From a virus, in IMG/VR virus record IMGVR_UViG_3300033146_001994, positions 23,548-87,547 of that record: a stretch of 64,000 nt of DNA. The stretch is one strand, 5' to 3'. The notes below the pieces were generated by a model. That model saw only the letters and a list, made by a program, of their open reading frames with translations, had not been told where the DNA came from and did not search any database. A program made the position numbers and the translations under genes. Below are positions 1 to 64,000 of this stretch, in pieces (the first letter of the stretch is position 1; every line of letters begins with the position of its first letter).

Positions 1-1
1 T

Positions 2-2413
2 TTTGGTTGTGTATGCAAAGGTACTAAAGTATATACTAATAAAGGTGAATATATTAACATCGAAGATTTACAACAGCCTGATGGTATAGTAGGGTTTGGA
101 GAAAATAATATTTCTAAAGAGCCTATAGTGTATATGCAGCCTCCAGCTAAAAAAGAATGTGTTAGAATAACTACTTCATATAGAACTTTGGAATGTAGTA
201 TAGACCATCCAATTTTAATAAGAACAACTGGAACACATAGAAAAGGATTTGATAAAGTTGAAACATACTTTTCTAAAAAAACAAGTAAATTTATTACATG
301 TAAAACTAAATCTAAAGTAACATACCATAAAAAAGTATGGAGAGATGCAGAAAAACTTAAAGAGGGTGATTATTTATTAACAGCGGATATTATTGATATA
401 TGGGGAACTGATAAATTATTTGATGCTAGACTTGTTGGGATGCTTATAGGGGATGGTTCATATGGTATGAGAAAACATTATACTAGAATGGAATTTAAAA
501 CGCCTGTTTTTTCTAATTGTGATGACGAATTAAATAAATATGTCTATACTAAATATGACGCTGTAACTGAAAGTTCATATATTACTAAATTAGGAAAACA
601 TTATAAAGAAACTAGGATTAGAAAATTAATTCCTATTTTAAAAGAAGTGGGAATAGCAGGGCAATCTAAAACGCAAAAAAGACTGCCTAGTAATTATATG
701 TACCTAACTAAAAAAGATTCACAAGAGTTACTAGCTGGTCTATTTGATACTGATGGCAGTATAATGTTAGATGTAAACAATAGAGCTTCTATTACAATAA
801 GCCAATGTAATATAGAAATTATAAAGCAAATAAAAACCTTGTTAGAAAAATTTGGTATAGTAGGGTTTATAACTACAGTAAAGCCGTCTTTAAAAGAGGG
901 TAGAAAAGATAGAAACTTACACTACAGATTAATTATTACAACAAAACAAAGTATAAGGAATTTTAAAAAATATATTCCTATAATAATTAAATATAAAATA
1001 GCAAAACTGGATAAAATTTTAAATTCTAAAGAGTTTTCGACAGATTGTAGAAAATATGACATATTTAAAGGTATTAGGGAAGAAAGAGTAACTAAGGTAG
1101 AATATATAGGGAAAAAAGATATTTATAATCTAACAGCAGGAAACACACACACATATTTAGCTAACAATATAATTACACATAATACGGGAGGAACTAAGGG
1201 CAATAGATTTGAAAGTGCTAAAGAGTTCATATACAACCCTGTAGGATATGGTATACTGCCTTTGAAAAATGTATTTGATAAATCAACTGGTAGTGGAATG
1301 TGTAGCTTTTGGTCAGGTATTTATCTAAACACCGCAGGTGCATATGATAAAAATGGTAATTCTGATGTAGTAAAAGCATTAATAAGGATTCTATATAAAA
1401 GGTGGGAAGAAGTACAAAGTGGAATTAAAGCAGATACTATCTTGCAAAGAAAAGCTGAGAATGCTATTACCCCACAAGAAGCAATATTAAGTACAAGTGA
1501 AAACATATTTCCTGTACAGGATTTAAAAGATAGATTAGCAGAAATTAAAACTAACCTAGGTGCATTTATATCAAAGCATTATATAGGCTTGATGGGAGTA
1601 AAAGATGGAGAAGTGGTATTTAACCAAAAACCTGAATTAACCCCTATTAGGAATTATCCTGTTGATATAGATTCAGATAGAACAGGTGCAATTGAAGTAT
1701 TTAAAATGCCTGCAAAGGGAACTAAAGAACTGTCTATTGGAGAAAGGTATGTAATAAGTGTCGACCCTGTAAGATATGATAAAGTGTTATATAGTGTCTC
1801 ACTTGCTTCTATATTTGTATTTGATTTATGGCTAGATGAAATTGTGGCTGAATATACATGTAGACCTGAATCTATTGAAGATTTTAATACTCAACTATAT
1901 AGATTAGCCATTTGGTACAATGCTGAAATTAACTATGAAAACGATATTACAGATATATTTACATTTTTTAGAAATAAAAATGCACTTTATTATATAACAG
2001 ATACTCCTGAAATGATTAAATCTTTAGAAATAGCTAAAGAGGGTAGAGGTAATAGACAAAAAGGAACTCCATCAAGTGTTAAATTAAATAATCAAGCTAG
2101 ACTTTGGTTAACCCAATGGTTAAAATCTCCTGTCAAAAGTGATACTGAGGATAATGTAACATTGAATTTACACAAAGTACCTAGCATAGGATTATTAGAG
2201 GAATTAATTGCGTGGAATATTGATGGAAACTTCGATAGAATTTCTTCAATGGGAATACTTATGGTTAGTAGAAAAGATAAATTATTGTACTTAGAAAGTA
2301 ATATGACACAGGAAGTGGCTGAATATGAAGAAGATGAATTTTTCAATGATGACTTAAGTATTACTAACCAAAATGAGAAAAGTATGAAAAATTTTGATTT
2401 AAAATTTTTATAA
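2..2413 (+). CDS. terL: Terminase large subunit (TerL), 5'-partial, interrupted by an intein
   Basis: The reading frame is open from base 2, so the start lies left of the window. Only Phe-Gly of the N-terminal extein is visible before the intein (8-1183). The C-extein begins TGGTKG and joins to FGTGG, matching the glycine-rich segment after the ATPase core of crAss-like terminases. About 190 residues later an acidic motif (ISVDP, Asp codon at 1763-1765) fits the first metal ligand of the RNase H-like nuclease domain. TerL is the ATP-driven motor and headful nuclease that packages DNA through the portal, whose gene follows after 30 bases. The Walker A and B motifs would lie upstream and cannot be checked. 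Identification rests on these motifs and on the portal and capsid genes downstream. Confidence 0.88.
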   Translation, partial: FGCVCKGTKVYTNKGEYINIEDLQQPDGIVGFGENNISKEPIVYMQPPAKKECVRITTSYRTLECSIDHPILIRTTGTHRKGFDKVETYFSKKTSKFITCKTKSKVTYHKKVWRDAEKLKEGDYLLTADIIDIWGTDKLFDARLVGMLIGDGSYGMRKHYTRMEFKTPVFSNCDDELNKYVYTKYDAVTESSYITKLGKHYKETRIRKLIPILKEVGIAGQSKTQKRLPSNYMYLTKKDSQELLAGLFDTDGSIMLDVNNRASITISQCNIEIIKQIKTLLEKFGIVGFITTVKPSLKEGRKDRNLHYRLIITTKQSIRNFKKYIPIIIKYKIAKLDKILNSKEFSTDCRKYDIFKGIREERVTKVEYIGKKDIYNLTAGNTHTYLANNIITHNTGGTKGNRFESAKEFIYNPVGYGILPLKNVFDKSTGSGMCSFWSGIYLNTAGAYDKNGNSDVVKALIRILYKRWEEVQSGIKADTILQRKAENAITPQEAILSTSENIFPVQDLKDRLAEIKTNLGAFISKHYIGLMGVKDGEVVFNQKPELTPIRNYPVDIDSDRTGAIEVFKMPAKGTKELSIGERYVISVDPVRYDKVLYSVSLASIFVFDLWLDEIVAEYTCRPESIEDFNTQLYRLAIWYNAEINYENDITDIFTFFRNKNALYYITDTPEMIKSLEIAKEGRGNRQKGTPSSVKLNNQARLWLTQWLKSPVKSDTEDNVTLNLHKVPSIGLLEELIAWNIDGNFDRISSMGILMVSRKDKLLYLESNMTQEVAEYEEDEFFNDDLSITNQNEKSMKNFDLKFL
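8..1183 (+). mobile_element. Intein with LAGLIDADG homing endonuclease inside TerL (392 aa)
   Basis: A self-splicing protein insertion. The N-terminal splice residue is Cys1 (codon 8-10), followed by a block A-like sequence (CVCKGTKV). The C-terminal block ends NIITHN, with Asn392 (1181-1183) as the last residue and Thr as the +1 extein residue (1184-1186). Two LAGLIDADG-type helices are visible: LVGMLIGDG near intein residue 142 and LLAGLFDTDG near residue 241, each ending in the acidic residue that binds metal. The penultimate His and terminal Asn needed for cyclisation are present, so splicing competence is plausible. The insertion sits in the conserved FG/TGG segment of TerL, the kind of conserved site that inteins usually occupy. 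The insertion is in frame and shows no obvious decay. Confidence 0.9.
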
Positions 2414-2443
2414 TAATATTATTACCTTTACATAAAAAATAAT

Positions 2444-4792
2444 ATGATACAATTTCCATATCAAAAAAGAGCAACATCACAGAAAACATTAAACTTTTGT
2501 ATTGAATGTTTAGAAAGTGCTGAACAGATGCAATCTGAATTATCTATAGCAAATGATAGTGCGGACTTGATAGATAATGAAAATATTCTAAAAGGTAAAT
2601 TAGACCCTGTAAGGCTTGAAAAAATTGTAAATCCTATTGGAATGAAATCTTCTACCTTTAGAGTACCTACCCAATCATATCCATTACTAAAAGATAAAGT
2701 TGACTTATTACAAGGAGAAGAATGGAAAAGAAAATTTGCTTTTTCAGCTAAGTTGTTAAATCCTGATGCTATTAAAGAAAAATATACTGTAAAAAATAAA
2801 TTTATTAAAGATGGATTAATTAGATTAATTACAGATACAGAATTAGATGATGATACTAAAAAGAAAAGAATAGAGAATTTACAAAACTCTATTATAAACT
2901 GGAAGTACATTAAAGAAATTAGAGCAAATAGAATTTTAGAGGCAGAATATGACTTACAAGGGCTAAAATCTCTTTTTAACAAAGGATTTAAAGCCCTGAA
3001 TACTACTAGAACAGAAATATACGCTATTGAGTTAGTAAATGGTAGAATACAAACTAGAGCTGTCAATTGGAAGAATATCAAGGCTGCTAGATTAGGAAGT
3101 TCAGATAGAATTGATGATGCAGATATTATTATAGAAGAAACATATGAATCTCCTGGATGGATTATAGATAGATACTATGATAAATTAAAACCTAGTGAAA
3201 TTACAAGAATTGATAAAGGACTTGTAGCACAATACGGTAATAGTAGAGATTTTTCATATCCAGCTACAGCAGGAGAAGTTACATTTAGTCGTAGTGACTT
3301 TGGAAAAACAGATATAACAACTACAAATAATATACAAAATAGCTTGATAGATACAAATGCCGTAGGCAAATCAAGTATATTAGATTCCTTTGGTAACATT
3401 AGAGTTACCAGACTTGTGTGGAAATCACTTAGAAAAATAGGTATAATTAAATGGATTGAAAACGGTAAAAACCATGAACGTACTGTAGATGAAAATTATA
3501 CAGCTAATAAAGACAAAGGAGAAGAAATAAATTGGTATTGGAAACCTGAATATATGCAGATAACTAGAATAGGGGATGATATATACCCTAGTGATTGGGG
3601 TATAAAAGCTATTCAATTTATGCAAAAAGATAATATTACTTCAGCAGGCAGTGGCTATGTGGGAAATGTTCTAGATGTATGTATTACAGATGTAATGAAG
3701 CCCTTTCAAGTATTATATGATATTATAATGGCTAGGACTAAGCATGCCTTTATAGTTAGTAGAGGTAAAGTTCCTGTTTTAGATTTAGCTAGAAAACCTA
3801 AATCATGGGATGTGGCTAAATGGGATTATTACCTCAATACTATGAATACCCTCTATGAAAACTCTTTTAATGAGGGTGCAGTAGGTGTAGCAAAAGGTAA
3901 AATATCAGGTAATATGCAACAATCCACTAGGGTAATGGATTTAGAAAATGGCGCCTATGTACAACAACATCTTTACATGCTACAATATATTGAAAAGAAA
4001 ATTGGCGATATTGTAGGTATATCTAAAGCTAGAGAGGGGCAATCATCCTCAACTGAAACAGCTACAGGTGTACAGAATGCAGTAACACAGTCTTATCATA
4101 TTACAGAGCCTTACTATGCTATACATGAAGCAATTAAAGATAGAGTATTAAATAATATATTAGAGGGTGTTAAATACTGTATTAAAGTTAACCCTGAATT
4201 ATATGAGAGTTATTTAGGGGATAATGATTTTATTTTAGATGAAATTGATTCTACACAGTTTACAGAAACTTCTTATAACGTTGTAGTTACTTCTAGTGGG
4301 GAAGATTATGAGCTACTTAATCAATATAAACAGTTAGCACATGCAGCTATTCAAAACAATGCTATGAAATTATCCACTCTTGCTACTATATATTCATCTA
4401 AATCAATATTGGAGGTTAGAGAAAAATTGGAAAAAGCTGAACAAGATTTAGAACAGAAAACAGCTCAACAAAACGAAGCTTCTGAAAAGATGAAAAATCA
4501 AATGATTCAATTAGAGTTAAAAGATAAACAAGATGATAGGGAATCTAAAGAACATATCAGTAATGAGAAAAATAAAATGCTTCTCCTTACAAAATTAATG
4601 GAGATTCAACGAGGAGAAAATGGAGATGAAATCTCAACAGAAGAAATGTTTCATAAAATGGAACAGAACTATTCTGAATTTTCAGCGCTTATTGAGCAAA
4701 GAGAAATAGAAAATAAAAGGGCTGAAAAAGAACAAGCATTAAAAGAGGAACAGTTGAAACAGCATCAAAATGCTTCACAGCAACAGAAATAG
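2444..4792 (+). CDS. Portal protein
   Basis: A 782-residue protein directly after TerL and two genes before the capsid gene, the usual place and size for a crAss-like portal. Portals form a dodecameric ring at one capsid vertex, dock the terminase and conduct DNA. The protein is mixed alpha/beta in character, with a central aromatic-rich region (WYWKPEY near residue 363) and a C-terminal tail of roughly 150 residues that is highly charged, Gln/Glu/Lys-rich and probably coiled coil, ending in Gln-rich sequence. The ATG at 2444 follows an A-rich leader with no Shine-Dalgarno, as expected for Bacteroidota. The call combines gene order, length and composition; no single catalytic motif exists for portals. 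Confidence 0.8.
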   Translation: MIQFPYQKRATSQKTLNFCIECLESAEQMQSELSIANDSADLIDNENILKGKLDPVRLEKIVNPIGMKSSTFRVPTQSYPLLKDKVDLLQGEEWKRKFAFSAKLLNPDAIKEKYTVKNKFIKDGLIRLITDTELDDDTKKKRIENLQNSIINWKYIKEIRANRILEAEYDLQGLKSLFNKGFKALNTTRTEIYAIELVNGRIQTRAVNWKNIKAARLGSSDRIDDADIIIEETYESPGWIIDRYYDKLKPSEITRIDKGLVAQYGNSRDFSYPATAGEVTFSRSDFGKTDITTTNNIQNSLIDTNAVGKSSILDSFGNIRVTRLVWKSLRKIGIIKWIENGKNHERTVDENYTANKDKGEEINWYWKPEYMQITRIGDDIYPSDWGIKAIQFMQKDNITSAGSGYVGNVLDVCITDVMKPFQVLYDIIMARTKHAFIVSRGKVPVLDLARKPKSWDVAKWDYYLNTMNTLYENSFNEGAVGVAKGKISGNMQQSTRVMDLENGAYVQQHLYMLQYIEKKIGDIVGISKAREGQSSSTETATGVQNAVTQSYHITEPYYAIHEAIKDRVLNNILEGVKYCIKVNPELYESYLGDNDFILDEIDSTQFTETSYNVVVTSSGEDYELLNQYKQLAHAAIQNNAMKLSTLATIYSSKSILEVREKLEKAEQDLEQKTAQQNEASEKMKNQMIQLELKDKQDDRESKEHISNEKNKMLLLTKLMEIQRGENGDEISTEEMFHKMEQNYSEFSALIEQREIENKRAEKEQALKEEQLKQHQNASQQQK

Positions 4793-4837
4793 TGTTAATG
4801 TAATATGGTATAGATAGTTAAAACTTATCTGTCTCAA

Positions 4838-4869
4838 TTTGATAGGAAAATAAATTAATTGTATAATTG
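4838..4869 (+). promoter_or_regulatory. Bacteroidota-type promoter (-33 TTTG / -7 TATAATTG)
   Basis: TTTG at 4838-4841 is separated by 20 bases from TATAATTG at 4862-4869, which matches the TAnnTTTG -7 consensus with one mismatch. Both spacing and motifs fit the Bacteroides sigma factor. It lies in the 74-base gap between portal and scaffold-like genes and just before the ATG at 4885, giving a very short leader. It could raise expression of scaffold and capsid over packaging genes. Confidence 0.5.
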
Positions 4870-4884
4870 TTAAAACAAAAACTT

Positions 4885-6072
4885 ATGAACACAGAAGAAT
4901 TGTTTGATGGCATTGGAGGTTTAGATTTAGAAGATGATTCTATAGAACTAAATGCTGATGGTGTACCTGTAGATAATATTACGGCAAGTACGCAAATACC
5001 TGAAAGTGCAGAAACACCTACAGGAGATAACCAAGGCAAACCTGAGGATGATGAAGATGATGGACTTATTGACATTGAAGATTCATTGCTTAAAGACCTT
5101 AATGGCGCAGATTCTACAGAGGATAGTACAAATAAGTCTGTAAATACAGATGTAGATGCATATCTTAATTTTTTGGATAATCTAGTAGATTCTAAAGTTC
5201 TTAAAGAATATGATAAAGACGCTTTTCTAAAAGAAGTTGAGGGAGGTAAAAATCCTACAGAACTTATAGTAGCCTTACAGAAAGAAGAATTAGAAGCTGC
5301 TAAAAAAGAGTATTTTGATGGACTATCTGATGAAGATAAGGAAGTGTATAAAGGGAAAACGTCGGGAGTGCAATTAGATGAACTTGGAAATGTTAATAAT
5401 GCATTGGAGTATTATAAAGATATTACAGATGAATTTATAGAGGATGTGAAAAATGAAGATACCCTTAAACAAATCATTTCAATTGATTTAAAAAATAGAG
5501 GATTCTCCGACGATGAAGTTGCGGAACAGCTTGATATATATGAAGAAAAAGACTTAATTACAACTAAAGCTAAAAGTGCTAAAGAGAAAATAGTAAGTAC
5601 TTTAGAAGCAACTAAAGTAAGTCTATTTGAAAAAGCAGAGGCTGCTAAACAGTCTGATTTAGAAAAAATCAGTTCTTATAAAAAAGAATTAAAATCTACA
5701 ATTGAAACAATAGATACAATAATTCCAGGAATCAAAATTGATAGTAAAATGCAAGAACAACTCTATAAGGATTTTACTGAGCCTGTAGAGTATGGAAAAG
5801 ACAAGTCTCCTATAGATGTTATATCCAAAGTTAGAAATATAAATCCTAAAATGTTTGATATTGCATTAAGATATTATAATAGAATAGGTTTATTTAATTT
5901 TGATGATAAAGGTAAATTTGCACCTGACTTTTCTGAAATTAATAAGAACTTACAAACAAAAGAAGCTAGACGTATAAAAGCAATTATTAGTACTGATTCT
6001 TTTTCTAAGAAAGAAAATTCTAAAAATACTCAAATACCTAATAATACAGGATTATTTGATGGAATAGATTAA
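4885..6072 (+). CDS. Acidic, coiled-coil head protein, probable scaffold
   Basis: A protein of 395 residues between portal and major capsid protein, the normal position of a scaffolding or head-maturation protein. The N-terminal third is very acidic (clusters such as EDDEDDGLIDIED); the middle is Lys/Glu-rich and predicted helical (about residues 120-290). No Ser-His-Asp protease pattern was recognised, so a scaffold role is preferred over a protease. A longer reading from a TTG at 4867 is possible, but that triplet lies inside the promoter -7 element, so the ATG at 4885 is chosen. The function is inferred from position and composition only. Confidence 0.55.
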   Translation: MNTEELFDGIGGLDLEDDSIELNADGVPVDNITASTQIPESAETPTGDNQGKPEDDEDDGLIDIEDSLLKDLNGADSTEDSTNKSVNTDVDAYLNFLDNLVDSKVLKEYDKDAFLKEVEGGKNPTELIVALQKEELEAAKKEYFDGLSDEDKEVYKGKTSGVQLDELGNVNNALEYYKDITDEFIEDVKNEDTLKQIISIDLKNRGFSDDEVAEQLDIYEEKDLITTKAKSAKEKIVSTLEATKVSLFEKAEAAKQSDLEKISSYKKELKSTIETIDTIIPGIKIDSKMQEQLYKDFTEPVEYGKDKSPIDVISKVRNINPKMFDIALRYYNRIGLFNFDDKGKFAPDFSEINKNLQTKEARRIKAIISTDSFSKKENSKNTQIPNNTGLFDGID

Positions 6073-6089
6073 ATCTTAATTATATAAAT

Positions 6090-7559
6090 ATGAAACTAAG
6101 ACCTTTTCAAATTACAACACCTAGGGACATATCAGGGCTAGTTAAAACTGAAAATTTAGCTTATAACTTTGGTATAGTGCCTCAAAAAGCATCTAAAGTT
6201 GCACTTAAATTGCGTAGTGCAAATGTTGGTGATGACTTAAATGCCTATTTATCAAAATTTCCTGTAAAGAAATTTGAAACACAAGATGACTTTACTTGGG
6301 ATATTGAAGCTGATGGAGATAAAAACATTCCATTGACAAAATGTTCATTAACTCCTTTAGGAAGTCAGGTACTACCTACTGACAAAGTTGGTGAGGGAAT
6401 AACTCCTTTTTATCTATTCTTTCCTGAAAATTGGTTTTTTGAAACCAATGTAATAGTTGGAGAAGCTTTAGAAGATTATCAAATTAGAATTTTAGAACCT
6501 GGACAGGCTGTAGCAGGAGGGTTAACTAGATATAAGTGTGAACTTGTAACTGGAGATGTCAATTTATTTATTCCTTTTGAAGAAGTAATGGCAGGTAAAA
6601 GATTCTCTAAAGACTTTTCTTTAGTAGAACAAGAACTTTCTGTAGATGGAGGTGGATTACACCACAGTTTTCCATATACTATGAAAGGTGCTTTCAGTAT
6701 GATTAGAATGAAAACTGTTGTTCCTGGCAGTATGGTTAATAAATCTCGCCCTGTACAATTCTTTTGGAAAGATTCTAAAACAGGTAAAACTATAAGTTCA
6801 TGGTTAGACAAGCTAACATATGACTTTGATATGCAGTTTCTTAAAGAGATTAATTATCTTACCCAATATGCACGCTCAAATGAAGCTCCTGATGGTACTT
6901 ATAAAAACAGAGGTACTTCTGGGAATATTATTAAGCAAGGTGATGGAATTAAAGCTCAAACACGTAAGTCTAACTATAGTACTTATAATGAATTTGATGT
7001 TAAAATTCTAAGTGACCATGTTTTAGCAATGTCTGTTGGTAAATATAAAATGGGTGAACGTGATGTTCTTTTAAACAGCGGTGAGTGGGGTCATAAACAA
7101 TTCCATGAATCTGTAGAGAATGTTCCTGGAGCTACATTTGTAGCATCAAGAGATACCCATAGAATCTATACCAATAAAGATGGTAATATGGGTTGGAGAG
7201 GACAATTTACTGAGTATTATGGTGCTAATGGAGTTAAGCTTACTAGTATTCCTGATATGACTAAGGATGACCCTGTTAGAAATAAAAGAAACCATCCTAC
7301 TGAACAAGGACTTATTGAATCAAGAAACTATGATATTTATAATATGGGTACTTCATCAGGTGAAAATAACATTCAGAAAGTTCAACTTGCTACTGGAGGA
7401 GAGATTAGAAAATTTAGAGAGGGCTTAAGGTCTCCATTTAGTAAAGGTGAGGGTAGAATGGAAGTAGAAACAGATGGATGGGAAGAACATAGAGCATACA
7501 TTGGTGGTGCAATGGTATTAGACCCTGAAGGAACTGGAGCTTATAATATTAATTTTTAA
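6090..7559 (+). CDS. Major capsid protein
   Basis: The 489-residue length, the position after portal and scaffold-like genes, and the sequence style match crAss-like major capsid proteins with the HK97 fold. Diagnostic stretches include an N-terminal RPFQITTPRDISGL and a downstream DIEADGDKNIPL segment, which resemble the N-arm and E-loop regions of this family. The C-terminal part has the Gly/Asn-rich, Tyr-rich composition seen in these capsids (SRNYDIYNMG, YIGGAMVLDPEG). It forms the icosahedral shell. The leader is A/T-rich with no Shine-Dalgarno. I recognise the family from the sequence; no alignment could be run. Confidence 0.88.
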   Translation: MKLRPFQITTPRDISGLVKTENLAYNFGIVPQKASKVALKLRSANVGDDLNAYLSKFPVKKFETQDDFTWDIEADGDKNIPLTKCSLTPLGSQVLPTDKVGEGITPFYLFFPENWFFETNVIVGEALEDYQIRILEPGQAVAGGLTRYKCELVTGDVNLFIPFEEVMAGKRFSKDFSLVEQELSVDGGGLHHSFPYTMKGAFSMIRMKTVVPGSMVNKSRPVQFFWKDSKTGKTISSWLDKLTYDFDMQFLKEINYLTQYARSNEAPDGTYKNRGTSGNIIKQGDGIKAQTRKSNYSTYNEFDVKILSDHVLAMSVGKYKMGERDVLLNSGEWGHKQFHESVENVPGATFVASRDTHRIYTNKDGNMGWRGQFTEYYGANGVKLTSIPDMTKDDPVRNKRNHPTEQGLIESRNYDIYNMGTSSGENNIQKVQLATGGEIRKFREGLRSPFSKGEGRMEVETDGWEEHRAYIGGAMVLDPEGTGAYNINF

Positions 7560-7573
7560 TAAATATTTGTACA

Positions 7574-8497
7574 ATGACACAAAAAGTAGATAGTAAATTT
7601 AATCCCTTAGAAAATAGAGTTATTCTAGTAAAGCCTGTGATTAGGGCTACTAGGATAACTCCTAAAGGTCACAGTGGTAACTGGCTTTTTGACAATACTA
7701 GTATAGAATTTTGTACTAAATTGGATATAAATTCAGGTAACATGGTAGAACCTTTAAGTGCAAAAGAACGTGAGTTTTTTGAAAATCCTGAAAATAGAAA
7801 TATTCATGGACTTGACTTTAACCCTGGAGATTTATCTGCAAATAAATTAAAAGATAATTTTTGGAAAACATTTAAAGTTAAAATTATAAAAAAAGCTAAA
7901 GGTGCAATTCCTGAGGAAGCTACTTTAATGACATTGGATTTAAGTAAGCCTTATGACTTTTTTAAATATAAAATTTTACTTACAAATGATTGTGAAAAAG
8001 GGTCTGTTGCACTTGGAATGGAAAATAAATTTTCTAGGGCTAGTAATAGAATTGTATTAGTTGAAAAAGATAATGAGAATATCGATACTATTAAAAAACT
8101 TGATATTTTAGAAACTGTAAATAAGTTTTTCTACTCAATTAATAGTTCTGCTGACAATTTAAGAAATTTCTTAAGAGCCTATAATTTTACTTATAGAGCA
8201 CACGTAGAAACTCCTGAGGATGCAGGATTAGATTGGTATAAAATTGAAGTACAGAAACTGATTAATTCTAATTTATCTAATGTTTATAAGTTAATTGTAG
8301 ATAAAAGTTCATATAAAGATAAAATCTTTATTATTACAGCATTGAAAAATAATCTTATAAAAATAGGTAAGTATAAAAACTTTGAAACTCAAGATGGTGT
8401 TGACTTAGGTAGAAATTTAGAAGAAGTTATTGTAAATATAAACTCAGATGAATTTCAAGACCTGCTAATGTTGATTAAAACTAAAATATCTAAATGA
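7574..8497 (+). CDS. Conserved head protein after the capsid gene (possible auxiliary capsid or connector protein)
   Basis: A 307-residue protein starting 14 bases after the major capsid gene, with its stop overlapping the next start (ATGA). It begins with a hydrophobic beta-rich segment (NRVILVKPVIRATRI) and ends with a helical region. No signal peptide or membrane segment is seen. In crAss-like genomes this slot holds virion proteins such as auxiliary capsid or head-completion proteins. The assignment is by gene order only. Confidence 0.45.
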   Translation: MTQKVDSKFNPLENRVILVKPVIRATRITPKGHSGNWLFDNTSIEFCTKLDINSGNMVEPLSAKEREFFENPENRNIHGLDFNPGDLSANKLKDNFWKTFKVKIIKKAKGAIPEEATLMTLDLSKPYDFFKYKILLTNDCEKGSVALGMENKFSRASNRIVLVEKDNENIDTIKKLDILETVNKFFYSINSSADNLRNFLRAYNFTYRAHVETPEDAGLDWYKIEVQKLINSNLSNVYKLIVDKSSYKDKIFIITALKNNLIKIGKYKNFETQDGVDLGRNLEEVIVNINSDEFQDLLMLIKTKISK

Positions 8498-9153
8498 TAA
8501 AAGCCGACTTTATAACATCTGTTAAAAATAGTCTTTATTTGATGGGGAGTAATGCTTCCCCATCATTTAAAGATGAATACATCTGTCAATATTTGGATAA
8601 AGCATACCATTCAGTAATTAATAGTATTATTGAAAGTGCTGATTTAACCTATATTACCAACCTAATTGAAAGTAAAAGATTAAATATTACAGATTATACA
8701 GGCAAACAGAAAAACTTTACATTTGATGTAGGCAAAATATTTGCTATAGTATCAGGCTATGTATATACTAAATATAATGGAGGTACTCCAATAAAAAGAC
8801 CTATCGAGGTATATTCAAATATATTTATAGATACATTGCTGGATAATTCTAATTACTTATATTTTTCATCACCTAAGTTTATTTTGAATAGTAGGGATAA
8901 TAATATTTCTATTATAATTGATAGTTATAGTGAGTTTACAACATATTCTTGCACAGGTACTGCAATTCCAATAAGTTTTAAATATATAAAAATGCCTACT
9001 AAGTTTATAGATATGCAAAATAATGACACTCCTTTAATATCTGAAATAAAGCATTTAGAAATTGCAGATAAAGCAGCAGAATTGATTGCAAATATATTAA
9101 GTCCACAAATGGCTCAATTTGAAATACATAATAATGATATAATTCCTAGATAA
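8494..9153 (+). CDS. Head-tail connector (ring/adaptor) candidate, 219 aa
   Basis: Translationally coupled to its neighbours: it overlaps the previous stop by four bases, and its own stop overlaps the next ATG (TAATG). The start is helical, with regularly spaced hydrophobic residues (the FKDEYICQYLDKAYHSVINSI region) as in small adaptor proteins that sit under the portal. The size also fits. There are no catalytic motifs. The role is inferred from synteny in crAss-like phages, where several ring proteins lie between capsid and tail genes. Confidence 0.45.
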   Translation: MIKADFITSVKNSLYLMGSNASPSFKDEYICQYLDKAYHSVINSIIESADLTYITNLIESKRLNITDYTGKQKNFTFDVGKIFAIVSGYVYTKYNGGTPIKRPIEVYSNIFIDTLLDNSNYLYFSSPKFILNSRDNNISIIIDSYSEFTTYSCTGTAIPISFKYIKMPTKFIDMQNNDTPLISEIKHLEIADKAAELIANILSPQMAQFEIHNNDIIPR

Positions 9154-9866
9154 TGAAAGTATTACAGATATATAGATTGTTAGAATTAAAAATACCTAAT
9201 TATTCTAAGTTAATACTTAAGGGATTGCATTCAGATACTGTTGAAGAAGCCTTAAATACGGCTGCATTTGATGTATTTTCAAAGTTCTTTGAAGTGTTTG
9301 AACAGAATCAATACACTAAGTTTGGTATCTCTAATTTAATAATACATAATAAGTTAATGGATGTTGTAGAAAATACTGAATTACATCCATATCAATATGG
9401 TAAAATCTATAATACAAACGATGTATATTTTTCAATGAGTGAATTTATTGATATAGCAGGAAAGGTTGTAAATATTATACCGATAAAGCATGATTATTAT
9501 TTGACAAATATTAATAATAATATGCGTAAACCTGATATTAATTATCATTTTTGGAGATTAGATATTGGTACAACTGATAACAATAATGTAAGTAGAGAAA
9601 TAATACTTGATAAAGATTATTTAAATAACGATGTTAGATATTATATAACATATATTAAACTACCATCTAAAATAGATTTGTCAAATATTAATTCATTTAT
9701 TGATATTAATGATGAAATCCTAGTTAAAAATGTTATACCTTTAGCTATAAAATATATTTTAGAAAAATTTGTTATGGAAGATGCTATTACAGAACATAGG
9801 CAACAGGTTCAACAACCTCAACAACCTCAACAACAGATACAGCCACAACAACAACAACAACAATAA
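9153..9866 (+). CDS. Connector candidate with Gln/Pro-rich C-terminal tail
   Basis: A 237-residue protein coupled to the preceding gene by a TAATG overlap. The first ~210 residues are an ordinary mixed fold with many Asn, Ile and Tyr. The last ~25 residues are a low-complexity tail of Gln and Pro (QQPQQPQQQ type) encoded by a CAA/CCT repeat at about 9806-9863. The tail is probably disordered and may vary in length between isolates. A ring or tail-completion role is inferred from position; the sequence itself gives no function. Confidence 0.4.
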   Translation: MKVLQIYRLLELKIPNYSKLILKGLHSDTVEEALNTAAFDVFSKFFEVFEQNQYTKFGISNLIIHNKLMDVVENTELHPYQYGKIYNTNDVYFSMSEFIDIAGKVVNIIPIKHDYYLTNINNNMRKPDINYHFWRLDIGTTDNNNVSREIILDKDYLNNDVRYYITYIKLPSKIDLSNINSFIDINDEILVKNVIPLAIKYILEKFVMEDAITEHRQQVQQPQQPQQQIQPQQQQQQ

Positions 9867-9906
9867 TGATATTAATAATTATTTTATGAACTTAATACTT
9901 TAAAAA

Positions 9907-11136
9907 ATGAAATCACAAAAAAACAGTGCCCAACTATTTGTAGTAGCTGATACTGTAAATTCAGGTAATGTAGATGCCATAGCAGATGATAAGCTTGGAT
10001 TTGAATGTGTATTAGATAGTACAGGTACTAAAACTCCTGGAGAAGTGTTTACAGTAATTCCTGTACACAGTGCCTTTAAGGTAATAGTACCCAGAGCTAA
10101 TGGTATTTCAGAGGTGTCAGATGCAGTTTATACAGACGATATTACTGAAATTTCTATTAATGATGCAGATGCTGTTGCTGATGTGCAACAAGTAGACTAT
10201 TTAGGATATAATCCTATTTTAGGTAGTGGAAATATTGAAGCATTAACAGATAATATCTTTACTTTGAATATAAAGATTATTGGTGATACAATGGCTTCTT
10301 TTGCTGCACAGACTACAATTGATGCTAGTTTTAAATCAGGTGCATCAACAACGCCTTATGCTATAGCATTGGGATTAGTTGAGATAGGAACAGGTAACCT
10401 AAAATATACCCCTAATGACATTGTGCCTATTAGATTTGACATAGTAGCTAAACATGCAGGAGTAGCACTAGGTACTGGTGTAGGAACTCTGAGATTTACA
10501 AAAGGTAGTAAATACTTCTCTGCATCAGACATAGATAATGCTACAACCAATGCTGCATTAGCAGTAGGAGATTTTATTAGATTAGGTACAACACTTTCTG
10601 ATGGAGTTTACAAAATTGTAGAATTAAATGCTACTACTAATATTGGTAAATTAGATAGAGTTGCTTCTATTTCAAAAACAGGCACACAAACTTCATTTAA
10701 AAGAATAACTGCTGCCACGGCTGCTTCTACTTCATTTGGAATAAAAATTATAGGACTAGCTACAATAAGCTCTCCTGGGTATATTGATACTTATATTACT
10801 AGATTTTTTACAAGTATTAATGGATTTGGCACAACTACTGTTTCAAGAGAAGCTGTAGTAGCATATAAGTCTGCTAAAACTCCTGAAGTAATTGCACAAC
10901 TAGAGGCTGAATTAGCAGGTGCAAACGGAGTAATTTATAGGGCAACTCCGCAATATAATGGAAATAGAGTTTCTTATGTTGTTAATGGAGTGACATATGA
11001 CACTGTACATATTTCATTCAATAAAGACTATAAGAATAGTTTTGGAGAAACTTTAAAAATTCCTGCCGAGATAATTATAGCTATTAACTCAACTAAAACC
11101 GCAGGGTTAAAGACAATATTAGCATCTATTGACTAA
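9907..11136 (+). CDS. Structural protein, 409 aa, function unknown
   Basis: Last gene of the head block, followed by a strong terminator. It is rich in Ala, Gly, Thr and short beta-type segments (IPVHSAFKVIVPRANG, LGTGVGTLRFTKGSK), with no membrane segment or enzyme motif. This composition is typical of phage virion decoration, fibre or tube-like proteins. The C-terminal ~80 residues contain a helical stretch (PEVIAQLEAELAGANG) followed by a beta-rich end. A tail-sheath role is unlikely because the rest of the tail module is of podovirus type. It may be a head fibre or head-associated protein; that is a guess from position. Confidence 0.4.
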   Translation: MKSQKNSAQLFVVADTVNSGNVDAIADDKLGFECVLDSTGTKTPGEVFTVIPVHSAFKVIVPRANGISEVSDAVYTDDITEISINDADAVADVQQVDYLGYNPILGSGNIEALTDNIFTLNIKIIGDTMASFAAQTTIDASFKSGASTTPYAIALGLVEIGTGNLKYTPNDIVPIRFDIVAKHAGVALGTGVGTLRFTKGSKYFSASDIDNATTNAALAVGDFIRLGTTLSDGVYKIVELNATTNIGKLDRVASISKTGTQTSFKRITAATAASTSFGIKIIGLATISSPGYIDTYITRFFTSINGFGTTTVSREAVVAYKSAKTPEVIAQLEAELAGANGVIYRATPQYNGNRVSYVVNGVTYDTVHISFNKDYKNSFGETLKIPAEIIIAINSTKTAGLKTILASID

Positions 11137-11169
11137 GTCTTAAACTTTAATTTATTATATGTTGAAATT

Positions 11170-11202
11170 AAAGGTCTTTTATTAATTTAAAAGACCTTTT
11201 TT
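11170..11202 (+). terminator. Rho-independent terminator after the head block
   Basis: A perfect 11-bp stem (AAAGGTCTTTT at 11170-11180 pairing with AAAAGACCTTT at 11189-11199), an 8-base loop and a T-run. It lies 33 bases after the 409-residue gene and ends the head transcript. Confidence 0.85.
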
Positions 11203-11204
11203 AT

Positions 11205-11212
11205 TATATTTG
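11205..11212 (+). promoter_or_regulatory. -7 promoter element (TATATTTG) for the tail-gene block
   Basis: TATATTTG matches the Bacteroidota TAnnTTTG consensus exactly. It sits immediately after the terminator and 18 bases before the ATG at 11230. No clear -33 TTTG is seen, because that position falls in the terminator hairpin. Confidence 0.5.
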
Positions 11213-11229
11213 CAATAAAACATAAAAAA

Positions 11230-11931
11230 ATGGTTAATAGCTTATCTTCATTTATATATAGCAATCTTGACAGTTTACCTCCAATTATAAAATTAATGGT
11301 TTTTCCATTTCTATTTATACTATTTTTCATTTTAAAACTTATTAAAGCTAAAAAGAAAAATAAAGTCATATTCTCCCTAATAAAAAAGATTATAAATAGA
11401 ATAGTAAGACAGAATTTGGAATATCATAATGTATTTATAAGTTTAAATATAAATATAAGTAAAATATCAAATATAGATTTAAAAAACAAGAATAAAACTA
11501 AAGTGTTTAAAATATTATTAAACACGCAGTTAGCAGAAATAAAAAAACTTTTAATTGAAATTATGGGATTTAAGAACATTAAAAGTTTAAATTCAGAAAA
11601 TTTATATTTAAAAATATGTAAAGCAATGCTTGCGCATAACTCTGCTTTTAAAACACAAGTTAATGTTAAAATACATGCTAAATATCCCGACATTGATTCA
11701 AAAAAGCTAACATATTTAATAGCAGGTAATGCAAATAAAGAACTTACAATGAGTATGAATACTTTACTATTGTATGTGGAAAAGCTTGCAAACAGTACTA
11801 TATATGATGATAATTATGAAAGAATTACAGCCTTTTTTGATATGGTAGATACAATAATAACTGCTTTAATGTTGGATGCTGAAAATAATTTCACTAATTT
11901 TAATGGAAATTTTGATTCTTTTTTTAAATAA
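11230..11931 (+). CDS. Membrane-anchored helical protein, 233 aa
   Basis: One strong hydrophobic segment near the N-terminus (about residues 17-40, rich in Leu, Phe, Ile, ending in a Lys-rich KAKKKNK stop-transfer) is followed by a basic, Asn/Lys/Leu-rich helical domain. It is the first gene after the internal promoter and six bases before the next gene. A role at the inner membrane is possible, for example in lysis or in anchoring a tail channel, but nothing in the sequence decides between them. Confidence 0.5.
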   Translation: MVNSLSSFIYSNLDSLPPIIKLMVFPFLFILFFILKLIKAKKKNKVIFSLIKKIINRIVRQNLEYHNVFISLNINISKISNIDLKNKNKTKVFKILLNTQLAEIKKLLIEIMGFKNIKSLNSENLYLKICKAMLAHNSAFKTQVNVKIHAKYPDIDSKKLTYLIAGNANKELTMSMNTLLLYVEKLANSTIYDDNYERITAFFDMVDTIITALMLDAENNFTNFNGNFDSFFK

Positions 11932-11936
11932 AAGTT

Positions 11937-12206
11937 ATGAATTTTACAACATATATATATAATTACTATTATTTTCTTACAAAGAAATTAGATAGAATGG
12001 TGGTATCATTGCAAACAGGCAGTCTAAATAAAAAAGACTTACATGATTATATTATACATTCTAAGATATTACAAAAACTTGAATTGTTTATACCTGAAAC
12101 TTCAGAACCACAACAATTTGATGTTGATACCTACATAAATATTCAAACAGAATTAAATAAATACTTAGATATAAATTTACATTACTATGAGTTTACTTAC
12201 AGTTAA
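11937..12206 (+). CDS. Small hypothetical protein, 89 aa
   Basis: Begins six bases after its neighbour and overlaps the next gene by 20 bases. It is Tyr-rich and helical (YIYNYYYFLTKKLDRM, then LQKLELFIPET), with no membrane segment or metal motif. Not recognised. Tight packing supports a real gene co-translated with the tail block. Confidence 0.5.
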   Translation: MNFTTYIYNYYYFLTKKLDRMVVSLQTGSLNKKDLHDYIIHSKILQKLELFIPETSEPQQFDVDTYINIQTELNKYLDINLHYYEFTYS

Positions 12207-12714
12207 TAATAATCAAGACTATTCAAAGTTTAAAGTTGGCTATAGTACAGATATACTTGGAGAGGTTGCTACATTAGTAATAACAATAACTACTACAGAA
12301 CAGGAATACAAAGACAATTCTCCAAAAATAGTAACTTCTGAAATTCCCTTAACTAGTGCCTTGTCTACAATAGATAACCCTGATGAAATTGTTATACCTG
12401 TTGAAGAATTGCCTGAAATCATTGATGGATTGTACTGTTTTACTGTATACATACGAGATGAAAATGATAGTATAATTGATACAATCACTGCGAAATACAT
12501 GATTATGTATAATGCAGAAGTAACTATAGGATTAGATTCAGTAAATTTGGCACAGAGTTTAGATATTGGCAATCCTAATTATTTGCAAAAAGCTTTAGAA
12601 ACTCTTTATCAAGAGGAATTATTAGTTGGAATACAACGAGGTAATGCTGTAGGACTTATTCCTGAAACATTGCGTATACTTGAATACATAAAATATATAC
12701 TTAAAAATAATTAA
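12187..12714 (+). CDS. Tail-associated beta-rich protein, 175 aa
   Basis: The N-terminal ~115 residues are predicted beta (alternating hydrophobics, TLVITITTTEQE, YCFTVYIRDEND), suggesting an immunoglobulin-like or similar sandwich. The C-terminal ~55 residues are helical (NYLQKALETLYQEELLVGI). It ends two bases before the large tail-fibre gene, so it may be an adaptor or chaperone for that fibre. Inferred from position. Confidence 0.45.
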   Translation: MSLLTVNNNQDYSKFKVGYSTDILGEVATLVITITTTEQEYKDNSPKIVTSEIPLTSALSTIDNPDEIVIPVEELPEIIDGLYCFTVYIRDENDSIIDTITAKYMIMYNAEVTIGLDSVNLAQSLDIGNPNYLQKALETLYQEELLVGIQRGNAVGLIPETLRILEYIKYILKNN

Positions 12715-12716
12715 TC

Positions 12717-15700
12717 ATGGATAAGGTAAATGATGGCTTTAAAGTAGGGAAAGAAGATATATATAATCCATTGAAAGGAGATTCTAGTGAGATTTCAGGT
12801 GTGTATGTAGTTAATATTGTAAAAGAGGATACAGAGTTAGTAGTTACATTTAGTAATGGTACTACAACTCATTTTGCTATAGGAGAAACTGGATTTTTAA
12901 ATGTTAAAAATGTTACATATAATGAACATGATAACAGATTAGCTATTGTATATTCAGATGATACTGAAACTATACTTCAGTTAAAAACATCCATTACAGG
13001 CTTAGCTGTAAATAATAAAAAGCTTTCTATAACCTACAGTGATGGTTCAACTAACACTTTAAATATAGATGATTTACTCTCCTTTTCAGGCGATAATGAT
13101 AGTATAGTTATTTTAAGGGATAATGTGTTAACAATATCTTCTTCTAAATTATCAGATTTTGTAAATAAAGAAGATGATAACGACTTTAATGGAGATAATA
13201 CTTTTAATGGTAATTCATACTTAAGTAATTTAAAGTTTTTAGCTGATGACCCACTAAGTAGCCCAATTCTCCACATATCTGACCTTACAGCAAAAGGTGA
13301 TTCAGATACATCTACACTAATGACAAAACATGCAATCTTAAAATTATTTGGCAGTTTTACAGGAGGAGGTATAAATATAACAGGCAATGCTAATAACATT
13401 CCTGTAATAAACACAGATGGCGATGGATTAGTTGATTCTTTAATCAGTAAAGATAATTTATTTCTATTAAATACTAAAGCCGATAGAGTTGTCACAGATG
13501 GTAATATACTATTTGATAATATAGATATTCAGATTAAAGAAAGTCTATCTGGTCAATTAGGAGCGTTACCAAAAGGTAATTTCTCATTATCAAACGGGAT
13601 AAAAGTTAAATATATTTTAGATAATATTTCAAATACTTCTTTTGATAAAGATAAATCTTTAGTTACTGCACAAGGAGTTGAAAATTCAATAGCACAAGCA
13701 CAGTTAAATAGCGTAACATTTACAAAAAGTGTAATTAGTGCATTACCTGATTATCCTACAGGTGAGCCTGCATCACCCTCTCAAGGAGATAGATACATAA
13801 TTAATATTGATGCCAACGAAACTTCAACATTAACAGGACAGACAATACCTAAAAATTCAATAATTGAATGGGAGGGTACAGGAACTGGATGGATTATTAC
13901 ACCTCCTGTCAATGCCCTATCCACATTAAATAGAGCAACTGGTACTTTTTGGAGAGTTGTCCAAGATTCAAATAATAGATTAGTCTGGGAAGACCCAAAT
14001 TCAGGAGGAATATCATCACATGATGATGCTACAGATGTTAGAGATTCTGATGGAGTATCTATGGCAACTCCATCACAAGCAAGACATCTTAATTCACAGG
14101 AAACTGATTTATTATTAAAAGGTGGAACAGTTTCTACTGAACATACTCATGCACCTGCAACTGCAACAAGACCAGGAAGTGTACCTGCATTACCTTTAGA
14201 CAGTTCTAAATTTCTTAACGGTGAGGGTGAATTTGTCTCTATGGCAGATATTAATAATGTAACTGACTTACAAGTAGAATTTGATACAGATACAACTTCT
14301 CCATTTAAGAAAGTCTCCCCATTGTCAAATGGAGTATCAGGATTTACAGTAGGAAATGTAACGACATTAAACTGTTCATGGATAGCAGACGTTACAACAC
14401 GTAATTGGGTAATTACAGATATAACTTTTCCAAAAGAAGAATATACTACAAAAATAACAATAACAAACAGCTATGGTGAGTATTTTCAATACATAGTAAG
14501 TACTAAAAATCCAGCACTTGGGGCAATTTCGTCTGTAATACTTTTAAATAAAGGTGTTGATGGTAAAAATTGTTCAATCAATGTTCAAGTCAGTACTGAT
14601 GGAAAAACACACTCAATAGAAAGCAATCCAGGAAACACACATAGGGCATTACATGAAGCATATGGAGACCCTAGATTTTATTGCCATATTGAATTAATTG
14701 GATACTCAGGTTATTCACTTGGGGATAAGATAACTATAATTCCTAGAGCAGATGTAGGAATAAACGACCACATAACTCCAAATGTTTCAAATATTTTAGA
14801 TGGAGCAGTTGGAGAAGCCAATTACGGATTAAATATTGGAGAAGCTGGAACAGGAATATATAAAGAGAAAACTAATTCAGTCTTAACCTTTAAAAAACTA
14901 AACTCGATATCTGAACATTTAACAATTAATGATTCAGAGGATGGGGAAATAGAATTTAACTTTGACCCTAAAACTGACTTTAGTAAAACTGACTTCATAA
15001 CTGCTGTTCAAGATGGTAATGATAAATATAAATTTAAAGCCGTAAATTTTAACAGACAATTAAGTCAGCATACAATTATCTATTTACATTTTCCTGACGA
15101 AATGGATGCTGATTTAGACAATGCTAACATTTTACTAAGTATTGATGAGGGAGAACACTATGTTCCTATTATGGATAGTGCAGGAGAAACAATTAAACTT
15201 GTTAACGCATTTAAAAGGGGTCTTAAAATAGCCTTAATGTATGAGGAGGATTCAGATACAGAAGCAGAGGGTTGGTATCCATTATTTTCAGATTTAGATT
15301 TTATCAGATTAGCAGGTGAGGGTTGGAACGGAGAAACTATCCTAGATAATTACTCAAAAAATCAAGTTCAAGATGATACTATAACAAATATATTATCTGC
15401 ATTAGCGTCAGGTGGAGAGATTGTTTCAGAAATAGTTGCTATTAATGGGGTTATTACTGCTCCTGTAGAGAAGACTAAAATTGACTTTGAGGTTGATATT
15501 CCATCAAACAACACAAGCTATTTAGATGTAGATGCAAGTAATGATATTTTATTAGAAAGTGAAAATCCCGCAGGATATCAAATAATTGGAAATTTTACAG
15601 TAAAAGGAACTCAACTTGATTCATCTGTATCAAGTAAGGTAAGATTTAAGTTATATAATGGAGATGACCCAATAGATACGTTCAATATCGTTGTTTTAAA

Positions 15701-16211
15701 AGGTGAAGTAAAAAGTGTTTCTAAAAGTTTCTTTCACACTGTAGCTGTAGGAAATGCTCCTGAAACATTAACAGTTACAGCAGAGGTGCTTAGGCACAGT
15801 ATTGAAATAGAAGAAGCAAGCCTACAAGCAATAACGAGATTTACTATTGGAGGAAGTAGTGTTGATGGCATTATCACACGTAACTATATTCATCCTGTTG
15901 TTGATACTGGTAATTTAGAATTAGATTTTGCAGGTAGAAATGAAGTGTACGCAACTAAAGATGGTGGAGGTGCTATTGTTATCAATGAAGATGTTGAAAT
16001 AGCTTACACTAATTATCCAAAGTTTGATACTGCTTATATAGTAATTGAAGTACAGACTGAAACAAGAACAATTACATTTCCTGAAAATCATAAGTCTGGT
16101 GACTTTAGATGGGAGAATTTAGTTTTAACTTTAGATGTAGGATTTTATCAGTTAACAATAAGTAATAATGGTGCATATTACAGTGTATTATGCTCACAAC
16201 CTGAATTATAA
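12717..16211 (+). CDS. Large tail fibre or baseplate-type protein, 1164 aa
   Basis: A long, Asp/Asn/Thr/Ser-rich, beta-dominated protein with repeated short modules near the N-terminus (YVVNIVKEDTELVVTFSNGT and two similar copies within the first ~110 residues). These resemble the repetitive shaft of receptor-binding fibres. A middle segment resembles the PSQGDRYIIN motif common in phage tail fibres (about residue 355). The C-terminal ~250 residues contain beta-sandwich-like segments. No catalytic residues were recognised. Its stop overlaps the ATG of the adhesin-like gene downstream (TAATG), and the two are probably assembled together. Confidence 0.6.
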   Translation: MDKVNDGFKVGKEDIYNPLKGDSSEISGVYVVNIVKEDTELVVTFSNGTTTHFAIGETGFLNVKNVTYNEHDNRLAIVYSDDTETILQLKTSITGLAVNNKKLSITYSDGSTNTLNIDDLLSFSGDNDSIVILRDNVLTISSSKLSDFVNKEDDNDFNGDNTFNGNSYLSNLKFLADDPLSSPILHISDLTAKGDSDTSTLMTKHAILKLFGSFTGGGINITGNANNIPVINTDGDGLVDSLISKDNLFLLNTKADRVVTDGNILFDNIDIQIKESLSGQLGALPKGNFSLSNGIKVKYILDNISNTSFDKDKSLVTAQGVENSIAQAQLNSVTFTKSVISALPDYPTGEPASPSQGDRYIINIDANETSTLTGQTIPKNSIIEWEGTGTGWIITPPVNALSTLNRATGTFWRVVQDSNNRLVWEDPNSGGISSHDDATDVRDSDGVSMATPSQARHLNSQETDLLLKGGTVSTEHTHAPATATRPGSVPALPLDSSKFLNGEGEFVSMADINNVTDLQVEFDTDTTSPFKKVSPLSNGVSGFTVGNVTTLNCSWIADVTTRNWVITDITFPKEEYTTKITITNSYGEYFQYIVSTKNPALGAISSVILLNKGVDGKNCSINVQVSTDGKTHSIESNPGNTHRALHEAYGDPRFYCHIELIGYSGYSLGDKITIIPRADVGINDHITPNVSNILDGAVGEANYGLNIGEAGTGIYKEKTNSVLTFKKLNSISEHLTINDSEDGEIEFNFDPKTDFSKTDFITAVQDGNDKYKFKAVNFNRQLSQHTIIYLHFPDEMDADLDNANILLSIDEGEHYVPIMDSAGETIKLVNAFKRGLKIALMYEEDSDTEAEGWYPLFSDLDFIRLAGEGWNGETILDNYSKNQVQDDTITNILSALASGGEIVSEIVAINGVITAPVEKTKIDFEVDIPSNNTSYLDVDASNDILLESENPAGYQIIGNFTVKGTQLDSSVSSKVRFKLYNGDDPIDTFNIVVLKGEVKSVSKSFFHTVAVGNAPETLTVTAEVLRHSIEIEEASLQAITRFTIGGSSVDGIITRNYIHPVVDTGNLELDFAGRNEVYATKDGGGAIVINEDVEIAYTNYPKFDTAYIVIEVQTETRTITFPENHKSGDFRWENLVLTLDVGFYQLTISNNGAYYSVLCSQPEL

Positions 16212-18670
16212 TGAGTTTATTACAAATCAATGCAATGTTAATGGGGAATCAGTATAGATACCCTGCAAATGCTCTGTATACAAAAGAACAAGTTGATACT
16301 CTTATTCTTACAAATAGTTATATACCTATTGCAAATAGTTCTGAATTAGTTAACTTGGTACAGTCTGCTTCTCAAACTATGGGAAAAGGTACACCTTGGC
16401 AAGGTAATTATACAACTGGATTAGATAAGAAATATATAGTTGTTACTAATTTCACTATTGCATCGAATATTACTAACACTCTTGATAATTTTGCAGGTAT
16501 TTTTGATGGAAATCAATTAAAATTAACTTATAACTATGGCAATTTATTTGGTACTCCCGATGCTTTAGCTAAGTACTATAATCTTAATGTGTATGGAAAT
16601 GTTACATCAAATGGCTATTTAGGAGGGATTTGGTATACTTTTTCAGCATATGCTGAGAATTGTACATTTACAGGAAGCATATTAAATGGTCAAGGAAGTC
16701 TTGCAAGATTAGGAGGATTGGCAGTAACTACTTCATCTTCAACAATATTGAAAAACTGTTCAACCAATGTTAATATAACATCTACAATTAATGACAGCAA
16801 TGGAGGTTTAGGAGGTTTAGTTGCTTTAGGAAATGGTGGCACATTTGAAAATTGTCACTCTAGTGGAATATACAATGGATTTTCAAATACAGGTGGATTA
16901 ATTGGAAGTATAAGTTCAGGAGATTTAATTTTGAATAACTGTTCAAGTGATGCTGTTATAACAGGAACAATAAATACAGGTGGTTTAATTGGTTTTTTTA
17001 ATCGTAATACAAATTCATTTTCAACTATTGGAATTAATGAGTTTACAGGAAGTGTAGACGGAGAAAGTAATTTAGGCGGGATAATTGGAGGATTTGAAGG
17101 AATTTCCGCAAATGATATTAATGTATCAAAATTACATTCAACAGGAAATATAACTGGAACTGGAAATTATATTGGTGGGTTATTTGGAATGTCATTTTTA
17201 TCTACAAAAGAAATTAATATAAGTGATTCTTATTGTAGTGGGGATGTACAAGGGAATGATTATGTAGGTGGTCTTGGTGGACGTATTGGAGTGACAACAA
17301 TTAAAGATTGTTATTCCACTGGTGCGGTTAGTGGAAATACTAATGTGGGAGGGTTGATTGGGGGTAATATTTCAACAATTATTATTAATTCATATTGGGA
17401 TACAGAAACAAGTGGACAAGCAACAAGTGATGGAGGAACAGGTAAAACAACAGCAGAGATGCAACAAGGGTCAATTCCTGACACAAACATCTATGTTGAT
17501 TGGGATAGTTTAATTTGGGGTTCAGGTTCAACAAGTGAATATCCAATATTGAAAACTGTAACTGCAAGTAATAAGTATCTTGCAACAGAAATAGTTAATG
17601 ATGAACTTGTAGACCAATATGGCAATATCAATATACCAATAGTATCAGGATTAGTTACTGATGGTACTGCAATATTAGACTTAGCAGGATTTGGTACAAC
17701 TTATGACAAGTCTTATTATATAGGTAATTCAGAGGGTAAAGATGAGAATTGGGATTATCCATTTATCTATTTTGATACTAACAACCCTACTCATTGGAAA
17801 ATTGAAGAGCTTAATTATCGAATGATTGAAGAACAGTATATTGCAGGAGATGGGAATTTGAAAAAACTCTATGCAAAGTTATTATATAGCGGAGGAACAT
17901 TACAAGGATTAGAAGAGTTGTATATGTATAATACTTCTGTTCAAGATGAAACTGCAATATTATCTGTAATTGGAACGTCTGGACAAACAATTAAATTCAA
18001 TGGTATTAATCAATACGCTCATGTATTAGATAATGGAGCATTAGATATTGTTGAAGCTTCGTCAGTCTTTTACTACGGTGGATGGGTAAATATTCCTGAA
18101 AGTAGTAGTGGAAATCATACATGTATTGCTAAAACAGATGGCTCTGATGTAATGACTGCAGGAAATTACTCTACCTATTTAGGTGGAGATGTTCTATATT
18201 CATTTACAATGCCTGCTAATCACTACTCACAGTGTAAATTTGGATATATTCCTACAATATCAGGTTGGCATCATTTGGCAACAAAGATAGATATTACCAA
18301 TGCTAAATTATGGGTATATTTAGATGGAGTTAAGGGTGAGGGTAATACTTTAGACGGAGGATTTTCTAATATATCTAATATATACCCATTCATACTAGGA
18401 GGTTCAACTAATTCAGACGGAAGTGGAGCTATCAACTTTGCTGAAATTGAGATGAAAGATATTAGAATATATCGCAAAGACGTTACAGCAAACTTAACTG
18501 ATTGGATGAATGGAGATATACTTAACGATGAAATTGCAATGTGGAAATGTGATGAATTGGTAAGTGGGGAACTGCCTGATAATGCAGGAGGATTTAATTT
18601 AACACTTGAAAATAACCCACAAATACAACAATATTATACAGGTGAGATATTATGTGGAAAAGAAGTTTAA
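16211..18670 (+). CDS. Adhesin-like tail protein with GLUG-type repeats and LamG-like domain
   Basis: An 819-residue protein. Residues ~135-395 hold Gly-rich repeats of the GLUG type (GGLIGSI, VGGLGGRI, VGGLIGGN) with Cys/Ser/Thr-rich intervals, a pattern known from bacterial surface adhesins. Residues ~590-755 look like a concanavalin A/LamG sandwich (FNGINQYAHV, FYYGGWVNIPE, GWHHLATKID, LWVYLDGVKG, IRIYRKD), which binds sugars. This suggests a receptor-binding protein recognising capsular polysaccharide or glycoprotein. It is preceded by the main fibre gene and followed by lysis genes. The domains are recognised by eye. The repeats resemble host adhesin genes and may have been acquired from them. 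Confidence 0.7.
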   Translation: MSLLQINAMLMGNQYRYPANALYTKEQVDTLILTNSYIPIANSSELVNLVQSASQTMGKGTPWQGNYTTGLDKKYIVVTNFTIASNITNTLDNFAGIFDGNQLKLTYNYGNLFGTPDALAKYYNLNVYGNVTSNGYLGGIWYTFSAYAENCTFTGSILNGQGSLARLGGLAVTTSSSTILKNCSTNVNITSTINDSNGGLGGLVALGNGGTFENCHSSGIYNGFSNTGGLIGSISSGDLILNNCSSDAVITGTINTGGLIGFFNRNTNSFSTIGINEFTGSVDGESNLGGIIGGFEGISANDINVSKLHSTGNITGTGNYIGGLFGMSFLSTKEINISDSYCSGDVQGNDYVGGLGGRIGVTTIKDCYSTGAVSGNTNVGGLIGGNISTIIINSYWDTETSGQATSDGGTGKTTAEMQQGSIPDTNIYVDWDSLIWGSGSTSEYPILKTVTASNKYLATEIVNDELVDQYGNINIPIVSGLVTDGTAILDLAGFGTTYDKSYYIGNSEGKDENWDYPFIYFDTNNPTHWKIEELNYRMIEEQYIAGDGNLKKLYAKLLYSGGTLQGLEELYMYNTSVQDETAILSVIGTSGQTIKFNGINQYAHVLDNGALDIVEASSVFYYGGWVNIPESSSGNHTCIAKTDGSDVMTAGNYSTYLGGDVLYSFTMPANHYSQCKFGYIPTISGWHHLATKIDITNAKLWVYLDGVKGEGNTLDGGFSNISNIYPFILGGSTNSDGSGAINFAEIEMKDIRIYRKDVTANLTDWMNGDILNDEIAMWKCDELVSGELPDNAGGFNLTLENNPQIQQYYTGEILCGKEV

Positions 18671-18682
18671 AAATAATTAATA

Positions 18683-19093
18683 ATGAGAAGTAAAAGCAAA
18701 ATAATAACATTCAATTATTCAGAATTACCACAAAAAGCAATTAACATCTTGGCTAATAGTACGGATGAAGCGAATAAACATTATGATTTTGAATTGGATG
18801 GAAAAACAAATCAATGGAAGTTATACTTACACTATGATAATTCTTATAAAGAATTTGCAAAAGATTTATTAATGTATGCTCAATATATAACTAACTTTCA
18901 AAATACAGTCAAAGGTTCAGACTATCTTGATATGTATATTAAGGTTGAAAATGAGCCTGTAACTAATGCTGACATAACCTCTATCAAAGGTCATTATAAA
19001 AATATTAAGTTTTCAGAGATAACAGCAGGAACATATGACTTTTCAAATCTATTAACTGAAAAAGACGTAAATAATCTATTATGGCAAAACTAA
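18683..19093 (+). CDS. Hypothetical protein, 136 aa, coupled to the amidase gene
   Basis: Lies between the adhesin-like gene and the amidase, overlapping the amidase start by 13 bases. It is soluble, with Lys/Asn/Tyr-rich composition and the pattern of a small alpha/beta fold (KSKIITFNYSELPQKA, then QWKLYLHYDNSYKEF). Not recognised. It may be the last tail gene or a lysis accessory. Confidence 0.45.
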   Translation: MRSKSKIITFNYSELPQKAINILANSTDEANKHYDFELDGKTNQWKLYLHYDNSYKEFAKDLLMYAQYITNFQNTVKGSDYLDMYIKVENEPVTNADITSIKGHYKNIKFSEITAGTYDFSNLLTEKDVNNLLWQN

Positions 19094-19668
19094 AGTATTT
19101 AATAATCCATTGTACAGATACTCCTCCTACAATGGAAGTATCAGAAGATGACATTGACTTATGGCACAAAGGAGCTAAGTATGACCCTATAACAAAACTG
19201 TATAGGTTTATGGGACATAACTATACTAAAGATAAACTAGCTTATAAATATTTAAAATTGTCTAGTGGCAAGATAGTTAATGCACTTCAAACAAATGGAA
19301 GAGGCTGGTCTGTTCAAGGTTATGCTAAGATGTATAAAAGAGATGGCAGTACATTTACTTGGGTAAAAGATGATGGCAACCAGTGGATTAAAGATAATGA
19401 AATAACAAACGGAGCTAGAGGTATAAACAAATACTCTAGTCATAAAGTATTAGTTGGAGGAAAAGATTGCAAATTTACAGATGCGTTCTTGAAAAATTAT
19501 ACCACAGCTCAATTTGTTCAATTAGAATCTGATATAAAAGAATATATTGCTAAACATCCACAGATTAAGATAGGAGGGCATTATCAATTTTCAGCAAAAC
19601 AATGTCCGGGATTTAATGTTAGAGATTATTTGAAAATTATAGGAACACCTTTAAAAAATATATTATGA
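19081..19668 (+). CDS. N-acetylmuramoyl-L-alanine amidase (endolysin)
   Basis: A 195-residue Amidase_2/T7-lysozyme-type zinc enzyme that cuts the bond between MurNAc and L-Ala in peptidoglycan at the end of infection. The zinc ligands expected for the family are visible: His10 in YLIIHCTD, His167 in GGHYQF and Cys175 in KQCPGFN. The GRGWSVQGYAK segment corresponds to the substrate-groove region. There is no signal peptide, so export depends on a holin, and a holin-like gene starts inside its stop region (overlap at 19665). Length and motifs are typical for Bacteroidota phages. Confidence 0.9.
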   Translation: MAKLKYLIIHCTDTPPTMEVSEDDIDLWHKGAKYDPITKLYRFMGHNYTKDKLAYKYLKLSSGKIVNALQTNGRGWSVQGYAKMYKRDGSTFTWVKDDGNQWIKDNEITNGARGINKYSSHKVLVGGKDCKFTDAFLKNYTTAQFVQLESDIKEYIAKHPQIKIGGHYQFSAKQCPGFNVRDYLKIIGTPLKNIL

Positions 19669-19883
19669 AAAAATGGTTATATTTATTATTCAGCTCTCAT
19701 TCAGTTGTGAGTTCTAAAAGAGTAAGTGGAATGATTTTACTTTTAAGTAGTATTCTATTACTTTTTATAAATAGTGATTTTACAGACAATAAACTTTCTA
19801 TTATTAAACTTGTAGTAGTTATTGGTGGTATATTAGTAAGTGGAGGTTCAATTGAAACAGTTTTAACCAAATTTAAAAAATAG
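19665..19883 (+). CDS. Holin-like small membrane protein, 72 aa
   Basis: Overlaps the amidase stop by four bases (ATGA-type coupling). There are two hydrophobic segments: about residues 19-36 (VSGMILLLSSILLLFI) and 44-62 (IIKLVVVIGGILVSGG), with a charged C-terminus (KFKK). Size, topology and position beside the endolysin support a holin that permeabilises the inner membrane. Holins have no conserved motif, so this is by context. Confidence 0.65.
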   Translation: MKKWLYLLFSSHSVVSSKRVSGMILLLSSILLLFINSDFTDNKLSIIKLVVVIGGILVSGGSIETVLTKFKK

Positions 19884-19888
19884 AAATT

Positions 19889-20134
19889 ATGGATGGCAAA
19901 AGATGGTCTAAAGAGGTAACTACAGACAAAGGTTCAAAAAGAATAAGTGTTGAACAGGTAGAAAATGGGTTTATTATAACTAAATCAATAGACACCTATG
20001 GTGATTCCACCATACCTAGTAAATATGAAACTAAAAAGTACATCTCAAAAGAGAATCCAATTAAAAATTATAAAGGATTTGAGGAACTTAATGATGAGGT
20101 ACATCCTACAAAACTATATGAGGGAATAGAATGA
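19889..20134 (+). CDS. Small hypothetical protein, 81 aa
   Basis: Five bases after the holin-like gene and overlapping the next gene by four bases. It is charged and soluble, with beta-strand-like repeats around KRISVEQVENGFIITKS, and acidic at the end. Similar short proteins occur near phage lysis genes, but none is recognised here. Confidence 0.45.
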   Translation: MDGKRWSKEVTTDKGSKRISVEQVENGFIITKSIDTYGDSTIPSKYETKKYISKENPIKNYKGFEELNDEVHPTKLYEGIE

Positions 20135-20691
20135 ACTTGATAAAAGCACTAGTACTTAGTATTGTTGTAGCAATAGTAACATTCTATATAGGGAAAACCT
20201 TTATATATCCACAACAATTACCTACAAAAGTAATTGCGTATGATACTATAACTAAGGATACAGGGAAGACAAAGTTTTATCCTGAATATATAGATACAAC
20301 TATTTATTCTACTATACTTCTACATGATACAGTACATACTAAAATAGATACATATGCTATTCTAGTAGATTATTTTGCTAAGAAGTTTTATGTAGATACT
20401 ACAATAGTAGACAGCCTGCTTACAGTAATAATAGAAGATTCTATTACTAAAAATAGTATTGTATATAGGCACATTAAAACTAGGTATATAAATAAAACTA
20501 CAACTATTTATCCTACCACACAATTAAAAGGTTTGTTTATAGGGGGAAACTTGTGGTTTAATACTATTGGATTAAATGCTAGTTATATTAATAATAATAA
20601 TTGTTTTGATTTATCTTTTAATTTAAGTAATTTTAACAATAATATAATTTATTATCCGACAATAGGATTTAAAAGAAAATTACAATGGTAA
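20131..20691 (+). CDS. Membrane-anchored periplasmic protein with beta-rich C-terminus (spanin candidate)
   Basis: A 186-residue protein with an N-terminal transmembrane helix (residues ~5-24, LVLSIVVAIVTFYIGKTF), then a Thr/Asp/Ile/Tyr-rich stretch full of VDTTIV/YDTIT-type pieces. The last ~55 residues alternate aromatic and polar residues (GLFIGGNLWFNTIGLNASYI, then FDLSFNLSNF), resembling outer-membrane beta strands. Such proteins follow endolysin and holin in many Bacteroidota phages. Linking inner and outer membranes would be a spanin-like job. That role is inferred; there is no lipobox. Confidence 0.5.
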   Translation: MNLIKALVLSIVVAIVTFYIGKTFIYPQQLPTKVIAYDTITKDTGKTKFYPEYIDTTIYSTILLHDTVHTKIDTYAILVDYFAKKFYVDTTIVDSLLTVIIEDSITKNSIVYRHIKTRYINKTTTIYPTTQLKGLFIGGNLWFNTIGLNASYINNNNCFDLSFNLSNFNNNIIYYPTIGFKRKLQW

Positions 20692-21368
20692 AAACATTAG
20701 ATGTAATAGCATACTCAGTAATTGATACTATAAGACCTATATTAAAAACTACAGATTTTATAGATATTAGAGATGTTAAAAACTGGATAAAAAACTATAG
20801 GAATTTCTTTGCAAAACAGCAGGCTGATAAAAATAGCCCTTTCATTCCTGCACAGTTTTTACAAATGGAAAAATTAAACATGGAAATTTTAGATAAAATT
20901 CCTAAATATCCAAACTTGACTATTACAAAATCAACAAATTTGCCAAATATTCTTACTGGTAAAAGTGGCAATTATCTTGTAGAAGCTATATCATATAATG
21001 ACTCTATTATAGACAGTTTAGCACAAGTGGATAATATCAAAGCTCTAATTAGTTACGTCAATTCGGATAGATTTGATGATGATTGTACATACTGTGCTAT
21101 TATTAATAAACAGTTAGTTATTGCAGGAAAACATAGTATATACAGTGATAGCCTGAAACAATTATATATAAATGCTATATTTGAAAACCCTGAGAATATT
21201 TCCATGTTCAATATTGATACAGAACAATATCCTGTATCTTCTAGTCTTATCAGCACTATTGAAACCTTTATATTAAAAGAAAAGTATGGTATTAACTTAG
21301 CTAATTATTCAGACAATACCAATGATGAGGTGCATAATCTAAATTCAGATACTGATGCTAAGAGGTAA
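20685..21368 (+). CDS. crAss-like tail/ring protein candidate, 227 aa
   Basis: Begins inside the stop region of the preceding gene and overlaps the IHF-like gene by 14 bases. It starts with a helical region (DVKNWIKNYRNFFAKQQA), followed by alpha/beta sequence with DDCTYCAIINKQLVIAG near residue 125, and ends in an acidic Asn/Asp tail. Its place directly before the IHF-like and tail-tubular genes matches a conserved crAss-like structural slot. Function is inferred from synteny. Confidence 0.5.
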   Translation: MVKTLDVIAYSVIDTIRPILKTTDFIDIRDVKNWIKNYRNFFAKQQADKNSPFIPAQFLQMEKLNMEILDKIPKYPNLTITKSTNLPNILTGKSGNYLVEAISYNDSIIDSLAQVDNIKALISYVNSDRFDDDCTYCAIINKQLVIAGKHSIYSDSLKQLYINAIFENPENISMFNIDTEQYPVSSSLISTIETFILKEKYGINLANYSDNTNDEVHNLNSDTDAKR

Positions 21369-21873
21369 AAGAAAATATATTTCAGATTATACAACTGCTG
21401 ATATTTACAGGGATTATAGAAATATCTATAAAGGAACTCTTTCTAAAAAAGAGTTTTCACATTACTATAAAGTAATTATAGATTTTATTTTAGAAAAGGT
21501 TCTAAATGATTCAGAAGAATATATATTTCCATTCAGACTTGGAACATTTAGAATCAAACGTACAAAGTATGTATTAAAAACTGACGAGAATAATAAAGTT
21601 ATTACAAACGGTTTAAAGATAGATTTTAAATCTAGTTGGAACTTATGGCACAGACAATATCCAAATCTTACAGATAAAGAGATTATTAATATAAAAGGAA
21701 AGAAAAATATATATTTTTTAAATGAACACTCAAATGGATATTATAATAAATTCTATTGGGATAAAAGGACTTGTGTAGGTAAGAATCAATCTGTATTTAA
21801 ACTATATATTAATAGAGATAGAAAAAGAGATTTAGCTTTTTTAAGTAAACAAAATAAGATTTATTATGAATAA
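21355..21873 (+). CDS. IHF/HU-like protein of the crAss-like tail module
   Basis: A 172-residue protein. Residues ~35-90 show the HU/IHF pattern: an amphipathic helix (YYKVIIDFILEKVLND), then FRLGTFRIKRTKYV corresponding to the GxF/beta-arm entry, then GLKIDFKSSWNLW. crAss-like phages carry such IHF-like genes next to the tail-tubular gene, where the product appears to be structural rather than a classic nucleoid protein. It overlaps both neighbours by a few bases. The C-terminal half (after residue ~100) is basic and of unknown fold. Confidence 0.65.
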   Translation: MLRGKRKYISDYTTADIYRDYRNIYKGTLSKKEFSHYYKVIIDFILEKVLNDSEEYIFPFRLGTFRIKRTKYVLKTDENNKVITNGLKIDFKSSWNLWHRQYPNLTDKEIINIKGKKNIYFLNEHSNGYYNKFYWDKRTCVGKNQSVFKLYINRDRKRDLAFLSKQNKIYYE

Positions 21874-22570
21874 TGGTAGATATGTAGATAAGGATACTAT
21901 AATTAAAAGAGTATCGCAATATTATGGACTAGATGCATCAGGTAAAGATATAAATGATTTTATTTATGATGGGCTTAGAGGTGTTGGTAAAAGAGCAATG
22001 TTTGATTTAATCGCTACTACAGGAGAGAATGGTATGCCACAGCCTATAGATGTTTCTGAATATAGAGGTATATTACCTACTAACATTGAAGCTCCTTTAT
22101 TTGCACTAGACTATGATACAAATGAACCTTTAAGATGTATAAATAGTGTATTCAATGAGACACATATGTTACATACTGCTGCATCTAAAACATACTCATT
22201 AAAAAGAAATTTTATATTCACTAGTGAAAAAACACAGAAAATAGTATTAGTATATTTAGGATTTCCTTTAAACTCTATTGGAGAGCCATTGATTCCTGAT
22301 GATGAAAACTATCTAAAAGCTATTACAGCTTATGTAGCTATGAGCATTGCTAGACCTCTAGTTATAAGAGGAAAATTAAACCACCAAATATTCTCTATGA
22401 TTGAACAGGACTATTTTGCATATGCTAATAGTACTGATGTAATGGAGATGCCAAATGAGGATGAAATGGAGCAGTTGAAAAATAACTTATTAACACTATT
22501 ACCTGATTATAATAAGTACTCACATAACTTTTCTGATTTAGGGTTACCTACTAATATAAAATACACATAA
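21866..22570 (+). CDS. Tail tubular / head-closure protein (P22 gp4-like)
   Basis: A 234-residue protein between the IHF-like and muzzle genes, the usual place of the crAss-like tail tubular protein related to P22 gp4. It is mostly helical at the N-terminus (KDTIIKRVSQYYGLDASGKDI), with a Pro-rich middle. Such proteins form a dodecameric ring joining head and tail. Its stop overlaps the next ATG (TAATG). Confidence 0.65.
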   Translation: MNNGRYVDKDTIIKRVSQYYGLDASGKDINDFIYDGLRGVGKRAMFDLIATTGENGMPQPIDVSEYRGILPTNIEAPLFALDYDTNEPLRCINSVFNETHMLHTAASKTYSLKRNFIFTSEKTQKIVLVYLGFPLNSIGEPLIPDDENYLKAITAYVAMSIARPLVIRGKLNHQIFSMIEQDYFAYANSTDVMEMPNEDEMEQLKNNLLTLLPDYNKYSHNFSDLGLPTNIKYT

Positions 22571-25500
22571 TGAATGCTAGAGGAACAAAACCACACAAGT
22601 TTAATTTTGAGGGAGGAATGAATAGAGATACTTCTTTTATGAAATATCCTAAAAATTCATACTTTGAGACTGAAAATTTTAAGCTATTTACTAATAAAGA
22701 GGGTTCTTTTTATGACCTTGAAAATGTAGATGGTACTTCAAAAGCATTATCATTTACAAATGTGAAAATATTATATTTAGTAGAAGCAGTGGATTTTTTA
22801 ATCCTGTTTTGTACTATAAAAAATCGACTAGTTATTCTTAGAGTAAATAAGTCTTTTATTTATAAAGGGCTAAAAACTGTTATACCTCCAATAGATGTAG
22901 AAGCTATAAATAAGTATGCTGGGAATACTATTAGTTTAATATATGTTGATACTATGACTGCTGTAAGTAATACTATTTATTTTGCTAAGTATAACTATGA
23001 AAATGAAATTGTACAAAAAATATACTGGAAAGATGATAATGGATTTAGGGCTTTAAATGTTATAGAATCTGAATTTAATCATTTAGCAGGTAAAACATAT
23101 GAAAGCACACTTACCTATACCTCTTTACTAACTACACAGGCTGAATTTACATCTTATACAACAGGCAATTTAAAGTCAGGTGCATATTTTTATACCTATC
23201 AGTTATTTGATGTAAATGGACTAGAATCAGCTTTTGCTCCATTGTCAGATGTTGTATATATTTCAGATAAGTACTCAAGTACGCAGTATAGTAAAATTTC
23301 AGGTGGAAAAGTTGGAGAAAAATCTTCACTGGGTGTTGTAGGGAAAATTTCTAATATAGACACTTCTATATACAATAGAATACGTATTGTATCAGTATTT
23401 TATTCTGAAAAGACTAGTATTCCTATAATAAGTATTATTTCAGAACGTACAATTTCTAGCAATATAACTTTTACAGATGTAGGTAATTCTCTTGGAAATT
23501 TATCATCAGAAGAATTGCTATTTAGAAATATTATATTAAATCCAAATACTATTGAAGATAAAGATGGCTTTCTATTTTTAGGTGCTGTTGATAAAAAGGA
23601 TTATTTTGATGTAGATGACTATGTAAAAGAACACAATATTACAACTGGGGTTGTTACAGATTCAAATGGTAAATCCTTTTGGGAAAGCAGAATGTTTAGT
23701 TTTGGATTTGATGGTACTACTAGTTTTTCACAAACAGTTAAAAACCTAGACAATACAGATTCTACTATAATACATTTCAATAACCTACCAACTCTTCCAA
23801 AAGAACATGATTGTATATATACTGGAATAGAAGATGTCAAAACTACTGAATGCTTTGCCTATAAACATGATGGTACAGGTATGAATCCTGTACTCTACGG
23901 ATTAAATCCAAATGCTATAATAGCGGATGGCAGGGTATCTTATGGAGCATATGGAAAAAACATAGAATGTGAATTTTTAACTAGAACTGTGAATATAAAC
24001 GGTACTATAGATAAAGCAGTATTTGATGATGAAATAGTAAGTCCTACATTCTCAAATGGAATGTTTAATGACTTTTCTAATCCTAATAATTGTAAGTATT
24101 TAGCAATAGATTATGATGAGGTCGATAGATACGGAATACAGTTTTTAGAAAATTCTACAGGGAGGTTAAGTTATGTTAAATGGTGTATAGACTTAAGAAG
24201 TCCTAGTACATACAGTTTTGCAACCAACGGTGCAGAAACAACATCTATAATTCGCACTTGGGATGATAATGCTACTACTGATGCTTTAAAAGCACTTTAT
24301 TTAAAATTCACAGTTAGGAATATACCTACGGGATTATCATGGAGAATAGTTAGAGTACCTAAAGAAGTAGAATCTGATTATAGCAATAAAAGCATTGGGT
24401 TGTTAAGTAATGCTTTAAAGTACTCTAACAATTATTATAATTGGATGTTACCTTACTCATTTGAAAGTGTGCAGCCTACTAATATACTAGATTATCCTTT
24501 AAATGTAGGTATTGTAGATTGGTCTAGGAAAATATTTACATTTATCTCTCCTGATTTCTTATTAAATAAAGATTTACAGGTGCACTTAGATAAGAATACA
24601 AATGCTTTTTTCAGACCTGCTGGATATTTAGACTTTGTGAAAAGAGCAAGATTACAACATGATTCAACATATTCTAATTTTGAATTTAATCTACTTAACT
24701 GGAAAATACAGTCATCGACTAAATTTTTATCTCCTGCAAATGCATGGTCTCCTTATTCTATAGATTTAATTAAACATCCCGAATACTCAGATACCTACAT
24801 GGATGATATATTAGACATACCTACTGTTGAAACTGGGAAGTTTAATAATCTAGTGCTAGGCTCATTTGATGCTGTTGATACCTGTGTTTATGCAGGTGTA
24901 GGGGGTACTAAATTATTACTTCAAGATAATAGTACATATGGACATCAAATAAGCATATCTCCTACAGAAAGTACTACTGTAGGAATACTTAAAGAGGATA
25001 ATTTTAATGTTAGATATGGAGGTGCATCCTATAATGATAGGGCATTTAATATCTATAATCCTGTATCTACGTTTACTACTGCGAGTACTTGTAATGTGTA
25101 TGGAACACACTATTTTGGAGTATTTGAATATTTACAAGGGTCTATACAAAAAAACGACACATTGGGAAATGAGCAGCCTAATGCAGTATGTACAACTGTT
25201 TGGTATCCTACTATAAGTAGAAGAAACCTTGCATATGTAAGTACAGCATTGAACAGAAAAAAAGTAGATAAAACATCAATTGAAGCGATGTTAATTCAAG
25301 AAGCAAAAGGCGTTATTGATAAAGCAGGTACAACTATAACACAAGAGGAAGACTACTATCAATATAATTCCGTATATGAACTTAGTAGAAATATGCTTGA
25401 GATTGCTTTACCTAAACCATTTGATGCTTATGCAGTTAAAAACAACATCAATATTACATATTCTAATTACAAAATACAAGGAGAATATACAGACAGTTGG

Positions 25501-26472
25501 TTAAAATTTAATAATAAGACTATTAGCCTTGATAATAGGGGTAAAGATTTAATCGCTTTAGTAAAATTTAAAGATAGAATTTATTATTTTCAAAAACAAT
25601 CCTTTGGTACTTTATACATACATGAAAGACAAAATGTAACTTCTGCTGATTCTAAAAATATCACTCTAGGCAAAGGGGATGTTTTAGAGGGATATAGTCA
25701 ACTAGGTGATTTAACTGGTATAGTAGATAAAAACCATGTTGTATGTACAAATGATAATATTTATTGGATAGATGCCATTAATAAAGAATTTAGAACATTG
25801 GATAAATCAGGTTCAATTGATTTAGGAAATACTATTGGAATGGGTTCTTATTTTAAGAGTCTGACTTACAACAGTACTGCCCTATTTTTTGACGTGAATA
25901 ATAAGGAAGTGCTTATTAAAATCAACCAAGGGTTTGTCAATTTCTATATAGTATATAGTGAGGTATTTAAGAAAATAACAGGATTTATTAATACAGGAAA
26001 TATACAATTTGTAAATTTAGATTCAAGGCTTTTTTCAATGGACTTGCATACTCAAACACCTGTATTATATGAGCATAATGTAGGAGAAAAATGTAATCTG
26101 TGTGGAATTGACTATAAACCATCCATTACTTTAATATCTAATCCTGGAGGTTCAATTATTACCTATTTAGAAGTAATTGAATTACTTATGGATACAAGTT
26201 ATGATAGTGACCATGTAATAAATCCTGAAAGTTCAGAAATAATCGATTCTATCAGATTAACTAATTCTTATCAAGATGTTACATTAACACCGCAACAATT
26301 AGAGACTGCTATAAAAACTTTTAGAAAGCATAGAATAAACGAGCTTACTGAAAATGGAGATAAATTATTAGACTATTATACTAAAATTAAAATAACTTTT
26401 AAGAATGATAGCAATTGGAGAATAATTTTACGTGACATTACAGTATATTTTAAGTTAGCACAACTAATATAA
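22570..26472 (+). CDS. Tail stabilisation / muzzle-type protein, 1300 aa
   Basis: The N-terminus (ARGTKPHKFNFEGGMNRDTSF) matches the typical start of the large crAss-like tail stabilisation protein, which forms the tip (muzzle) of the short tail. The remainder is beta-rich with many Asn/Tyr/Thr residues and repeating propeller-like segments. A pair of cysteines (CNLCG near residue 1179) is visible near the end. It sits at the 3' end of a tightly overlapping block beginning at 19081, and a 69-base gap follows. The assignment is by N-terminal signature, length and position. Confidence 0.75.
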   Translation: MNARGTKPHKFNFEGGMNRDTSFMKYPKNSYFETENFKLFTNKEGSFYDLENVDGTSKALSFTNVKILYLVEAVDFLILFCTIKNRLVILRVNKSFIYKGLKTVIPPIDVEAINKYAGNTISLIYVDTMTAVSNTIYFAKYNYENEIVQKIYWKDDNGFRALNVIESEFNHLAGKTYESTLTYTSLLTTQAEFTSYTTGNLKSGAYFYTYQLFDVNGLESAFAPLSDVVYISDKYSSTQYSKISGGKVGEKSSLGVVGKISNIDTSIYNRIRIVSVFYSEKTSIPIISIISERTISSNITFTDVGNSLGNLSSEELLFRNIILNPNTIEDKDGFLFLGAVDKKDYFDVDDYVKEHNITTGVVTDSNGKSFWESRMFSFGFDGTTSFSQTVKNLDNTDSTIIHFNNLPTLPKEHDCIYTGIEDVKTTECFAYKHDGTGMNPVLYGLNPNAIIADGRVSYGAYGKNIECEFLTRTVNINGTIDKAVFDDEIVSPTFSNGMFNDFSNPNNCKYLAIDYDEVDRYGIQFLENSTGRLSYVKWCIDLRSPSTYSFATNGAETTSIIRTWDDNATTDALKALYLKFTVRNIPTGLSWRIVRVPKEVESDYSNKSIGLLSNALKYSNNYYNWMLPYSFESVQPTNILDYPLNVGIVDWSRKIFTFISPDFLLNKDLQVHLDKNTNAFFRPAGYLDFVKRARLQHDSTYSNFEFNLLNWKIQSSTKFLSPANAWSPYSIDLIKHPEYSDTYMDDILDIPTVETGKFNNLVLGSFDAVDTCVYAGVGGTKLLLQDNSTYGHQISISPTESTTVGILKEDNFNVRYGGASYNDRAFNIYNPVSTFTTASTCNVYGTHYFGVFEYLQGSIQKNDTLGNEQPNAVCTTVWYPTISRRNLAYVSTALNRKKVDKTSIEAMLIQEAKGVIDKAGTTITQEEDYYQYNSVYELSRNMLEIALPKPFDAYAVKNNINITYSNYKIQGEYTDSWLKFNNKTISLDNRGKDLIALVKFKDRIYYFQKQSFGTLYIHERQNVTSADSKNITLGKGDVLEGYSQLGDLTGIVDKNHVVCTNDNIYWIDAINKEFRTLDKSGSIDLGNTIGMGSYFKSLTYNSTALFFDVNNKEVLIKINQGFVNFYIVYSEVFKKITGFINTGNIQFVNLDSRLFSMDLHTQTPVLYEHNVGEKCNLCGIDYKPSITLISNPGGSIITYLEVIELLMDTSYDSDHVINPESSEIIDSIRLTNSYQDVTLTPQQLETAIKTFRKHRINELTENGDKLLDYYTKIKITFKNDSNWRIILRDITVYFKLAQLI

Positions 26473-26528
26473 AATATTATTCTTTACCGTTAATATTATT
26501 TTATTATAAATAAACTAGGATTTTTATA

Positions 26529-26536
26529 TAAATTTG
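26529..26536 (+). promoter_or_regulatory. Candidate -7 element (TAAATTTG) before the cargo genes
   Basis: TAAATTTG fits TAnnTTTG and lies five bases before the ATG at 26542, in the only clear gap of the late block (26473-26541). No -33 TTTG is evident, and the leader would be almost absent. Chance occurrence in such AT-rich DNA is possible. Confidence 0.25.
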
Positions 26537-26541
26537 TTTCT

Positions 26542-29175
26542 ATGAAAAATAAAAACAATCTTACTAGAGATGATGTTTTAATTAATGAGAGATTAAAAGC
26601 ATATCAAAAAGATTTAATACCTCTGTACCTGAACAAGTTAACAGGCGAGGATAAGGATAAATTATCTAAAATATATTCAAATAAAACATTTAATAAAAAA
26701 GATAAACAGTTTATAGCATCAATTAAAAAATCAATTGCATTAACCCCTGATGATATAAATAATTACTTTAAAACTAAAAATATTACAGATAAATCTTTTG
26801 ATGATTTAAGCTCTACAGTAAAACGCCATAAAAATTATAATACTAAAAATAAAAACTTGAATGTAAACTTAGATTTTATTCAAGACAATTTGACAAAAAC
26901 AACTGATATAGAACAGTATGGATTTGGTGGGTGGCTAAAAGAACATGCAGGGGGAGTTGTAGGAGGACTTACTGCCATAGGAGGAGCTGCCTTAACAATA
27001 GGGTCAATGGGTGCATTGGCTCCTGTAGGAGTTGGTCTTATGGCTAGTGGTGCAAGTGCAATTGCTTCTGATATAAATAAAAGTGAAGCTGCAAATACAG
27101 CAATAGATAACGCAGAAGCACAAAAAACTCAATTTGAAAATACTCAAAAAGCCAATTTTATCCAACAAAAAAATGCTGAATTACTAAGCGAGACTAATAC
27201 TCCTCAATATGCAATGGGTGGAGGTATAGAATCTTCACAAATACCACAAGGAACTTCACAACAAGGTCTTATTCCAAACAATAACTATACAGGACAAACA
27301 CATGAGGGAGCTGATGGAGGTATTCCAATAGATGCTAATGGTAATCCTGTGGCAAAAACTAATAATCCTGTGCAAGGATTAGCAGAGGATGGAGAAGTAA
27401 GCTATGGAAAATTTATCTTTTCAGACAGACTAAACATTGGTAAATCGAATGTTTCTTTTGCAGACAAGGCTAAGAAAATTATGTCTAAATATAAAAGTAG
27501 ATTAGGAAAAGATTTAGAAAAGTACGATAAGCCTGCTGTAGAATCTTTAGATAGAGAATTACAAGTGCTAAGTGATGAACAAGAAGCACTGAAACAAGCA
27601 TTAAAAGGAGATGATGCACAACAAGGAATGTCTGGTGAAGAGCAAATCCAACAACCTGAACAACAATTAGATGCTGATGGGCAACCTATACAAACACAGA
27701 TAGAACAATCTCAACAAGAATTAACTCCTGAGCAGTTAAGTCAGTTACAGGCTATTCAAGCACAAAGAACACCTCAACAAGAACAGTTACCTCAGGAAGT
27801 ACCTGCGATGGCATTGGGTGGGGATATACCTCCTGAGAATGTTGTTACTGATGATTCTGGTATAACTACTAATACAAATACAAATACTATAGGTACTAAC
27901 CTTATTAACAATATTGTAAATAACAATGACCCTGCAAAAAGAAAACCTATTGAGGGATTAAACGCCCTAAATCCTGCTGATATTGTAGAAAATAAAGATG
28001 TACAAGATTATCTAAATAAAAATAAATCAGTACAGATACAATATGGCGGTAGTAATGACCCTAATGTTACAAACTATAGAGTAAAACCTTTAGGTGCAAG
28101 AGTTTCTAAAAATTCGATAGGATTTGGTAATGATAGAAGATATGTTTATAATATATGGGATAAAGACAACAATGCAATAGAGACATTAACACCTGCAGAA
28201 TATCAAAACAGACTAAAGTCACAAGAGTATTTAAAAACTCTAAGTAAATATAGTGTGAATAGAACTCCTGCGGAATCATCTGTATATCCAAATACAATAC
28301 CAATTCAACAGCGTGTACAAAAGTTAAGTAATGAAGAGTATTTAGCGGCAAAGTCAAAAGCAATGCCTAGGTATTGGGGTGGTACAAATGACTTATATCA
28401 GGTAGATGGAATCAATGATGACCCTCCAAAAGGTTCCTTAGAATGGTCAAATAATAATTCCTATTCTAATATTGATGACAGTGAATACTATAATACTGTG
28501 AATAATACTCAACATGGAATTGAATCAGATATAAAAACACCTGAATCTTTAAATACTTTTAATGGAGGTTCAGTAACTCCTGCTTATATTGGAGCTGGTG
28601 CAGCAGTTTTAGGTAATGCAGCTGAAATGATTTCTGCTGATGCTTATGCTGATAAATTAAAGGATTCATATACTCCTGCTAAAGCTTATACCTATACACC
28701 AAAAGAGATTAGTTTAGGTAAAACTAGAGAAAATGATATAGCTAGAAGTTTACAAGCTAGAAGAGAAGCTCTTAGAACCGCAAGAAATTCAGGATTAAAA
28801 AATTATACTGATATAGCAATTAATGCTATTTTAGGAGGAAATAATGCATTATCTGATAGACTTATAAAAAGTGAAGAAGCAGAAGATAATGCCAATGTAA
28901 CTAACGCCAATAAAGCAAATGCAGTCAATGTTGCATCTAATAATAGAGTTGGAATGTTTAATACTAATTTATTGCAGACTTTACAAAATGCAGGTAATAG
29001 TACTAAGCATAATGCCACTAACAATTTTATTAATAGTATATCAACTGGTGCACAGCATGTAGCAGGTGCTTATCAAGATAGAGAAAGGTTTGCAAATACG
29101 ACACAGATTATGTCAGAACACTTTATTCCAATGATGGATGAGAATGGTAAACTTGTATATATACCAAAAAAGTAA
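26542..29175 (+). CDS. Virion cargo/ejection protein candidate, 877 aa
   Basis: An 877-residue protein after the muzzle gene. Residues ~135-175 form a Gly/Ala-rich hydrophobic segment (GGLTAIGGAALTIGS) that could insert in a membrane. Around residue 285 is AEDGEVSYGKFIFSDRL followed by FADKAKKI, a motif recurrent in crAss-like cargo proteins. Residues ~355-420 are Gln/Glu-rich and disordered. The C-terminal ~200 residues are helical and Ala/Asn-rich. In crAss-like virions, large proteins of this position are packed inside the particle and enter the cell with DNA. The cargo role is inferred from family and gene order. Confidence 0.6.
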   Translation: MKNKNNLTRDDVLINERLKAYQKDLIPLYLNKLTGEDKDKLSKIYSNKTFNKKDKQFIASIKKSIALTPDDINNYFKTKNITDKSFDDLSSTVKRHKNYNTKNKNLNVNLDFIQDNLTKTTDIEQYGFGGWLKEHAGGVVGGLTAIGGAALTIGSMGALAPVGVGLMASGASAIASDINKSEAANTAIDNAEAQKTQFENTQKANFIQQKNAELLSETNTPQYAMGGGIESSQIPQGTSQQGLIPNNNYTGQTHEGADGGIPIDANGNPVAKTNNPVQGLAEDGEVSYGKFIFSDRLNIGKSNVSFADKAKKIMSKYKSRLGKDLEKYDKPAVESLDRELQVLSDEQEALKQALKGDDAQQGMSGEEQIQQPEQQLDADGQPIQTQIEQSQQELTPEQLSQLQAIQAQRTPQQEQLPQEVPAMALGGDIPPENVVTDDSGITTNTNTNTIGTNLINNIVNNNDPAKRKPIEGLNALNPADIVENKDVQDYLNKNKSVQIQYGGSNDPNVTNYRVKPLGARVSKNSIGFGNDRRYVYNIWDKDNNAIETLTPAEYQNRLKSQEYLKTLSKYSVNRTPAESSVYPNTIPIQQRVQKLSNEEYLAAKSKAMPRYWGGTNDLYQVDGINDDPPKGSLEWSNNNSYSNIDDSEYYNTVNNTQHGIESDIKTPESLNTFNGGSVTPAYIGAGAAVLGNAAEMISADAYADKLKDSYTPAKAYTYTPKEISLGKTRENDIARSLQARREALRTARNSGLKNYTDIAINAILGGNNALSDRLIKSEEAEDNANVTNANKANAVNVASNNRVGMFNTNLLQTLQNAGNSTKHNATNNFINSISTGAQHVAGAYQDRERFANTTQIMSEHFIPMMDENGKLVYIPKK

Positions 29176-29191
29176 TATTAAATTTTAAACC

Positions 29192-31291
29192 ATGCCTTAT
29201 AATAATAGATATAATAATTCGTATTCACAACAACCCTTACCTATACAGCAATCTGCTGATAAAGGTGTGCCTATTATATTGGGGTACAAGCCATCAATTG
29301 ACCCTAAAGTACTACAAAGCAGTCTTGCAAGAGCAGATGCTAAATGGAATAGCGCTAAAAATTTACCTGCTACACTAATTACAGAATTGAACAAACATAA
29401 AATGTATGCTGCTGATAGAGAGCGTGTGGCTGAAAGTATAAACAAAGGTACAGACGATATTGTAGAATTAGTTAAAAATGAATATAATGGTGATTGGAGT
29501 AAAGCTTATGATGATATTAAAAACAAAGTGAATACTTTACAGTCAGGAATCACATTAGGTTCTAATAATTATGCAGAGTATAAACCTTATGAAATGATGT
29601 TGGCTAAAGAAAGAGCACAGGGTAATAAAATTTATGATGCTAGCGGTATAGGAGATATCAGAACTAAAGGAACCTTGAGTTTTGATAATAATAGATTAAA
29701 TACTAGAAAAGATATAGGAACAGAATTTTCAATTTACAATGATTCTAAAATTTTAGATAATATACATAGAAACATATCAACACCTCTTTCTAATACAGTT
29801 TCTTCAATATTATTAAAAAAGTACAACAAAAACGATATTTTAGGAATGTTACAAAGCGGTACTATTAAAGGTAAAAGTGCCGATGAAGTACGTAGTTATT
29901 ACAAAAGACTTGCAAATTCTAATCCACAAGTAATTATAGACCAAATGATGTCCACAGATGGTTGGAATGCTAAGATGAATAATGAATTGGGAGCTGGTTG
30001 GGAAACTGATGCCACTAGAATTGCAAGAGCACAAGACCTATTTGTAAACAATATTGCATCACAGGTAACAAAACAAGTACAGCTTAATTATAGTAGAGAC
30101 CCTAGTTTTACAAAAACTGTACCGCCATCTTCATCACAGCATGGATTATATGGAGATTCTACAACTGTAATAGCTAATACAGATGTAGCCCATTTTACTC
30201 CTGATGCTAAAAAAGATATAGATATATCTAAAGTTAGTAGTAAAACAGCAACAAGTCCAAGTGCAACGCCCTTACAAAAATATGCATTTCAACATAAGAA
30301 ATTTGTTTATAGTGCTGCTAGAAAGAAAAGACAGGATGTAATAGATAAATTAGGTATTAAAGATGAAATAAAAGCACAACTTAACACATACTTAAAATTA
30401 GCGGATAAAGGCATACTGCACTCCACTGCAAATATTTCAAATTTTAGTACTGCTTCCACTCCTGACCCAATATCTAATAATAATATAGATGGTAAATTAA
30501 GTGAAGCAGATATACAAATGCTCAAGAATGTAGGAATTAAAACTGTAGGGGATTTTGACAACTTGTATAATCTACATAAGAAAGTAGGAACTGCATTAGG
30601 ATACCGTATGATACCTCCAACCATCAATGATTTAGCCAATGATGAATTTCAAAACATGGATTTGCCTGTATCACATATCTCAATAACAAATATAAGTGGC
30701 AATGATGCAAAGACAAATATGTTTAGGTATTTACCTACTCTAAGTGAAATTATTAATAAAGAACGACCAGTTAATATGGCAAATGCTACTGAAACTACTG
30801 CATGGGGGGATGATGGAGCTATAATTACTCTTAACGCTCACAAGGATGCTAATTCATTTAAAGATTATATAATACCTATTAGAAGCTTGACAGAGGATGC
30901 TGCTAAAACACTATCTGCAAAATCAAAAAACCCTATGTATTGGATAGATAATAAGTATGGAGCAAAATTAACAAAAATAAAAACTACTTCTACAGGCAAT
31001 ACCCCTGATGAATTATATAATAATGCAATGCCCGCAGAAGAATTATTAGGGTTTAGCAATGTTAAAGGTAAAGTAATATATGATGCTAGTAGAAAGGAAT
31101 ATGCAATACTTATAAAAGATGCTGAAAATAAAATTAGTAAGATTCCTTCATTATCAAGGTTACAAGTTATAGATACTTTATTAAGTCTAAACAAAGTTGA
31201 TAATGCTAGTGCAAAAATAAACCTAAATATAATTAAAGAATTTCAATCTAACTCTTCTGAAATAAAAGAGCGTAAAAAAGATGTATACTAA
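29192..31291 (+). CDS. Virion cargo protein candidate, 699 aa
   Basis: Follows the previous gene after 16 bases and precedes the polymerase gene by 15. The N-terminus is Gln/Tyr/Asn-rich. Most of the protein is helical and Lys/Asn/Asp-rich with no recognised enzyme motif or membrane segment. The conserved order (muzzle, two cargo genes, giant polymerase) suggests that it is ejected with the polymerase or forms part of the ejection channel. Inferred. Confidence 0.5.
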   Translation: MPYNNRYNNSYSQQPLPIQQSADKGVPIILGYKPSIDPKVLQSSLARADAKWNSAKNLPATLITELNKHKMYAADRERVAESINKGTDDIVELVKNEYNGDWSKAYDDIKNKVNTLQSGITLGSNNYAEYKPYEMMLAKERAQGNKIYDASGIGDIRTKGTLSFDNNRLNTRKDIGTEFSIYNDSKILDNIHRNISTPLSNTVSSILLKKYNKNDILGMLQSGTIKGKSADEVRSYYKRLANSNPQVIIDQMMSTDGWNAKMNNELGAGWETDATRIARAQDLFVNNIASQVTKQVQLNYSRDPSFTKTVPPSSSQHGLYGDSTTVIANTDVAHFTPDAKKDIDISKVSSKTATSPSATPLQKYAFQHKKFVYSAARKKRQDVIDKLGIKDEIKAQLNTYLKLADKGILHSTANISNFSTASTPDPISNNNIDGKLSEADIQMLKNVGIKTVGDFDNLYNLHKKVGTALGYRMIPPTINDLANDEFQNMDLPVSHISITNISGNDAKTNMFRYLPTLSEIINKERPVNMANATETTAWGDDGAIITLNAHKDANSFKDYIIPIRSLTEDAAKTLSAKSKNPMYWIDNKYGAKLTKIKTTSTGNTPDELYNNAMPAEELLGFSNVKGKVIYDASRKEYAILIKDAENKISKIPSLSRLQVIDTLLSLNKVDNASAKINLNIIKEFQSNSSEIKERKKDVY

Positions 31292-31306
31292 TAAAACACA
31301 AAAAAG

Positions 31307-34300
31307 ATGCTAAATCCTGAAATAAATAAAACAAATATTGAAAGTACTGAAATTGATGGTAATAAAGTGACACCTATTATAAATAAAAATATAAAAGGTA
31401 CATCTACATCTACAAGAATTAATACTGCTTTAGATGATATTCCAGTAGTTGATATGGAAACAATTAGTTCTAATTTGAAAAAAGCAGAGCTTACAAAAAA
31501 TAAAGAGGATGAAATACCTCCTGAACAACAGGTTACTAATGCTCTAAGTGAGATGGAGGAAATAGATATAAACAGTATACCTAAGTATAAAACTAATATA
31601 GACAGTAGATTTAAAGATACATTTGATACTAAAGAATTTAAAATAGGTTCAGATGTATATGAGCTAATAGATGACTATGCTGACTATACTGACCAAGAAA
31701 ATGGAGATTTTAGTTATTCTCAAATATTGAATAAGTATGGTAGTTTCTACGAAGCTGATGCACAAACACAGGGAGGATTTACTAAAGTAATGAAAGGTAT
31801 TCCTAGAATTTTAACACGTGCTACACATGATGTTGTTGATATGGGATTACACACAGCAGGATTTGCTAGATGGATATTTAAAGATGGATTAGATAAAAAT
31901 AAATTTGTAGATGTAGTAGATAACTCATATACAAGAGCAGCAGATAATTTCTTTAAAGAATTAGATAATGCTGCATTAACTAAAATTTATAATAGGGCTG
32001 AATATAATACAGCTAATTTTGGAAGTTCTTTAATGTCAGCAGAATTTTGGGGTGAAGATGCTGCATCAGGAATAGGTTCATTCTTATCTTTCCTAGTTCC
32101 TGGAGCTGCTTTAAAAGTACTTAACATATCAAAAGGATTAGAACTATTAGGTATGGGAGCTAAACTTGCAGGTAAAATGGAAGTTGGTATAGGTGCAGGT
32201 ATTAATACTGTAATGGAATCTAGTGCAGAAGCAGCAGGGGTAGTTAATGATTTGAAAGCACAAGGTATTACAGATAGAAATGTTTTAAGTGTACAAGGAT
32301 TAAAGTCATTTGCAGATAACGTACTTATCACAGCTGCTCCAAATATGATAATGCAAGGATTAATGTTTGGTAAAAGTTCGCCTAATAAATTTAAAACTGC
32401 AAACGGGTTATGGAAAAATCCTAAACAGATTATATCTGAAATGTCTGTAGGAAATACTTTAAAAACAATTGGAGAACCTTTAATTTCAGAGGGTGCAGAA
32501 GAAATATTTCAATATGGCTCAGAACAAAATCGTTCAAATAAAGAAGATTTTGAAGAAAACTATTTTACTGGGATGTTAAATAGTATAAAGCGTACAGCAG
32601 TTGGACTAGGTGAAACTGAAGGACAAAAATCCCTATTTTTAGGTTCTTTACTAGGTGCTCTTGGAGGAGTACGTGGAGCTGTTAGAGATAAAAAAGCACG
32701 ACTTAGTACTGCTGAGGGTTTAAGAAAGTCACTTACAGAAATTAATAATTCTTTTATTGGATTAGAAAATCTTTATAAAACTAAAGTAGAGTATGATGAT
32801 GCTGGTAATCCTACAATAAAACTAGACTTAAAAGATGGATTGATTGTAGAGAAAGACCCTGAGAAAATATATAAAGAGTTACAACGTATTGGAGGATTAT
32901 ATGCAAGGTCTGTTGTAATAGAGGCATTACACATTAAAAATGCAGGTGAAGTAGATGCATCTGCCAAAATAGAGGAATTGCCTTTATCAATAGAACAAAA
33001 AGATTATATTAATTCTCTTTCTGAAAAAGCTGCAAAAGAAGCATATAGTGATGAAATGAATAATTCTATTTTAGAATGGATTATTCCACATTTAGCAGTT
33101 GAGGGAGGAGCAGAAGTAGCTAATAATAAATTAGATGAAGTTTTAAACAGTAGTAGTATTGTAGGAAAATATCTAAAAGAATCTAAATTAACAGACTTTT
33201 TTAAAGAGCAGATAAACTCACTGCAAGAAGAATATATAGATTTAGAAACACATCCTGAGAAATTAAAAGTAACTGCTAAAACAGACAAGCATATAAAATA
33301 TAAAAATGCTTTTATAGAGAGATTGAAGATAATGAAATTATCTGCACTTTTTAATACTAATTTACTTGATGCTAAAATTAAAGATAAAGAAGCTGAAATT
33401 GAAAAGCTATTAAAAGCTTCTGAAGATTTAAGCAAATCTGCTGAATTTGCATATGCTAAAAAGAGAGGCACTAGACGTAAAAAGTCAAATAATACGGCAA
33501 GAAATAGAGAATTAAAAGCTCAAATACAGCAAAAAAAAGAAGAGTTTAAAAATCTAACAGATAATAATTTACAGGATAATAAAGACATACAGAAAGAAAT
33601 TCAAGAACTAGAAAAAGAACAAAAGAAAGTTCAAGAACAAGAAACTCAAGAACAGTTAGAGCAAGAAAAAACACAGAGTAAGGTACATCCTGAATATGCA
33701 CTTGAGCATAAACGTCTTGCAAGTGAATTAAAAGCTCTATATGAAGAAAAAGAATATTTTCAAAAACAATCAGCAGGATTAACAAATAAAAATTCTAGAC
33801 AAGACTTGTTTGATAACTTTGTAGGAATTAAATATAAAAATAAATATAAACAGGCTAAGTATGAAGCTGAACAGAATTTAAAAAAAGAAAAACAGACTGC
33901 TGAAAGATATTCCATAATCACAGCAAATCAATATAATTCTAAACTAAGAAAATTACAATTAGACCTTAATTCTGTCAATGTAAATAAGATAAGTGAGACA
34001 TTAGATAAATATACTAAGGATATAAATGAAGATACTAAATTATCAGATGAGCATAAAAAGACTTTATTAGACACAATCTCAAAATTTAAGAGTGTTTTGG
34101 ATGAAGTCAATTCTACTAGAAATGTACAGGTAGAAGCTTTAAATATGATGTTAAATAACAACGTAGAGGGCTTACAACAATTATTAACAGATATATCAAA
34201 CGATAAAAATTTATCTACAAAAGAATACACAATACTGAATATTTATGTAAATAAATTATTAGATGATTTAATGATATATGGTGCTGTAAGAGTTGCAGCT

Positions 34301-37300
34301 AAATCAATAGCAAGAAGTACAATAGATAAAAACGGTAAAAAAGTAACAGTTATTACAGATGTAATAAATAATGATTTTGAAGAAGCTAATGAGAAAAATA
34401 AAAAGAAAATAGATTCTTACAATGCTACTGGCATTTTAGAAAAGGAGCCTACTAAAAAGTCTACTAAAGAGCCTACTAAGAAATCTGTCAGAAATGTTAC
34501 TAAAGATACTGCTAAAAATGTTCTACTTGCAATTTTACAGCATGGTACAGAACGTGAAAAAGTACTAGCTAAAAATCTTCTTAATGTATTAGATTTTAGT
34601 GCAATTAAATTTGAATATAGTAATGAATTGAATGCTCCTGGGAAGCATAATAAAGGAACAATAACAATAAATACTAAACTAAGTATTAATGCTACTACAT
34701 TACATGAATATTTACATGCACTTCTTTATCAAAAAGACTCAACTGAGTATTTTAATACTATAAAGGCTATTTTTGAATCTACTCTTAAATCATTTGAAGA
34801 AAATGCTGATGAAGCTTCAAAAGAGATGTATAAAAGAATGACAGAAGCTTTTAATAAAAACCATAATCTAAAAGACTTCCTTGACAGCTTAACTGATGAG
34901 GAAGTAGTACTTGCTGAGAAACTATATGGATTATTAAACGAAAGTGAATTTCATTCTACTATTACAACTGATGAGGATTTTCAAAGATATTTAGATAGCT
35001 TAGGAATTAAAGTAGATGGTATTTCTGTAGTAAAAAGAACTTTAAAAACATTCTTTAAAGAAATTTTAAAAATATTTAACAGCTTTACAGGCAAGATTTT
35101 AAAAAAAGATGACCCTCTTTATCAAAGCTTAGTTGCATTAGCAAACTTGCAGACAGTAGAAGATGTTTCTACCGTTGAAAATGAAAGTACTGAAAATGAA
35201 AGTACTAAAAATGCTACTGACGATATTACTGTAACAGAAGAACTTATTAAGAATGAACCTATTAGTCCTGAAAATCCTATTGAGCCTAAAAATCCTATTG
35301 AACCTATTGAACCTAATGATAATAATTTTCCTGATGCACCAAATCCTATACCTGATTTAGAAGTATCTCAAGTAGATAATATAGAAAATGAAAATGAAAA
35401 TACTAATGAACCTGATTTTAAACAGGATGATGTAGTAATTTATAAAGGAGAGGTTTATACTGTTGTAAGACTTACTAAAGCACGAGTTGTTATTGCAGAT
35501 GTTAATAATAATACTAAAGCTGTACATCCAAAATCACTTACATTAGAATCTTCCAATACTGTTATAGACGAATTTGAAGATACTCAAAAAACTGTAAAAA
35601 TAAATACAGAGAATGAGATAAAAGCAGAACAATATTCCGTCAAAGAAGTTGAATCTATTGATAATGAAACTACCACAAATGAAGAATTCCAAACAAAGGC
35701 TAATGCTGTAGCGCATAAAACTATTGAGGATGTTGGCAATGCAGATGGTACACATAGCTCTAAAGAAGTAACTAATACAGGACGTAATCTAATTGATGCT
35801 CACTTACAAAAAGGAGATAAAGTTACACTTGTCGCTGTTGATGATGATAGTATTGAAATGTATACTTTTGATGAAGCGGGTAATAGAAAAACTACTACTT
35901 GGGGAGAATTTAAAAAAACAGCCTCAAGTCAAGAAGATATTATAGATTACCAACCTATAGGAATTTACTCCAATGGTAAATTAATTGGATATATACATAC
36001 TTCTGATTGGGTTTTTAATAATGCAGAAACATTTGAAAATGGTGTAAAAGAGTCTGAAAAGTTACATAATATTAGAAAAGATATTTTAGTTAAAGAGGGG
36101 AATATAGAGGTAAAAGTAGAAAGTGTTACAGGTGGAGTACTGTCAATTGCAGAAGTAGCTAAAAATGGAATTTTTTATCCTGAGAAAGATACATTGGAAA
36201 ATAGAATATCTGAGGATACTCCTATTATAATAATGCATGCTAATGGTTCCATTTCATCTACACATAATATAAATACTACTGAACTTCTTGAAAATAATAC
36301 TAATCTTATTTATGGTCATCCATACATTGTAATTAAAGACTTAAACGGTTCATTACGTGCTGTTGCAATTAGGCATAATACATTAGATAATTTACTTGCT
36401 TTAAATCCTACACATACCATTAAAGCACTAGTTGCAGCTGCAATATTCTCAACTACAAAGGGCAATTTAGATTCAATAGAATTTGAACCTTTTAAAAATC
36501 TTGTAGCGAAAGGTATTGAATATGCTAAACAACTAAATATTGATATTACACCTGACAATGTAGCTAAATATTCTCTAACAGGTGAAAATGGGTCTACCTT
36601 ATCTTTAGTAAATTATATCTCACAATTTCTTTATCAACAATCAGACGGGGAATTTGAAAACGCTGTACAAGAACAATCAACTAAAAAGAATGGTAAACCT
36701 GCTTTTAAATTTAAGGTAGTTACCGTAAATAATATAAATACCTTACAGTTCAATTTCATATCTGAATTTCTTACAGCTAATGGAGATGATGGAGTGAGAT
36801 TTATAAATCTAATGAACTCTAAAGCAAACGTAATTTCAAACCAACGGAAAATATTAAATATATTAAATGGGTCATTTACAGATGCACTAAGTGCACAAAG
36901 AACTAATCTTAATGCAGAAGCACTTAGAAACAATAGAACTATTAAGGTAGTAAATGAATCCAATGGAGAAATAGAAACACTTGATTATAATACTTATGCT
37001 AGGAAAGCTACAACTACTATATTGGAAGCTTCTAAGGATAATGATGATAATTTATATCATTTCATTCAACCTACAGTTAGATTGGATTTAAGTTCTATTA
37101 AGGATAATTCTAAGCGTACACAGCTTACAGAAGAGGAAATATCATCAATTACACCTTCTGCTACCAACAACAATGTGGTAGAAGCTGATACAGGTGAGGG
37201 GCTTGATGATGAATTTGCATTTACACATAGAGACTTAAAGGAATTAAAAGAATCAACTGAAAATTTACTAGTACATGGTACTACACTTAAGTTGCAAACT

Positions 37301-40300
37301 AGAATTTTAAATGTCCTGAATACAGAAGTATATAATTATATATTGAAAGAGGGCAATATTTCTAATGGGTATAAGCTTAGTGGAGCTAAAATAGAAGCTT
37401 TTTTAGATTCTAAGATAGAAGAATTAAAACATAATGTAGAATTAACTAAAACTGAGCCTAATAAAAAAGCTAATAGGATAGGGAGATATTCTAAAACACA
37501 GTATAAAAGCTTAGATAAAATATTAAATTCCTCTGATACTATCAAATATAATATAAAAAGAGCCTTAAATACTACTTTAGGTATTACACACAGTGAGGAA
37601 CTTGAAGATTTAATTAATGATTCAAGAGGTAAACAACAAAATTGGGATATGGATTCTTTTCAAATTAATCCTAATATTGGAATATCAGCAGAAGTAAAAA
37701 TCTTTTTAAGTACCCTCACTACTGGGAAATTCTTAGGGTTTAATATGTCAAGAAGTATGAATGATTCATTTAAAATACTTAGGAATGTATTAAAAGATTT
37801 ACCTCCAAACAAAAAGGTAATGTTAAATGAACTAGCTAAATTTACAAAGGCTTATCCTGAGTTTAAAATACTAATTGAAAAATTAAATGATGCTTCTAAT
37901 CAACAAATTTCAAATAAATTTGTATCTCAAATGTGCGGACATGTTGCTAGTGGAGTATTTATATTTGAAAATACTGCGTATAGTAAGGATTCAAAGAAAA
38001 CAGAAACTGTTGTAACAGTAGAAAAATCAGACGCAAATGATATAACAAAAGTAATCTTAAATAAGTGGGCAAAAAACTTATTTGATTCTAAGTATGTAAA
38101 ATTAGAAAATGGAGAACATTACTTTACAGATAAAAAAGGAATAATAAAAGAACTTGAAAGTATAAAAGTTGTAAATATAGCAACACTTAAACCCGTACTA
38201 GATGCTTTAGGTATAAAACTATCTGATGAACTTTACAATGAAATTGAAACAGGTAAGTATTTTTATAAAGGTAAAAAAGTTACACTTACTGTAGTACGTA
38301 ATTTAGTAAAACTTACACTAACTTCTAGTAAAGATACTGCAAGTACTGCTGCAAGGAATGTCAGTCTAGAGACCTCAAATATATTTGGTCAGACTTTCCT
38401 AAAAGCTTTAGCAAAAGAGGATTCTAAATATAATGCTACTGAGACAGCAAATGCTCACATGGAGGGTACTAAAAAAGTATATTCTTATGGATTAAATTAT
38501 AGGCTAAAACAATTAGAAGCAAAACTGTTAGGCAAATTTGATAATTTCAGTTCTTATGCAAAGGGCACATTTACTTCTATATTTTCAAGAAATTCCGCAT
38601 GGCTAAAGAATGCTTACTATATAGATAAGGATGGTAATATCAAGCCTAGAGAAAATAGCTCATTTTTAGCTAACTTTGCTATTGGAACAGTTTCTTTACA
38701 AGCACATAAGAAAGCAAAAGCAAAAAACAAAGACAATGCAGATTTTAGAGCTATTGAAAGAAAAGAAAAAGAGATAACTGCATTAGGATTTATGCATGCT
38801 AGTAGAACAGATAATTCAGGAAATAATGATAGAATTATTTCTTTGTTGTACTTAACACCATCTAATAAAAAGAAATCACCAATTGTCACTGTACCTGCAT
38901 TTAAAGCTAATTTTAAACCTTTCAGTGCAGAAAACGATAACTATGAGTATACAGAAGAAACTATACAGAGAATGTTTGAACAACTGGTTGCTCCTGAACT
39001 TGATAGAATACGTTCTTTTGAACAACTGGAAGCTGTAAATAAATTAGACATAGCTACTAATTATAAGAATGGCTATAAGGCTTTTTACACAATACCTGCT
39101 TTAAACGCTTTATACATTAATGAAGATGGAAGTTTAAGAGCTGATTATAATTCAGATAATGTGAGAAGAAGAGCTAAAAAGTTAATGTTGAGTACATTAA
39201 GCAAATTAACTTCCGAAACAACAGACTATTGGGTAAAAGAGGGAATTGGTGTAACTACTGACAGATTTAATAGCCCACATATAAATAGTAAATTTCTAAG
39301 CAGTGAGCATGTTACTTTAGATAAAAGGACACCTAGAAAATTATTAGTCTCAATCGCATTAGATTTTAACTTACAATATTTAATAGGCAATGCCAATATG
39401 GCAATGACCCTTGCTGGAGATATTGCATCCTTTTATAAAGGAAAAGTTCCAATTCAAAACCTTTCTGCTGAGGATAAAAATGCAGCTATACAGGTAGCAT
39501 TTGAAAATTTAGGTAAGCGTCTAGCTAAAGATATTGCTCCTGGAACAGAATATACAGATAATACAGAAGATGGCTCAGAATCAAATATAACATATGCTGT
39601 AGCGGCTGATTTAAGATTAGATTCTAATGCCTTAGAAGAAATAAAAAAAGTATCTAATGAAAATAACTTTAAAGGAATAACTGCAACAGATGCACAAGAA
39701 TTTGTAACATTTACACATAGATTAAGTTTACTTGCTAGGGATGGTAGTATATCAGAAATACTGGCTGATAAAATTATAAATATTGTAAAAAGTGAAATAA
39801 AAAAAGGAAATCACTTTTACATGGATAATGTTAGAGCAATTTTGTCACCTAAAGAACTTAAAGAGTTCAATACAATAATATTTAAACCTACTAAATTGGA
39901 GTATACTGGAAATACTTTTAATAAAGTGGATGCAGATACAAATATTAAACAAGAACTATATGTTAAATCTTCTGATATTGTATTACAACAGGAAGAGCTT
40001 TATGGAAAACAATTAGATAAGGTTAGAATTGCAATGGAAAAAGCAGAGGTTGACAGACTGCCTTTTAGTACTGCTGCAAAAATTTCAGGACAGTCAAATG
40101 AGAAACATGTAAAGCTGTTTAATGAAACTGGTGATGTATTAGATGTTGAAACTATTACAGAAAATTTAAATAATGGAAAATTTGTAGTTTCACTTAGAGG
40201 ACTAAAAGAACAGCAAAAATTACCCTCTCACGGAGAAAACTCACACATAAATACAGTGACACAAACTTCTAAAAACTGGCTTACTGATGTTATTTCTTTA

Positions 40301-43300
40301 GATGACTTTGTAGATTTATCGGGGAATACTAAAACAGGAGATGAGTTACTTGCTGATTATAATGCAGAATTACAAAAAATCTATGACGCTTCGTTTGAAA
40401 ATTTAAAGACATTTTTAGGGGTAAAGATAGATGGTAAAGGACGTTTGGATTTAACAGAGTTAGATTATATTAATTTAAAAGCTTTACTAAAAAAATCAGC
40501 ACTACAGACTAGAAACGATATTAATACGGAACATTATATTGAATACAGTGATAGGGATTTAAGAAGCTTAAGTTTTGCTCCTGTAGATTTTGAATCTATA
40601 ATGAACTCATTAGTTAAGAGTGAATTACTTAGTAATAAAATGCCTGGAAGTTCTTTAGTAGTTGTTACAGAAGCAGGGTTGAGAAATATTGCAGAAAATG
40701 ATGATATATATAGCGGAAAATATGGTAACATAACTACTCCATTAGCTCTAAATAGAACTATACATACTAAAGATTATACTGGGGAATTAAAACACAATGA
40801 GTGTTTTGTACAATGGAAATTTAGAGATATTGATGGTAAACTATTAAATATTGAAGACTACTTGGATGAAGATGGTAATTTAGATGAAAAGAAATTTACT
40901 CCTGAAATGCTTACTATATTTTCAATGAGAATACCTAACCAAGGATTAAACTTTCAGAAGAGTTTAAAAATAGTAGGATTTTTACCGTATAACTCTGGAG
41001 ATAGGATAGTTACTTCTAAGGATTTAACAATTACAATGGGGCAGGATTTTGATATTGATAAATTATACTGCTATACATATAATTACTATATAAAAAGTGA
41101 TGGTACAATAGCAAGATTAAATGAAGAGGGTGTAAATAATCTAAATACATATGTAAAATCTTTAGGACTAAACTCAATTGCTGAATTAAAAGAAGCTATT
41201 ATTGGCAGACTTAAAAAATCTAAGATTGAAAATATTGATTTACAAGCTGAAATATCAAGAAACCAAAAAGCAGTTAATACACTTAATACTGAATTTGATA
41301 AAAGTTCTACTCCTAAGAATCTAAAAGAACTGATATATAATGTAATAGATGATTTAAAAAGCCTAAGAACAAAAGAAAAATTAACCTCTAGAGAAATAGA
41401 AGATTTAAAATATAACCTATACTTGATAGACAAGCTCTCTAATAGTACGCATATAGCACAAAATAATATAGTAGATATACACCATATGGTACATCAAAAT
41501 AAAAATGATATAGTACAAGCAAAATTATTTAAACAAGAGAATGCATTATTCTTAGAAAAAAATGGAGATGAAGAAACTGTTGTAAGTAAAATTATACAGA
41601 TTGAAGAGAAAAAAAATAGTACTAAAAATTTCATAGGATTTTCTGCTAAATATCAACTAGATAAGAAACAACAAGGAAGTTTTGCTCAAACTGCTGTAGG
41701 TATATTTGCAAATGATATTATATTAAATAGTTTAGGGCAACAGATTTTAAAAAAATCTGGCAGAGGACTTTCTATAGCACAACAAACAATAAATTGGGGT
41801 ACTAATGATAAGGGTATTATTGATTTAACAGGCAGTAAAAATAATTTTAAAAGTAAAGATGGAAAATATTACAGGTCAGATATACATTCAGCATGGCTTA
41901 CTATTGAAGTAGATGATGAAAACGCTCAAATTGCTGGACACTTAAATGTAAACAAAATAACAATTCCATTTATTAAAGCAATGAATCATATGGGCTATTC
42001 TACAATTACACCGTTAATTTTAGTACAGCCTATTATACAGGAATATGTAGATGCTTTAAATACTTTAAAACATTCTGATGAGTACGTAAGCAATGCAGAA
42101 GACATTGTTATTAAACAACTTCTTAAAAAATATAATTATAGCGAACAACAAATTCAATTTTATTTTACAAGTGAACTTTTAGACGATGGTGAAAATATCA
42201 GGAGTGCTGACAGATATACCAATAAATCTCTTACTGAAAAGCAGCTATTTAAAATGCTTGAAGCTGAGGATATACACAAATTTGATAACATTCAGGCAGC
42301 AATTCTTATTAAATTCTTAAAAACAGCAGAAATAGGAGCAACTATATCACGTGCCCAACAACTACTAAACATTGACAGTAAAGGATATGGAAAAGACTTT
42401 GCACATGCAATTGCTCTTGAAGAGAGTATAGCAAAGAGTGCAGAACATCCTCCTATAAAAGAATTTAGTAAGTTGTTTGAAAACAGTATTTTAAAAAACA
42501 GTCTTAAGGCATTAAGTTTAAATAATGCACTTTGGCAAGATAGTAATTTCTATCTAGGTGCTAATACAGAAGCAGTTATAAAGATTATAGCAGGTTTATC
42601 ATCAAAATCATTTGAAAGTGTAAGTAGTAAGGCAGAATTTTACAGAACTATGTATAAGCTTTTAAAGGCTTATATGATGACTTCAAAAAATACCTTATGG
42701 CGCAATGAAGATACAGATTTAACATCTGAACGTGAACGTATTTTAAAAGGTAAAAATTCAATTCAAGTAAGAACTAAACTCTTAAAAAGTTCTGATAATT
42801 TTAAGCTTAAATCAAATGCATTTTTAAATTCTCTAACTGTAGAAAGCTCTAAATATAATTTAGCTAAAGTGACACAGCTTATTACAAACATAGAAGATAG
42901 TACTTCTGATGAGATGATAAAAAGTTTTATCGATTTAGCTTTAATGGACGTAACAGTGGAGGGTGTTGAGGTTAAAGAATATGCAGAGGATTTAGTTAAA
43001 GCAGCTGTACTTAATGGAGAAATGTATGGTGCAATAGATTATTCAAAATCTATACCTGCAATATTATTACATTCTATTCCTTTTATGCAGGAACTTGTTG
43101 ATATAAGTGATTCATATAAAATGAATTTAAATGACTTTTTCAATGTGAAAAATGCGACATTGATAAGGGAAAAAGGCTTTAAAGCATTAGATATTAATAC
43201 TATTCCTCCAGTTGTTTTACAAATTTTTAGAAATTCTCCTGAATTAGTTTCGGGAAGAGTAAATAGAAACATATTACCTAAAAATCCAGGAACACATGTA

Positions 43301-44482
43301 AGCATTCCTTTAGAAGCAGGAAAATTACCTGAATCAATATTTTCTATATATAGTTATAATAGAAAACAAAATCCATATAAGTTGTATGTATTAGTAGGAG
43401 AAAGTACTGATAAAAATGGCACTCCTATAAATGCTGAATATTTAGAAGTCGGAGTATTAAATGTAGGTAATACTATAAAAGAATTCAATGCTAACCTGAA
43501 ACCTGGAAGTTTAGTAAAAGGTGTAAATGTCTCCACTAATACTAAACAACTAAATAGTACGTATAGCAAGATTACTAAAAGTGCCAATTTTGCAAAAACA
43601 TCTGAACATGCTACTGGCAAAACATTGTACATTAAGGAAGAAAATGATACTAAGACAGAATCTGCAAAAGAACAACTACAAGACATAGAAAATGTAAGTG
43701 GATTTAAGCAAGAATTTGAAGATGATAGACCTCCTTTACATAATACAGTTATTACTAATTCTATACAAGATATTACTGAACCACTTACAGATTATGATGA
43801 TGTAGAAGAAAATCCTATACCTGATAAAGCTGTTGAAGATGCTATATTAAGCAATACTAATAAGCACGAAGAGTTTGCACTTCAAAAGAGATTAAGTAAA
43901 AAATATAATGTAAAAATAGTAGATAAGGATGCATCAATAGAAAAGTCTCAGGATGAATTTGCTATATTAAAAAGAAAAGCAGAAGAAATAAATTCTAATT
44001 CTAATAACAAATATACAGCAGAAGTTATACAAGTATTTAAAGATAATAATACGACTGAAACTATACCGCAAATACATTTTAAAAGTAAGAATCAACAAGA
44101 AACTCCTACAGCTTTCTTATTAGATGTTAGAAAAGAAGAATTTAAAAATACATATTTTGGTAAATTAGCTCCTGATGCTGACTTTTTGTTAAAATCTATC
44201 GACATGCTTGATAGAAATAAAGAAATTAAAAAGCTAAAAGATTCTAAGCGGTCAAATAATAAATTGGATACTAAAATAGAACAACTTAAAGAAATTCAAT
44301 TGAAAGATAAAGGCACTGAGTTTTTTAAAGGTGAGATAAAAAAACTAGAGATTAAAGATGAAAAGTATGTTACTTTAGAATTAAAACCTTTAACTTTAGC
44401 CCTTAATGATGTTGTAGAAGTTGCAACATTTGTTACAGATAAAATGATAGAAAAACAAAAAGTAAAATGTTCTAAAGGATAA
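31307..44482 (+). CDS. Giant virion RNA polymerase polyprotein (4391 aa) with metallopeptidase-like motif
   Basis: The largest gene in the window. Around residues 3200-3255, RIPNQGLNFQKSLKIVGF is followed by MGQDFDIDKLY; D3247-F-D3249-I-D3251 is the metal-binding signature of the single-chain double-psi-beta-barrel RNA polymerases of crAss-like phages, which are carried in the virion and transcribe early genes. Other visible parts are a Gly/Ala hydrophobic region near 255-320, charged coiled coils ~690-795, HEYLH at 1133-1137 (HEXXH zincin motif), a Pro/Glu/Asn linker ~1318-1349, a KOW/SH3-like segment ~1372-1410, and a charged C-terminus. Multidomain fusions of this sort are known in the group. 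There is no internal stop or frameshift. It may be cut into parts before or after packaging; that is inference. Confidence 0.88.
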   Translation: MLNPEINKTNIESTEIDGNKVTPIINKNIKGTSTSTRINTALDDIPVVDMETISSNLKKAELTKNKEDEIPPEQQVTNALSEMEEIDINSIPKYKTNIDSRFKDTFDTKEFKIGSDVYELIDDYADYTDQENGDFSYSQILNKYGSFYEADAQTQGGFTKVMKGIPRILTRATHDVVDMGLHTAGFARWIFKDGLDKNKFVDVVDNSYTRAADNFFKELDNAALTKIYNRAEYNTANFGSSLMSAEFWGEDAASGIGSFLSFLVPGAALKVLNISKGLELLGMGAKLAGKMEVGIGAGINTVMESSAEAAGVVNDLKAQGITDRNVLSVQGLKSFADNVLITAAPNMIMQGLMFGKSSPNKFKTANGLWKNPKQIISEMSVGNTLKTIGEPLISEGAEEIFQYGSEQNRSNKEDFEENYFTGMLNSIKRTAVGLGETEGQKSLFLGSLLGALGGVRGAVRDKKARLSTAEGLRKSLTEINNSFIGLENLYKTKVEYDDAGNPTIKLDLKDGLIVEKDPEKIYKELQRIGGLYARSVVIEALHIKNAGEVDASAKIEELPLSIEQKDYINSLSEKAAKEAYSDEMNNSILEWIIPHLAVEGGAEVANNKLDEVLNSSSIVGKYLKESKLTDFFKEQINSLQEEYIDLETHPEKLKVTAKTDKHIKYKNAFIERLKIMKLSALFNTNLLDAKIKDKEAEIEKLLKASEDLSKSAEFAYAKKRGTRRKKSNNTARNRELKAQIQQKKEEFKNLTDNNLQDNKDIQKEIQELEKEQKKVQEQETQEQLEQEKTQSKVHPEYALEHKRLASELKALYEEKEYFQKQSAGLTNKNSRQDLFDNFVGIKYKNKYKQAKYEAEQNLKKEKQTAERYSIITANQYNSKLRKLQLDLNSVNVNKISETLDKYTKDINEDTKLSDEHKKTLLDTISKFKSVLDEVNSTRNVQVEALNMMLNNNVEGLQQLLTDISNDKNLSTKEYTILNIYVNKLLDDLMIYGAVRVAAKSIARSTIDKNGKKVTVITDVINNDFEEANEKNKKKIDSYNATGILEKEPTKKSTKEPTKKSVRNVTKDTAKNVLLAILQHGTEREKVLAKNLLNVLDFSAIKFEYSNELNAPGKHNKGTITINTKLSINATTLHEYLHALLYQKDSTEYFNTIKAIFESTLKSFEENADEASKEMYKRMTEAFNKNHNLKDFLDSLTDEEVVLAEKLYGLLNESEFHSTITTDEDFQRYLDSLGIKVDGISVVKRTLKTFFKEILKIFNSFTGKILKKDDPLYQSLVALANLQTVEDVSTVENESTENESTKNATDDITVTEELIKNEPISPENPIEPKNPIEPIEPNDNNFPDAPNPIPDLEVSQVDNIENENENTNEPDFKQDDVVIYKGEVYTVVRLTKARVVIADVNNNTKAVHPKSLTLESSNTVIDEFEDTQKTVKINTENEIKAEQYSVKEVESIDNETTTNEEFQTKANAVAHKTIEDVGNADGTHSSKEVTNTGRNLIDAHLQKGDKVTLVAVDDDSIEMYTFDEAGNRKTTTWGEFKKTASSQEDIIDYQPIGIYSNGKLIGYIHTSDWVFNNAETFENGVKESEKLHNIRKDILVKEGNIEVKVESVTGGVLSIAEVAKNGIFYPEKDTLENRISEDTPIIIMHANGSISSTHNINTTELLENNTNLIYGHPYIVIKDLNGSLRAVAIRHNTLDNLLALNPTHTIKALVAAAIFSTTKGNLDSIEFEPFKNLVAKGIEYAKQLNIDITPDNVAKYSLTGENGSTLSLVNYISQFLYQQSDGEFENAVQEQSTKKNGKPAFKFKVVTVNNINTLQFNFISEFLTANGDDGVRFINLMNSKANVISNQRKILNILNGSFTDALSAQRTNLNAEALRNNRTIKVVNESNGEIETLDYNTYARKATTTILEASKDNDDNLYHFIQPTVRLDLSSIKDNSKRTQLTEEEISSITPSATNNNVVEADTGEGLDDEFAFTHRDLKELKESTENLLVHGTTLKLQTRILNVLNTEVYNYILKEGNISNGYKLSGAKIEAFLDSKIEELKHNVELTKTEPNKKANRIGRYSKTQYKSLDKILNSSDTIKYNIKRALNTTLGITHSEELEDLINDSRGKQQNWDMDSFQINPNIGISAEVKIFLSTLTTGKFLGFNMSRSMNDSFKILRNVLKDLPPNKKVMLNELAKFTKAYPEFKILIEKLNDASNQQISNKFVSQMCGHVASGVFIFENTAYSKDSKKTETVVTVEKSDANDITKVILNKWAKNLFDSKYVKLENGEHYFTDKKGIIKELESIKVVNIATLKPVLDALGIKLSDELYNEIETGKYFYKGKKVTLTVVRNLVKLTLTSSKDTASTAARNVSLETSNIFGQTFLKALAKEDSKYNATETANAHMEGTKKVYSYGLNYRLKQLEAKLLGKFDNFSSYAKGTFTSIFSRNSAWLKNAYYIDKDGNIKPRENSSFLANFAIGTVSLQAHKKAKAKNKDNADFRAIERKEKEITALGFMHASRTDNSGNNDRIISLLYLTPSNKKKSPIVTVPAFKANFKPFSAENDNYEYTEETIQRMFEQLVAPELDRIRSFEQLEAVNKLDIATNYKNGYKAFYTIPALNALYINEDGSLRADYNSDNVRRRAKKLMLSTLSKLTSETTDYWVKEGIGVTTDRFNSPHINSKFLSSEHVTLDKRTPRKLLVSIALDFNLQYLIGNANMAMTLAGDIASFYKGKVPIQNLSAEDKNAAIQVAFENLGKRLAKDIAPGTEYTDNTEDGSESNITYAVAADLRLDSNALEEIKKVSNENNFKGITATDAQEFVTFTHRLSLLARDGSISEILADKIINIVKSEIKKGNHFYMDNVRAILSPKELKEFNTIIFKPTKLEYTGNTFNKVDADTNIKQELYVKSSDIVLQQEELYGKQLDKVRIAMEKAEVDRLPFSTAAKISGQSNEKHVKLFNETGDVLDVETITENLNNGKFVVSLRGLKEQQKLPSHGENSHINTVTQTSKNWLTDVISLDDFVDLSGNTKTGDELLADYNAELQKIYDASFENLKTFLGVKIDGKGRLDLTELDYINLKALLKKSALQTRNDINTEHYIEYSDRDLRSLSFAPVDFESIMNSLVKSELLSNKMPGSSLVVVTEAGLRNIAENDDIYSGKYGNITTPLALNRTIHTKDYTGELKHNECFVQWKFRDIDGKLLNIEDYLDEDGNLDEKKFTPEMLTIFSMRIPNQGLNFQKSLKIVGFLPYNSGDRIVTSKDLTITMGQDFDIDKLYCYTYNYYIKSDGTIARLNEEGVNNLNTYVKSLGLNSIAELKEAIIGRLKKSKIENIDLQAEISRNQKAVNTLNTEFDKSSTPKNLKELIYNVIDDLKSLRTKEKLTSREIEDLKYNLYLIDKLSNSTHIAQNNIVDIHHMVHQNKNDIVQAKLFKQENALFLEKNGDEETVVSKIIQIEEKKNSTKNFIGFSAKYQLDKKQQGSFAQTAVGIFANDIILNSLGQQILKKSGRGLSIAQQTINWGTNDKGIIDLTGSKNNFKSKDGKYYRSDIHSAWLTIEVDDENAQIAGHLNVNKITIPFIKAMNHMGYSTITPLILVQPIIQEYVDALNTLKHSDEYVSNAEDIVIKQLLKKYNYSEQQIQFYFTSELLDDGENIRSADRYTNKSLTEKQLFKMLEAEDIHKFDNIQAAILIKFLKTAEIGATISRAQQLLNIDSKGYGKDFAHAIALEESIAKSAEHPPIKEFSKLFENSILKNSLKALSLNNALWQDSNFYLGANTEAVIKIIAGLSSKSFESVSSKAEFYRTMYKLLKAYMMTSKNTLWRNEDTDLTSERERILKGKNSIQVRTKLLKSSDNFKLKSNAFLNSLTVESSKYNLAKVTQLITNIEDSTSDEMIKSFIDLALMDVTVEGVEVKEYAEDLVKAAVLNGEMYGAIDYSKSIPAILLHSIPFMQELVDISDSYKMNLNDFFNVKNATLIREKGFKALDINTIPPVVLQIFRNSPELVSGRVNRNILPKNPGTHVSIPLEAGKLPESIFSIYSYNRKQNPYKLYVLVGESTDKNGTPINAEYLEVGVLNVGNTIKEFNANLKPGSLVKGVNVSTNTKQLNSTYSKITKSANFAKTSEHATGKTLYIKEENDTKTESAKEQLQDIENVSGFKQEFEDDRPPLHNTVITNSIQDITEPLTDYDDVEENPIPDKAVEDAILSNTNKHEEFALQKRLSKKYNVKIVDKDASIEKSQDEFAILKRKAEEINSNSNNKYTAEVIQVFKDNNTTETIPQIHFKSKNQQETPTAFLLDVRKEEFKNTYFGKLAPDADFLLKSIDMLDRNKEIKKLKDSKRSNNKLDTKIEQLKEIQLKDKGTEFFKGEIKKLEIKDEKYVTLELKPLTLALNDVVEVATFVTDKMIEKQKVKCSKG

Positions 44483-44486
44483 TTAT

Positions 44487-47400
44487 ATGAAGTGTGTAAA
44501 TAAGAATAGCTTAGAATATAAAGCAGCATTGGAGATACTTGAAGATGTTAGTAAAGTAGATGCACTTACCCTAGCTTGTGGCAGAATACCTACTAAAAAA
44601 GAAGCCTTAAAATTTAAAAGTTCATTTGACCCTGTTACAGATGTTGACCCTACCAATCCTGAAAATTCAATTTCTAAATTTGAATCTCTTATAAGTGCAA
44701 AAAAAGATAGAAATAATAGAGTACTGCGCAGAATAAATGCTAATAAGGTAAAAACACTTAAACTTAGAAAATCTTTATTAAAAAACGGTGCTACTAAAGA
44801 ACAATTAAAAACAAATAAAGATTTAAAAGCTTTAATGTTAACACGAAATAAATTAGAAAAGACTTATACAGACTTAAAACGAGATATTGATGAATTATAT
44901 TCAGTAGACAAAATAGACGTTATTGAAAAGTTTGCAATAAAAGACTTAAACGTTATTACACGTCTTTTAAAAAAGCCAAATAAAACAGCTACAGATTTAG
45001 TAGATGCAATAGGTCTAATACGTACATGGAAAAATATATTAAATTTATCCACTACAAATATATTCACAGAAGAAGAATTAACCTCTAAACTTACATGGGT
45101 AATAAAGACACAAGAACTAATGTCAAAATACAGTGTAATGTTTGACCAAAAATTTAACGAGATAATTCCTATTGTAGATAAATTGTATCAACAATTAGGT
45201 GAAGAAGCATTTAAAGAAACCTTGACAGATGAGCTTAGGGCATACTTTACTAATTTATCAGAAGTAGGAAATGTTGGAGGTATTGGACAAGGCAAAGCAC
45301 TGCTATTTTCTATTGCAGAAAGTCATGAGCCTAGTTACCAGCTTTTACATCAAATGTATAAAACAGCAATGAGTACTGCTAATGCAGAAATTGATGATTT
45401 AGCCACTAGGATAGCAAAAGCTTTTAAAGATATAACTACAGACGAATTAGATTTATTTTATCAAAGAGCTTCTAATACAGATAATAGGCAAGTATCTTCT
45501 TTAGTAAGCGCTTTTACGTATGAGTATGAGACAAGAAAACAAGATATTATAGATAACTTGAATAGGAAAACTAATTCTATATTTTTAAATACCAAACTTA
45601 CTAACAAAGAAAGACTTCAACGTCTTAAAAAACTAAATTTTCAAACATCTAAGGCTTTAAATTCCATTAGTACTGTGATAGACCCCAACTTGTTATATAC
45701 CATACCTAAACAAGAACAAAAATATGTGAGGGATGATAAATTTACTGTTGAAGGAGCTAAAACGTATAAGCAAAAGCTGTTAAAGATGTTAAATGGCAAT
45801 ACCCATTTACTAGAAAGATTTTTAAGGCAGGTAGATGAAAATGTTACTTTATATAGGCAAAAATTAGAAATTGCAATAGAAAATATTAAGGAAGAATATC
45901 CTGAGGATATAGTTTTACAAGAAGCCCTAATTGACGAGTTTATACAAAATAATTCACCTTTTATTAAAGCACATAGTTATAAAACTGGAAATATTACAGC
46001 TAAGAGTATTAGAGCAGGTATATTTGATAGTGAACATGTAGTTACCATTGCAAATAAAACTGATTCAGATGGCAATGCTACTAATTTTTATGATGGTAAT
46101 TTTACTAAAATAATGTCAAATGAGAAGTTAGCAAAAGCATATTGGCTCGCTCATGCTATATATACGAGTGCTTACCAAACAATACCAAATGACCAACTAG
46201 AGGGTGCACATATGCTAGCTATATTTCCTGTTGAAAAGAACTTAATGGAGAATTTTGCTAAGGATGGTGTAATTACAGGCATAAAAACATTATATGATAA
46301 AGTTAGAATGTTCGGAACTGCACAAGAGAATGCGCCTATACCTGCACAAATGTATCAAAAAACACAATTAGAGGGAGTAAATAATCCATTTAAACAATTA
46401 ATTCCATTTCTTAAACAGAAGAAAATTTCATATGCAGCGCTACATAACAATGAGAGTGTATCTCCTAAGTTAATAAATGATTGGAAAATAGAATATCTTA
46501 ATGAGGTATCTAAAAATAATTCAAAAGATTTTACTAAGGTATTACAGGGATTTGCAGCAGCTACAATAGTATATAATAATAAAGCATTAATAGAGGATTC
46601 TACTTTTTTAATGCATTCAATGATTAATACTTTCATCAGTAATAAAATTTTAGACAGTAATACTTCTACAGATAAATTTAATAAAAAGAATGCGGCAAAA
46701 TTACAAAACAGTTTAGATACCCTGAATAATACTTTGTCTATTTTTTATGGTTATCATCCTAAACAAAAAACACAAAAATCTAAAAAAGCTCTTACAAGTG
46801 TAAAACTACAAGATAAAGAAGCATATAAAAAACTAGAGGACACAAAGAAAGACTTAGAAACATTATTTGAAAGTAAAAAAATAACAGCTGTTGAATTGGC
46901 TAGAGAATATAAAGAGATTGCAAAAGCTAAAAGAGCATTAGAATTTGATAGAGATTTAACCACTATTTTAGATGGATTAAACGCTTATATCAGAATGAAA
47001 ACTATTGGGTGGAATGTTTTCTCAGGGATGTCTAATATATTATTTGGTATTGTAGCTAATACAATGATTGCTTCTGATGGCAGGGTAATAAATTCAAAGA
47101 ATCTTGCAATAGCATATAAAATGGTAATGTCATCTGTACTCAAATCTAACTCCATGGGAATCTTTGCAACACCTCTTGCTAAAAAGATTTCTAACATAAT
47201 GAGTAGACATGATATATTTAAAAAGTCTAAATATGAAATTGCAGAAAAAGGTATTAATACAGGTAGAAAAGAATCAACACTTCTAAGCACCCTTTCACCA
47301 TGGAACTTTATGGAAAGAGGTGAGTATTTTAATCAAGCTCCTCTTGTAATAGCAATGCTATTATCTAATACTGTAACTATTGATGGAAAAGAAGTTAGCA

Positions 47401-48443
47401 TGTTTGATGCAATGCTAGAGGATGGCTCTTTCAAAGATGGTGTTAGTGAAGAAGATATTGCTAAATTTCATAGAACTAAAAGTGCTATGGACAGATTGAT
47501 AGCTAGAGGTCATGGTAACTATGATACAAAGGAATCTCCATTATTACTGAATAATAAAATAATGTACAGATTAATAAAAACATTTAAAACATGGATGCCA
47601 CAAGCATATTATACCAGATTTGGAGAAGAAAGACCGTCATTTGCAACTGGTACGGTAGAAAAAGGTAGATACCTTTCATATAAAGATTCTATAAAAACTG
47701 GAATAGGTGGCAGGTCAAGAATGGGTTCTACTGCTTTTATAGCAAAACAGCTACTTAAAAAAGTATATTCTAATACTGGATTTGATTACTATTATAATAC
47801 ACTTGATAAATCTAAAACTTTATCTGTAGAAGATTATGAACAGTTAGAAAAAGAAGAAAAAGAAAACTATACAAGGTCAATGACAGCTGTAGATGCTGCA
47901 AATATGAGGGCTAATCTAACTGAATTATATTGGGTAACTGCTTCAACTGTATCAATGGCTTTAATGAGCATGTTAGCAGCTAAGATAGGTGCAGACGATG
48001 ATGATGATGATGAAACTTCAAGGTATTTATCTTATTCTATAATTAATCTTTTAGGTAGATTGCAGACAGATTTATTTATGTGGGTGTCTCCTATTGAAAT
48101 GCATACATTAGTAAAAGACCCTATAATAATAACTAAACTTGTTACTGAATCTACAAAATTAATAAGTGATTCATTCGCAATTGCTTTTGGAGATAGACCT
48201 TTACATATACAAACAGGTAGCTATGCAAAAGAAAATAGACTTACTAGGGATTTAAGTGCAGTCTTTCCTTTTACTGCACAGATTAAAACATTGAGTTCTT
48301 TAGGAAAAGGTTCTTATAAAAATAATAAGTCATTTTGGTATTACAGACTTACTGATGTATTTGGTGGAGATGATATTAAAAAACCTGTGGATAAATATGC
48401 AACAGATGAAGAAGATGATATAGGTTATTCTGATTATCAATAA
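44487..48443 (+). CDS. Large cargo protein following the polymerase, 1318 aa
   Basis: Starts four bases after the polymerase stop and ends the late plus-strand block at a terminator. It is strongly helical and Lys-rich over the first ~900 residues, with coiled-coil stretches (around residues 75-130 and 780-820). A hydrophobic region lies near residues 825-850 and another near 1145-1170 (ASTVSMALMSMLAAKIG), followed by an Asp run (DDDDDDE). The C-terminus is acidic. Similar long proteins accompany the polymerase in crAss-like phages and may help it cross the envelope. The function is not shown by motifs. Confidence 0.5.
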   Translation: MKCVNKNSLEYKAALEILEDVSKVDALTLACGRIPTKKEALKFKSSFDPVTDVDPTNPENSISKFESLISAKKDRNNRVLRRINANKVKTLKLRKSLLKNGATKEQLKTNKDLKALMLTRNKLEKTYTDLKRDIDELYSVDKIDVIEKFAIKDLNVITRLLKKPNKTATDLVDAIGLIRTWKNILNLSTTNIFTEEELTSKLTWVIKTQELMSKYSVMFDQKFNEIIPIVDKLYQQLGEEAFKETLTDELRAYFTNLSEVGNVGGIGQGKALLFSIAESHEPSYQLLHQMYKTAMSTANAEIDDLATRIAKAFKDITTDELDLFYQRASNTDNRQVSSLVSAFTYEYETRKQDIIDNLNRKTNSIFLNTKLTNKERLQRLKKLNFQTSKALNSISTVIDPNLLYTIPKQEQKYVRDDKFTVEGAKTYKQKLLKMLNGNTHLLERFLRQVDENVTLYRQKLEIAIENIKEEYPEDIVLQEALIDEFIQNNSPFIKAHSYKTGNITAKSIRAGIFDSEHVVTIANKTDSDGNATNFYDGNFTKIMSNEKLAKAYWLAHAIYTSAYQTIPNDQLEGAHMLAIFPVEKNLMENFAKDGVITGIKTLYDKVRMFGTAQENAPIPAQMYQKTQLEGVNNPFKQLIPFLKQKKISYAALHNNESVSPKLINDWKIEYLNEVSKNNSKDFTKVLQGFAAATIVYNNKALIEDSTFLMHSMINTFISNKILDSNTSTDKFNKKNAAKLQNSLDTLNNTLSIFYGYHPKQKTQKSKKALTSVKLQDKEAYKKLEDTKKDLETLFESKKITAVELAREYKEIAKAKRALEFDRDLTTILDGLNAYIRMKTIGWNVFSGMSNILFGIVANTMIASDGRVINSKNLAIAYKMVMSSVLKSNSMGIFATPLAKKISNIMSRHDIFKKSKYEIAEKGINTGRKESTLLSTLSPWNFMERGEYFNQAPLVIAMLLSNTVTIDGKEVSMFDAMLEDGSFKDGVSEEDIAKFHRTKSAMDRLIARGHGNYDTKESPLLLNNKIMYRLIKTFKTWMPQAYYTRFGEERPSFATGTVEKGRYLSYKDSIKTGIGGRSRMGSTAFIAKQLLKKVYSNTGFDYYYNTLDKSKTLSVEDYEQLEKEEKENYTRSMTAVDAANMRANLTELYWVTASTVSMALMSMLAAKIGADDDDDDETSRYLSYSIINLLGRLQTDLFMWVSPIEMHTLVKDPIIITKLVTESTKLISDSFAIAFGDRPLHIQTGSYAKENRLTRDLSAVFPFTAQIKTLSSLGKGSYKNNKSFWYYRLTDVFGGDDIKKPVDKYATDEEDDIGYSDYQ

Positions 48444-48470
48444 AAATACTTTTTGTGTTTTGTTAGTTTT

Positions 48471-48511
48471 GGGAAAGTGGCTCATTAGAAATAATACCAC
48501 TTTCCCTTTTT
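48471..48511 (+). terminator. Rho-independent terminator of the late block
   Basis: A perfect 10-bp stem (GGGAAAGTGG at 48471-48480, CCACTTTCCC at 48497-48506) with a 16-base loop and five T residues. It separates the plus-strand late genes from the convergent minus-strand groEL unit. On the minus strand the stem is followed by A-rich sequence, so it acts mainly on plus-strand transcripts. Confidence 0.85.
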
Positions 48512-48513
48512 AT

Positions 48514-48939
48514 TTACCTGTTTTCAAATACTGTAACTATATCAATTCCCTCTAGCATTAAAATAATATCTGCGTGTAAAGAATTTTCTAAAGGTTTCTC
48601 TATGAATATATAATATTTTAATAGTAAGTTATTAGATAAAATAGGAATTGCTTCAAATTTATAGGTTTTTCCTGCATCTTCTCTATTTTTTAATTTAAAA
48701 GAGATAACTCTAAACTCATCATCTACATAACTTGCCATTATCAAGGTATCATTAGTTGTATTTAAGTAAAACTTAGCAAGTCCTAGTTTATAAGTATGTG
48801 TTTTCTCTGTTTTAATATTGTAGTCATAAATAGAGTAGGATACATATAAACGTGCTGGCAAAAGGTGTGATTGTGCTGTTACGCTTAATGCCAATCCTAG
48901 TAAAATTATTAATATAAAATTTTTCATAATATTATTCAT
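48514..48939 (-). CDS. Small secreted/periplasmic protein downstream of groEL, 141 aa
   Basis: The N-terminus has a clear Sec signal peptide (KNFILIILLGLALSVTAQS, likely cleavage after VTA). There is no lipobox cysteine. The mature part is beta-rich (LYVSYSIYDYNIKTEK, YVDDEFRVISFKLKN) and small, suggesting a periplasmic or surface beta-sandwich. It overlaps the groEL stop by eight bases and is co-transcribed with it. A host-modifying (moron-type) role is possible. It could be read from either of two nearby ATG codons; the first is given. Confidence 0.6.
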   Translation of the reverse strand: MNNIMKNFILIILLGLALSVTAQSHLLPARLYVSYSIYDYNIKTEKTHTYKLGLAKFYLNTTNDTLIMASYVDDEFRVISFKLKNREDAGKTYKFEAIPILSNNLLLKYYIFIEKPLENSLHADIILMLEGIDIVTVFENR

Positions 48940-50524
48940 TAATTAATTCTTCTGCAATTACACACTCTGTTGTTAAGAAAGTACCTGCTACTGATGCTGC
49001 ATTTTCTAAGGCTGTCATAGTAACTAGTGTAGGGTCAATAATGCCCTCTTCTAACATATTACACATTCTATTGTTTTTAACATCATAGCCAATTCCCTTT
49101 CCTGCTTTATTAATCTTTTTAGTTATCTTTTTAACATTCAATCCTGCATTAAGAATTATCTGCTTTAATGGAACTTTCAAAGCTTTAAACAACAATTTTT
49201 CTCCTAAACTATTGTCTTTTCTAGCCAATAATTCATTAGCGATATGATAAAGAACTGCACCTCCTCCTGGAACTATACCCTCCTTTACAGCTGATTTTGT
49301 AGAGTTCAAAGCATCCTCTACTCTATCCTTTAATTCGTCCATTTCCATCTTAGAAATACCCCCTACATATATAATACAAACCTTTCCAAGTAATTTACCT
49401 CTACGTTGCATTAATCTTTCTTTATCGTAATTAGAATGTGAAATAGCTAAATCGTTGTCAATCTGCTCAATTCTTTTAGTAATTACTTCTTTGCTAGAAT
49501 TACCTCCAATTATAGTAGTATCTTCTTTACCAACAATAACCTTAATAGCATCTCCTAAAATTGTAGGAATCTTTGTAGCATCAATATTACGTAAATTACT
49601 TATAGTATTTCTATCTATTGCAGATGCGCCTGTTACTGCTGCAATATCTAACATATTTTCAATCTGTGTCGTACTAAAAGATGGAGTTTTAATAGCTACT
49701 CCTTGAAATTTCATTTCATATAAGTTCTGATTAAATATCTGTAAAGCTTCATTCTTTAAATCATCTACAAACATTACAATAGGTCTGCCTTTATCTACTG
49801 AATACTTCATGAAAGGAATAATATCTGTTGCCTTTGAAAAGACATAATTACTTACAAATATAATTGGATTGTCAAATTCACAAGTACGCTTCTTTACATT
49901 AGTAATCATTAAAGGAGACATGTAACCTCCATTAACCTGCATTCCCTCTAAGTTATCAATGTAAGTATCAAAGTTTTGAGACTTTTCTATTTCAATAACT
50001 CCATCATTACCTACACTTGACAAAGCTGCTTTAATAAGTTTACCTACCTTTGTACTATTATTAGCAGAAATTGTAGCAACATTCTCTATAGCTTGTAAGT
50101 CATTTGATACTTCAATTGAACTAGATTTTAACTTAGATAATACATCTGTAACTCCCTTGTCTATACCATCCTTTAATGCTACTGAACTTATTCTTTTACT
50201 CTTCTTTAAAAGAGATAAACCATTAGATATAATAGCTTCTGTTAATACTATTGCTGTTGTAGTACCATCACCTGCTATGTCATTAGTCCTTAAGGCTGCT
50301 TCCTTTGCTATAGTAGCTCCAATGTCCTTGAAAGGGTCTTTTAAATATACATTTATTGCTACTGTTACTCCATCCTTTGTGATTGAGGGTACTCCTAACT
50401 TACGCTCGTATATAACATTTCTACCTTTTGCTCCCAAAGTTACCTTTACTGCTTTAGATAACTCCTGTACCCCTGAAAATACAGCCTGCCTTGAATCTGT
50501 ATCAAACTTTAATAACTTACTCAT
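48932..50524 (-). CDS. groEL: GroEL-type chaperonin (HSP60)
   Basis: A 530-residue group I chaperonin recognisable along its whole length. The ATP-binding motif GDGTTT is at residues 85-90, and the catalytic-aspartate region RVEDALNSTKSAVKEGIVPGGG is intact. Chaperonins form double rings that fold client proteins in an ATP-dependent way; in phages they probably assist capsid or other virion proteins. The usual Gly-Gly-Met-rich C-terminal tail of bacterial GroEL is absent (the end is AEELINE), and no groES is found beside it, so it would need the host co-chaperonin or work alone. The minus-strand position between late and early modules suggests separate regulation and acquisition by transfer. 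Confidence 0.95.
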   Translation of the reverse strand: MSKLLKFDTDSRQAVFSGVQELSKAVKVTLGAKGRNVIYERKLGVPSITKDGVTVAINVYLKDPFKDIGATIAKEAALRTNDIAGDGTTTAIVLTEAIISNGLSLLKKSKRISSVALKDGIDKGVTDVLSKLKSSSIEVSNDLQAIENVATISANNSTKVGKLIKAALSSVGNDGVIEIEKSQNFDTYIDNLEGMQVNGGYMSPLMITNVKKRTCEFDNPIIFVSNYVFSKATDIIPFMKYSVDKGRPIVMFVDDLKNEALQIFNQNLYEMKFQGVAIKTPSFSTTQIENMLDIAAVTGASAIDRNTISNLRNIDATKIPTILGDAIKVIVGKEDTTIIGGNSSKEVITKRIEQIDNDLAISHSNYDKERLMQRRGKLLGKVCIIYVGGISKMEMDELKDRVEDALNSTKSAVKEGIVPGGGAVLYHIANELLARKDNSLGEKLLFKALKVPLKQIILNAGLNVKKITKKINKAGKGIGYDVKNNRMCNMLEEGIIDPTLVTMTALENAASVAGTFLTTECVIAEELINE

Positions 50525-50556
50525 ATTTGTGTATTATTAGTTAATATTAATTATTA

Positions 50557-50564
50557 CAAAGCTA
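50557..50564 (-). promoter_or_regulatory. -7 promoter element (TAGCTTTG) for groEL
   Basis: On the minus strand TAGCTTTG matches TAnnTTTG exactly, 32 bases upstream of the groEL start codon. The -33 TTG is not clear; the region upstream is A/T tracts. This divergent intergenic region (50525-50710) also serves the plus-strand gene at 50711. Confidence 0.45.
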
Positions 50565-50710
50565 ACATTTTTTGAGAATAAAAACCTTAAAATTTTTTTA
50601 TAATTTTTTTTTAAATTGTGGGAATGGATGAGAGTGATGACCTCCTTATAAGAAACCCCCACTAAACTTCGAGCGTAATGGTGCGCTCCACTAATATAGG
50701 AGATAAAGAC

Positions 50711-50995
50711 ATGGCTAGTGTAAATTTAGTTAAGAAAGAGACCTTAAAGAGTTATTTAACCACCAATGGTCTTAAAGGCAAGAAAGTACTTGCATGGTAT
50801 TTAGCTAAGAACAGTGACAAGAGTTACCGTTATTTAGTAGTAAATGATGCAGTCATAATGGATTGTGCCAGTGATGTGGATACTAACTGTCCAATGGTGG
50901 TAATGCATTATGAAAATCTAGAAACAGGCAGAAGCTGGTGTAGGCTAGAGAATGAATTACAGATAGACACAACTAAAGATGTTGTGGAGTTCTGA
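50711..50995 (+). CDS. Small conserved phage-type protein, 94 aa
   Basis: The ATG at 50711 is preceded by AGGAG (Shine-Dalgarno-like, nine bases upstream), so it is preferred over an in-frame ATG at 50678. It is a soluble alpha/beta protein (KKVLAWYLAKNSDKSYRYLV). First gene of the plus-strand small-gene module, divergent from groEL. A short hairpin (GAGCG...CGCTC) lies just upstream at about 50670-50690. Not recognised. Confidence 0.55.
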   Translation: MASVNLVKKETLKSYLTTNGLKGKKVLAWYLAKNSDKSYRYLVVNDAVIMDCASDVDTNCPMVVMHYENLETGRSWCRLENELQIDTTKDVVEF

Positions 50996-51062
50996 GGTAG
51001 AGGGCACAACAGCCCTTTCCTTAACCGTTGACATTCTATACAAACCTTTTAAGATATATACC

Positions 51063-51269
51063 ATGAAATATGATAAGACAGTATTAGTTATAATCATGCT
51101 AGTAGGCATGACAGTTATGATAAGTGGTACTGTATTAGTCAGTATACATACTGATATAGTATTTTTAATCTTTGCACCTGCAATTGGGGCATTACTATTC
51201 TTCATGTCATTGGAGAATTTTATAAAGATTAAACAGATGGAGAATAGAGACAAAGTAATAAAGATATAG
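51063..51269 (+). CDS. Small membrane protein, 68 aa
   Basis: Two transmembrane segments: about residues 6-26 (VLVIIMLVGMTVMISG) and 32-53 (IVFLIFAPAIGALLFFM), then a charged tail (KQMENRDKVIKI). The ATG at 51063 is chosen; an upstream reading overlaps the previous gene. An inner-membrane function such as superinfection exclusion is possible but unproven. Confidence 0.5.
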   Translation: MKYDKTVLVIIMLVGMTVMISGTVLVSIHTDIVFLIFAPAIGALLFFMSLENFIKIKQMENRDKVIKI

Positions 51270-51419
51270 TCTACTCCTATAGACAGTACACCTAAGCATG
51301 TGTATAAACTGCTAAAAAACTCAATAACTTTCCAAGATGTTGAGGACACCAGTTTCTTTAGGTAAAACTAAAGTTTTAGGTGTAAAACACAATTTAACTA
51401 AACTAAGAAAGGACTTATT

Positions 51420-51620
51420 ATGGACATTACAGACGCTTTAACAACATGGTATCATATGGGCTATACAGCTGATTCATACTATGATGAGAATGAAAACTAT
51501 AACATAGACTTTATTGCAAATGGTGAAGTCGTTGGTAGTATTAAAACTGTAAAAGATTCAATTCAATGGGATTATCCTAGAGAATTGTTGCAGTTTAAAA
51601 GCGATTTATTGCAATATTAG
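51420..51620 (+). CDS. Small hypothetical protein, 66 aa
   Basis: An acidic, Tyr-rich soluble protein (TTWYHMGYTADSYYDE). The start is supported by AAAGGA ten bases upstream. The gap before it (51270-51419) holds no further gene that I can support. Not recognised. Confidence 0.45.
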   Translation: MDITDALTTWYHMGYTADSYYDENENYNIDFIANGEVVGSIKTVKDSIQWDYPRELLQFKSDLLQY

Positions 51621-51643
51621 ATAGTAGAAAAAGCTTTTAACAT

Positions 51644-51693
51644 GCTGAGTATAGGGAGGATATAGAACCAGTAATTTCCTCCCTCAATTCAGC
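51644..51693 (+). ncRNA. Structured intergenic hairpin (possible RNA element)
   Basis: GCTGA (51644-51648) pairs with TCAGC (51689-51693), and GGGAGGA (51654-51660) pairs with TCCTCCC (51677-51683), making a two-part stem with a symmetric 5/5 internal loop. There is no T-run after it, so it is not a simple terminator. It lies in a 178-base gap with no other gene and could be a leader or small RNA structure. Confidence 0.35.
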
Positions 51694-51798
51694 TTCATTT
51701 ACCCTCAACCATTTCACACGTTGATATAATAATATGACATAATATCGACTACATATTACAACGCACATTTCATTAATTAACACTTTAAACATACACTT

Positions 51799-51900
51799 AT
51801 GAAGAATTTAAGAGAATTCAGGTTATCTGAGGAATTTTACGCATTATTAATAATAACGGCGTTTATTTTGCAAGTAGTATTAGCATTATTTATAGCTTAA
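51799..51900 (+). CDS. Very small membrane protein, 33 aa
   Basis: An ORF of 33 codons from ATG with a charged start (KNLREFRLSEEF) and one transmembrane helix (ALLIITAFILQVVLALFIA). It ends nine bases before the next gene and is spaced like its neighbours, which supports a real gene. Function unknown. Confidence 0.4.
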   Translation: MKNLREFRLSEEFYALLIITAFILQVVLALFIA

Positions 51901-51909
51901 TATAGAATA

Positions 51910-52116
51910 ATGTTAGTATTCAGGTTAGAAACTCAGAAAAAAGCGTGGTTAGCCACAGCAGACACTTTAAAGCAGGAACTTTTGAAAGCAGAATTTCCTG
52001 TAAGTATTTCCAAAATCAGAAAGAAGAAAAATAGCATTAGCTACAAATTCATTGGTAAAGGGGATACACAGAGCATAGTAAATTTAATAAACAATTCACT
52101 TAGTAAAAACTTTTAA
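51910..52116 (+). CDS. Small basic hypothetical protein, 68 aa
   Basis: A basic protein (pattern KIRKKKNSISYKFIGKG) with an N-terminal helix, 12 bases before the SSB-like gene, and probably in one operon with it. The charge suggests nucleic-acid contact. Not recognised. Confidence 0.45.
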   Translation: MLVFRLETQKKAWLATADTLKQELLKAEFPVSISKIRKKKNSISYKFIGKGDTQSIVNLINNSLSKNF

Positions 52117-52128
52117 AAATTAGAAAAC

Positions 52129-52644
52129 ATGACAGAAGAAAAATTAAAATTTCAGAGAGTTTTAAATTCAATTAATTTAGTAACAGAACCAGGCAAATAC
52201 ACTTGTAAAGTAACAAGTGTGCATTTATTTGGTGATAAATACATAGTTAACTTGAATGTAATGAACATGTATAACCGAGCAGAAGCAGTTGAGTTATACA
52301 AGGCAGGAGAGTATGTTGAAGCAGCAAATAAAGCACAAAGTTTCAATGTATGGATTGATGAAGAAACTGGAGAGGTAAGAGGATTTTTACCACAAAAGGG
52401 AGAATATGTAAACATAATCATGGATTATGTTACATTAAAGACTGGTGAAGAAGCTTTGTTAGTAGTTTCAGTAAGTGAGATTAAAGCAAAGAAAACTCGC
52501 AAGCTTGACATTGAAAGTATTATTGATGATATTGATGATGTTGATGATGACGATACTGACAGTGTAGAGTTTGGCACTAAAAATGAACCTCTAGAAAAAG
52601 AAGAAATAGAGGAAAGCATTAAATCTGGAAAAGCTCCTTTCTAG
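52129..52644 (+). CDS. SSB-like single-stranded DNA-binding protein candidate
   Basis: A 171-residue protein. The first ~120 residues alternate strands in an OB-fold-like pattern (GKYTCKVTSVHLFGDKYIVNLNV, then GEYVNIIMDYVTL). The C-terminal ~50 residues are a disordered acidic tail (DDIDDVDDDDTDS) ending KAPF, recalling the acidic tail and hydrophobic tip of SSB proteins that recruit partners. It would coat single-stranded DNA during phage replication. Aromatic residues suitable for base stacking are present, but a structural comparison would be needed to confirm the fold. Confidence 0.5.
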   Translation: MTEEKLKFQRVLNSINLVTEPGKYTCKVTSVHLFGDKYIVNLNVMNMYNRAEAVELYKAGEYVEAANKAQSFNVWIDEETGEVRGFLPQKGEYVNIIMDYVTLKTGEEALLVVSVSEIKAKKTRKLDIESIIDDIDDVDDDDTDSVEFGTKNEPLEKEEIEESIKSGKAPF

Positions 52645-52653
52645 TCAATAATT

Positions 52654-52682
52654 AATAGGCACTTTAAGTAGTGCCTATTTTA
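52654..52682 (+). terminator. Rho-independent terminator after the SSB-like gene
   Basis: A perfect 10-bp stem (AATAGGCACT at 52654-52663 with AGTGCCTATT at 52670-52679), a 6-base loop and a short T-run. Confidence 0.8.
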
Positions 52683-52725
52683 TACTTATTTTGAACTTAG
52701 TTTAAACTTATAAACCTTAGAAATT

Positions 52726-53676
52726 ATGAAAAGATATATTGTAGAAGTAGACGAAGACAGAACATGTTGGTATCTAGATGATAAATTACATAGAGAGGAT
52801 GACAAACCTGCTATTGAATCTGCAGATGGCAGTAAAGAATGGTACATTAATGGAAAACATCATAGAGAAGATGACAAACCTGCTATTGAATATTCAGATG
52901 GTAGTAAATATTGGTACATCAATAATAAACGCCATAGAGAAGATGATAAACCTGCAATAATTGATGTAAATGGGGATAGATATTGGTATCTAGATGGTAA
53001 ATTACATAGAGAAAACGATAAACCTGCTGTAATTTATACAAATGGTAAAAAAGAGTGGTATATCAATGGAAAACGTCATAGAGATAATGACAAACCTGCT
53101 ATTATAAATGAAGATGGCAGTAAAGAATGGTACAAAGATGGTAAATATAATAGGGAAGATGATAAACCTACAATTGAATACACTAACGGGGAAAAACGTT
53201 GGACTATGAATAATGAACTAGGAAGACAGAATAACAAACCTGCTATTGAATACCCAAATGGTAGTAAAGAATGGTACGTTAATGGTAAATTACATAGAGA
53301 CAACGATAAACCTGCTATTGAATATGCAGATGGAACAAAAGAATGGTATATTAATGGAAAATTACATAGAGACAATGATAAACCAGCTGCTGAATACTCA
53401 GACGGCAGTAAAGAATGGCATCTTAACGGCAAACTTCATAGAGATAATGACAAACCCGCTATTATAGATGAAGATGGTAGTAAAGATTGGTATGTAAATG
53501 GCAAACATCATAGAGAAAATGGTGCTGCCACAATTCACGCCAATGGCGATAAATTTTGGTTCCTCAATGGTATTGAATATTCTGAAAAAGAATTCAATAA
53601 AAAAGTAAATACTAAAAAACTTACTATTGCAGAAATAGAAGCAGTACTTGGCTATTCAATTAAAATAGTTAGGTAA
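52726..53676 (+). CDS. MORN-like repeat protein with eleven ~24-residue repeats
   Basis: A 316-residue protein made almost entirely of tandem repeats of about 24 residues with the core WYINGKLHREDDKPAI followed by a D/N-G turn. Eleven copies can be counted between residues ~14 and ~285, followed by a unique C-terminal helix (KLTIAEIEAVLGY). The pattern resembles MORN/YwqK-type beta-hairpin repeats found in bacterial and phage proteins, often linked to binding roles. One copy (near residue 160) is diverged, and the last lacks the Asp-Lys-Pro core. It is a single-gene unit between two terminators. Function unknown. Confidence 0.65.
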   Translation: MKRYIVEVDEDRTCWYLDDKLHREDDKPAIESADGSKEWYINGKHHREDDKPAIEYSDGSKYWYINNKRHREDDKPAIIDVNGDRYWYLDGKLHRENDKPAVIYTNGKKEWYINGKRHRDNDKPAIINEDGSKEWYKDGKYNREDDKPTIEYTNGEKRWTMNNELGRQNNKPAIEYPNGSKEWYVNGKLHRDNDKPAIEYADGTKEWYINGKLHRDNDKPAAEYSDGSKEWHLNGKLHRDNDKPAIIDEDGSKDWYVNGKHHRENGAATIHANGDKFWFLNGIEYSEKEFNKKVNTKKLTIAEIEAVLGYSIKIVR

Positions 53677-53681
53677 TAAAT

Positions 53682-53715
53682 AAAAAGCAGGTATAATTTA
53701 AAATATCTGCTTTTT
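53682..53715 (+). terminator. Terminator after the repeat-protein gene
   Basis: AAAAAGCAG (53682-53690) pairs with CTGCTTTTT (53707-53715), extended inward by a partly paired AT stem, with the T-run forming the 3' arm. It closes the single-gene unit. Confidence 0.65.
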
Positions 53716-53774
53716 ATTAAAATAATAAACAACTCTATTTATAGCATATTATCAAATAAGTATTAAAAGTACGT

Positions 53775-53867
53775 TAAGTTCTATATACAGGCTATACAAA
53801 GCTACTAAGTTCTATACACATGCTATACAAAGATATTAAGTTCTAAATTCAAGCTATATAAAGCTAA
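53775..53867 (+). repeat. Three tandem 31-bp repeats (iteron- or operator-like)
   Basis: Repeats start at 53775, 53806 and 53837 with an exact 31-bp period. Each begins TAAGTTCTA and contains GCTATACAAAG or a near match. The third copy is the most diverged. They lie in a 258-base gene-free gap (53677-53933) between a terminator and a gene start. On the minus strand the first two copies each contain a TAnnTTTG octamer (53797-53804 and 53828-53835). Iterons for replication, a multi-site operator or phased promoters are all possible. Confidence 0.75.
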
Positions 53868-53933
53868 ATCGTGCGCTATAAACACAGAAAAGAAATAGAA
53901 AAAATTAAACTAATCATTAAAATCAATAATATT

Positions 53934-54332
53934 ATGAAAAATAATAATTTAGAAGTCGCTTTAACAAAAGAGGTATGCATAATCTGCGGTAAAGAAATGG
54001 ATGGTGCAATAGTAATGAACACTTTTTTTACTGAACATGAAGCTAATAAAGTTAAAGAGCTACATAATAAAGCAGTAGGGTTTGCAAAAGAGCCGTGTGA
54101 TAGTTGTAAAGCTGATATGGAGAAAGCATTTATGCTTATAGGATTTAACAAAGAAAAATCTGATTTGAGTAATTTACCTGAGGGTTTTTACAGAACAGGA
54201 CATGTTATTGGAGTAAAAAAGACTAGTGATTTAGTACAGCATTTTATAAAACCTGATTATCCTGAAGCTATGGATAGTGGATATATATTCATGCCTGATA
54301 CAGCTTTAAAAAAATTAGGATTAATAGAATAA
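53934..54332 (+). CDS. Small zinc-ribbon-type protein, 132 aa
   Basis: Two CxxC pairs, Cys15/Cys18 (CIICGKE) and Cys55/Cys58 (CDSCKAD), are placed to bind one zinc ion. The remainder is alpha/beta. An in-frame GTG at 53871 would extend the protein, but it lies next to the 31-bp repeats and gives a Lys-rich extension, so the ATG is preferred. The family resembles small phage proteins of unknown function. Confidence 0.55.
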   Translation: MKNNNLEVALTKEVCIICGKEMDGAIVMNTFFTEHEANKVKELHNKAVGFAKEPCDSCKADMEKAFMLIGFNKEKSDLSNLPEGFYRTGHVIGVKKTSDLVQHFIKPDYPEAMDSGYIFMPDTALKKLGLIE

Positions 54333-54376
54333 TACAGCCTGTAAATATAAAAATAAGAATTAAAATTAAATGAACT

Positions 54377-56512
54377 ATGAAAAAAATTTCGGAATTAATG
54401 CAGAAACAGTTTGACAAGATGTGCCAAACAGGTAAACTTTTTAGGTCAAATTTAACAGGAAAAGAAATATGGAAGCTCTATTTAGAAAACTTTAAAGAGC
54501 ACGACAATCCTATATTTAGAGATCCTGAAAGCTCTATGTATAATTGTAACACTTGTAATAATTTTATCAGAAGATATGGTAATATAGTATCTATAAACAA
54601 AAAGTTAAAGTTAGAAACTATTTTTGATATTGCTATAGACAAAGAAAATGAGTATTATTCTAGTTTTAAAATAATACGTTCAAGACTGAAAGTTAGTAAA
54701 ATAGAAAATATCTTTATTGAATCTTTTAAAGCACTACAAGAATTACCATATGAATCTTGCAAAAAATCACAAGAATCATTCAAACTTGGTATTACAGTCA
54801 ATCATAAAACCTATACTCAAGAAGAAGTTGATAAATTTGGTAAGGTTACATTGGGAAAAGTCTATACATTTAATCATTTTAATTTACAACTTCCTAGTAA
54901 GTTTGTAGATACATCAAATAAAAGTGTAGATACAATAATGGCTGATTTTAAATCTGCATATGATGTATTTAAAAGAGGTATGAAAGAGTTACCTCTAAGC
55001 ACATTACTTGTTGTAAAAGATTTGATTTTACAAGGCTCTTTACTGAATGGTAATGCGTATTTAGACAAGCTAAATACTTTTATAGAGCTTAAAGAACATT
55101 ATAATAAGATAACAACAGAAGAAGCACAAGATGTTTGGTGTTGGGATAAGTCTTATAACTTTAAGCAGGCTAAGTTTAAAAATGAATTAATAGGTGTACT
55201 ATGTACAGAATTGGCTGAGGGCAAAGAACTAAATAAAGTCTGTAAAGATTGGAATATAAGAATTGACCCTGTCAATTACATGAAAGCAACTTCGCCAATC
55301 ACAAAAACTCAAAAAGAAGATGCTCAAAAGTTTGTTGAAGAAAATGGTTATATTGATTCTTTTGATAGAAGATTTGCTAATATTGAAGATGTAAAAGTTG
55401 AAGAAATTAAGCATATTAATATCGAAAAGTCTAGTTTAGGGAATGTTTCAATATTTGATAATGTAAAAGTTACTCCATCTACAAGGCATAAGAAGTCTAA
55501 GTTTGATAATATAGAAGAAGTAACTATTGATAAATTTATGGCTGATATTTTGCCTACATGTTCATCTGTTGAATTATTGTTATTAAATAGATTTGAAAAT
55601 AACTTAGTATCTTTAACTACTTCAAACAAGTTACGTTCTAAACCAATGTTCAAATGGGATAATAATTTTTCATGGACTTATAATGGCAATTTAACAGGTA
55701 AATCTGAAATAAAAGAAGCTGTGAAAACACATAAAGGAAAGGTAGATGGTGTATTAAGATTTAGTATTATGTGGAGTGAAGATTCAAATGACAATTCAGA
55801 TTTAGATGCACGTTGTAATATCAATAACCGTAGAATCTATTATTTACATAAGATTGATAGTATTTCACAAGGGCAATTAGATGTAGATATTACAGAACCT
55901 GATACATATAAATATAAAAATTTACCTGTCATTGAAAATATAACATTTCCATCAATTGAAAAGTTAAACAACAGTATTTGTAAATTCAGAGTACATCAGT
56001 TTAGCAAAAAAGGTAAAGGTAACTTTAGAGCGGAAATAGCGTTTAATAATGAGATTTTTCAATATGAATATAAAAATGATTTTTCTAATCACACCTTTAT
56101 AGATGTAGCAGAAGTTAAAATTAAAAACAGTAAATTTTCAATTAAACATATTTTGCCTGAAATATCTTTGTCAAAATCTTTGTGGGGTTTAGATACTAAC
56201 ACATTTCATAAAGTAAATCTTATGTGTCTATCTCCAAATTATTGGGGAAAGAATGCAGTAGGACATAAACACTATTTTTTCATGCTTAACAGATGTAAAT
56301 CTCCTGATAATACAAGAAGCTTTCATAATGAAAACTTAAATTCAGAATTAACAAAACATAGAAAAGTCTTAGATGTTTTAGGAGAAACTACTAAATTAAA
56401 GCCATCTGCAGAAAATTACTTAGCAGGAGTAGGATTTAATTCTACTGTTAAAGATGAAATTGTCTTGCGCTTAAAAGGCAATTTTAATAGAATAATAAAA
56501 GTTAAACTTTAA
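54377..56512 (+). CDS. Large early-region protein, 711 aa, with beta-sandwich-like C-terminal half
   Basis: Not firmly recognised. The N-terminal ~330 residues are helical and charged, with a CNTCNNF motif near residue 57. After residue ~440, the segment VLRFSIMWSEDSNDNSDLDAR, IYYLHKI and GQLDVDI resembles the beta-sandwich of YfaP/DUF2135-type proteins, in which SDLD, LDVD and ENI motifs recur. It stands alone between two small genes and is the largest gene of this region. It has no signal peptide. A role in host take-over or replication is possible, but unsupported by motifs. Confidence 0.5.
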   Translation: MKKISELMQKQFDKMCQTGKLFRSNLTGKEIWKLYLENFKEHDNPIFRDPESSMYNCNTCNNFIRRYGNIVSINKKLKLETIFDIAIDKENEYYSSFKIIRSRLKVSKIENIFIESFKALQELPYESCKKSQESFKLGITVNHKTYTQEEVDKFGKVTLGKVYTFNHFNLQLPSKFVDTSNKSVDTIMADFKSAYDVFKRGMKELPLSTLLVVKDLILQGSLLNGNAYLDKLNTFIELKEHYNKITTEEAQDVWCWDKSYNFKQAKFKNELIGVLCTELAEGKELNKVCKDWNIRIDPVNYMKATSPITKTQKEDAQKFVEENGYIDSFDRRFANIEDVKVEEIKHINIEKSSLGNVSIFDNVKVTPSTRHKKSKFDNIEEVTIDKFMADILPTCSSVELLLLNRFENNLVSLTTSNKLRSKPMFKWDNNFSWTYNGNLTGKSEIKEAVKTHKGKVDGVLRFSIMWSEDSNDNSDLDARCNINNRRIYYLHKIDSISQGQLDVDITEPDTYKYKNLPVIENITFPSIEKLNNSICKFRVHQFSKKGKGNFRAEIAFNNEIFQYEYKNDFSNHTFIDVAEVKIKNSKFSIKHILPEISLSKSLWGLDTNTFHKVNLMCLSPNYWGKNAVGHKHYFFMLNRCKSPDNTRSFHNENLNSELTKHRKVLDVLGETTKLKPSAENYLAGVGFNSTVKDEIVLRLKGNFNRIIKVKL

Positions 56513-56524
56513 AACTTAAAAATT

Positions 56525-56893
56525 ATGTACAAAGAAGCAACTAGATTGAAATTAAGATTTACAACTGAAAGAGGAATCTTATCATTAGAGCAATTATGGG
56601 ATTTATCATTATCTACTTTAGATGATTTAGCTGTACTTTTAGAAAAGGCTTATAAAGAAAGTGGTAAAAAATCCTTTCTAGTTAAGAAGTCTAAAAAAGA
56701 TAAAGAGCTGAAACTAAAGTTCGATATAGTACTAGACATTCTTACCACTAAAGTAGAAGAATCAGAAGCAAGTAAAAACTCTTTAGAAATAAAAGAGTAT
56801 AATGAAAAGATTCTTGCTTTAATTGCAGAGAAACAAGAAGAATCCTTAAAGGATAAAAGTATTTCTGATTTAAAGGCTCTTTTAAAGAAATAA
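56525..56893 (+). CDS. Conserved small phage protein, 122 aa
   Basis: The opening EATRLKLRFTTERGILSLEQLWDLSL pattern and the C-terminal helix (EKQEESLKDKSISDLKALLKK) match a short helical protein widespread in phages of many hosts, with no known function. It starts 12 bases after the 711-residue gene. It is the last gene before the tRNA-like element and the region of altered architecture. Confidence 0.6.
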   Translation: MYKEATRLKLRFTTERGILSLEQLWDLSLSTLDDLAVLLEKAYKESGKKSFLVKKSKKDKELKLKFDIVLDILTTKVEESEASKNSLEIKEYNEKILALIAEKQEESLKDKSISDLKALLKK

Positions 56894-56920
56894 TAAAGGG
56901 CTTATAAATTGACATGTAAT

Positions 56921-57011
56921 TTCAGACAGATAAATGGAAGTTGTGGCTTAGTGGTGCAAATACACTATAACCTATAGTAGCTACTTCAGGTTCAACCCCT
57001 TTCTGTCTGGA
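56921..57011 (+). ncRNA. tRNA-like stem structure (degenerate or atypical tRNA)
   Basis: A 10-bp outer stem (56921-56930 with 57002-57011, one G-T pair) encloses a T-arm-like GGTTCAACCCC placed exactly next to the 3' acceptor strand, a D-loop-like TTAGTGGTGCA and a central hairpin (ACTATA/TATAGT at 56964-56978). However, the T stem has only three good pairs, the interior is about 15 bases too long, and no anticodon loop with U33 is found. It may be a decayed tRNA, an unusual class II tRNA or a tRNA-derived attachment site. Confidence 0.4.
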
Positions 57012-57048
57012 CTTATGTTTAATAAAATAGTAATTTAACTTTAAAATC

Positions 57049-57396
57049 ATGAAAAAAAATAAAGCTATGGATTTAAATTGTCCTTATTGCGGTGCAGAAT
57101 TAGAAATATGTCATGATGATGATTTTGGATATGAAGTAGGTGTTGAACATGAAATGGAATGTAGTAAATGTAATAAACTATTTATATTTAAAACATCAAT
57201 TTCTTTTTATTATAAAGCTAGAAAAGCAGACTGTCTAAATGGTGCTGAGCATAATTATAAAAAAGTAGCAACATTTCCAGAGGAATTCTCTAAAATGAAA
57301 TGTGAAGTTTGTGGTGCTGAAAGAGAATTTACTGATGAAGAACGTGTAAAGTTCGGTATTGGAACAAAAGAAAGTTATTTTGAAAGAATAAAATAG
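57049..57396 (+). CDS. Zinc-ribbon protein, 115 aa
   Basis: Contains CPYCGAELE (Cys11/Cys14), CSKCNKLF (Cys38/Cys41) and a third pair CEVCGAE (Cys85/Cys88). The first four cysteines can form one zinc ribbon; the third pair with His68 or Cys62 may form another. Proteins like this occur as short phage or mobile-element genes. The gap of 155 bases before it holds the tRNA-like element. It may be the last phage-core gene or the first cassette. Confidence 0.55.
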   Translation: MKKNKAMDLNCPYCGAELEICHDDDFGYEVGVEHEMECSKCNKLFIFKTSISFYYKARKADCLNGAEHNYKKVATFPEEFSKMKCEVCGAEREFTDEERVKFGIGTKESYFERIK

Positions 57397-57399
57397 TAT

Positions 57400-57425
57400 T
57401 ATTACTAATAGCTCTGATAAGATAT
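57400..57425 (+). repeat. Cassette-type junction of the second family (half-site)
   Basis: CTCTGATAAGATATGTTGC, just after the zinc-ribbon gene, is nearly the same as the sequence following the gene at 60471 (TTCTGATAAGATACGTTGC). It is followed in both cases by a short AT-rich leader and an AATATGAAATAC-like start. No 3' GTTRNNN core is found before the next gene. Confidence 0.4.
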
Positions 57426-57472
57426 GTTGCGACCATTGAAAACTAAATTATCAATATTGTAAAATCATAAAT

Positions 57473-57661
57473 ATGAAATACACAATAGAACAGAAAAAAC
57501 CACATAAAGACCAAATAATAGTTTTTAAAGCAAATCACGGTACATTCCCTGAGATTGGCATATGGTCTGATTTTGAAGATAACCTAAGTGAGGTTTATAT
57601 ACCTGCAAATGATGATGTGGAATTAGTTAAAAACATTGAATGGTGGATGCCAATAGAATAG
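57473..57661 (+). CDS. Small cassette-type protein, 62 aa
   Basis: A soluble protein with a Trp-rich C-terminus (IEWWMPIE), resembling the short DUF551-like proteins of phages and mobile elements. It starts with ATGAAATAC in the same context as the KH-domain gene at 60535. Followed by an attC-like site. Function unknown. Confidence 0.5.
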   Translation: MKYTIEQKKPHKDQIIVFKANHGTFPEIGIWSDFEDNLSEVYIPANDDVELVKNIEWWMPIE

Positions 57662-57668
57662 TATTATT

Positions 57669-58000
57669 GGTGTATGAACAATAGCCGATAAAAAACACAA
57701 CATTGCGATTACATATAAAGATTATTAACCAAATAATAGCTTAACATAAAGCACCTTAGCAGGCTATTATTTTTATTTATTGTTAGGGTGCATTATTTTA
57801 TGTTACAAACTTTAATTGATATATGTTTTGGAATAATAGGTATAGTAATAATAATACTATTTACAATATTATATCAAAATATTACAGGAGAAAATGCTGA
57901 ATTTGCAATGTGGATAGTTAATGTTATGATTAGCATTATTGTGGTGCTAAGACAATTTAAACGAAATGCACCCTAACGGTGTGGATATGGGCTGATTGCC
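57669..58000 (+). mobile_element. Gene cassette 1 with its 5' and 3' attC-like sites
   Basis: The 5' site runs from about 57669 to 57788. ACAATAGCC (57678-57686) pairs with GGCTATTAT (57762-57770), and the site ends in GTTAGGG (57782-57788); its R''-like end is degenerate. The cassette begins TTAGGGTGCATT and its tail at 57965-57977 is AATGCACCCTAAC, the exact reverse complement of GTTAGGGTGCATT (13 of 13). The tail continues ACGGTGTGGATATGGGC, the array's 5'-half consensus, but no 3' half is found before the next gene. Confidence 0.65.
57800..57976 (+). CDS. Cassette gene: small membrane protein, 58 aa
   Basis: Two hydrophobic segments (LIDICFGIIGIVIIILFTILY and AMWIVNVMISIIVVL) with a basic end (RQFKRNAP). 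The ATG at 57800 is preferred; a GTG at 57788 would overlap the recombination core. The stop codon TAA (57974-57976) is part of the CCCTAAC box of the attC-like site, as often seen in integron cassettes. Function unknown. Confidence 0.5.
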   Translation: MLQTLIDICFGIIGIVIIILFTILYQNITGENAEFAMWIVNVMISIIVVLRQFKRNAP

Positions 58001-58036
58001 CTTGAAATTTAGTAAATAACTTAAAATTGAAATGCA

Positions 58037-58423
58037 GTGGAAAATAATAAAGAGAATGTAAATAAAAAGAACGGCAATTTGCCTATATTTAGTATTAGTG
58101 GCAGTTTTTTGCTACGAATAGCACTAAGCCCATTTTTATTTCTATGGGGAGTTTTTATGTTAATGGTGGGAACATTATTTCCACTACCTTTATTGGTTAT
58201 ATTTAGCACGATGGGGCTTATAGTAACACCATTTGTTTGGTTATTGCGAAAAAGTGGTACAGACATAAAATACCCTGAACCATTTATGGCAAAAGGAGAA
58301 GATTATGGAAATGAAAAAAACATAATGCGTGACCATTTATTTGGAGCAACTATATATGTATGGGGGGCATTTGCAGTAGCATACTACTATGTAAAAACAG
58401 GTGAAGTATTTACTGTAGGTTAA
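58037..58423 (+). CDS. Cassette-region membrane protein, 128 aa
   Basis: The likely start is GTG at 58037, since no ATG lies near in frame. There are at least two transmembrane segments at about residues 25-70 (LSPFLFLWGVFMLMVG, PLLVIFSTMGLIV) and another near 105-120 (IYVWGAFAVAYYY). It is preceded by the shared leader block ATAACTTAAAATTGAAAT. Not recognised. Confidence 0.5.
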   Translation: MENNKENVNKKNGNLPIFSISGSFLLRIALSPFLFLWGVFMLMVGTLFPLPLLVIFSTMGLIVTPFVWLLRKSGTDIKYPEPFMAKGEDYGNEKNIMRDHLFGATIYVWGAFAVAYYYVKTGEVFTVG

Positions 58424-58426
58424 ATT

Positions 58427-58465
58427 GCTATTAATGGCTCTGTTATACATTATTGTAACAAATCA
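58427..58465 (+). repeat. Diverged cassette junction of the second family
   Basis: ATTAATGGCTCTGTTATACATTATTGTAAC follows the stop of the membrane-protein gene after a few bases and aligns with the other second-family junctions by its AATNGCTCTG start. GTTATAC and its partner TTGTAAC could form a short hairpin. No GTTRNNN core follows before the next gene at 58496. Confidence 0.3.
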
Positions 58466-58495
58466 CTATAATATTTAATAAAAAAACAGAATAAA

Positions 58496-58687
58496 ATGGT
58501 AGGAAAATATGTAATCATAGACTTAAGAAGCATAGACCATGTGAAAGACCAAATGGTCTATATGACAGACCAAAACGGCAAAATTATCCTCTGTAACACT
58601 GAGATAGATGCCGCCATAACTTGCGAAATGCTTGGATTTAAAAATGTTTGGATTTGCAAATTGATTTTTAATTATGTAAATATTTGA
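58496..58687 (+). CDS. Small cassette-region protein, 63 aa
   Basis: A short alpha/beta protein (KYVIIDLRSIDHVKDQMVYM) with two cysteines. The ATG lies in an A-rich leader. No match recognised. The neighbouring junctions are degenerate, so it is unclear whether it shares a cassette with the next gene. Confidence 0.4.
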   Translation: MVGKYVIIDLRSIDHVKDQMVYMTDQNGKIILCNTEIDAAITCEMLGFKNVWICKLIFNYVNI

Positions 58688-58719
58688 TAAGATGAAAAAA
58701 ATATAATTAATTATAATAT

Positions 58720-58725
58720 AGGAGG
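58720..58725 (+). promoter_or_regulatory. Strong Shine-Dalgarno sequence (AGGAGG)
   Basis: A perfect AGGAGG five bases before the ATG at 58731. Other genes in the window have A-rich leaders without it, so this one stands out as coming from a host that uses Shine-Dalgarno initiation. Confidence 0.7.
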
Positions 58726-58730
58726 ATTTT

Positions 58731-58994
58731 ATGAATAAAAAAGATACTAAAAGACTTGAAAACATAAAGAAAAGATTAGGTGTAACAACAAAAGCAGAAA
58801 ATGTAGTAGTGGAGCATTTATTCAAACGTGACTTAAATAGAAGTATATTACTTGAGAGTTATGGTGATATTAAAGAAAAAGACGGGTGGATTCAAATAAA
58901 TGCAATAACAAATAAACATTCCTATTTATTTAGTATATCAGTAAGTGAACTAGAAAAGGGAGACGAAAGAGAGTTATGGCACAAAATTGATTAA
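58731..58994 (+). CDS. Cassette-region soluble protein, 87 aa
   Basis: A charged protein: an N-terminal basic helix (KKDTKRLENIKKRLGVTTKAE) followed by a beta-type end. The start is fixed by the perfect Shine-Dalgarno. No family recognised. The different initiation signal suggests recent transfer. Confidence 0.5.
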   Translation: MNKKDTKRLENIKKRLGVTTKAENVVVEHLFKRDLNRSILLESYGDIKEKDGWIQINAITNKHSYLFSISVSELEKGDERELWHKID

Positions 58995-59080
58995 TTGATA
59001 TAATGGAATACAGCTATATGTAAGGTTTTGATAAAAAGTCGTTTTAATGTTTTTTATTTATTATTAGCGTTTTGTTTTAT

Positions 59081-59100
59081 TAATAACTTAAAATTGAAAT
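59081..59100 (+). repeat. Shared cassette leader block
   Basis: TAATAACTTAAAATTGAAAT lies directly before the gene at 59103. A copy with 19 identical bases precedes the gene at 58037 (58015-58033), and weaker versions precede the genes at 61419 and 61861. It may supply translation signals to cassette genes. Confidence 0.5.
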
Positions 59101-59102
59101 CA

Positions 59103-59291
59103 ATGAAAGAAATACTAAATACTAATCAAATATTAAAAGCAACAATTTGGTTAAAAGAACATAGAAAACACGTTTATGATATGGTGTGTAATTCAAAAAA
59201 TGAATATCCACCAACAGATAACAAAGATAAGAATAATCCTAATTTATGGAAACCTGAACATTGGAAATGGTTTTTGCATAATGCAGGGTAA
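59103..59291 (+). CDS. Cassette gene: small protein, 62 aa
   Basis: ATG at 59103 after the shared leader block. A helical, basic-aromatic protein ending WKPEHWKWFLHNAG. The stop TAA is inside the GGGTAAC box of the following attC-like site. Function unknown. Confidence 0.5.
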   Translation: MKEILNTNQILKATIWLKEHRKHVYDMVCNSKNEYPPTDNKDKNNPNLWKPEHWKWFLHNAG

Positions 59292-59406
59292 CGGTTTGTA
59301 TATAAAACGGTGCAAAACGAAATGTAATAGAAAACAGAGAATTAAATAATTAAATATAAACTAAATAAAAGACCACAACAGCATTGTTTTATATACTTTG
59401 TTACGT
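59286..59406 (+). mobile_element. attC-like recombination site 2
   Basis: The R'' box is GGGTAAC (59286-59292). GTATATAAAAC (59298-59308) is perfectly complementary to GTTTTATATAC (59386-59396). The R' core is GTTACGT (59400-59406). Total ~121 bases, within the range of integron attC sites. The next cassette starts TTACGTGGCGTT. Confidence 0.75.
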
Positions 59407-59418
59407 GGCGTTAAGAAA

Positions 59419-59733
59419 ATGGGCGATTATATTGATAATGTTGTTATTAGGCTAAAAAGAAAATATAGCAAGGACGAACTTGTGCAAAGTATGCTTAAGG
59501 AGCAAAGCCAACTTGAATTAGAAAATGGTATACTTAAAAGTGAAAAAGATGAATTGGAATATGAACTAAACCAAATAAAAAAAATGGATAGCAAAACCAA
59601 ACGAGATTTTCACCAAACTTTATATGTTAAAAACACTAAGAAAGAATTAAAAGCTTTGCGCGAATTATGCAAGAAACTTAAAAAAGAAAACCAAGAACTT
59701 TGGGGTAAGTTGGCAAAAGCTAATGCCACATAA
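59419..59733 (+). CDS. Cassette gene: coiled-coil protein, 104 aa
   Basis: ATG at 59419 is preferred over upstream codons that overlap the R' core. Almost entirely heptad-like coiled coil (ELVQSMLKEQSQLELENGIL, LKALRELCKKLKKENQELW). Similar short coiled-coil proteins occur in phages. No specific function. Confidence 0.55.
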   Translation: MGDYIDNVVIRLKRKYSKDELVQSMLKEQSQLELENGILKSEKDELEYELNQIKKMDSKTKRDFHQTLYVKNTKKELKALRELCKKLKKENQELWGKLAKANAT

Positions 59734-59737
59734 TAGA

Positions 59738-59859
59738 TGGTAATACGGTGTTGGTGCGAAAATGAAAGCGCTTACTTAAATTAACCACAAAATTAAGAAT
59801 GAAATATGGAAATTAAATATTAACCACATACTCGCACTACATTATATTTTATGTTGTGG
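59738..59859 (+). mobile_element. attC-like recombination site 3
   Basis: The 5' half GGTAATACGGTGTTGGTGCG pairs through GGTGCG with CGCACTAC (59833-59840) in the 3' half. The R' core is GTTGTGG (59853-59859). The stop region just before (GCCACATAA) is also similar to a normal R'' box, suggesting a small insertion between box and stem. ATTAACCACATACTCGC shares the ATTAACC element found in other sites. Confidence 0.6.
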
Positions 59860-59882
59860 TGCGTTTATTTAAAATTATAGCA

Positions 59883-60059
59883 ATGCCAAAAGGAAAACCG
59901 AAAAGTAAATTTGTATTTGATATAGACCCAAAAACAGGGAAAGAAAAGGGTTGTGAATACGAAAATGGAACTTGGTGTGATTTACCTAAATATAAAAGAT
60001 GTGAACATTGTATTAGGCTAAACGACGGAAGTAAGGCTTGTTATGTTACTTCTCTTTAA
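59883..60059 (+). CDS. Cassette gene: Cys-rich small protein, 58 aa
   Basis: A basic N-terminus (PKGKPKSKF) followed by five cysteines (CEYENGTWC, CEHC, C near the end), a likely zinc site. ATG at 59883; a GTG at 59856 overlaps the R' core. Function unknown. Confidence 0.5.
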   Translation: MPKGKPKSKFVFDIDPKTGKEKGCEYENGTWCDLPKYKRCEHCIRLNDGSKACYVTSL

Positions 60060-60063
60060 TGCA

Positions 60064-60195
60064 CCACAACGGTGTGAATATGGCAAGTAGCCAACAATAG
60101 AATGAGAATTTTTAAAATAAATATAATGTTTAACCTTTCGCAAATAGCTCCAAAAAGACCACATAGCAGGCTATTTGCTATATTTTATGTTATGT
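60064..60195 (+). mobile_element. attC-like recombination site 4
   Basis: The R'' box is CCACAAC (60064-60070), followed by GGTGTGAATATGGCAAGTAG. The end of that half (AGTAGCC) and GGCTATTTGC (60169-60178) are complementary. The R' core is GTTATGT (60189-60195). The element AAAGACCACATAGCA before the 3' half is also present in site 2. Confidence 0.75.
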
Positions 60196-60207
60196 GGCGT
60201 TGAAATT

Positions 60208-60471
60208 ATGAAAATAACTAAAATTTATTACAATTTTGTGCAAGTTCAATTTGAAGATGGGGCAGGAGAAGATTACATGATAGCGGAAGTAGGAAAACCA
60301 TTTTTATCTTATAATGGTGGTGATGAATATCAAGACAAAAAAATTATCAATATCACAGAACACAGACCCGCGGGTGAAGGCGATAAATGGTTTTACGATA
60401 TTGAATTAGAAGATGACAAAATTGTTAGAGTGTTTAATATTAATTCAGTATTTTATTCAAATGCCACATAA
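60208..60471 (+). CDS. Cassette gene: small acidic protein, 87 aa
   Basis: ATG at 60208. A beta-rich acidic protein (KIYYNFVQVQFEDGAGEDYMI, KWFYDIELEDDKIVRVFN), probably a small barrel. The stop TAA is inside the CACATAAC box. Not recognised. Confidence 0.5.
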   Translation: MKITKIYYNFVQVQFEDGAGEDYMIAEVGKPFLSYNGGDEYQDKKIINITEHRPAGEGDKWFYDIELEDDKIVRVFNINSVFYSNAT

Positions 60472-60495
60472 CAGTTCTGATAAGATACGTTGCAA
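60465..60495 (+). repeat. Cassette tail box with second-family junction
   Basis: CACATAAC (60465-60472) with its flank is complementary to the cassette start GTTATGTGGCGTT at 60189 (12 of 13 bases). It is followed by AGTTCTGATAAGATACGTTG, almost identical to 57402-57421. No GTTRNNN core precedes the next gene, so the 3' half is missing or of another type. Confidence 0.55.
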
Positions 60496-60534
60496 ATACA
60501 AAGAATTGATTTATAAATTTAATAAGATTTAAAT

Positions 60535-60876
60535 ATGAAATACTTACGTAACAAATTAGCACAATTTAAGCAATGGATTTCATCTATTGTTAAGTTTCGT
60601 TTTTGTAAAATTACAAGTGAAACTCAAAAATCAAAAAGAATTAAATCATTATTTGAAACTTATTTCGATGGATGTTACGGAGTGGATGCACAAGAAACCG
60701 TATCAAATACTTATGCAATGGGAATATGTAAGTTAGAATATAGTGATAGTACAAATATACTTACTGTGCATCTACGTAGACCCGGATTATTAATTGGAAA
60801 ACAAGGCAGAATTATTGAAGAAGTTGAGAAATATTTAAAATGTAAAATCAAAATAATTGAGATAACACATTTTTAA
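60535..60876 (+). CDS. KH-domain RNA-binding protein, 113 aa
   Basis: The C-terminal ~40 residues (TVHLRRPGLLIGKQGRIIEE) carry the GxxG loop (G88-K-Q-G91) of a KH domain, in the arrangement of type II KH folds such as ribosomal protein S3. The N-terminal ~40 residues are basic. It would bind single-stranded RNA or DNA. It lies in the cassette array and is followed by a very good attC-like site. Confidence 0.7.
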   Translation: MKYLRNKLAQFKQWISSIVKFRFCKITSETQKSKRIKSLFETYFDGCYGVDAQETVSNTYAMGICKLEYSDSTNILTVHLRRPGLLIGKQGRIIEEVEKYLKCKIKIIEITHF

Positions 60877-60881
60877 ATGAA

Positions 60882-61011
60882 ACTTAACGGTGTAGCGTAT
60901 GAAATGTAGGCGATTAAAACAACTACTTTTCATATTTGCACCAAACTAAATTAAAAGATGAAACGATTATTAACCGACATACACGCCTATATTTTATACG
61001 CATTGTTAGGC
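60882..61011 (+). mobile_element. attC-like recombination site 5 (best-paired site)
   Basis: The R'' box is ACTTAAC (60882-60888). GCGTATGAAATGTAGGCG (60895-60912) pairs with CGCCTATATTTTATACGC (60984-61001) at 16 of 18 positions. The R' core is GTTAGGC (61005-61011), which fits the integron consensus GTTRRRY exactly. The spacer contains ATTATTAACC, shared with other sites. Confidence 0.85.
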
Positions 61012-61030
61012 GTATGTGCTTTAAATTAAA

Positions 61031-61306
61031 ATGATTATGAATAAGTCAATAGAAATAAAACATTTCAATTTAATAGATTACAATATTCTTTTAAAAGTTG
61101 TCACTGAATATGTAAAGCAATATCAAATAAGTAGAAATAAATTTGAATATGAAAAACATATATTTGACTTAACAGATACCGTATATGGTTTGAAATGTCA
61201 TAAAAATCCTGTTAAGATTTCAATAGATAATCATTGGAAATCGTTTTGGGTTAAAGTAAGAGAAACAAAAACTAAATATAAATTTGATATATGGTATGCT
61301 TCTTAG
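61031..61306 (+). CDS. Cassette gene: small protein, 91 aa
   Basis: ATG at 61031 (a second ATG at 61037 is equally possible). A soluble basic protein rich in Lys, Tyr and Asn (EYVKQYQISRNKFEYEKHIF; DNHWKSFWVKVRET). Lies between two attC-like sites as a single-gene cassette. Not recognised. Confidence 0.5.
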   Translation: MIMNKSIEIKHFNLIDYNILLKVVTEYVKQYQISRNKFEYEKHIFDLTDTVYGLKCHKNPVKISIDNHWKSFWVKVRETKTKYKFDIWYAS

Positions 61307-61313
61307 CATTACG

Positions 61314-61375
61314 ACTAATGGTTAGTATAAGATGCAACGCAGTGACCGTAGGGTGCATTTTATACATTGTTAGCC
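61314..61375 (+). mobile_element. attC-like recombination site 6 (short type)
   Basis: GTATAAGATGCA (61325-61336) pairs with TGCATTTTATAC (61354-61365) with one mismatch. The R'' is ACTAAT and the R' is GTTAGCC (61369-61375). About 62 bases, the size of the shortest integron attC sites. Confidence 0.75.
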
Positions 61376-61418
61376 TTAGTATGGCTTAATTTAGTAATAA
61401 CTTAAATAAATAGAAATA

Positions 61419-61778
61419 ATGAATAGAGAAATAAAATTTAGAGCATGGGATAAGCAAAATAACGCATTTGCTGAATTATATACAAATGTAGATTGTATGA
61501 ATAATTTAGATAATGATAATGTTGCAATTATGCAGTATTCTGGTTTAAAAGACAAAAATAATAAGGAAATATTTGAAGGTGATATTATTAAAATCCCTGA
61601 TGATTATGATACTTACGGAATATTTGCAGGGGAAATATACGAAATATATTTTGCTTATGGTGGATTTAGATTAAAACCTAAAAACTCAAAAAGGCGTGGG
61701 AATTGGCTTGAAGATGAAAAAGAATTAGAAGTGATAGGTAATATTTATGAAAATAAAGACTTATTACCTACTTCTTAA
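61419..61778 (+). CDS. YopX-family phage protein
   Basis: The N-terminus MNREIKFRAWDKQNNAF and the middle motif MQYSGLKDKNNKEIFEGDII are the hallmark of the YopX family, common in phages of many bacteria but without a proven function. The 119-residue length is typical. As a single-gene cassette with an attC-like site on its left and a matching tail on its right, it shows that phage-type genes are carried in this array. Confidence 0.85.
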   Translation: MNREIKFRAWDKQNNAFAELYTNVDCMNNLDNDNVAIMQYSGLKDKNNKEIFEGDIIKIPDDYDTYGIFAGEIYEIYFAYGGFRLKPKNSKRRGNWLEDEKELEVIGNIYENKDLLPTS

Positions 61779-61784
61779 TATTAA

Positions 61785-61815
61785 GGCTAACGGATTATGG
61801 CTATGTATAGTGCCG
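61785..61815 (+). repeat. Cassette tail box (R'' GGCTAAC), 3' half not found
   Basis: TAAGGCTAAC is complementary to the start of the same cassette (GTTAGCCTTA at 61369) over 10 of 10 bases. It is followed by GGATTATGGCTATGTATAG, similar to other 5' halves, but no GTTRNNN core is seen before the next gene at 61861. Confidence 0.55.
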
Positions 61816-61860
61816 GCAAATTGCACGGAACTTTAAATTATTAACTTAAATTAGTGAGCG

Positions 61861-62274
61861 ATGAAAATAATTATAAAACCTGTAAATGATATAGAAAAAA
61901 AAGATTTCCCAAAAAGTGTTGTTTCAATGCAATTAGGAATATCTCTTTTTATATTAGAACAATCTGATATTGAAGAAGTAATTAAGAAATTAAGCAAATA
62001 TAGTGAACGACAAAAAAACACTGACCATTTAGAAAACACCGAACAAAAGGCATTACATATAGATGATATTATGTTGTGTCTTGAATTAAGATTAAATATA
62101 GATACATGGGGGAGTTATAAAAAAGGCGATATAGAAGTATTTTACATAAGAATTTGCGATGAACAAAACGGCTTAGTTAGATATCCAATAGATAAAAGAT
62201 GGGATATTATTAGTTGTAGTTTAGTGAATGCCCCTAACAGTTCTAATGAGAATAGTAACCGAAATATAATATGA
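61861..62274 (+). CDS. Cassette-region protein, 137 aa
   Basis: A soluble protein with a helix-rich first half and an EVFYIRICDEQNGLVRYPIDK segment. The reading frame runs through a CCCTAAC box (62232-62238), so the last ~14 codons may not belong to the original gene. The start is ATG at 61861 after an ATTAACTTAAATT leader. Not recognised. Confidence 0.45.
   Translation: MKIIIKPVNDIEKKDFPKSVVSMQLGISLFILEQSDIEEVIKKLSKYSERQKNTDHLENTEQKALHIDDIMLCLELRLNIDTWGSYKKGDIEVFYIRICDEQNGLVRYPIDKRWDIISCSLVNAPNSSNENSNRNII
62232..62262 (+). repeat. Cassette tail box with second-family junction
   Basis: CCCTAAC (62232-62238) followed by AGTTCTAATGAGAATAGTAACC, related to the second-family sequence at 60473. 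It lies inside the 3' end of the preceding reading frame. Confidence 0.4.
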
Positions 62275-62372
62275 TGGTTTACTGAATATAAAATAAAATA
62301 AATATTGTAAAATAGTATATGATATAAAAATAATGTATATATTTACAGTAAATAATATATAAAAAGTACACC

Positions 62373-62996
62373 ATGAAAACAAATCAAATAATGGTTAGAG
62401 AAGAAAAGCAATTTCTACAACGGACAAAAGATGGTTATTTTAGTGCTACCACACTTTTGAACTATTGGAATACAAATAACCCAAAAAAAAGAAAAGAAAT
62501 GGGTATTTACAAAAGAAATAAAAGTACAAAGGAATTTATTAAACATTTGCAAAAAGAGAATATTGAAAACCCTTACATTTCATCAAATAAGGGAACTTGG
62601 CTTCATCCAAAATTATTTATCGATTTTGCAATGTGGGTTTCTGTTGAGTTTAAAAGTAAGGTTATTGATTATGTCTTGGATGGACTTATATTTAATCGGA
62701 ATGAAGCAGGAGATTATTATAAAGAAATGTGTGCGACTATTATGGATACTCATATTGAATTTTTCGGAACAAAACCAAATCCGAAAATATACAGTGAAGA
62801 AGCTAATAGAATTACAAAAATATTAAAATTACATAAAAAGGATAGAAACCTAATGACCGAAAATGAATTGAATACCATAACTGTATTGCAAAAAACAAAC
62901 GTTTTACTATTGCGAAAAAAGGTAGGGAAAGATGCAAGAATAAAGCAATTAATGCTTCAAGCAGAAATATTAAATATTGACGACCATTCTTTGTAG
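62373..62996 (+). CDS. KilA-N domain protein (phage DNA-binding / antirepressor type)
   Basis: A 207-residue protein whose first ~110 residues fit the KilA-N domain: YFSATTLLNYWN, a basic middle, then GTWLHPKLFIDFAMWVSVEFKSKVIDYVLDG. KilA-N proteins are found in phages and large DNA viruses, where they bind DNA and often act as antirepressors or regulators. The C-terminal ~90 residues are helical and basic and may be a second binding part. It is followed by a weak attC-like site. Its start is preceded by a 98-base AT-rich leader. Confidence 0.8.
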   Translation: MKTNQIMVREEKQFLQRTKDGYFSATTLLNYWNTNNPKKRKEMGIYKRNKSTKEFIKHLQKENIENPYISSNKGTWLHPKLFIDFAMWVSVEFKSKVIDYVLDGLIFNRNEAGDYYKEMCATIMDTHIEFFGTKPNPKIYSEEANRITKILKLHKKDRNLMTENELNTITVLQKTNVLLLRKKVGKDARIKQLMLQAEILNIDDHSL

Positions 62997-63093
62997 CCTT
63001 GAATGGAGAGCTAATAAATTACATAGAATTAAATAGATATTATTAACCACAGATTAAGCAATTAACCGCTATCATTTTTATTTATTGTTAAGG
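62983..63093 (+). mobile_element. attC-like recombination site 7 (weak 5' half)
   Basis: The 3' half is clear: ATTATTAACC, CCGCTATCATTTTTATTTAT and an R' core GTTAAGG (63087-63093), all features shared with site 1. The 5' half (CCTTGAATGG with GAGAGC) is diverged and pairs poorly. Confidence 0.45.
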
Positions 63094-63094
63094 A

Positions 63095-63244
63095 TTGTTT
63101 ACTTATGGAAAAAGAATAAAAAAAAGTAAAAAAAGTATTTCAACAGCACATCATTCAATATTAATTGGAGATGGATTATTTACAGATAAATCTTATCATT
63201 TATTGGTGAATAAGAATGGTGTAAAAATTGACAAAATTGCTTAA
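63095..63244 (+). CDS. Possible very small cassette gene, 49 aa, non-ATG start
   Basis: An open frame from a TTG right after the R' core to a TAA that forms part of the GCTTAAC box. The product would be basic at the start (GKRIKKSKKS) with a beta-type end (HHSILIGDGLFTDKSYHLLV). The alternative ATG nearby gives only four codons. It may be a decayed gene. Confidence 0.3.
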   Translation: MFTYGKRIKKSKKSISTAHHSILIGDGLFTDKSYHLLVNKNGVKIDKIA

Positions 63245-63301
63245 CGTGCCGATTATATGGCACGTATGAGGAACGAATATGGGCTATATAATGTGTTGTG
63301 T
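63239..63301 (+). mobile_element. attC-like recombination site 8 (short type)
   Basis: The R'' is GCTTAAC (63239-63245). GATTATATGGC (63251-63261) pairs with GGCTATATAAT (63282-63292) except for one G-T and the end base. The R' is GTTGTGT (63295-63301). About 63 bases. The 112 bases after it, up to the next gene, hold only a G-rich leader with no gene. Confidence 0.55.
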
Positions 63302-63413
63302 GTCTGTGGGCGGGGATTATAGCACAAAGTTTATTTTGCGAAACAAGAATTAAAAAAGAAAAAAAGGGAAGGCGAAAACTTTATAGAGTAGCCAAATAAA
63401 TAAATTTATAAAA

Positions 63414-63632
63414 ATGGATAATTCATTTTACGAAAGACTTCTAACAGAAGCACAAGAGTTGGCAACAAAAACAAATGCCTTAAATGACTTTATGAGAACG
63501 CAAAAATTCGTTGATTTAGATAGGGTAAACAAAAATTTACTTTACAAGCAATCGAGATTAATGAATGAGTATTTACAAATACTTGGGCAACGAATTGAAT
63601 TGTTTGGCGAGAAGTTTTCTTTTAAGAAGTAG
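63414..63632 (+). CDS. Cassette gene: short helical phage protein, possibly Acb2/Tad1-like
   Basis: A 72-residue helical-hairpin protein with the pattern FYERLLTEAQELATKTNALN, then FVDLDRVNKNLLYKQSRLMN and YLQILGQRIELFG. This resembles the small phage family that includes the Acb2/Tad1 hairpin proteins, which sequester cyclic nucleotide signals of CBASS or Thoeris defence. The resemblance is judged by eye. If correct, an anti-defence gene is carried as a mobile cassette. Confidence 0.5.
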   Translation: MDNSFYERLLTEAQELATKTNALNDFMRTQKFVDLDRVNKNLLYKQSRLMNEYLQILGQRIELFGEKFSFKK

Positions 63633-63670
63633 TGCGGTGGGCTTTTTATTTTTAACCCCAAATAACGCAC

Positions 63671-63721
63671 AAAGTTAGAAACGTGGTACAGTGTTAGCAT
63701 TGGTTATACGCATTGTTAGGC
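63671..63721 (+). mobile_element. attC-like recombination site 9 (3' end clear)
   Basis: Ends in R' GTTAGGC (63715-63721) preceded by TATACGCATT, identical to the end of site 5. The R''-like end is uncertain (ATAACGCACAAAG). The site is short and its pairing is weak. Confidence 0.45.
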
Positions 63722-63796
63722 ACTGTGCCACCTTTAAACAGGAGCAAGTGTTTAGCAATTAACGAATATAATATCATTTTTGGCATTGTGCCTAAC
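63716..63796 (+). mobile_element. ORF-less mini-cassette
   Basis: An 81-base unit starting TTAGGCACTGTGCC and ending GGCATTGTGCCTAAC. Its end is complementary to GTTAGGCACTGTGCC at 13 of 15 positions, the same start-to-tail relation as the gene-bearing cassettes. No reading frame with a plausible start fits inside it. Confidence 0.55.
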
Positions 63797-63921
63797 GGTG
63801 TGAATATATTGTTGGTGCGATTTATAAAACGATTGCCTGACATCAGAAAAACATTAAATGTGAAACGAGAAAATTTAAAATATAGTAATAACCAAGCACT
63901 GCAATATATTTGTTGTTGTGG
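63790..63921 (+). mobile_element. attC-like recombination site 10
   Basis: The R'' is GCCTAAC (63790-63796). GAATATATTGTTGGTGC (63802-63818) pairs with GCACTGCAATATATTT (63896-63911), with one gap. The R' is GTTGTGG (63915-63921), the same core as site 3. The next cassette starts TTGTGGTGCGTTAAATTC. Confidence 0.75.
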
Positions 63922-63941
63922 TGCGTTAAATTCTTAATATT

Positions 63942-64000
63942 ATGAGAAAATTTAATTTAGAAGCGAAAATAACAATTAGTGTTCATACTGTTGTTGATGC
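63942..64000 (+). CDS. Cassette gene, 3'-partial at the window edge
   Basis: ATG at 63942 opens a frame (MRKFNLEAKITISVHTVVDA) that runs off the window. It lies 20 bases after an R' core, the usual distance in this array, so it is probably another cassette gene and the array continues to the right. Confidence 0.55.
   Translation, partial: MRKFNLEAKITISVHTVVD

Follow-up and report, generated by a model that had tools for sequence, protein, structure and literature searches.

A crAss-like phage with a circular genome carries a 7.4-kb array of attC-type sites and short cassettes, which we read as an integrase-less cassette array (CALIN) whose recombination enzyme would be supplied in trans by the host; we put the probability of this reading at roughly 0.68. 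The array occupies 57.4-64.0 kb of the window, by which we mean the whole 64,000-nucleotide stretch analysed, the final 64 kb of record IMGVR_UViG_3300033146_001994 (87,547 bases), and continues for 0.8 kb beyond the contig join (L004:1-818). The record ends share a 63-bp overlap, which leaves 87,484 unique bases and by which the record tests as a complete circular genome, slightly smaller than the 93-102 kb of six related records searched. Phage_integrase (PF00589) has no match in the 87,547 bases; the phage encodes no tyrosine recombinase, and there is accordingly no IntI beside its array.

The assignment to crAss-like phages, made in the original prediction, is borne out by the capsid, portal and terminase, which are those of Crassvirales. 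Between them the three proteins match phrog_11589, phrog_6547 and phrog_6681, and the capsid query matched 114 phage records, every one below 60% identity (33-36% across 95-99% of the query in the 20 matches listed); five of the six related-capsid records opened are classified as Crassvirales. Single-protein queries with the DNA polymerase, helicase and terminase found no close phage relatives, the capsid scan for such relatives returned two contigs of 7 kb, and the phrog_1735 gene to the left of the array retrieved 40 loci at 30-46% identity, none with matches to our site model. When the array was compared with named phages and plasmids by blastn, the listed rows spanned 1-4% of the query, and among the matches listed for single sites in phages none has an E below 1.

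Table 1. Phage genes, attC-like sites and cassette genes along the window (R1, covariance model of the sites; R', core position).
Position	Strand	Feature	Evidence or remark
128..2413	+	Terminase large subunit	Identifies phage
2444..4792	+	Portal protein	PHROG match
6090..7559	+	Major capsid protein, crAss-like	PHROG and capsid matches
54377..56512	+	Left flank, phage gene	phrog_1735
57049..57396	+	Left flank, ORF 115 aa	Zinc-ribbon-like, under Pfam cut-offs
57644..57792	+	attC-like site, R' 57782	Degenerate R''; R1 35.0 bits, E 9e-5, held out of training
57800..57976	+	Cassette ORF 58 aa	Cassette 57782-57977, ends matched
57967..58104	+	attC-like site, overlaps start of next ORF	Degenerate R'; R1 47.0 bits, E 2.5e-7, held out
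58037..58423	+	ORF 128 aa	GTG start 58037, reads out of preceding site
59282..59410	+	attC-like site, R' 59400	R1 match, covariation set
59419..59733	+	Cassette ORF 104 aa	
59724..59863	+	attC-like site, R' 59853	R1 match, covariation set
59883..60059	+	Cassette ORF 58 aa	Stop immediately 5' of next site
60060..60199	+	attC-like site, R' 60189	R1 match, covariation set
60187..60471	+	Cassette ORF 94 aa	
60462..60599	+	attC-like site, R' 60589	R1 match; overlaps an ORF
60535..60876	+	ORF 113 aa, KH domain	ATG within preceding site
60878..61015	+	attC-like site, R' 61005	R1 match, covariation set
61031..61306	+	Cassette ORF 91 aa	
61309..61379	+	attC-like site, short loop, R' 61369	R1 match, covariation set
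61419..61778	+	Cassette ORF, YopX domain	Cassette ends 61369 / 61791 complementary
61861..62274	+	ORF 137 aa	Flanked by truncated sites
62373..62996	+	ORF 207 aa, KilA-N domain	Cassette membership unproven
62994..63097	+	Weak attC-like site, R' 63087	R1 E 0.17
63235..63305	+	Weak attC-like site, R' 63295	R1 E 0.066
63414..63632	+	ORF 72 aa	
63715..63796	+	Very short cassette	Ends matched; holds no listed ORF
63786..63925	+	attC-like site, R' 63915	R1 match, covariation set
63942..64000	+	Cassette ORF 66 aa	Spans 63-bp contig overlap; cassette ends match
L004:206-345, L004:477-614		Two further sites past contig join	R1 matches

The sites, typically about 140 bp long, were modelled with R1, a covariance model built from nine array sites and used in place of the IntegronFinder attC model. 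R1 finds 11 matches with E <1e-4 across the 7.4 kb; nine of these are its training sites, whose matches follow by construction, and the eight sites that score 98-114 bits all belong to the training set. Elsewhere in the record no match is better than E 1.8. The array shows the two hallmarks of a CALIN: two or more attC sites spaced by a few kilobases, and a record devoid of integrase. Ten R' cores had been listed; seven of them (57782, 59400, 59853, 60189, 61005, 61369 and 63915) end R1-matching sites, six of these being in the training set and 57782 held out, whereas 63087 and 63295 are weak and 63715 has no R1 match. To that list the site ending at 60589, the one at 57967-58104 and the two on L004, outside the window, have to be added. 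The claim of one gene per site holds for most of the array and fails at ~58.4-59.1 kb and 61.8-63.0 kb (the KilA-N gene), where sites are truncated or absent. By eye and with R1, truncated or degenerate sites lie near 57.4, 57.97, 61.8, 62.2 and 63.2 kb. The shared internal pieces, ATTATTAACC (three copies), AAAGACCACA (two) and ACGGTGTG (three), are indeed confined to the array, with no copy elsewhere on either strand of the record searched minus C1:20001-23547.

A covarying L''/L' helix is common to the nine full sites and the two weaker ones, and 82.4% of the cells in the L''/L' and R''/R' helices are paired. None of 500 shuffles attains the covariation score of 0.499 (shuffles, 0.238), and sliding the alignment yields no more than 0.167; double changes, seen in 13 of 24 helix pairs, are unexceptional in number, since 79 of 500 shuffles have as many. 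The sites' own L''/L' duplex energies sum to -98.7 kcal/mol, as low as in none of 20,000 re-pairings. Of the 60 R' candidates within the array 11 have strong duplexes (<= -10 kcal/mol), compared with 5 of 500 outside and a mean of 0.45 (maximum 1) in 20 dinucleotide shuffles; the 12 on the reverse strand of the array are as expected of palindromic sites. These duplexes exceed chance and bear out the paired interior originally described; the sites also have the R''/R' boxes of attC. The expectation of attC-like folding above shuffled controls failed for the bottom strands folded whole, of which only 2 of 12 had an energy z < -2 and 10 were not significant, a failure for which we hold the long, AT-rich loop responsible. 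Two fixed positions of the helix often have G-U pairs on the + strand.

The cassette ends show the complementarity, of the circle form, that marks integron cassettes. In 12 crAss cassettes the start is complementary to the cassette's own end at 90 of 108 positions, against at most 76 in 50,000 re-pairings, a flattering comparison, since most ends were chosen by a complementarity scan and two by eye. The raw scan (11 of 13 bases; 83.9 kb scanned) is unspecific, with 12 pairs in the array, 9 on the + strand outside and 35 on the reverse strand. A fairer test, registered by box motif, comes from arrays of the same architecture in Bacteroidota: for 27 cassettes 145 of 243 positions are complementary, with at most 113 in 20,000 re-pairings (35 of 41 matches used; L142 and L143 left out). 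The outer arm is about 14 bases long with a mismatch at position 11, where the start has G and the reverse-complemented end A; this mismatch is found in 49 of 53 kept Bacteroidota cassettes and 9 of 12 crAss cassettes. Kept cassettes were 53 of 77 (score >=11/16; one of the 77 from phage contig L143), and five of seven in the crAss array. A control Vibrio phage array showed end complementarity over 9-11 bases in the eight pairs, out of 12, that our script registered well. Covariation, this complementarity with its selection bias, and the Bacteroidota arrays together uphold the integron-like character that had been predicted.

R1 sites occur in 89 of 395 sampled Bacteroidota genomes. With eight candidates scored per genome and positions available for 71 of the 89, counts of co-location are lower bounds. 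A recombinase related to XerA and IntI is present in 56 of the 89 genomes versus 24.8 expected (p 1e-15), and in 49 versus 21.6 (p 2e-13) once the eight genomes used to find the enzyme are removed, by Fisher tests that treat sites or genomes as independent; shared taxonomy may explain part of this genome-level association. In 33 of the 89 genomes no XerA-like match reached the cut-off among five candidates scored per genome. True IntI above its curated cut-off is encoded in 105 of the 395 genomes, and at E <= 1e-60 (107 genomes) it is not associated with R1 (20 shared versus 24.1 expected, p 0.28). The XerA-like recombinase lies no more than 5 kb from a listed R1 site in at least 14 of 129 cases (14 genomes), IntI in 0 of 121; in genome G009 an IntI lies 6.5 kb from an R1 site. 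Among genomes with both enzyme and sites, the eight picked ones dropped, adjacency at 5 kb is seen in 12 of 49 for the XerA-like enzyme versus 0 of 20 for IntI (p 0.014), and at 20 kb in 14 of 49 versus 1 of 20 (p 0.05). All six array-adjacent recombinases aligned against two IntI lack the IntI-specific insertion, so the sister arrays too have no such IntI beside them. The six score 198-237 bits against NF040815 (cut-off 220; three above), and four have an N-terminal extension of ~85 residues. In a tree that left out 10 loci in which the recombinase motif was not found and one long branch, they separate with full support from three Xer sequences of Bacteroidota; a clade beside IntI and a grade including IntI are not distinguished (AU p 0.27). 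The array DNA itself matched the 395 genomes at best at 74% over ~110 bp, on a phage contig (two candidates scored per genome), and identified no host genome.

The same sites are found in other phage sequences (L149, L150, L219 and phage contigs of genome G293), and R1 has no match in the six related-capsid reference records, five of them Crassvirales. Two of the other phage records with such sites have cassettes with defence-like genes. One-motif pattern scans of IMG/VR (3 stretches) and GTDB (12) gave 15 candidates, all taken as chance, mostly coding-like and by eye with no paired halves. With a minimum of 50 aa in both directions, ORFs of the small-ORF phage arrays run in the direction of the site in 17 of 24 cases and opposite in 1, versus 1 and 19 of 30 at the genome loci; the phage cassettes are thus not simply copied from chromosomal arrays like those sampled. 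A start codon of any kind lies inside 14 of 24 phage sites in the R1 direction and 8 in the other (ATG alone, 11 and 3), and inside 11 and 5 of 30 at the genome loci (ATG alone, 4 and 1). It is conceivable, though we would not favour it, that these sites define a second integron lineage in Bacteroidota, with ~140-bp sites that have a fixed mismatch in the outer arm and an IntI/XerA-related recombinase in which the IntI insertion never arose. Phages including crAss-like ones would carry a cassette branch of their own, with genes inverted relative to the site and some sites giving the next gene its start codon and first residues, so that a new cassette might be translated at once as a fusion. 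The start-codon counts slightly lower the odds of this reading, as the crAss array alone has no excess (2 of 11 in each direction).

Several other explanations have to be weighed against a CALIN served by the host. The cassettes could be those of ordinary integrons, with a true IntI of the host moving phage and Bacteroidota arrays alike and the XerA-like genes as bystanders. IntI is common enough in Bacteroidota for this, it lies fairly near an R1 site in G009, and IntI1 is reported to act on phage attC sites of different types (PMC9892861); its lack of association with R1 and its absence within 5 kb of the listed sites, where the XerA-like enzyme is found, make this unlikely. It is more doubtful still that the array is a dead remnant, left by a single entry of cassettes into a phage ancestor, with sites decaying and exchange over. 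Such a history would suit the truncated or degenerate sites and the related-capsid records that have no R1 match, but the close match of cassette ends persists and eight sites keep high R1 scores, though all are training sites; G+C content (28.6% vs 29.1%) is uninformative here.

That the repeats are structured for some other purpose, for instance as RNA hairpins, terminators or transcript processing sites, seems very improbable. The G-U pairs fall on the + strand, as do the array genes, but a hairpin leaves unexplained the R''/R' boxes and the complementarity of start and own end across a whole gene, Rfam yields nothing at gathering scores for the window or L004, and in bacteria arrays of these sites lie near recombinases. 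A chimeric assembly of phage and bacterial DNA is very unlikely. The record is metagenomic and was judged from the assembly; the closing overlap, however, lies inside an intact cassette gene with matched ends and phage genes flank the array on both sides, so that a chimera would need two independent false joins, and sites of this kind are present on other phage contigs.

In the CALIN reading that we prefer, each cassette consists of a short gene and an attC-like site, mostly of ~140 bp, and the sites belong to a family spread across Bacteroidota. The folded single strand of a site would be the substrate for recombination. The likeliest enzyme might be a tyrosine recombinase present in the phage's host, related to IntI and XerA and devoid of the IntI-specific insertion, of the kind near the Bacteroidota arrays. 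Single-stranded DNA during phage replication could then allow cassettes to be gained, lost and reshuffled between phage and host array, and their genes, which point in the same direction, would probably be read by phage transcription. Against this reading, several phage sites are truncated, as would suit decay.

What defines an integron is IntI with its extra domain. Integron-type arrays near recombinases that lack the insertion would bear directly on the origin of integrons from Xer-like enzymes, and present tools may overlook arrays of this kind or classify them as orphans. With phages as carriers the cassette pool would gain a vehicle, and this phage may be ferrying genes for a little-known cassette-swapping system.

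The array resembles integrons in its R''/R' boxes, its L''/L' helix, the circle-type complementarity of cassette ends and mostly one short gene per site. It differs in an outer arm of ~14 bases with the position-11 mismatch, compared with 9-11 bases in the control Vibrio phage array, and in array-adjacent recombinases without the IntI-specific insertion; the attC architecture of the predicted integron thus stands, and the term in its strict sense does not. NF040815, named 'site-specific tyrosine recombinase/integron integrase' by NCBI, covers three of the six recombinases as XerA-type, whereas the extension in four and the separation of all six from Bacteroidota Xer set them apart. Among the integron-like simple tyrosine recombinases of Smyshlyaev et al. 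2021 (PMC8138268), the available part of that paper does not mention arrays for members without the insertion, and that of the IntegronFinder 2.0 paper gives one complete integron in Bacteroidetes proper and, from an earlier survey, only lone integrases.

The literature searched contained no attC cluster in crAss-like phages and no account of an IntI-less type; integrase-less attC arrays in other phages are already published. Qi et al. 2023 (PMC9892861), in the portion available, describe 17 CALINs in phages, virulent ones included, and five of six tested phage attC sites that worked with IntI1; the words 'crAss' and 'Bacteroid' are absent from its main text, and a search of Polaribacter phage P12002L with R1 gave no match even at E values as high as 10. 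Those CALINs, as far as that portion describes them, share with ours attC-type sites, short cassettes and a genome devoid of integrase, but the crAss array has nine full and further weaker sites over 7.4 kb and belongs to a different site family. Clusters of attC sites in phages are thus known (PMC9892861), and what appears to be new is an attC-type array in a crAss-like phage whose sister arrays go with a non-IntI recombinase.

The carrier has a capsid, portal and terminase that are all of crAss-like type, and since its 20 listed capsid relatives are 33-36% identical, it is, judged by sequence, a divergent crAss-like phage. The record comprises 87,547 bases (the window is C1:23548-87547), and because 63 bases are identical at its two ends we read the genome as circular. 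The overlap falls within a cassette gene, so that the array continues across the join into L004, a stretch of the same record. The array is flanked on the left by a phage gene (phrog_1735) and on the right by genes for a helicase, DNA polymerase A and a dUTPase. No tyrosine recombinase is encoded in the whole 87,547 bases.

Coordinates of the array junction and of accompanying observations
Feature	Location	Remark
GroEL-type chaperonin, phage	window 48932-50524 (-)	phrog_5725, E 6e-131; Cpn60_TCP1
tRNA-like sequence directly left of array	window 56915-57020	end stem CAGACAG / CTGTCTG pairs (by eye); ARAGORN calls zero tRNAs in window
Cassette spanning record join	63915 to L004:216	ends matched
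66-aa cassette gene	63942 to L004:205	contains 63-bp overlap
Interruption between two DNA polymerase A ORFs	L004:3680-4224	about 0.55 kb; intron-like appearance; no Rfam family match
Second inter-ORF stretch	L004:7770-8104	resembles polymerase-type interruption (by eye)
Two cassettes, phage L149	L149:3251-7039	Phage_integrase gene also in record
Site after 669-aa phage gene, phage L150	L150:4754-6502	gene resembles a terminase (by eye) and gives no match to Pfam; restriction-enzyme-like and EcoRI-methylase-like ORFs follow; second site in record in opposite orientation
Two ORFs starting inside sites, locus L215	L215:1289-1549 and 102-353 (-)	~30-residue similar N-terminus (LQKVANGELT-EQAD)
IntI and R1 site 6.5 kb apart, genome G009	G009:C1:1203831 and 1210334	sole case in the 395-genome sample of an IntI less than 20 kb from an R1 site with listed position

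Nine array sites could be aligned without manual adjustment, with an L''/L' helix of 17 pairs and seven R''/R' pairs; 82.4% of the cells in these helices are paired. Covariation scored 0.499; shuffling gave 0.238 +/- 0.033, and sliding the partner gave no more than 0.167. Double-change pairs (13 of 24) were unexceptional, that number being reached in 79 of 500 shuffles, and the expectation of attC-like folding above shuffled controls was not borne out, as bottom-strand whole-site folding was no better in 10 of 12 sites. R1, a covariance model trained on the nine sites, recovered two further array sites (47 and 35 bits) and two weak ones. It found nothing below E 1.8 in the rest of the record and no match at E up to 1 in 45 other viral loci (756 kb). 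Six reference records whose capsids are related, including five assigned to Crassvirales, gave no R1 match.

The start of an integron cassette, following the G/TT point, is complementary to the cassette's own end. Twelve crAss cassettes matched at 90 of 108 positions (re-pairing maximum 76), a test favoured by selection, since most ends were chosen by a complementarity scan and two by eye. In this site family the outer arm is about 14 bases long and is interrupted by a mismatch at position 11. Among 53 kept Bacteroidota cassettes, positions 1-9 match in 50-53 and positions 12-13 in 51-52, whereas position 11 matches in none, the start having G against A in the reverse-complemented end in 49. 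Nine of the twelve crAss cassettes share this G/A; of the other three, 57782 is paired at that position (A/A), and 61005 and 63087 deviate in other ways. In the control, a Vibrio phage integron fragment from the literature (named in PMC9892861), complementarity extends over 9-11 bases in those eight of its 12 pairs that registered well. This control array has the position-11 G/A in 3 of 11 cases, where pairing does not resume afterwards.

R1 matched 89 of 395 Bacteroidota genomes (E <= 0.001), and stretches from six (G050, G185, G201, G229, G315, G370) contained arrays. Six arrays (G050, G185, G092, G315, G370, G229), counting G092, where one site was seen, have a tyrosine recombinase of 272-376 aa at an end or close to one. 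These enzymes score 185-228 bits with the integron integrase (IntI) model, whose cut-off is 265, and 198-237 bits with NF040815, the XerA-type model, whose cut-off is 220; they lack the specific insertion carried by the two aligned IntI. IntI exceeded its cut-off in 105 of the 395 genomes, but in none of eight array genomes examined more closely. Four array-end recombinases used as queries detected XerA-like relatives in 110 genomes, co-occurring with R1 in 56 (24.8 expected), or in 49 (21.6 expected) once the eight genomes used to find the enzyme were excluded; R1 and IntI co-occurred in 20 (24.1 expected). A listed R1 site lay no more than 5 kb from 14 of 129 XerA-like recombinases and from 0 of 121 IntI, both lower bounds given that site positions were listed for 71 of the 89 R1-positive genomes. 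In the tree, the array recombinases separate from three Xer sequences (support 100/100) and fall beside or around IntI, the data being compatible with either placement. G201, which has R1 arrays, also carries several dispersed recombinase genes whose scores are the same or nearly so.

In bacterial stretches the longest inter-site ORF runs opposite to the R1 direction in 67 of 69 cases (one from phage L149); single genome loci (n=30) gave 19 opposite, 1 same, 1 both and 9 unclear. The 24 sites of small-ORF phage arrays gave 17 same, 1 opposite, 1 both and 5 unclear (in that order: crAss 8, 0, 0, 3; G293 contigs 6, 1, 1, 2; phage L219 3, 0, 0, 0). An ATG with a frame of at least 45 codons exiting through R' occurs in 11 of these 24 sites, and 3 have one running the opposite way; the corresponding counts for genome loci are 4 and 1 of 30. 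The excess stems from the G293 contigs (7 versus 1 of 10) and L219 (2 versus 0 of 3), the crAss array being balanced (2 and 2 of 11). Related sites at crAss 57967, L143 and L219 encode similar residues there (N-L-P-I-F/Y). In-site start codons may be used for translation.

Other phages carry sister sites. In L219 three sites, accompanied by short genes, are flanked by lysis-like and RecT-like genes (by-eye naming), and ten were counted on three contigs of genome G293 that bear phage genes (RusA-like, endolysin, Erf-like, single-strand binding, tail). The IMG/VR records L149 and L150, picked up by site pattern, have three sites with gene direction 1 opposite and 2 both. One L149 cassette encodes a defence-like metallo-beta-lactamase-fold protein matching the PADLOC models PDC-M48B and LmuA, and the other a 613-aa protein with no clear match. 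In L150 a GmrSD/HNH gene matches a model for type II restriction enzymes; next to it, where the fetched stretch ends, an ORF matches part of EcoRI methylase.

Cassettes are probably mobilized by a host recombinase acting on folded phage sites. Replication would expose single strands of phage DNA, the folded sites would be bound by the host-supplied enzyme with strand exchange at G/TT, and cassettes could pass between phage and host arrays, their genes being expressed by read-through transcription along the + strand. Of this scheme, the anatomy alone is observed.

Integrase-less attC clusters (CALINs) with active sites have already been published in phages (PMC9892861). Among the papers listed in our searches of open-licence literature, with passages of PMC8138268, PMC9668308 and PMC9024848 among the text covered, we found no crAss-like case and no description of insertion-less recombinases with such arrays.

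Follow-up and report, generated by a model that had tools for sequence, protein, structure and literature searches.

The locus studied here raises the question why the small genes of a phage region start with a sequence that is complementary to the tail of the same unit, and by which recombination system such units could be moved. The DNA analysed (the window) spans the rightmost 64 kb of a virus record of 87,547 bp. Genes for a portal and a major head protein (phrog_6547 and phrog_11589; 2444..7559, plus strand) identify this record as a phage, whose genome appears to close on itself, given a 63-bp overlap of the contig ends. A 711-aa protein has its closest isolate relatives in the Cellulophaga phages phi17:2 and phi4:1 (48-50%), and the assignment to crAss-like phages that one Pfam hit had suggested was rejected. 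The host of the phage is deduced from relatives.

The cassette array in the phage genome

The region at 57400..64000 (plus strand) contains tandem units, sites of the R''-L''-L'-R' type and GTT/AAC cores. Owing to the overlap of the contig ends, the array can be followed across the joint to approximately position 818 of the contig. A search with TIGR02249 found no IntI in the whole 87,547-bp record. The region is likely an integron-like cassette array without its own IntI (CALIN) in a circularly closing phage, in which the two ends of a unit would be the R arms of a single attC hairpin.

The encoded proteins include KilA-N, YopX, KH and crAss001_48-like proteins. The array is larger than first noted, as the KH-domain unit at 60589..60888 and three further units belong to it. 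The starts of these three are located at 63915 (63915..64000 in the window, with the tail beyond it at contig position 216) and at contig positions 335 and 604. Several attC sites in the window are decayed. Some sites that were at first taken for half attC sites without L' and R' are full but decayed copies (57985-58101, 60462-60592). The attC at 60460..60592 (plus strand) belongs to a subfamily that is common to several other phage contigs and supplies the first codons of ORF 60535; the N-terminus of this ORF was therefore discarded as a candidate conserved protein. Motif counts revealed no similar array in IMG/VR relatives of the phage; phage records contain no broad match to the array DNA and plasmid records none.

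Pairing between the ends of a unit

All units described here lie on the plus strand. In the first unit (57782..57977), the start GTTAGGGTGCATT pairs exactly with the tail AATGCACCCTAAC at 57965-57977 (13/13). The start GTTGTGGTGCGTT of the unit at 59853..60070 matches its tail at 60058-60070 in 12/13 positions, and so does the start GTTATGTGGCGTT of the unit at 60189..60472 with its tail at 60460-60472. The first-pass annotation had described these three matches correctly, but its start positions (57783, 59854 and 60190) are each one base too high; at these positions, merely 3-4/13 bases match. The YopX unit (61369..61791), for which complementarity had also been reported, is paired in 10/10 of the first bases and in 12/13 overall, and the ends of the 82-bp mini-unit without a clear ORF (63715..63796) pair in 11/13 positions. 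The KH-domain unit (start GTTAAGTTTCGTT, tail AATGAAACTTAAC) reaches 12/13 and the short unit at 63087..63245 reaches 10/13. The own match is weak in two of eight phage units: the unit at 59400..59734 (tail AATGCCACATAAT) matches its own tail in 10/13 positions and a neighbouring unit's tail better (11/13), and the unit at 61005..61319 has an own match of only 8/13.

The pairing had been claimed to be specific to each gene and not to hold between random neighbours. This was assessed with a stop-codon-anchored test on seven phage units, in which the search for a tail was restricted to a window of set extent at the stop codon. Starts matched their own tail in 11.0/13 positions on average and other tails in 7.8/13, and 2 of 5040 permutations were equally good. 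The preference for the own tail persists at positions 8-13 alone, that is, beyond the 7-nt core (p=0.0016, same seven units). The start of a unit thus pairs with its own tail past the 7-nt box, as is typical of integrons, and a match confined to the four core bases is excluded: the pairing spans ten bases, breaks at position 11 and returns at positions 12-13. The remaining mismatches in the phage units are mostly of the G-T type on the plus strand.

The two ends also vary together. Relatives of the KH unit in L107 and L108 carry GTTATGCCTCGTT and AATGAGGCATAAC in place of the start and tail found in this phage. A unit in L119 has the same two 15-base ends as the 82-bp mini-unit and a different interior. 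An element upstream of the units that is complementary to the start and could form a pseudoknot looked suggestive by eye (p=0.066, nine sites), but the signal vanished in a larger set (p=0.71 for 39 phage units and p=0.25 for 107 host units).

Complementarity of start and tail alone is not new, since self-pairing of 9-11 nt has been published and is reproduced here at IntI loci, and since phage CALINs are known (PMC9892861). In most integron cassettes, the self-pairing of R' and R'' exceeds the 7-nt R boxes and reaches 9-11 nt (Bouvier et al. 2009, PMC2727003). Eight 20-kb regions surrounding IntI genes in the phylum of G001 yielded 33 cassettes, which matched their own tail in 11.0/13 and other tails in 6.9/13 positions.

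A fixed mismatch at position 11

The units follow a strict rule: ten bases pair, position 11 carries a fixed mismatch (G in the start, T in the tail), and another two to three bases pair. Most units in the window show the 10-bp own match together with G11/T11, including those at 59853, 60189 and 61369; the exceptions are 57782, which is matched at position 11, 61005 and 63087. The IntI-side cassettes behave differently, with matched fractions of at least 0.9 through position 10, 0.79 at position 11 and background from position 12. In the units described here, in contrast, the G/T mismatch is fixed and the pairing resumes after it.

Arrays in other phages and in chromosomes of Flavobacteriaceae show this rule as well. 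Without any bases being demanded at position 11, G11/T11 was found in 92/92 host units and 27/31 phage units, although the arrays behind these counts were initially picked because they hold G11/T11 units. Matched fractions in this unit set are inflated by the selection on matching, whereas the control-region counts given below are unaffected. The mismatch at position 11 provides a simple sequence rule that lends itself to searches and tests.

Units of the same type in other phages

Further phage contigs with units of the same type were found by way of relatives of the KH cassette. These contigs represent different phages: G591 encodes portal and head proteins (G590 overlaps it with 99.99% identity over 9.8 kb), G586 a family B polymerase and a chaperonin, G585 a tape measure protein and a tyrosine recombinase, and G587 a DNA transfer protein. 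Units of this type are also present in the isolate Polaribacter phages P12002L and Freya_5. The recombinase beside the G585 array was rejected as proof of a cognate enzyme because it may be an ordinary temperate-phage integrase with relatives in Ingeline and Freya phages.

Phage CALINs that contain sites active with IntI1 have been described before, including that of Polaribacter phage P12002L (Qi et al. 2023, PMC9892861). The array reported here resembles them in that it occurs without IntI, as in virulent phages, and P12002L has the same unit type. It differs in its greater length within a closing genome of 87 kb, in a gene polarity opposite to that of host cassettes and in the link to a different recombinase.

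Arrays in Flavobacteriaceae chromosomes

A search with the site pattern yielded two genomes within the Flavobacteriaceae, the family of G001, that contain the same units. In G135, an array of nine units ends 48 bp from a tyrosine recombinase gene at C1:2616771-2617892. A total of 22 recombinase regions was then compiled, comprising 20 regions around relatives of the G135 recombinase in other genomes as well as G135 and G183, and 20 regions from elsewhere in the same genomes served as controls. Signature units are found in 18/22 recombinase regions (95 units in total) versus 0/20 control regions, with about zero in shuffled sequences. Within each region, all signature units lie on one strand. 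The last unit is mostly located 50-180 bp from the 3' end of the recombinase gene. The exact pattern TTTTATGTTRYGTGGCGTT has three matches in bacterial genomes, one of them of this type in a Flavobacteriaceae MAG; a looser pattern stayed near its control level in 300 Flavobacteriaceae genomes.

The first cassette begins just past the stop codon of the recombinase gene, often after a palindrome. At 10/12 loci of the closest clade, the stop codon is followed by a 22-28 bp palindrome and, 3-6 nt after it, by the first GTT. The palindrome and this GTT are a candidate attI. Repeated cassettes point to the unit boundaries. L170 contains two copies of an 849-bp cassette that are 100% identical, and one of them is the first cassette, located 30 bp downstream of the stop codon of the recombinase gene. 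GTT marks both boundaries of this cassette. In L156 and L157, a unit of approximately 271 bp is repeated five times with boundaries at AAC/GTT.

The array-linked recombinase

Among family models, that of XerA-type tyrosine recombinases (NF040815) fits the Flavobacteriaceae recombinase best, with a score just below the cut-off (218.4 bits, cut-off 220); against TIGR02249, the recombinase reaches 210.7 bits (cut-off 265). Unlike XerA-type enzymes, it is linked to arrays and groups with IntI and not with E. coli XerC and XerD. In the tree, the recombinase family joins IntI, apart from XerC, XerD and the Xer-like protein of G001 (100/99), with the order of the recombinase family and IntI inside this group left open and some branches being long. 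An additional domain is the defining feature of IntI (PMC9668308). The corresponding insertion is present in all IntI rows of the alignment and absent from the array-linked recombinase. Many members of the recombinase family carry an N-terminal extension of about 105 residues, which sets them apart from XerA-type enzymes. A relative was detected in 40/70 sampled Flavobacteriaceae genomes (E <= 1e-60).

The arrays share with integron cassettes and their attC sites (IntI; PMC2727003, PMC8618304) the tandem small units, the GTT/AAC cores, the R''-L''-loop-L'-R' layout, own-end pairing of more than 7 nt, GTT boundaries and the position beside a tyrosine recombinase. They differ from IntI systems, besides the mismatch, in the missing IntI-specific insertion, in the palindromic candidate attI and in the array meeting the 3' end of the recombinase gene in nearly all loci, as opposed to the classical layout, in which the recombinase gene has its start beside attI and is read in the direction leading off from the array. 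The cognate enzyme is probably this recombinase, which is related to IntI, and not a classical IntI. Classical IntI may act on such sites too, since one P12002L site is reportedly active with IntI1 (PMC9892861), though perhaps one that is not among the units seen here.

Together, these data suggest an undescribed integron-like system with an IntI-related recombinase that is shared between Flavobacteriaceae chromosomes and phages. A literature search of partial coverage returned no description of such a system in Flavobacteriaceae. IntegronFinder 2.0 reported very few complete integrons in Bacteroidetes (PMC9024848), and detectors tuned to IntI and canonical attC sites are expected to miss arrays of this kind.

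Orientation of genes and the mobile unit

The polarity of a site was defined by G11/T11, and ORFs of at least 55 aa were scored in 16 host arrays and six phage arrays. The gene runs against the site polarity in 95/95 host units and with it in 29/29 phage units. The first-pass annotation had proposed that each unit once existed as a circle in which start and tail formed one attC hairpin. The part concerning one hairpin built from both ends is supported and follows standard integron logic. The start-to-tail polarity, on the other hand, is probably reversed, as all 95 scored host genes point the opposite way and repeated cassettes are bounded at the tail-side GTT. When read in the direction of that annotation, the repeat boundaries fall at the tail. 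Given these boundaries, the mobile unit would consist of the upstream site and the gene: most likely, the attC belonging to a phage gene is the site upstream of it, and the mobile phage unit is L''-loop-L'-start-gene-tail. A related site precedes the KH gene in G000, G585 and G586. In phages, the same attC also precedes different genes, which makes the assignment of the upstream site, and with it the side of the crossover, tentative.

Circularization of a unit would bring its two ends together as the R arms of a single attC hairpin, which a tyrosine recombinase would cut at G|TT. A recombinase supplied by a Flavobacteriaceae host would move the phage cassettes, with attC followed by the gene as the mobile unit, and excised units would form circles. 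Phages would use this cassette system to swap small accessory genes.

We incline, with some reserve, to a reading in two parts. Flavobacteriaceae would have an integron-like system of their own, with an IntI-related recombinase that lacks the IntI domain and with the fixed mismatch, and unrelated phages would hold a separate pool of short cassettes, in which the gene is reversed relative to the site, and trade accessory genes by means of the host-supplied recombinase. The new part is the Flavobacteriaceae system, that is, the recombinase without the IntI domain, the fixed mismatch and the inverted cassettes of the phages. If true, a large environmental bacterial family has an overlooked gene-capture system through which its phages trade genes. 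It would also offer a natural comparison for the emergence of IntI and single-stranded attC chemistry from Xer-like enzymes, namely a relative without the extra domain. Among isolate phages, the phage polarity is seen for short ORFs in Freya_5 and in most units of P12002L, so that these phages agree with it in part; one P12002L unit has the host polarity.

Other explanations of the paired ends

The strongest competitor is an ordinary integron CALIN, with cassettes that stem from classical IntI integrons of Bacteroidota and with the Flavobacteriaceae recombinase as a bystander. IntI above the curated cut-off occurs in 84/296 genomes of the phylum of G001, one IntI-bearing genome (G006) holds two units of the type described here, and the literature already describes phage CALINs that have sites active with IntI1 (PMC9892861). 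We nevertheless regard this origin as unlikely: IntI-side arrays are without the fixed mismatch at position 11, signature arrays follow the other recombinase in 18/22 regions, and the two G006 units lie about 4 kb from IntI in a genome that has a gene for a relative of the other recombinase as well.

A function in mRNA, with paired transcript ends that protect or regulate the transcript, would agree with the plus-strand G-T mismatches, which correspond to G-U in RNA. It is very improbable, because the pairing is present with the gene sense or antisense to it, holds in the 82-bp unit without an ORF and breaks off at a constant distance, marked by the fixed mismatch. Finally, chance or a common consensus at cassette ends without unit-specific pairing, to which the large similarity of four units to the consensus and the better match of unit 59400 with its neighbour's tail could point, is refuted by the permutations (2/5040), the preference beyond the core (p=0.0016), the 20 control regions with zero units and the shuffled sequences with about zero.

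Probable closure of the phage genome and elements of its cassette array

The first 63 bases of the phage contig (contig positions 1-63) recur as its last 63 (window 63938-64000). Because the contig end thus repeats the contig start, the phage genome of approximately 87.5 kb is probably closed, with the cassette array extending across the joint. Within the array, the motif TAACTTAAA is found on the plus strand immediately upstream of four genes (window 58017, 59084, 61398, and 61842). These are the only plus-strand copies in the window, and two further copies are located on the minus strand of the window as a whole. The motif may serve the cassettes as a promoter or leader element. A tRNA-like stretch is located on the left-hand edge of the array (window 56930-57012). 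It contains a stem that resembles an acceptor stem, CAGACAG ... CTGTCTG, and a sequence similar to a T arm, GGTTCAACCCC, but no call was obtained for it with ARAGORN or Rfam.

In phages G587 and G585, which carry the same cassette type, the arrays share a common terminus, AACTATTATATAT, that is located right behind the last tail (loci L123, position 12296; L124, 18447; L119, 10016). It is possibly a phage counterpart of attI.

IntI and array-linked recombinases in bacterial genomes

In the phylum of the Flavobacteriaceae genome G001, IntI was detected above the curated cut-off (TIGR02249) in 84 of 296 sampled genomes. This is far more than the few cases reported for complete Bacteroidetes genomes (IntegronFinder 2.0, PMC9024848). 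Several contig termini in the draft genomes G343, G312, G336, G333, G300, and G321 are located near the array-linked recombinase and look as if they were assembly breaks caused by the arrays.

Other phage genes in the window

The phage encodes a GroEL-like chaperonin on the minus strand (window 48932-50524). Cassettes of the same type occur in phage G586, and this phage likewise has a GroEL-like chaperonin, split by a homing-endonuclease region. Another protein (window 52726-53676) consists of roughly twelve repeats that follow the pattern GKLHRDNDKPAIEY.DGSKEWY.., and an intein with a LAGLIDADG endonuclease is located at the window start (window 128-2413).
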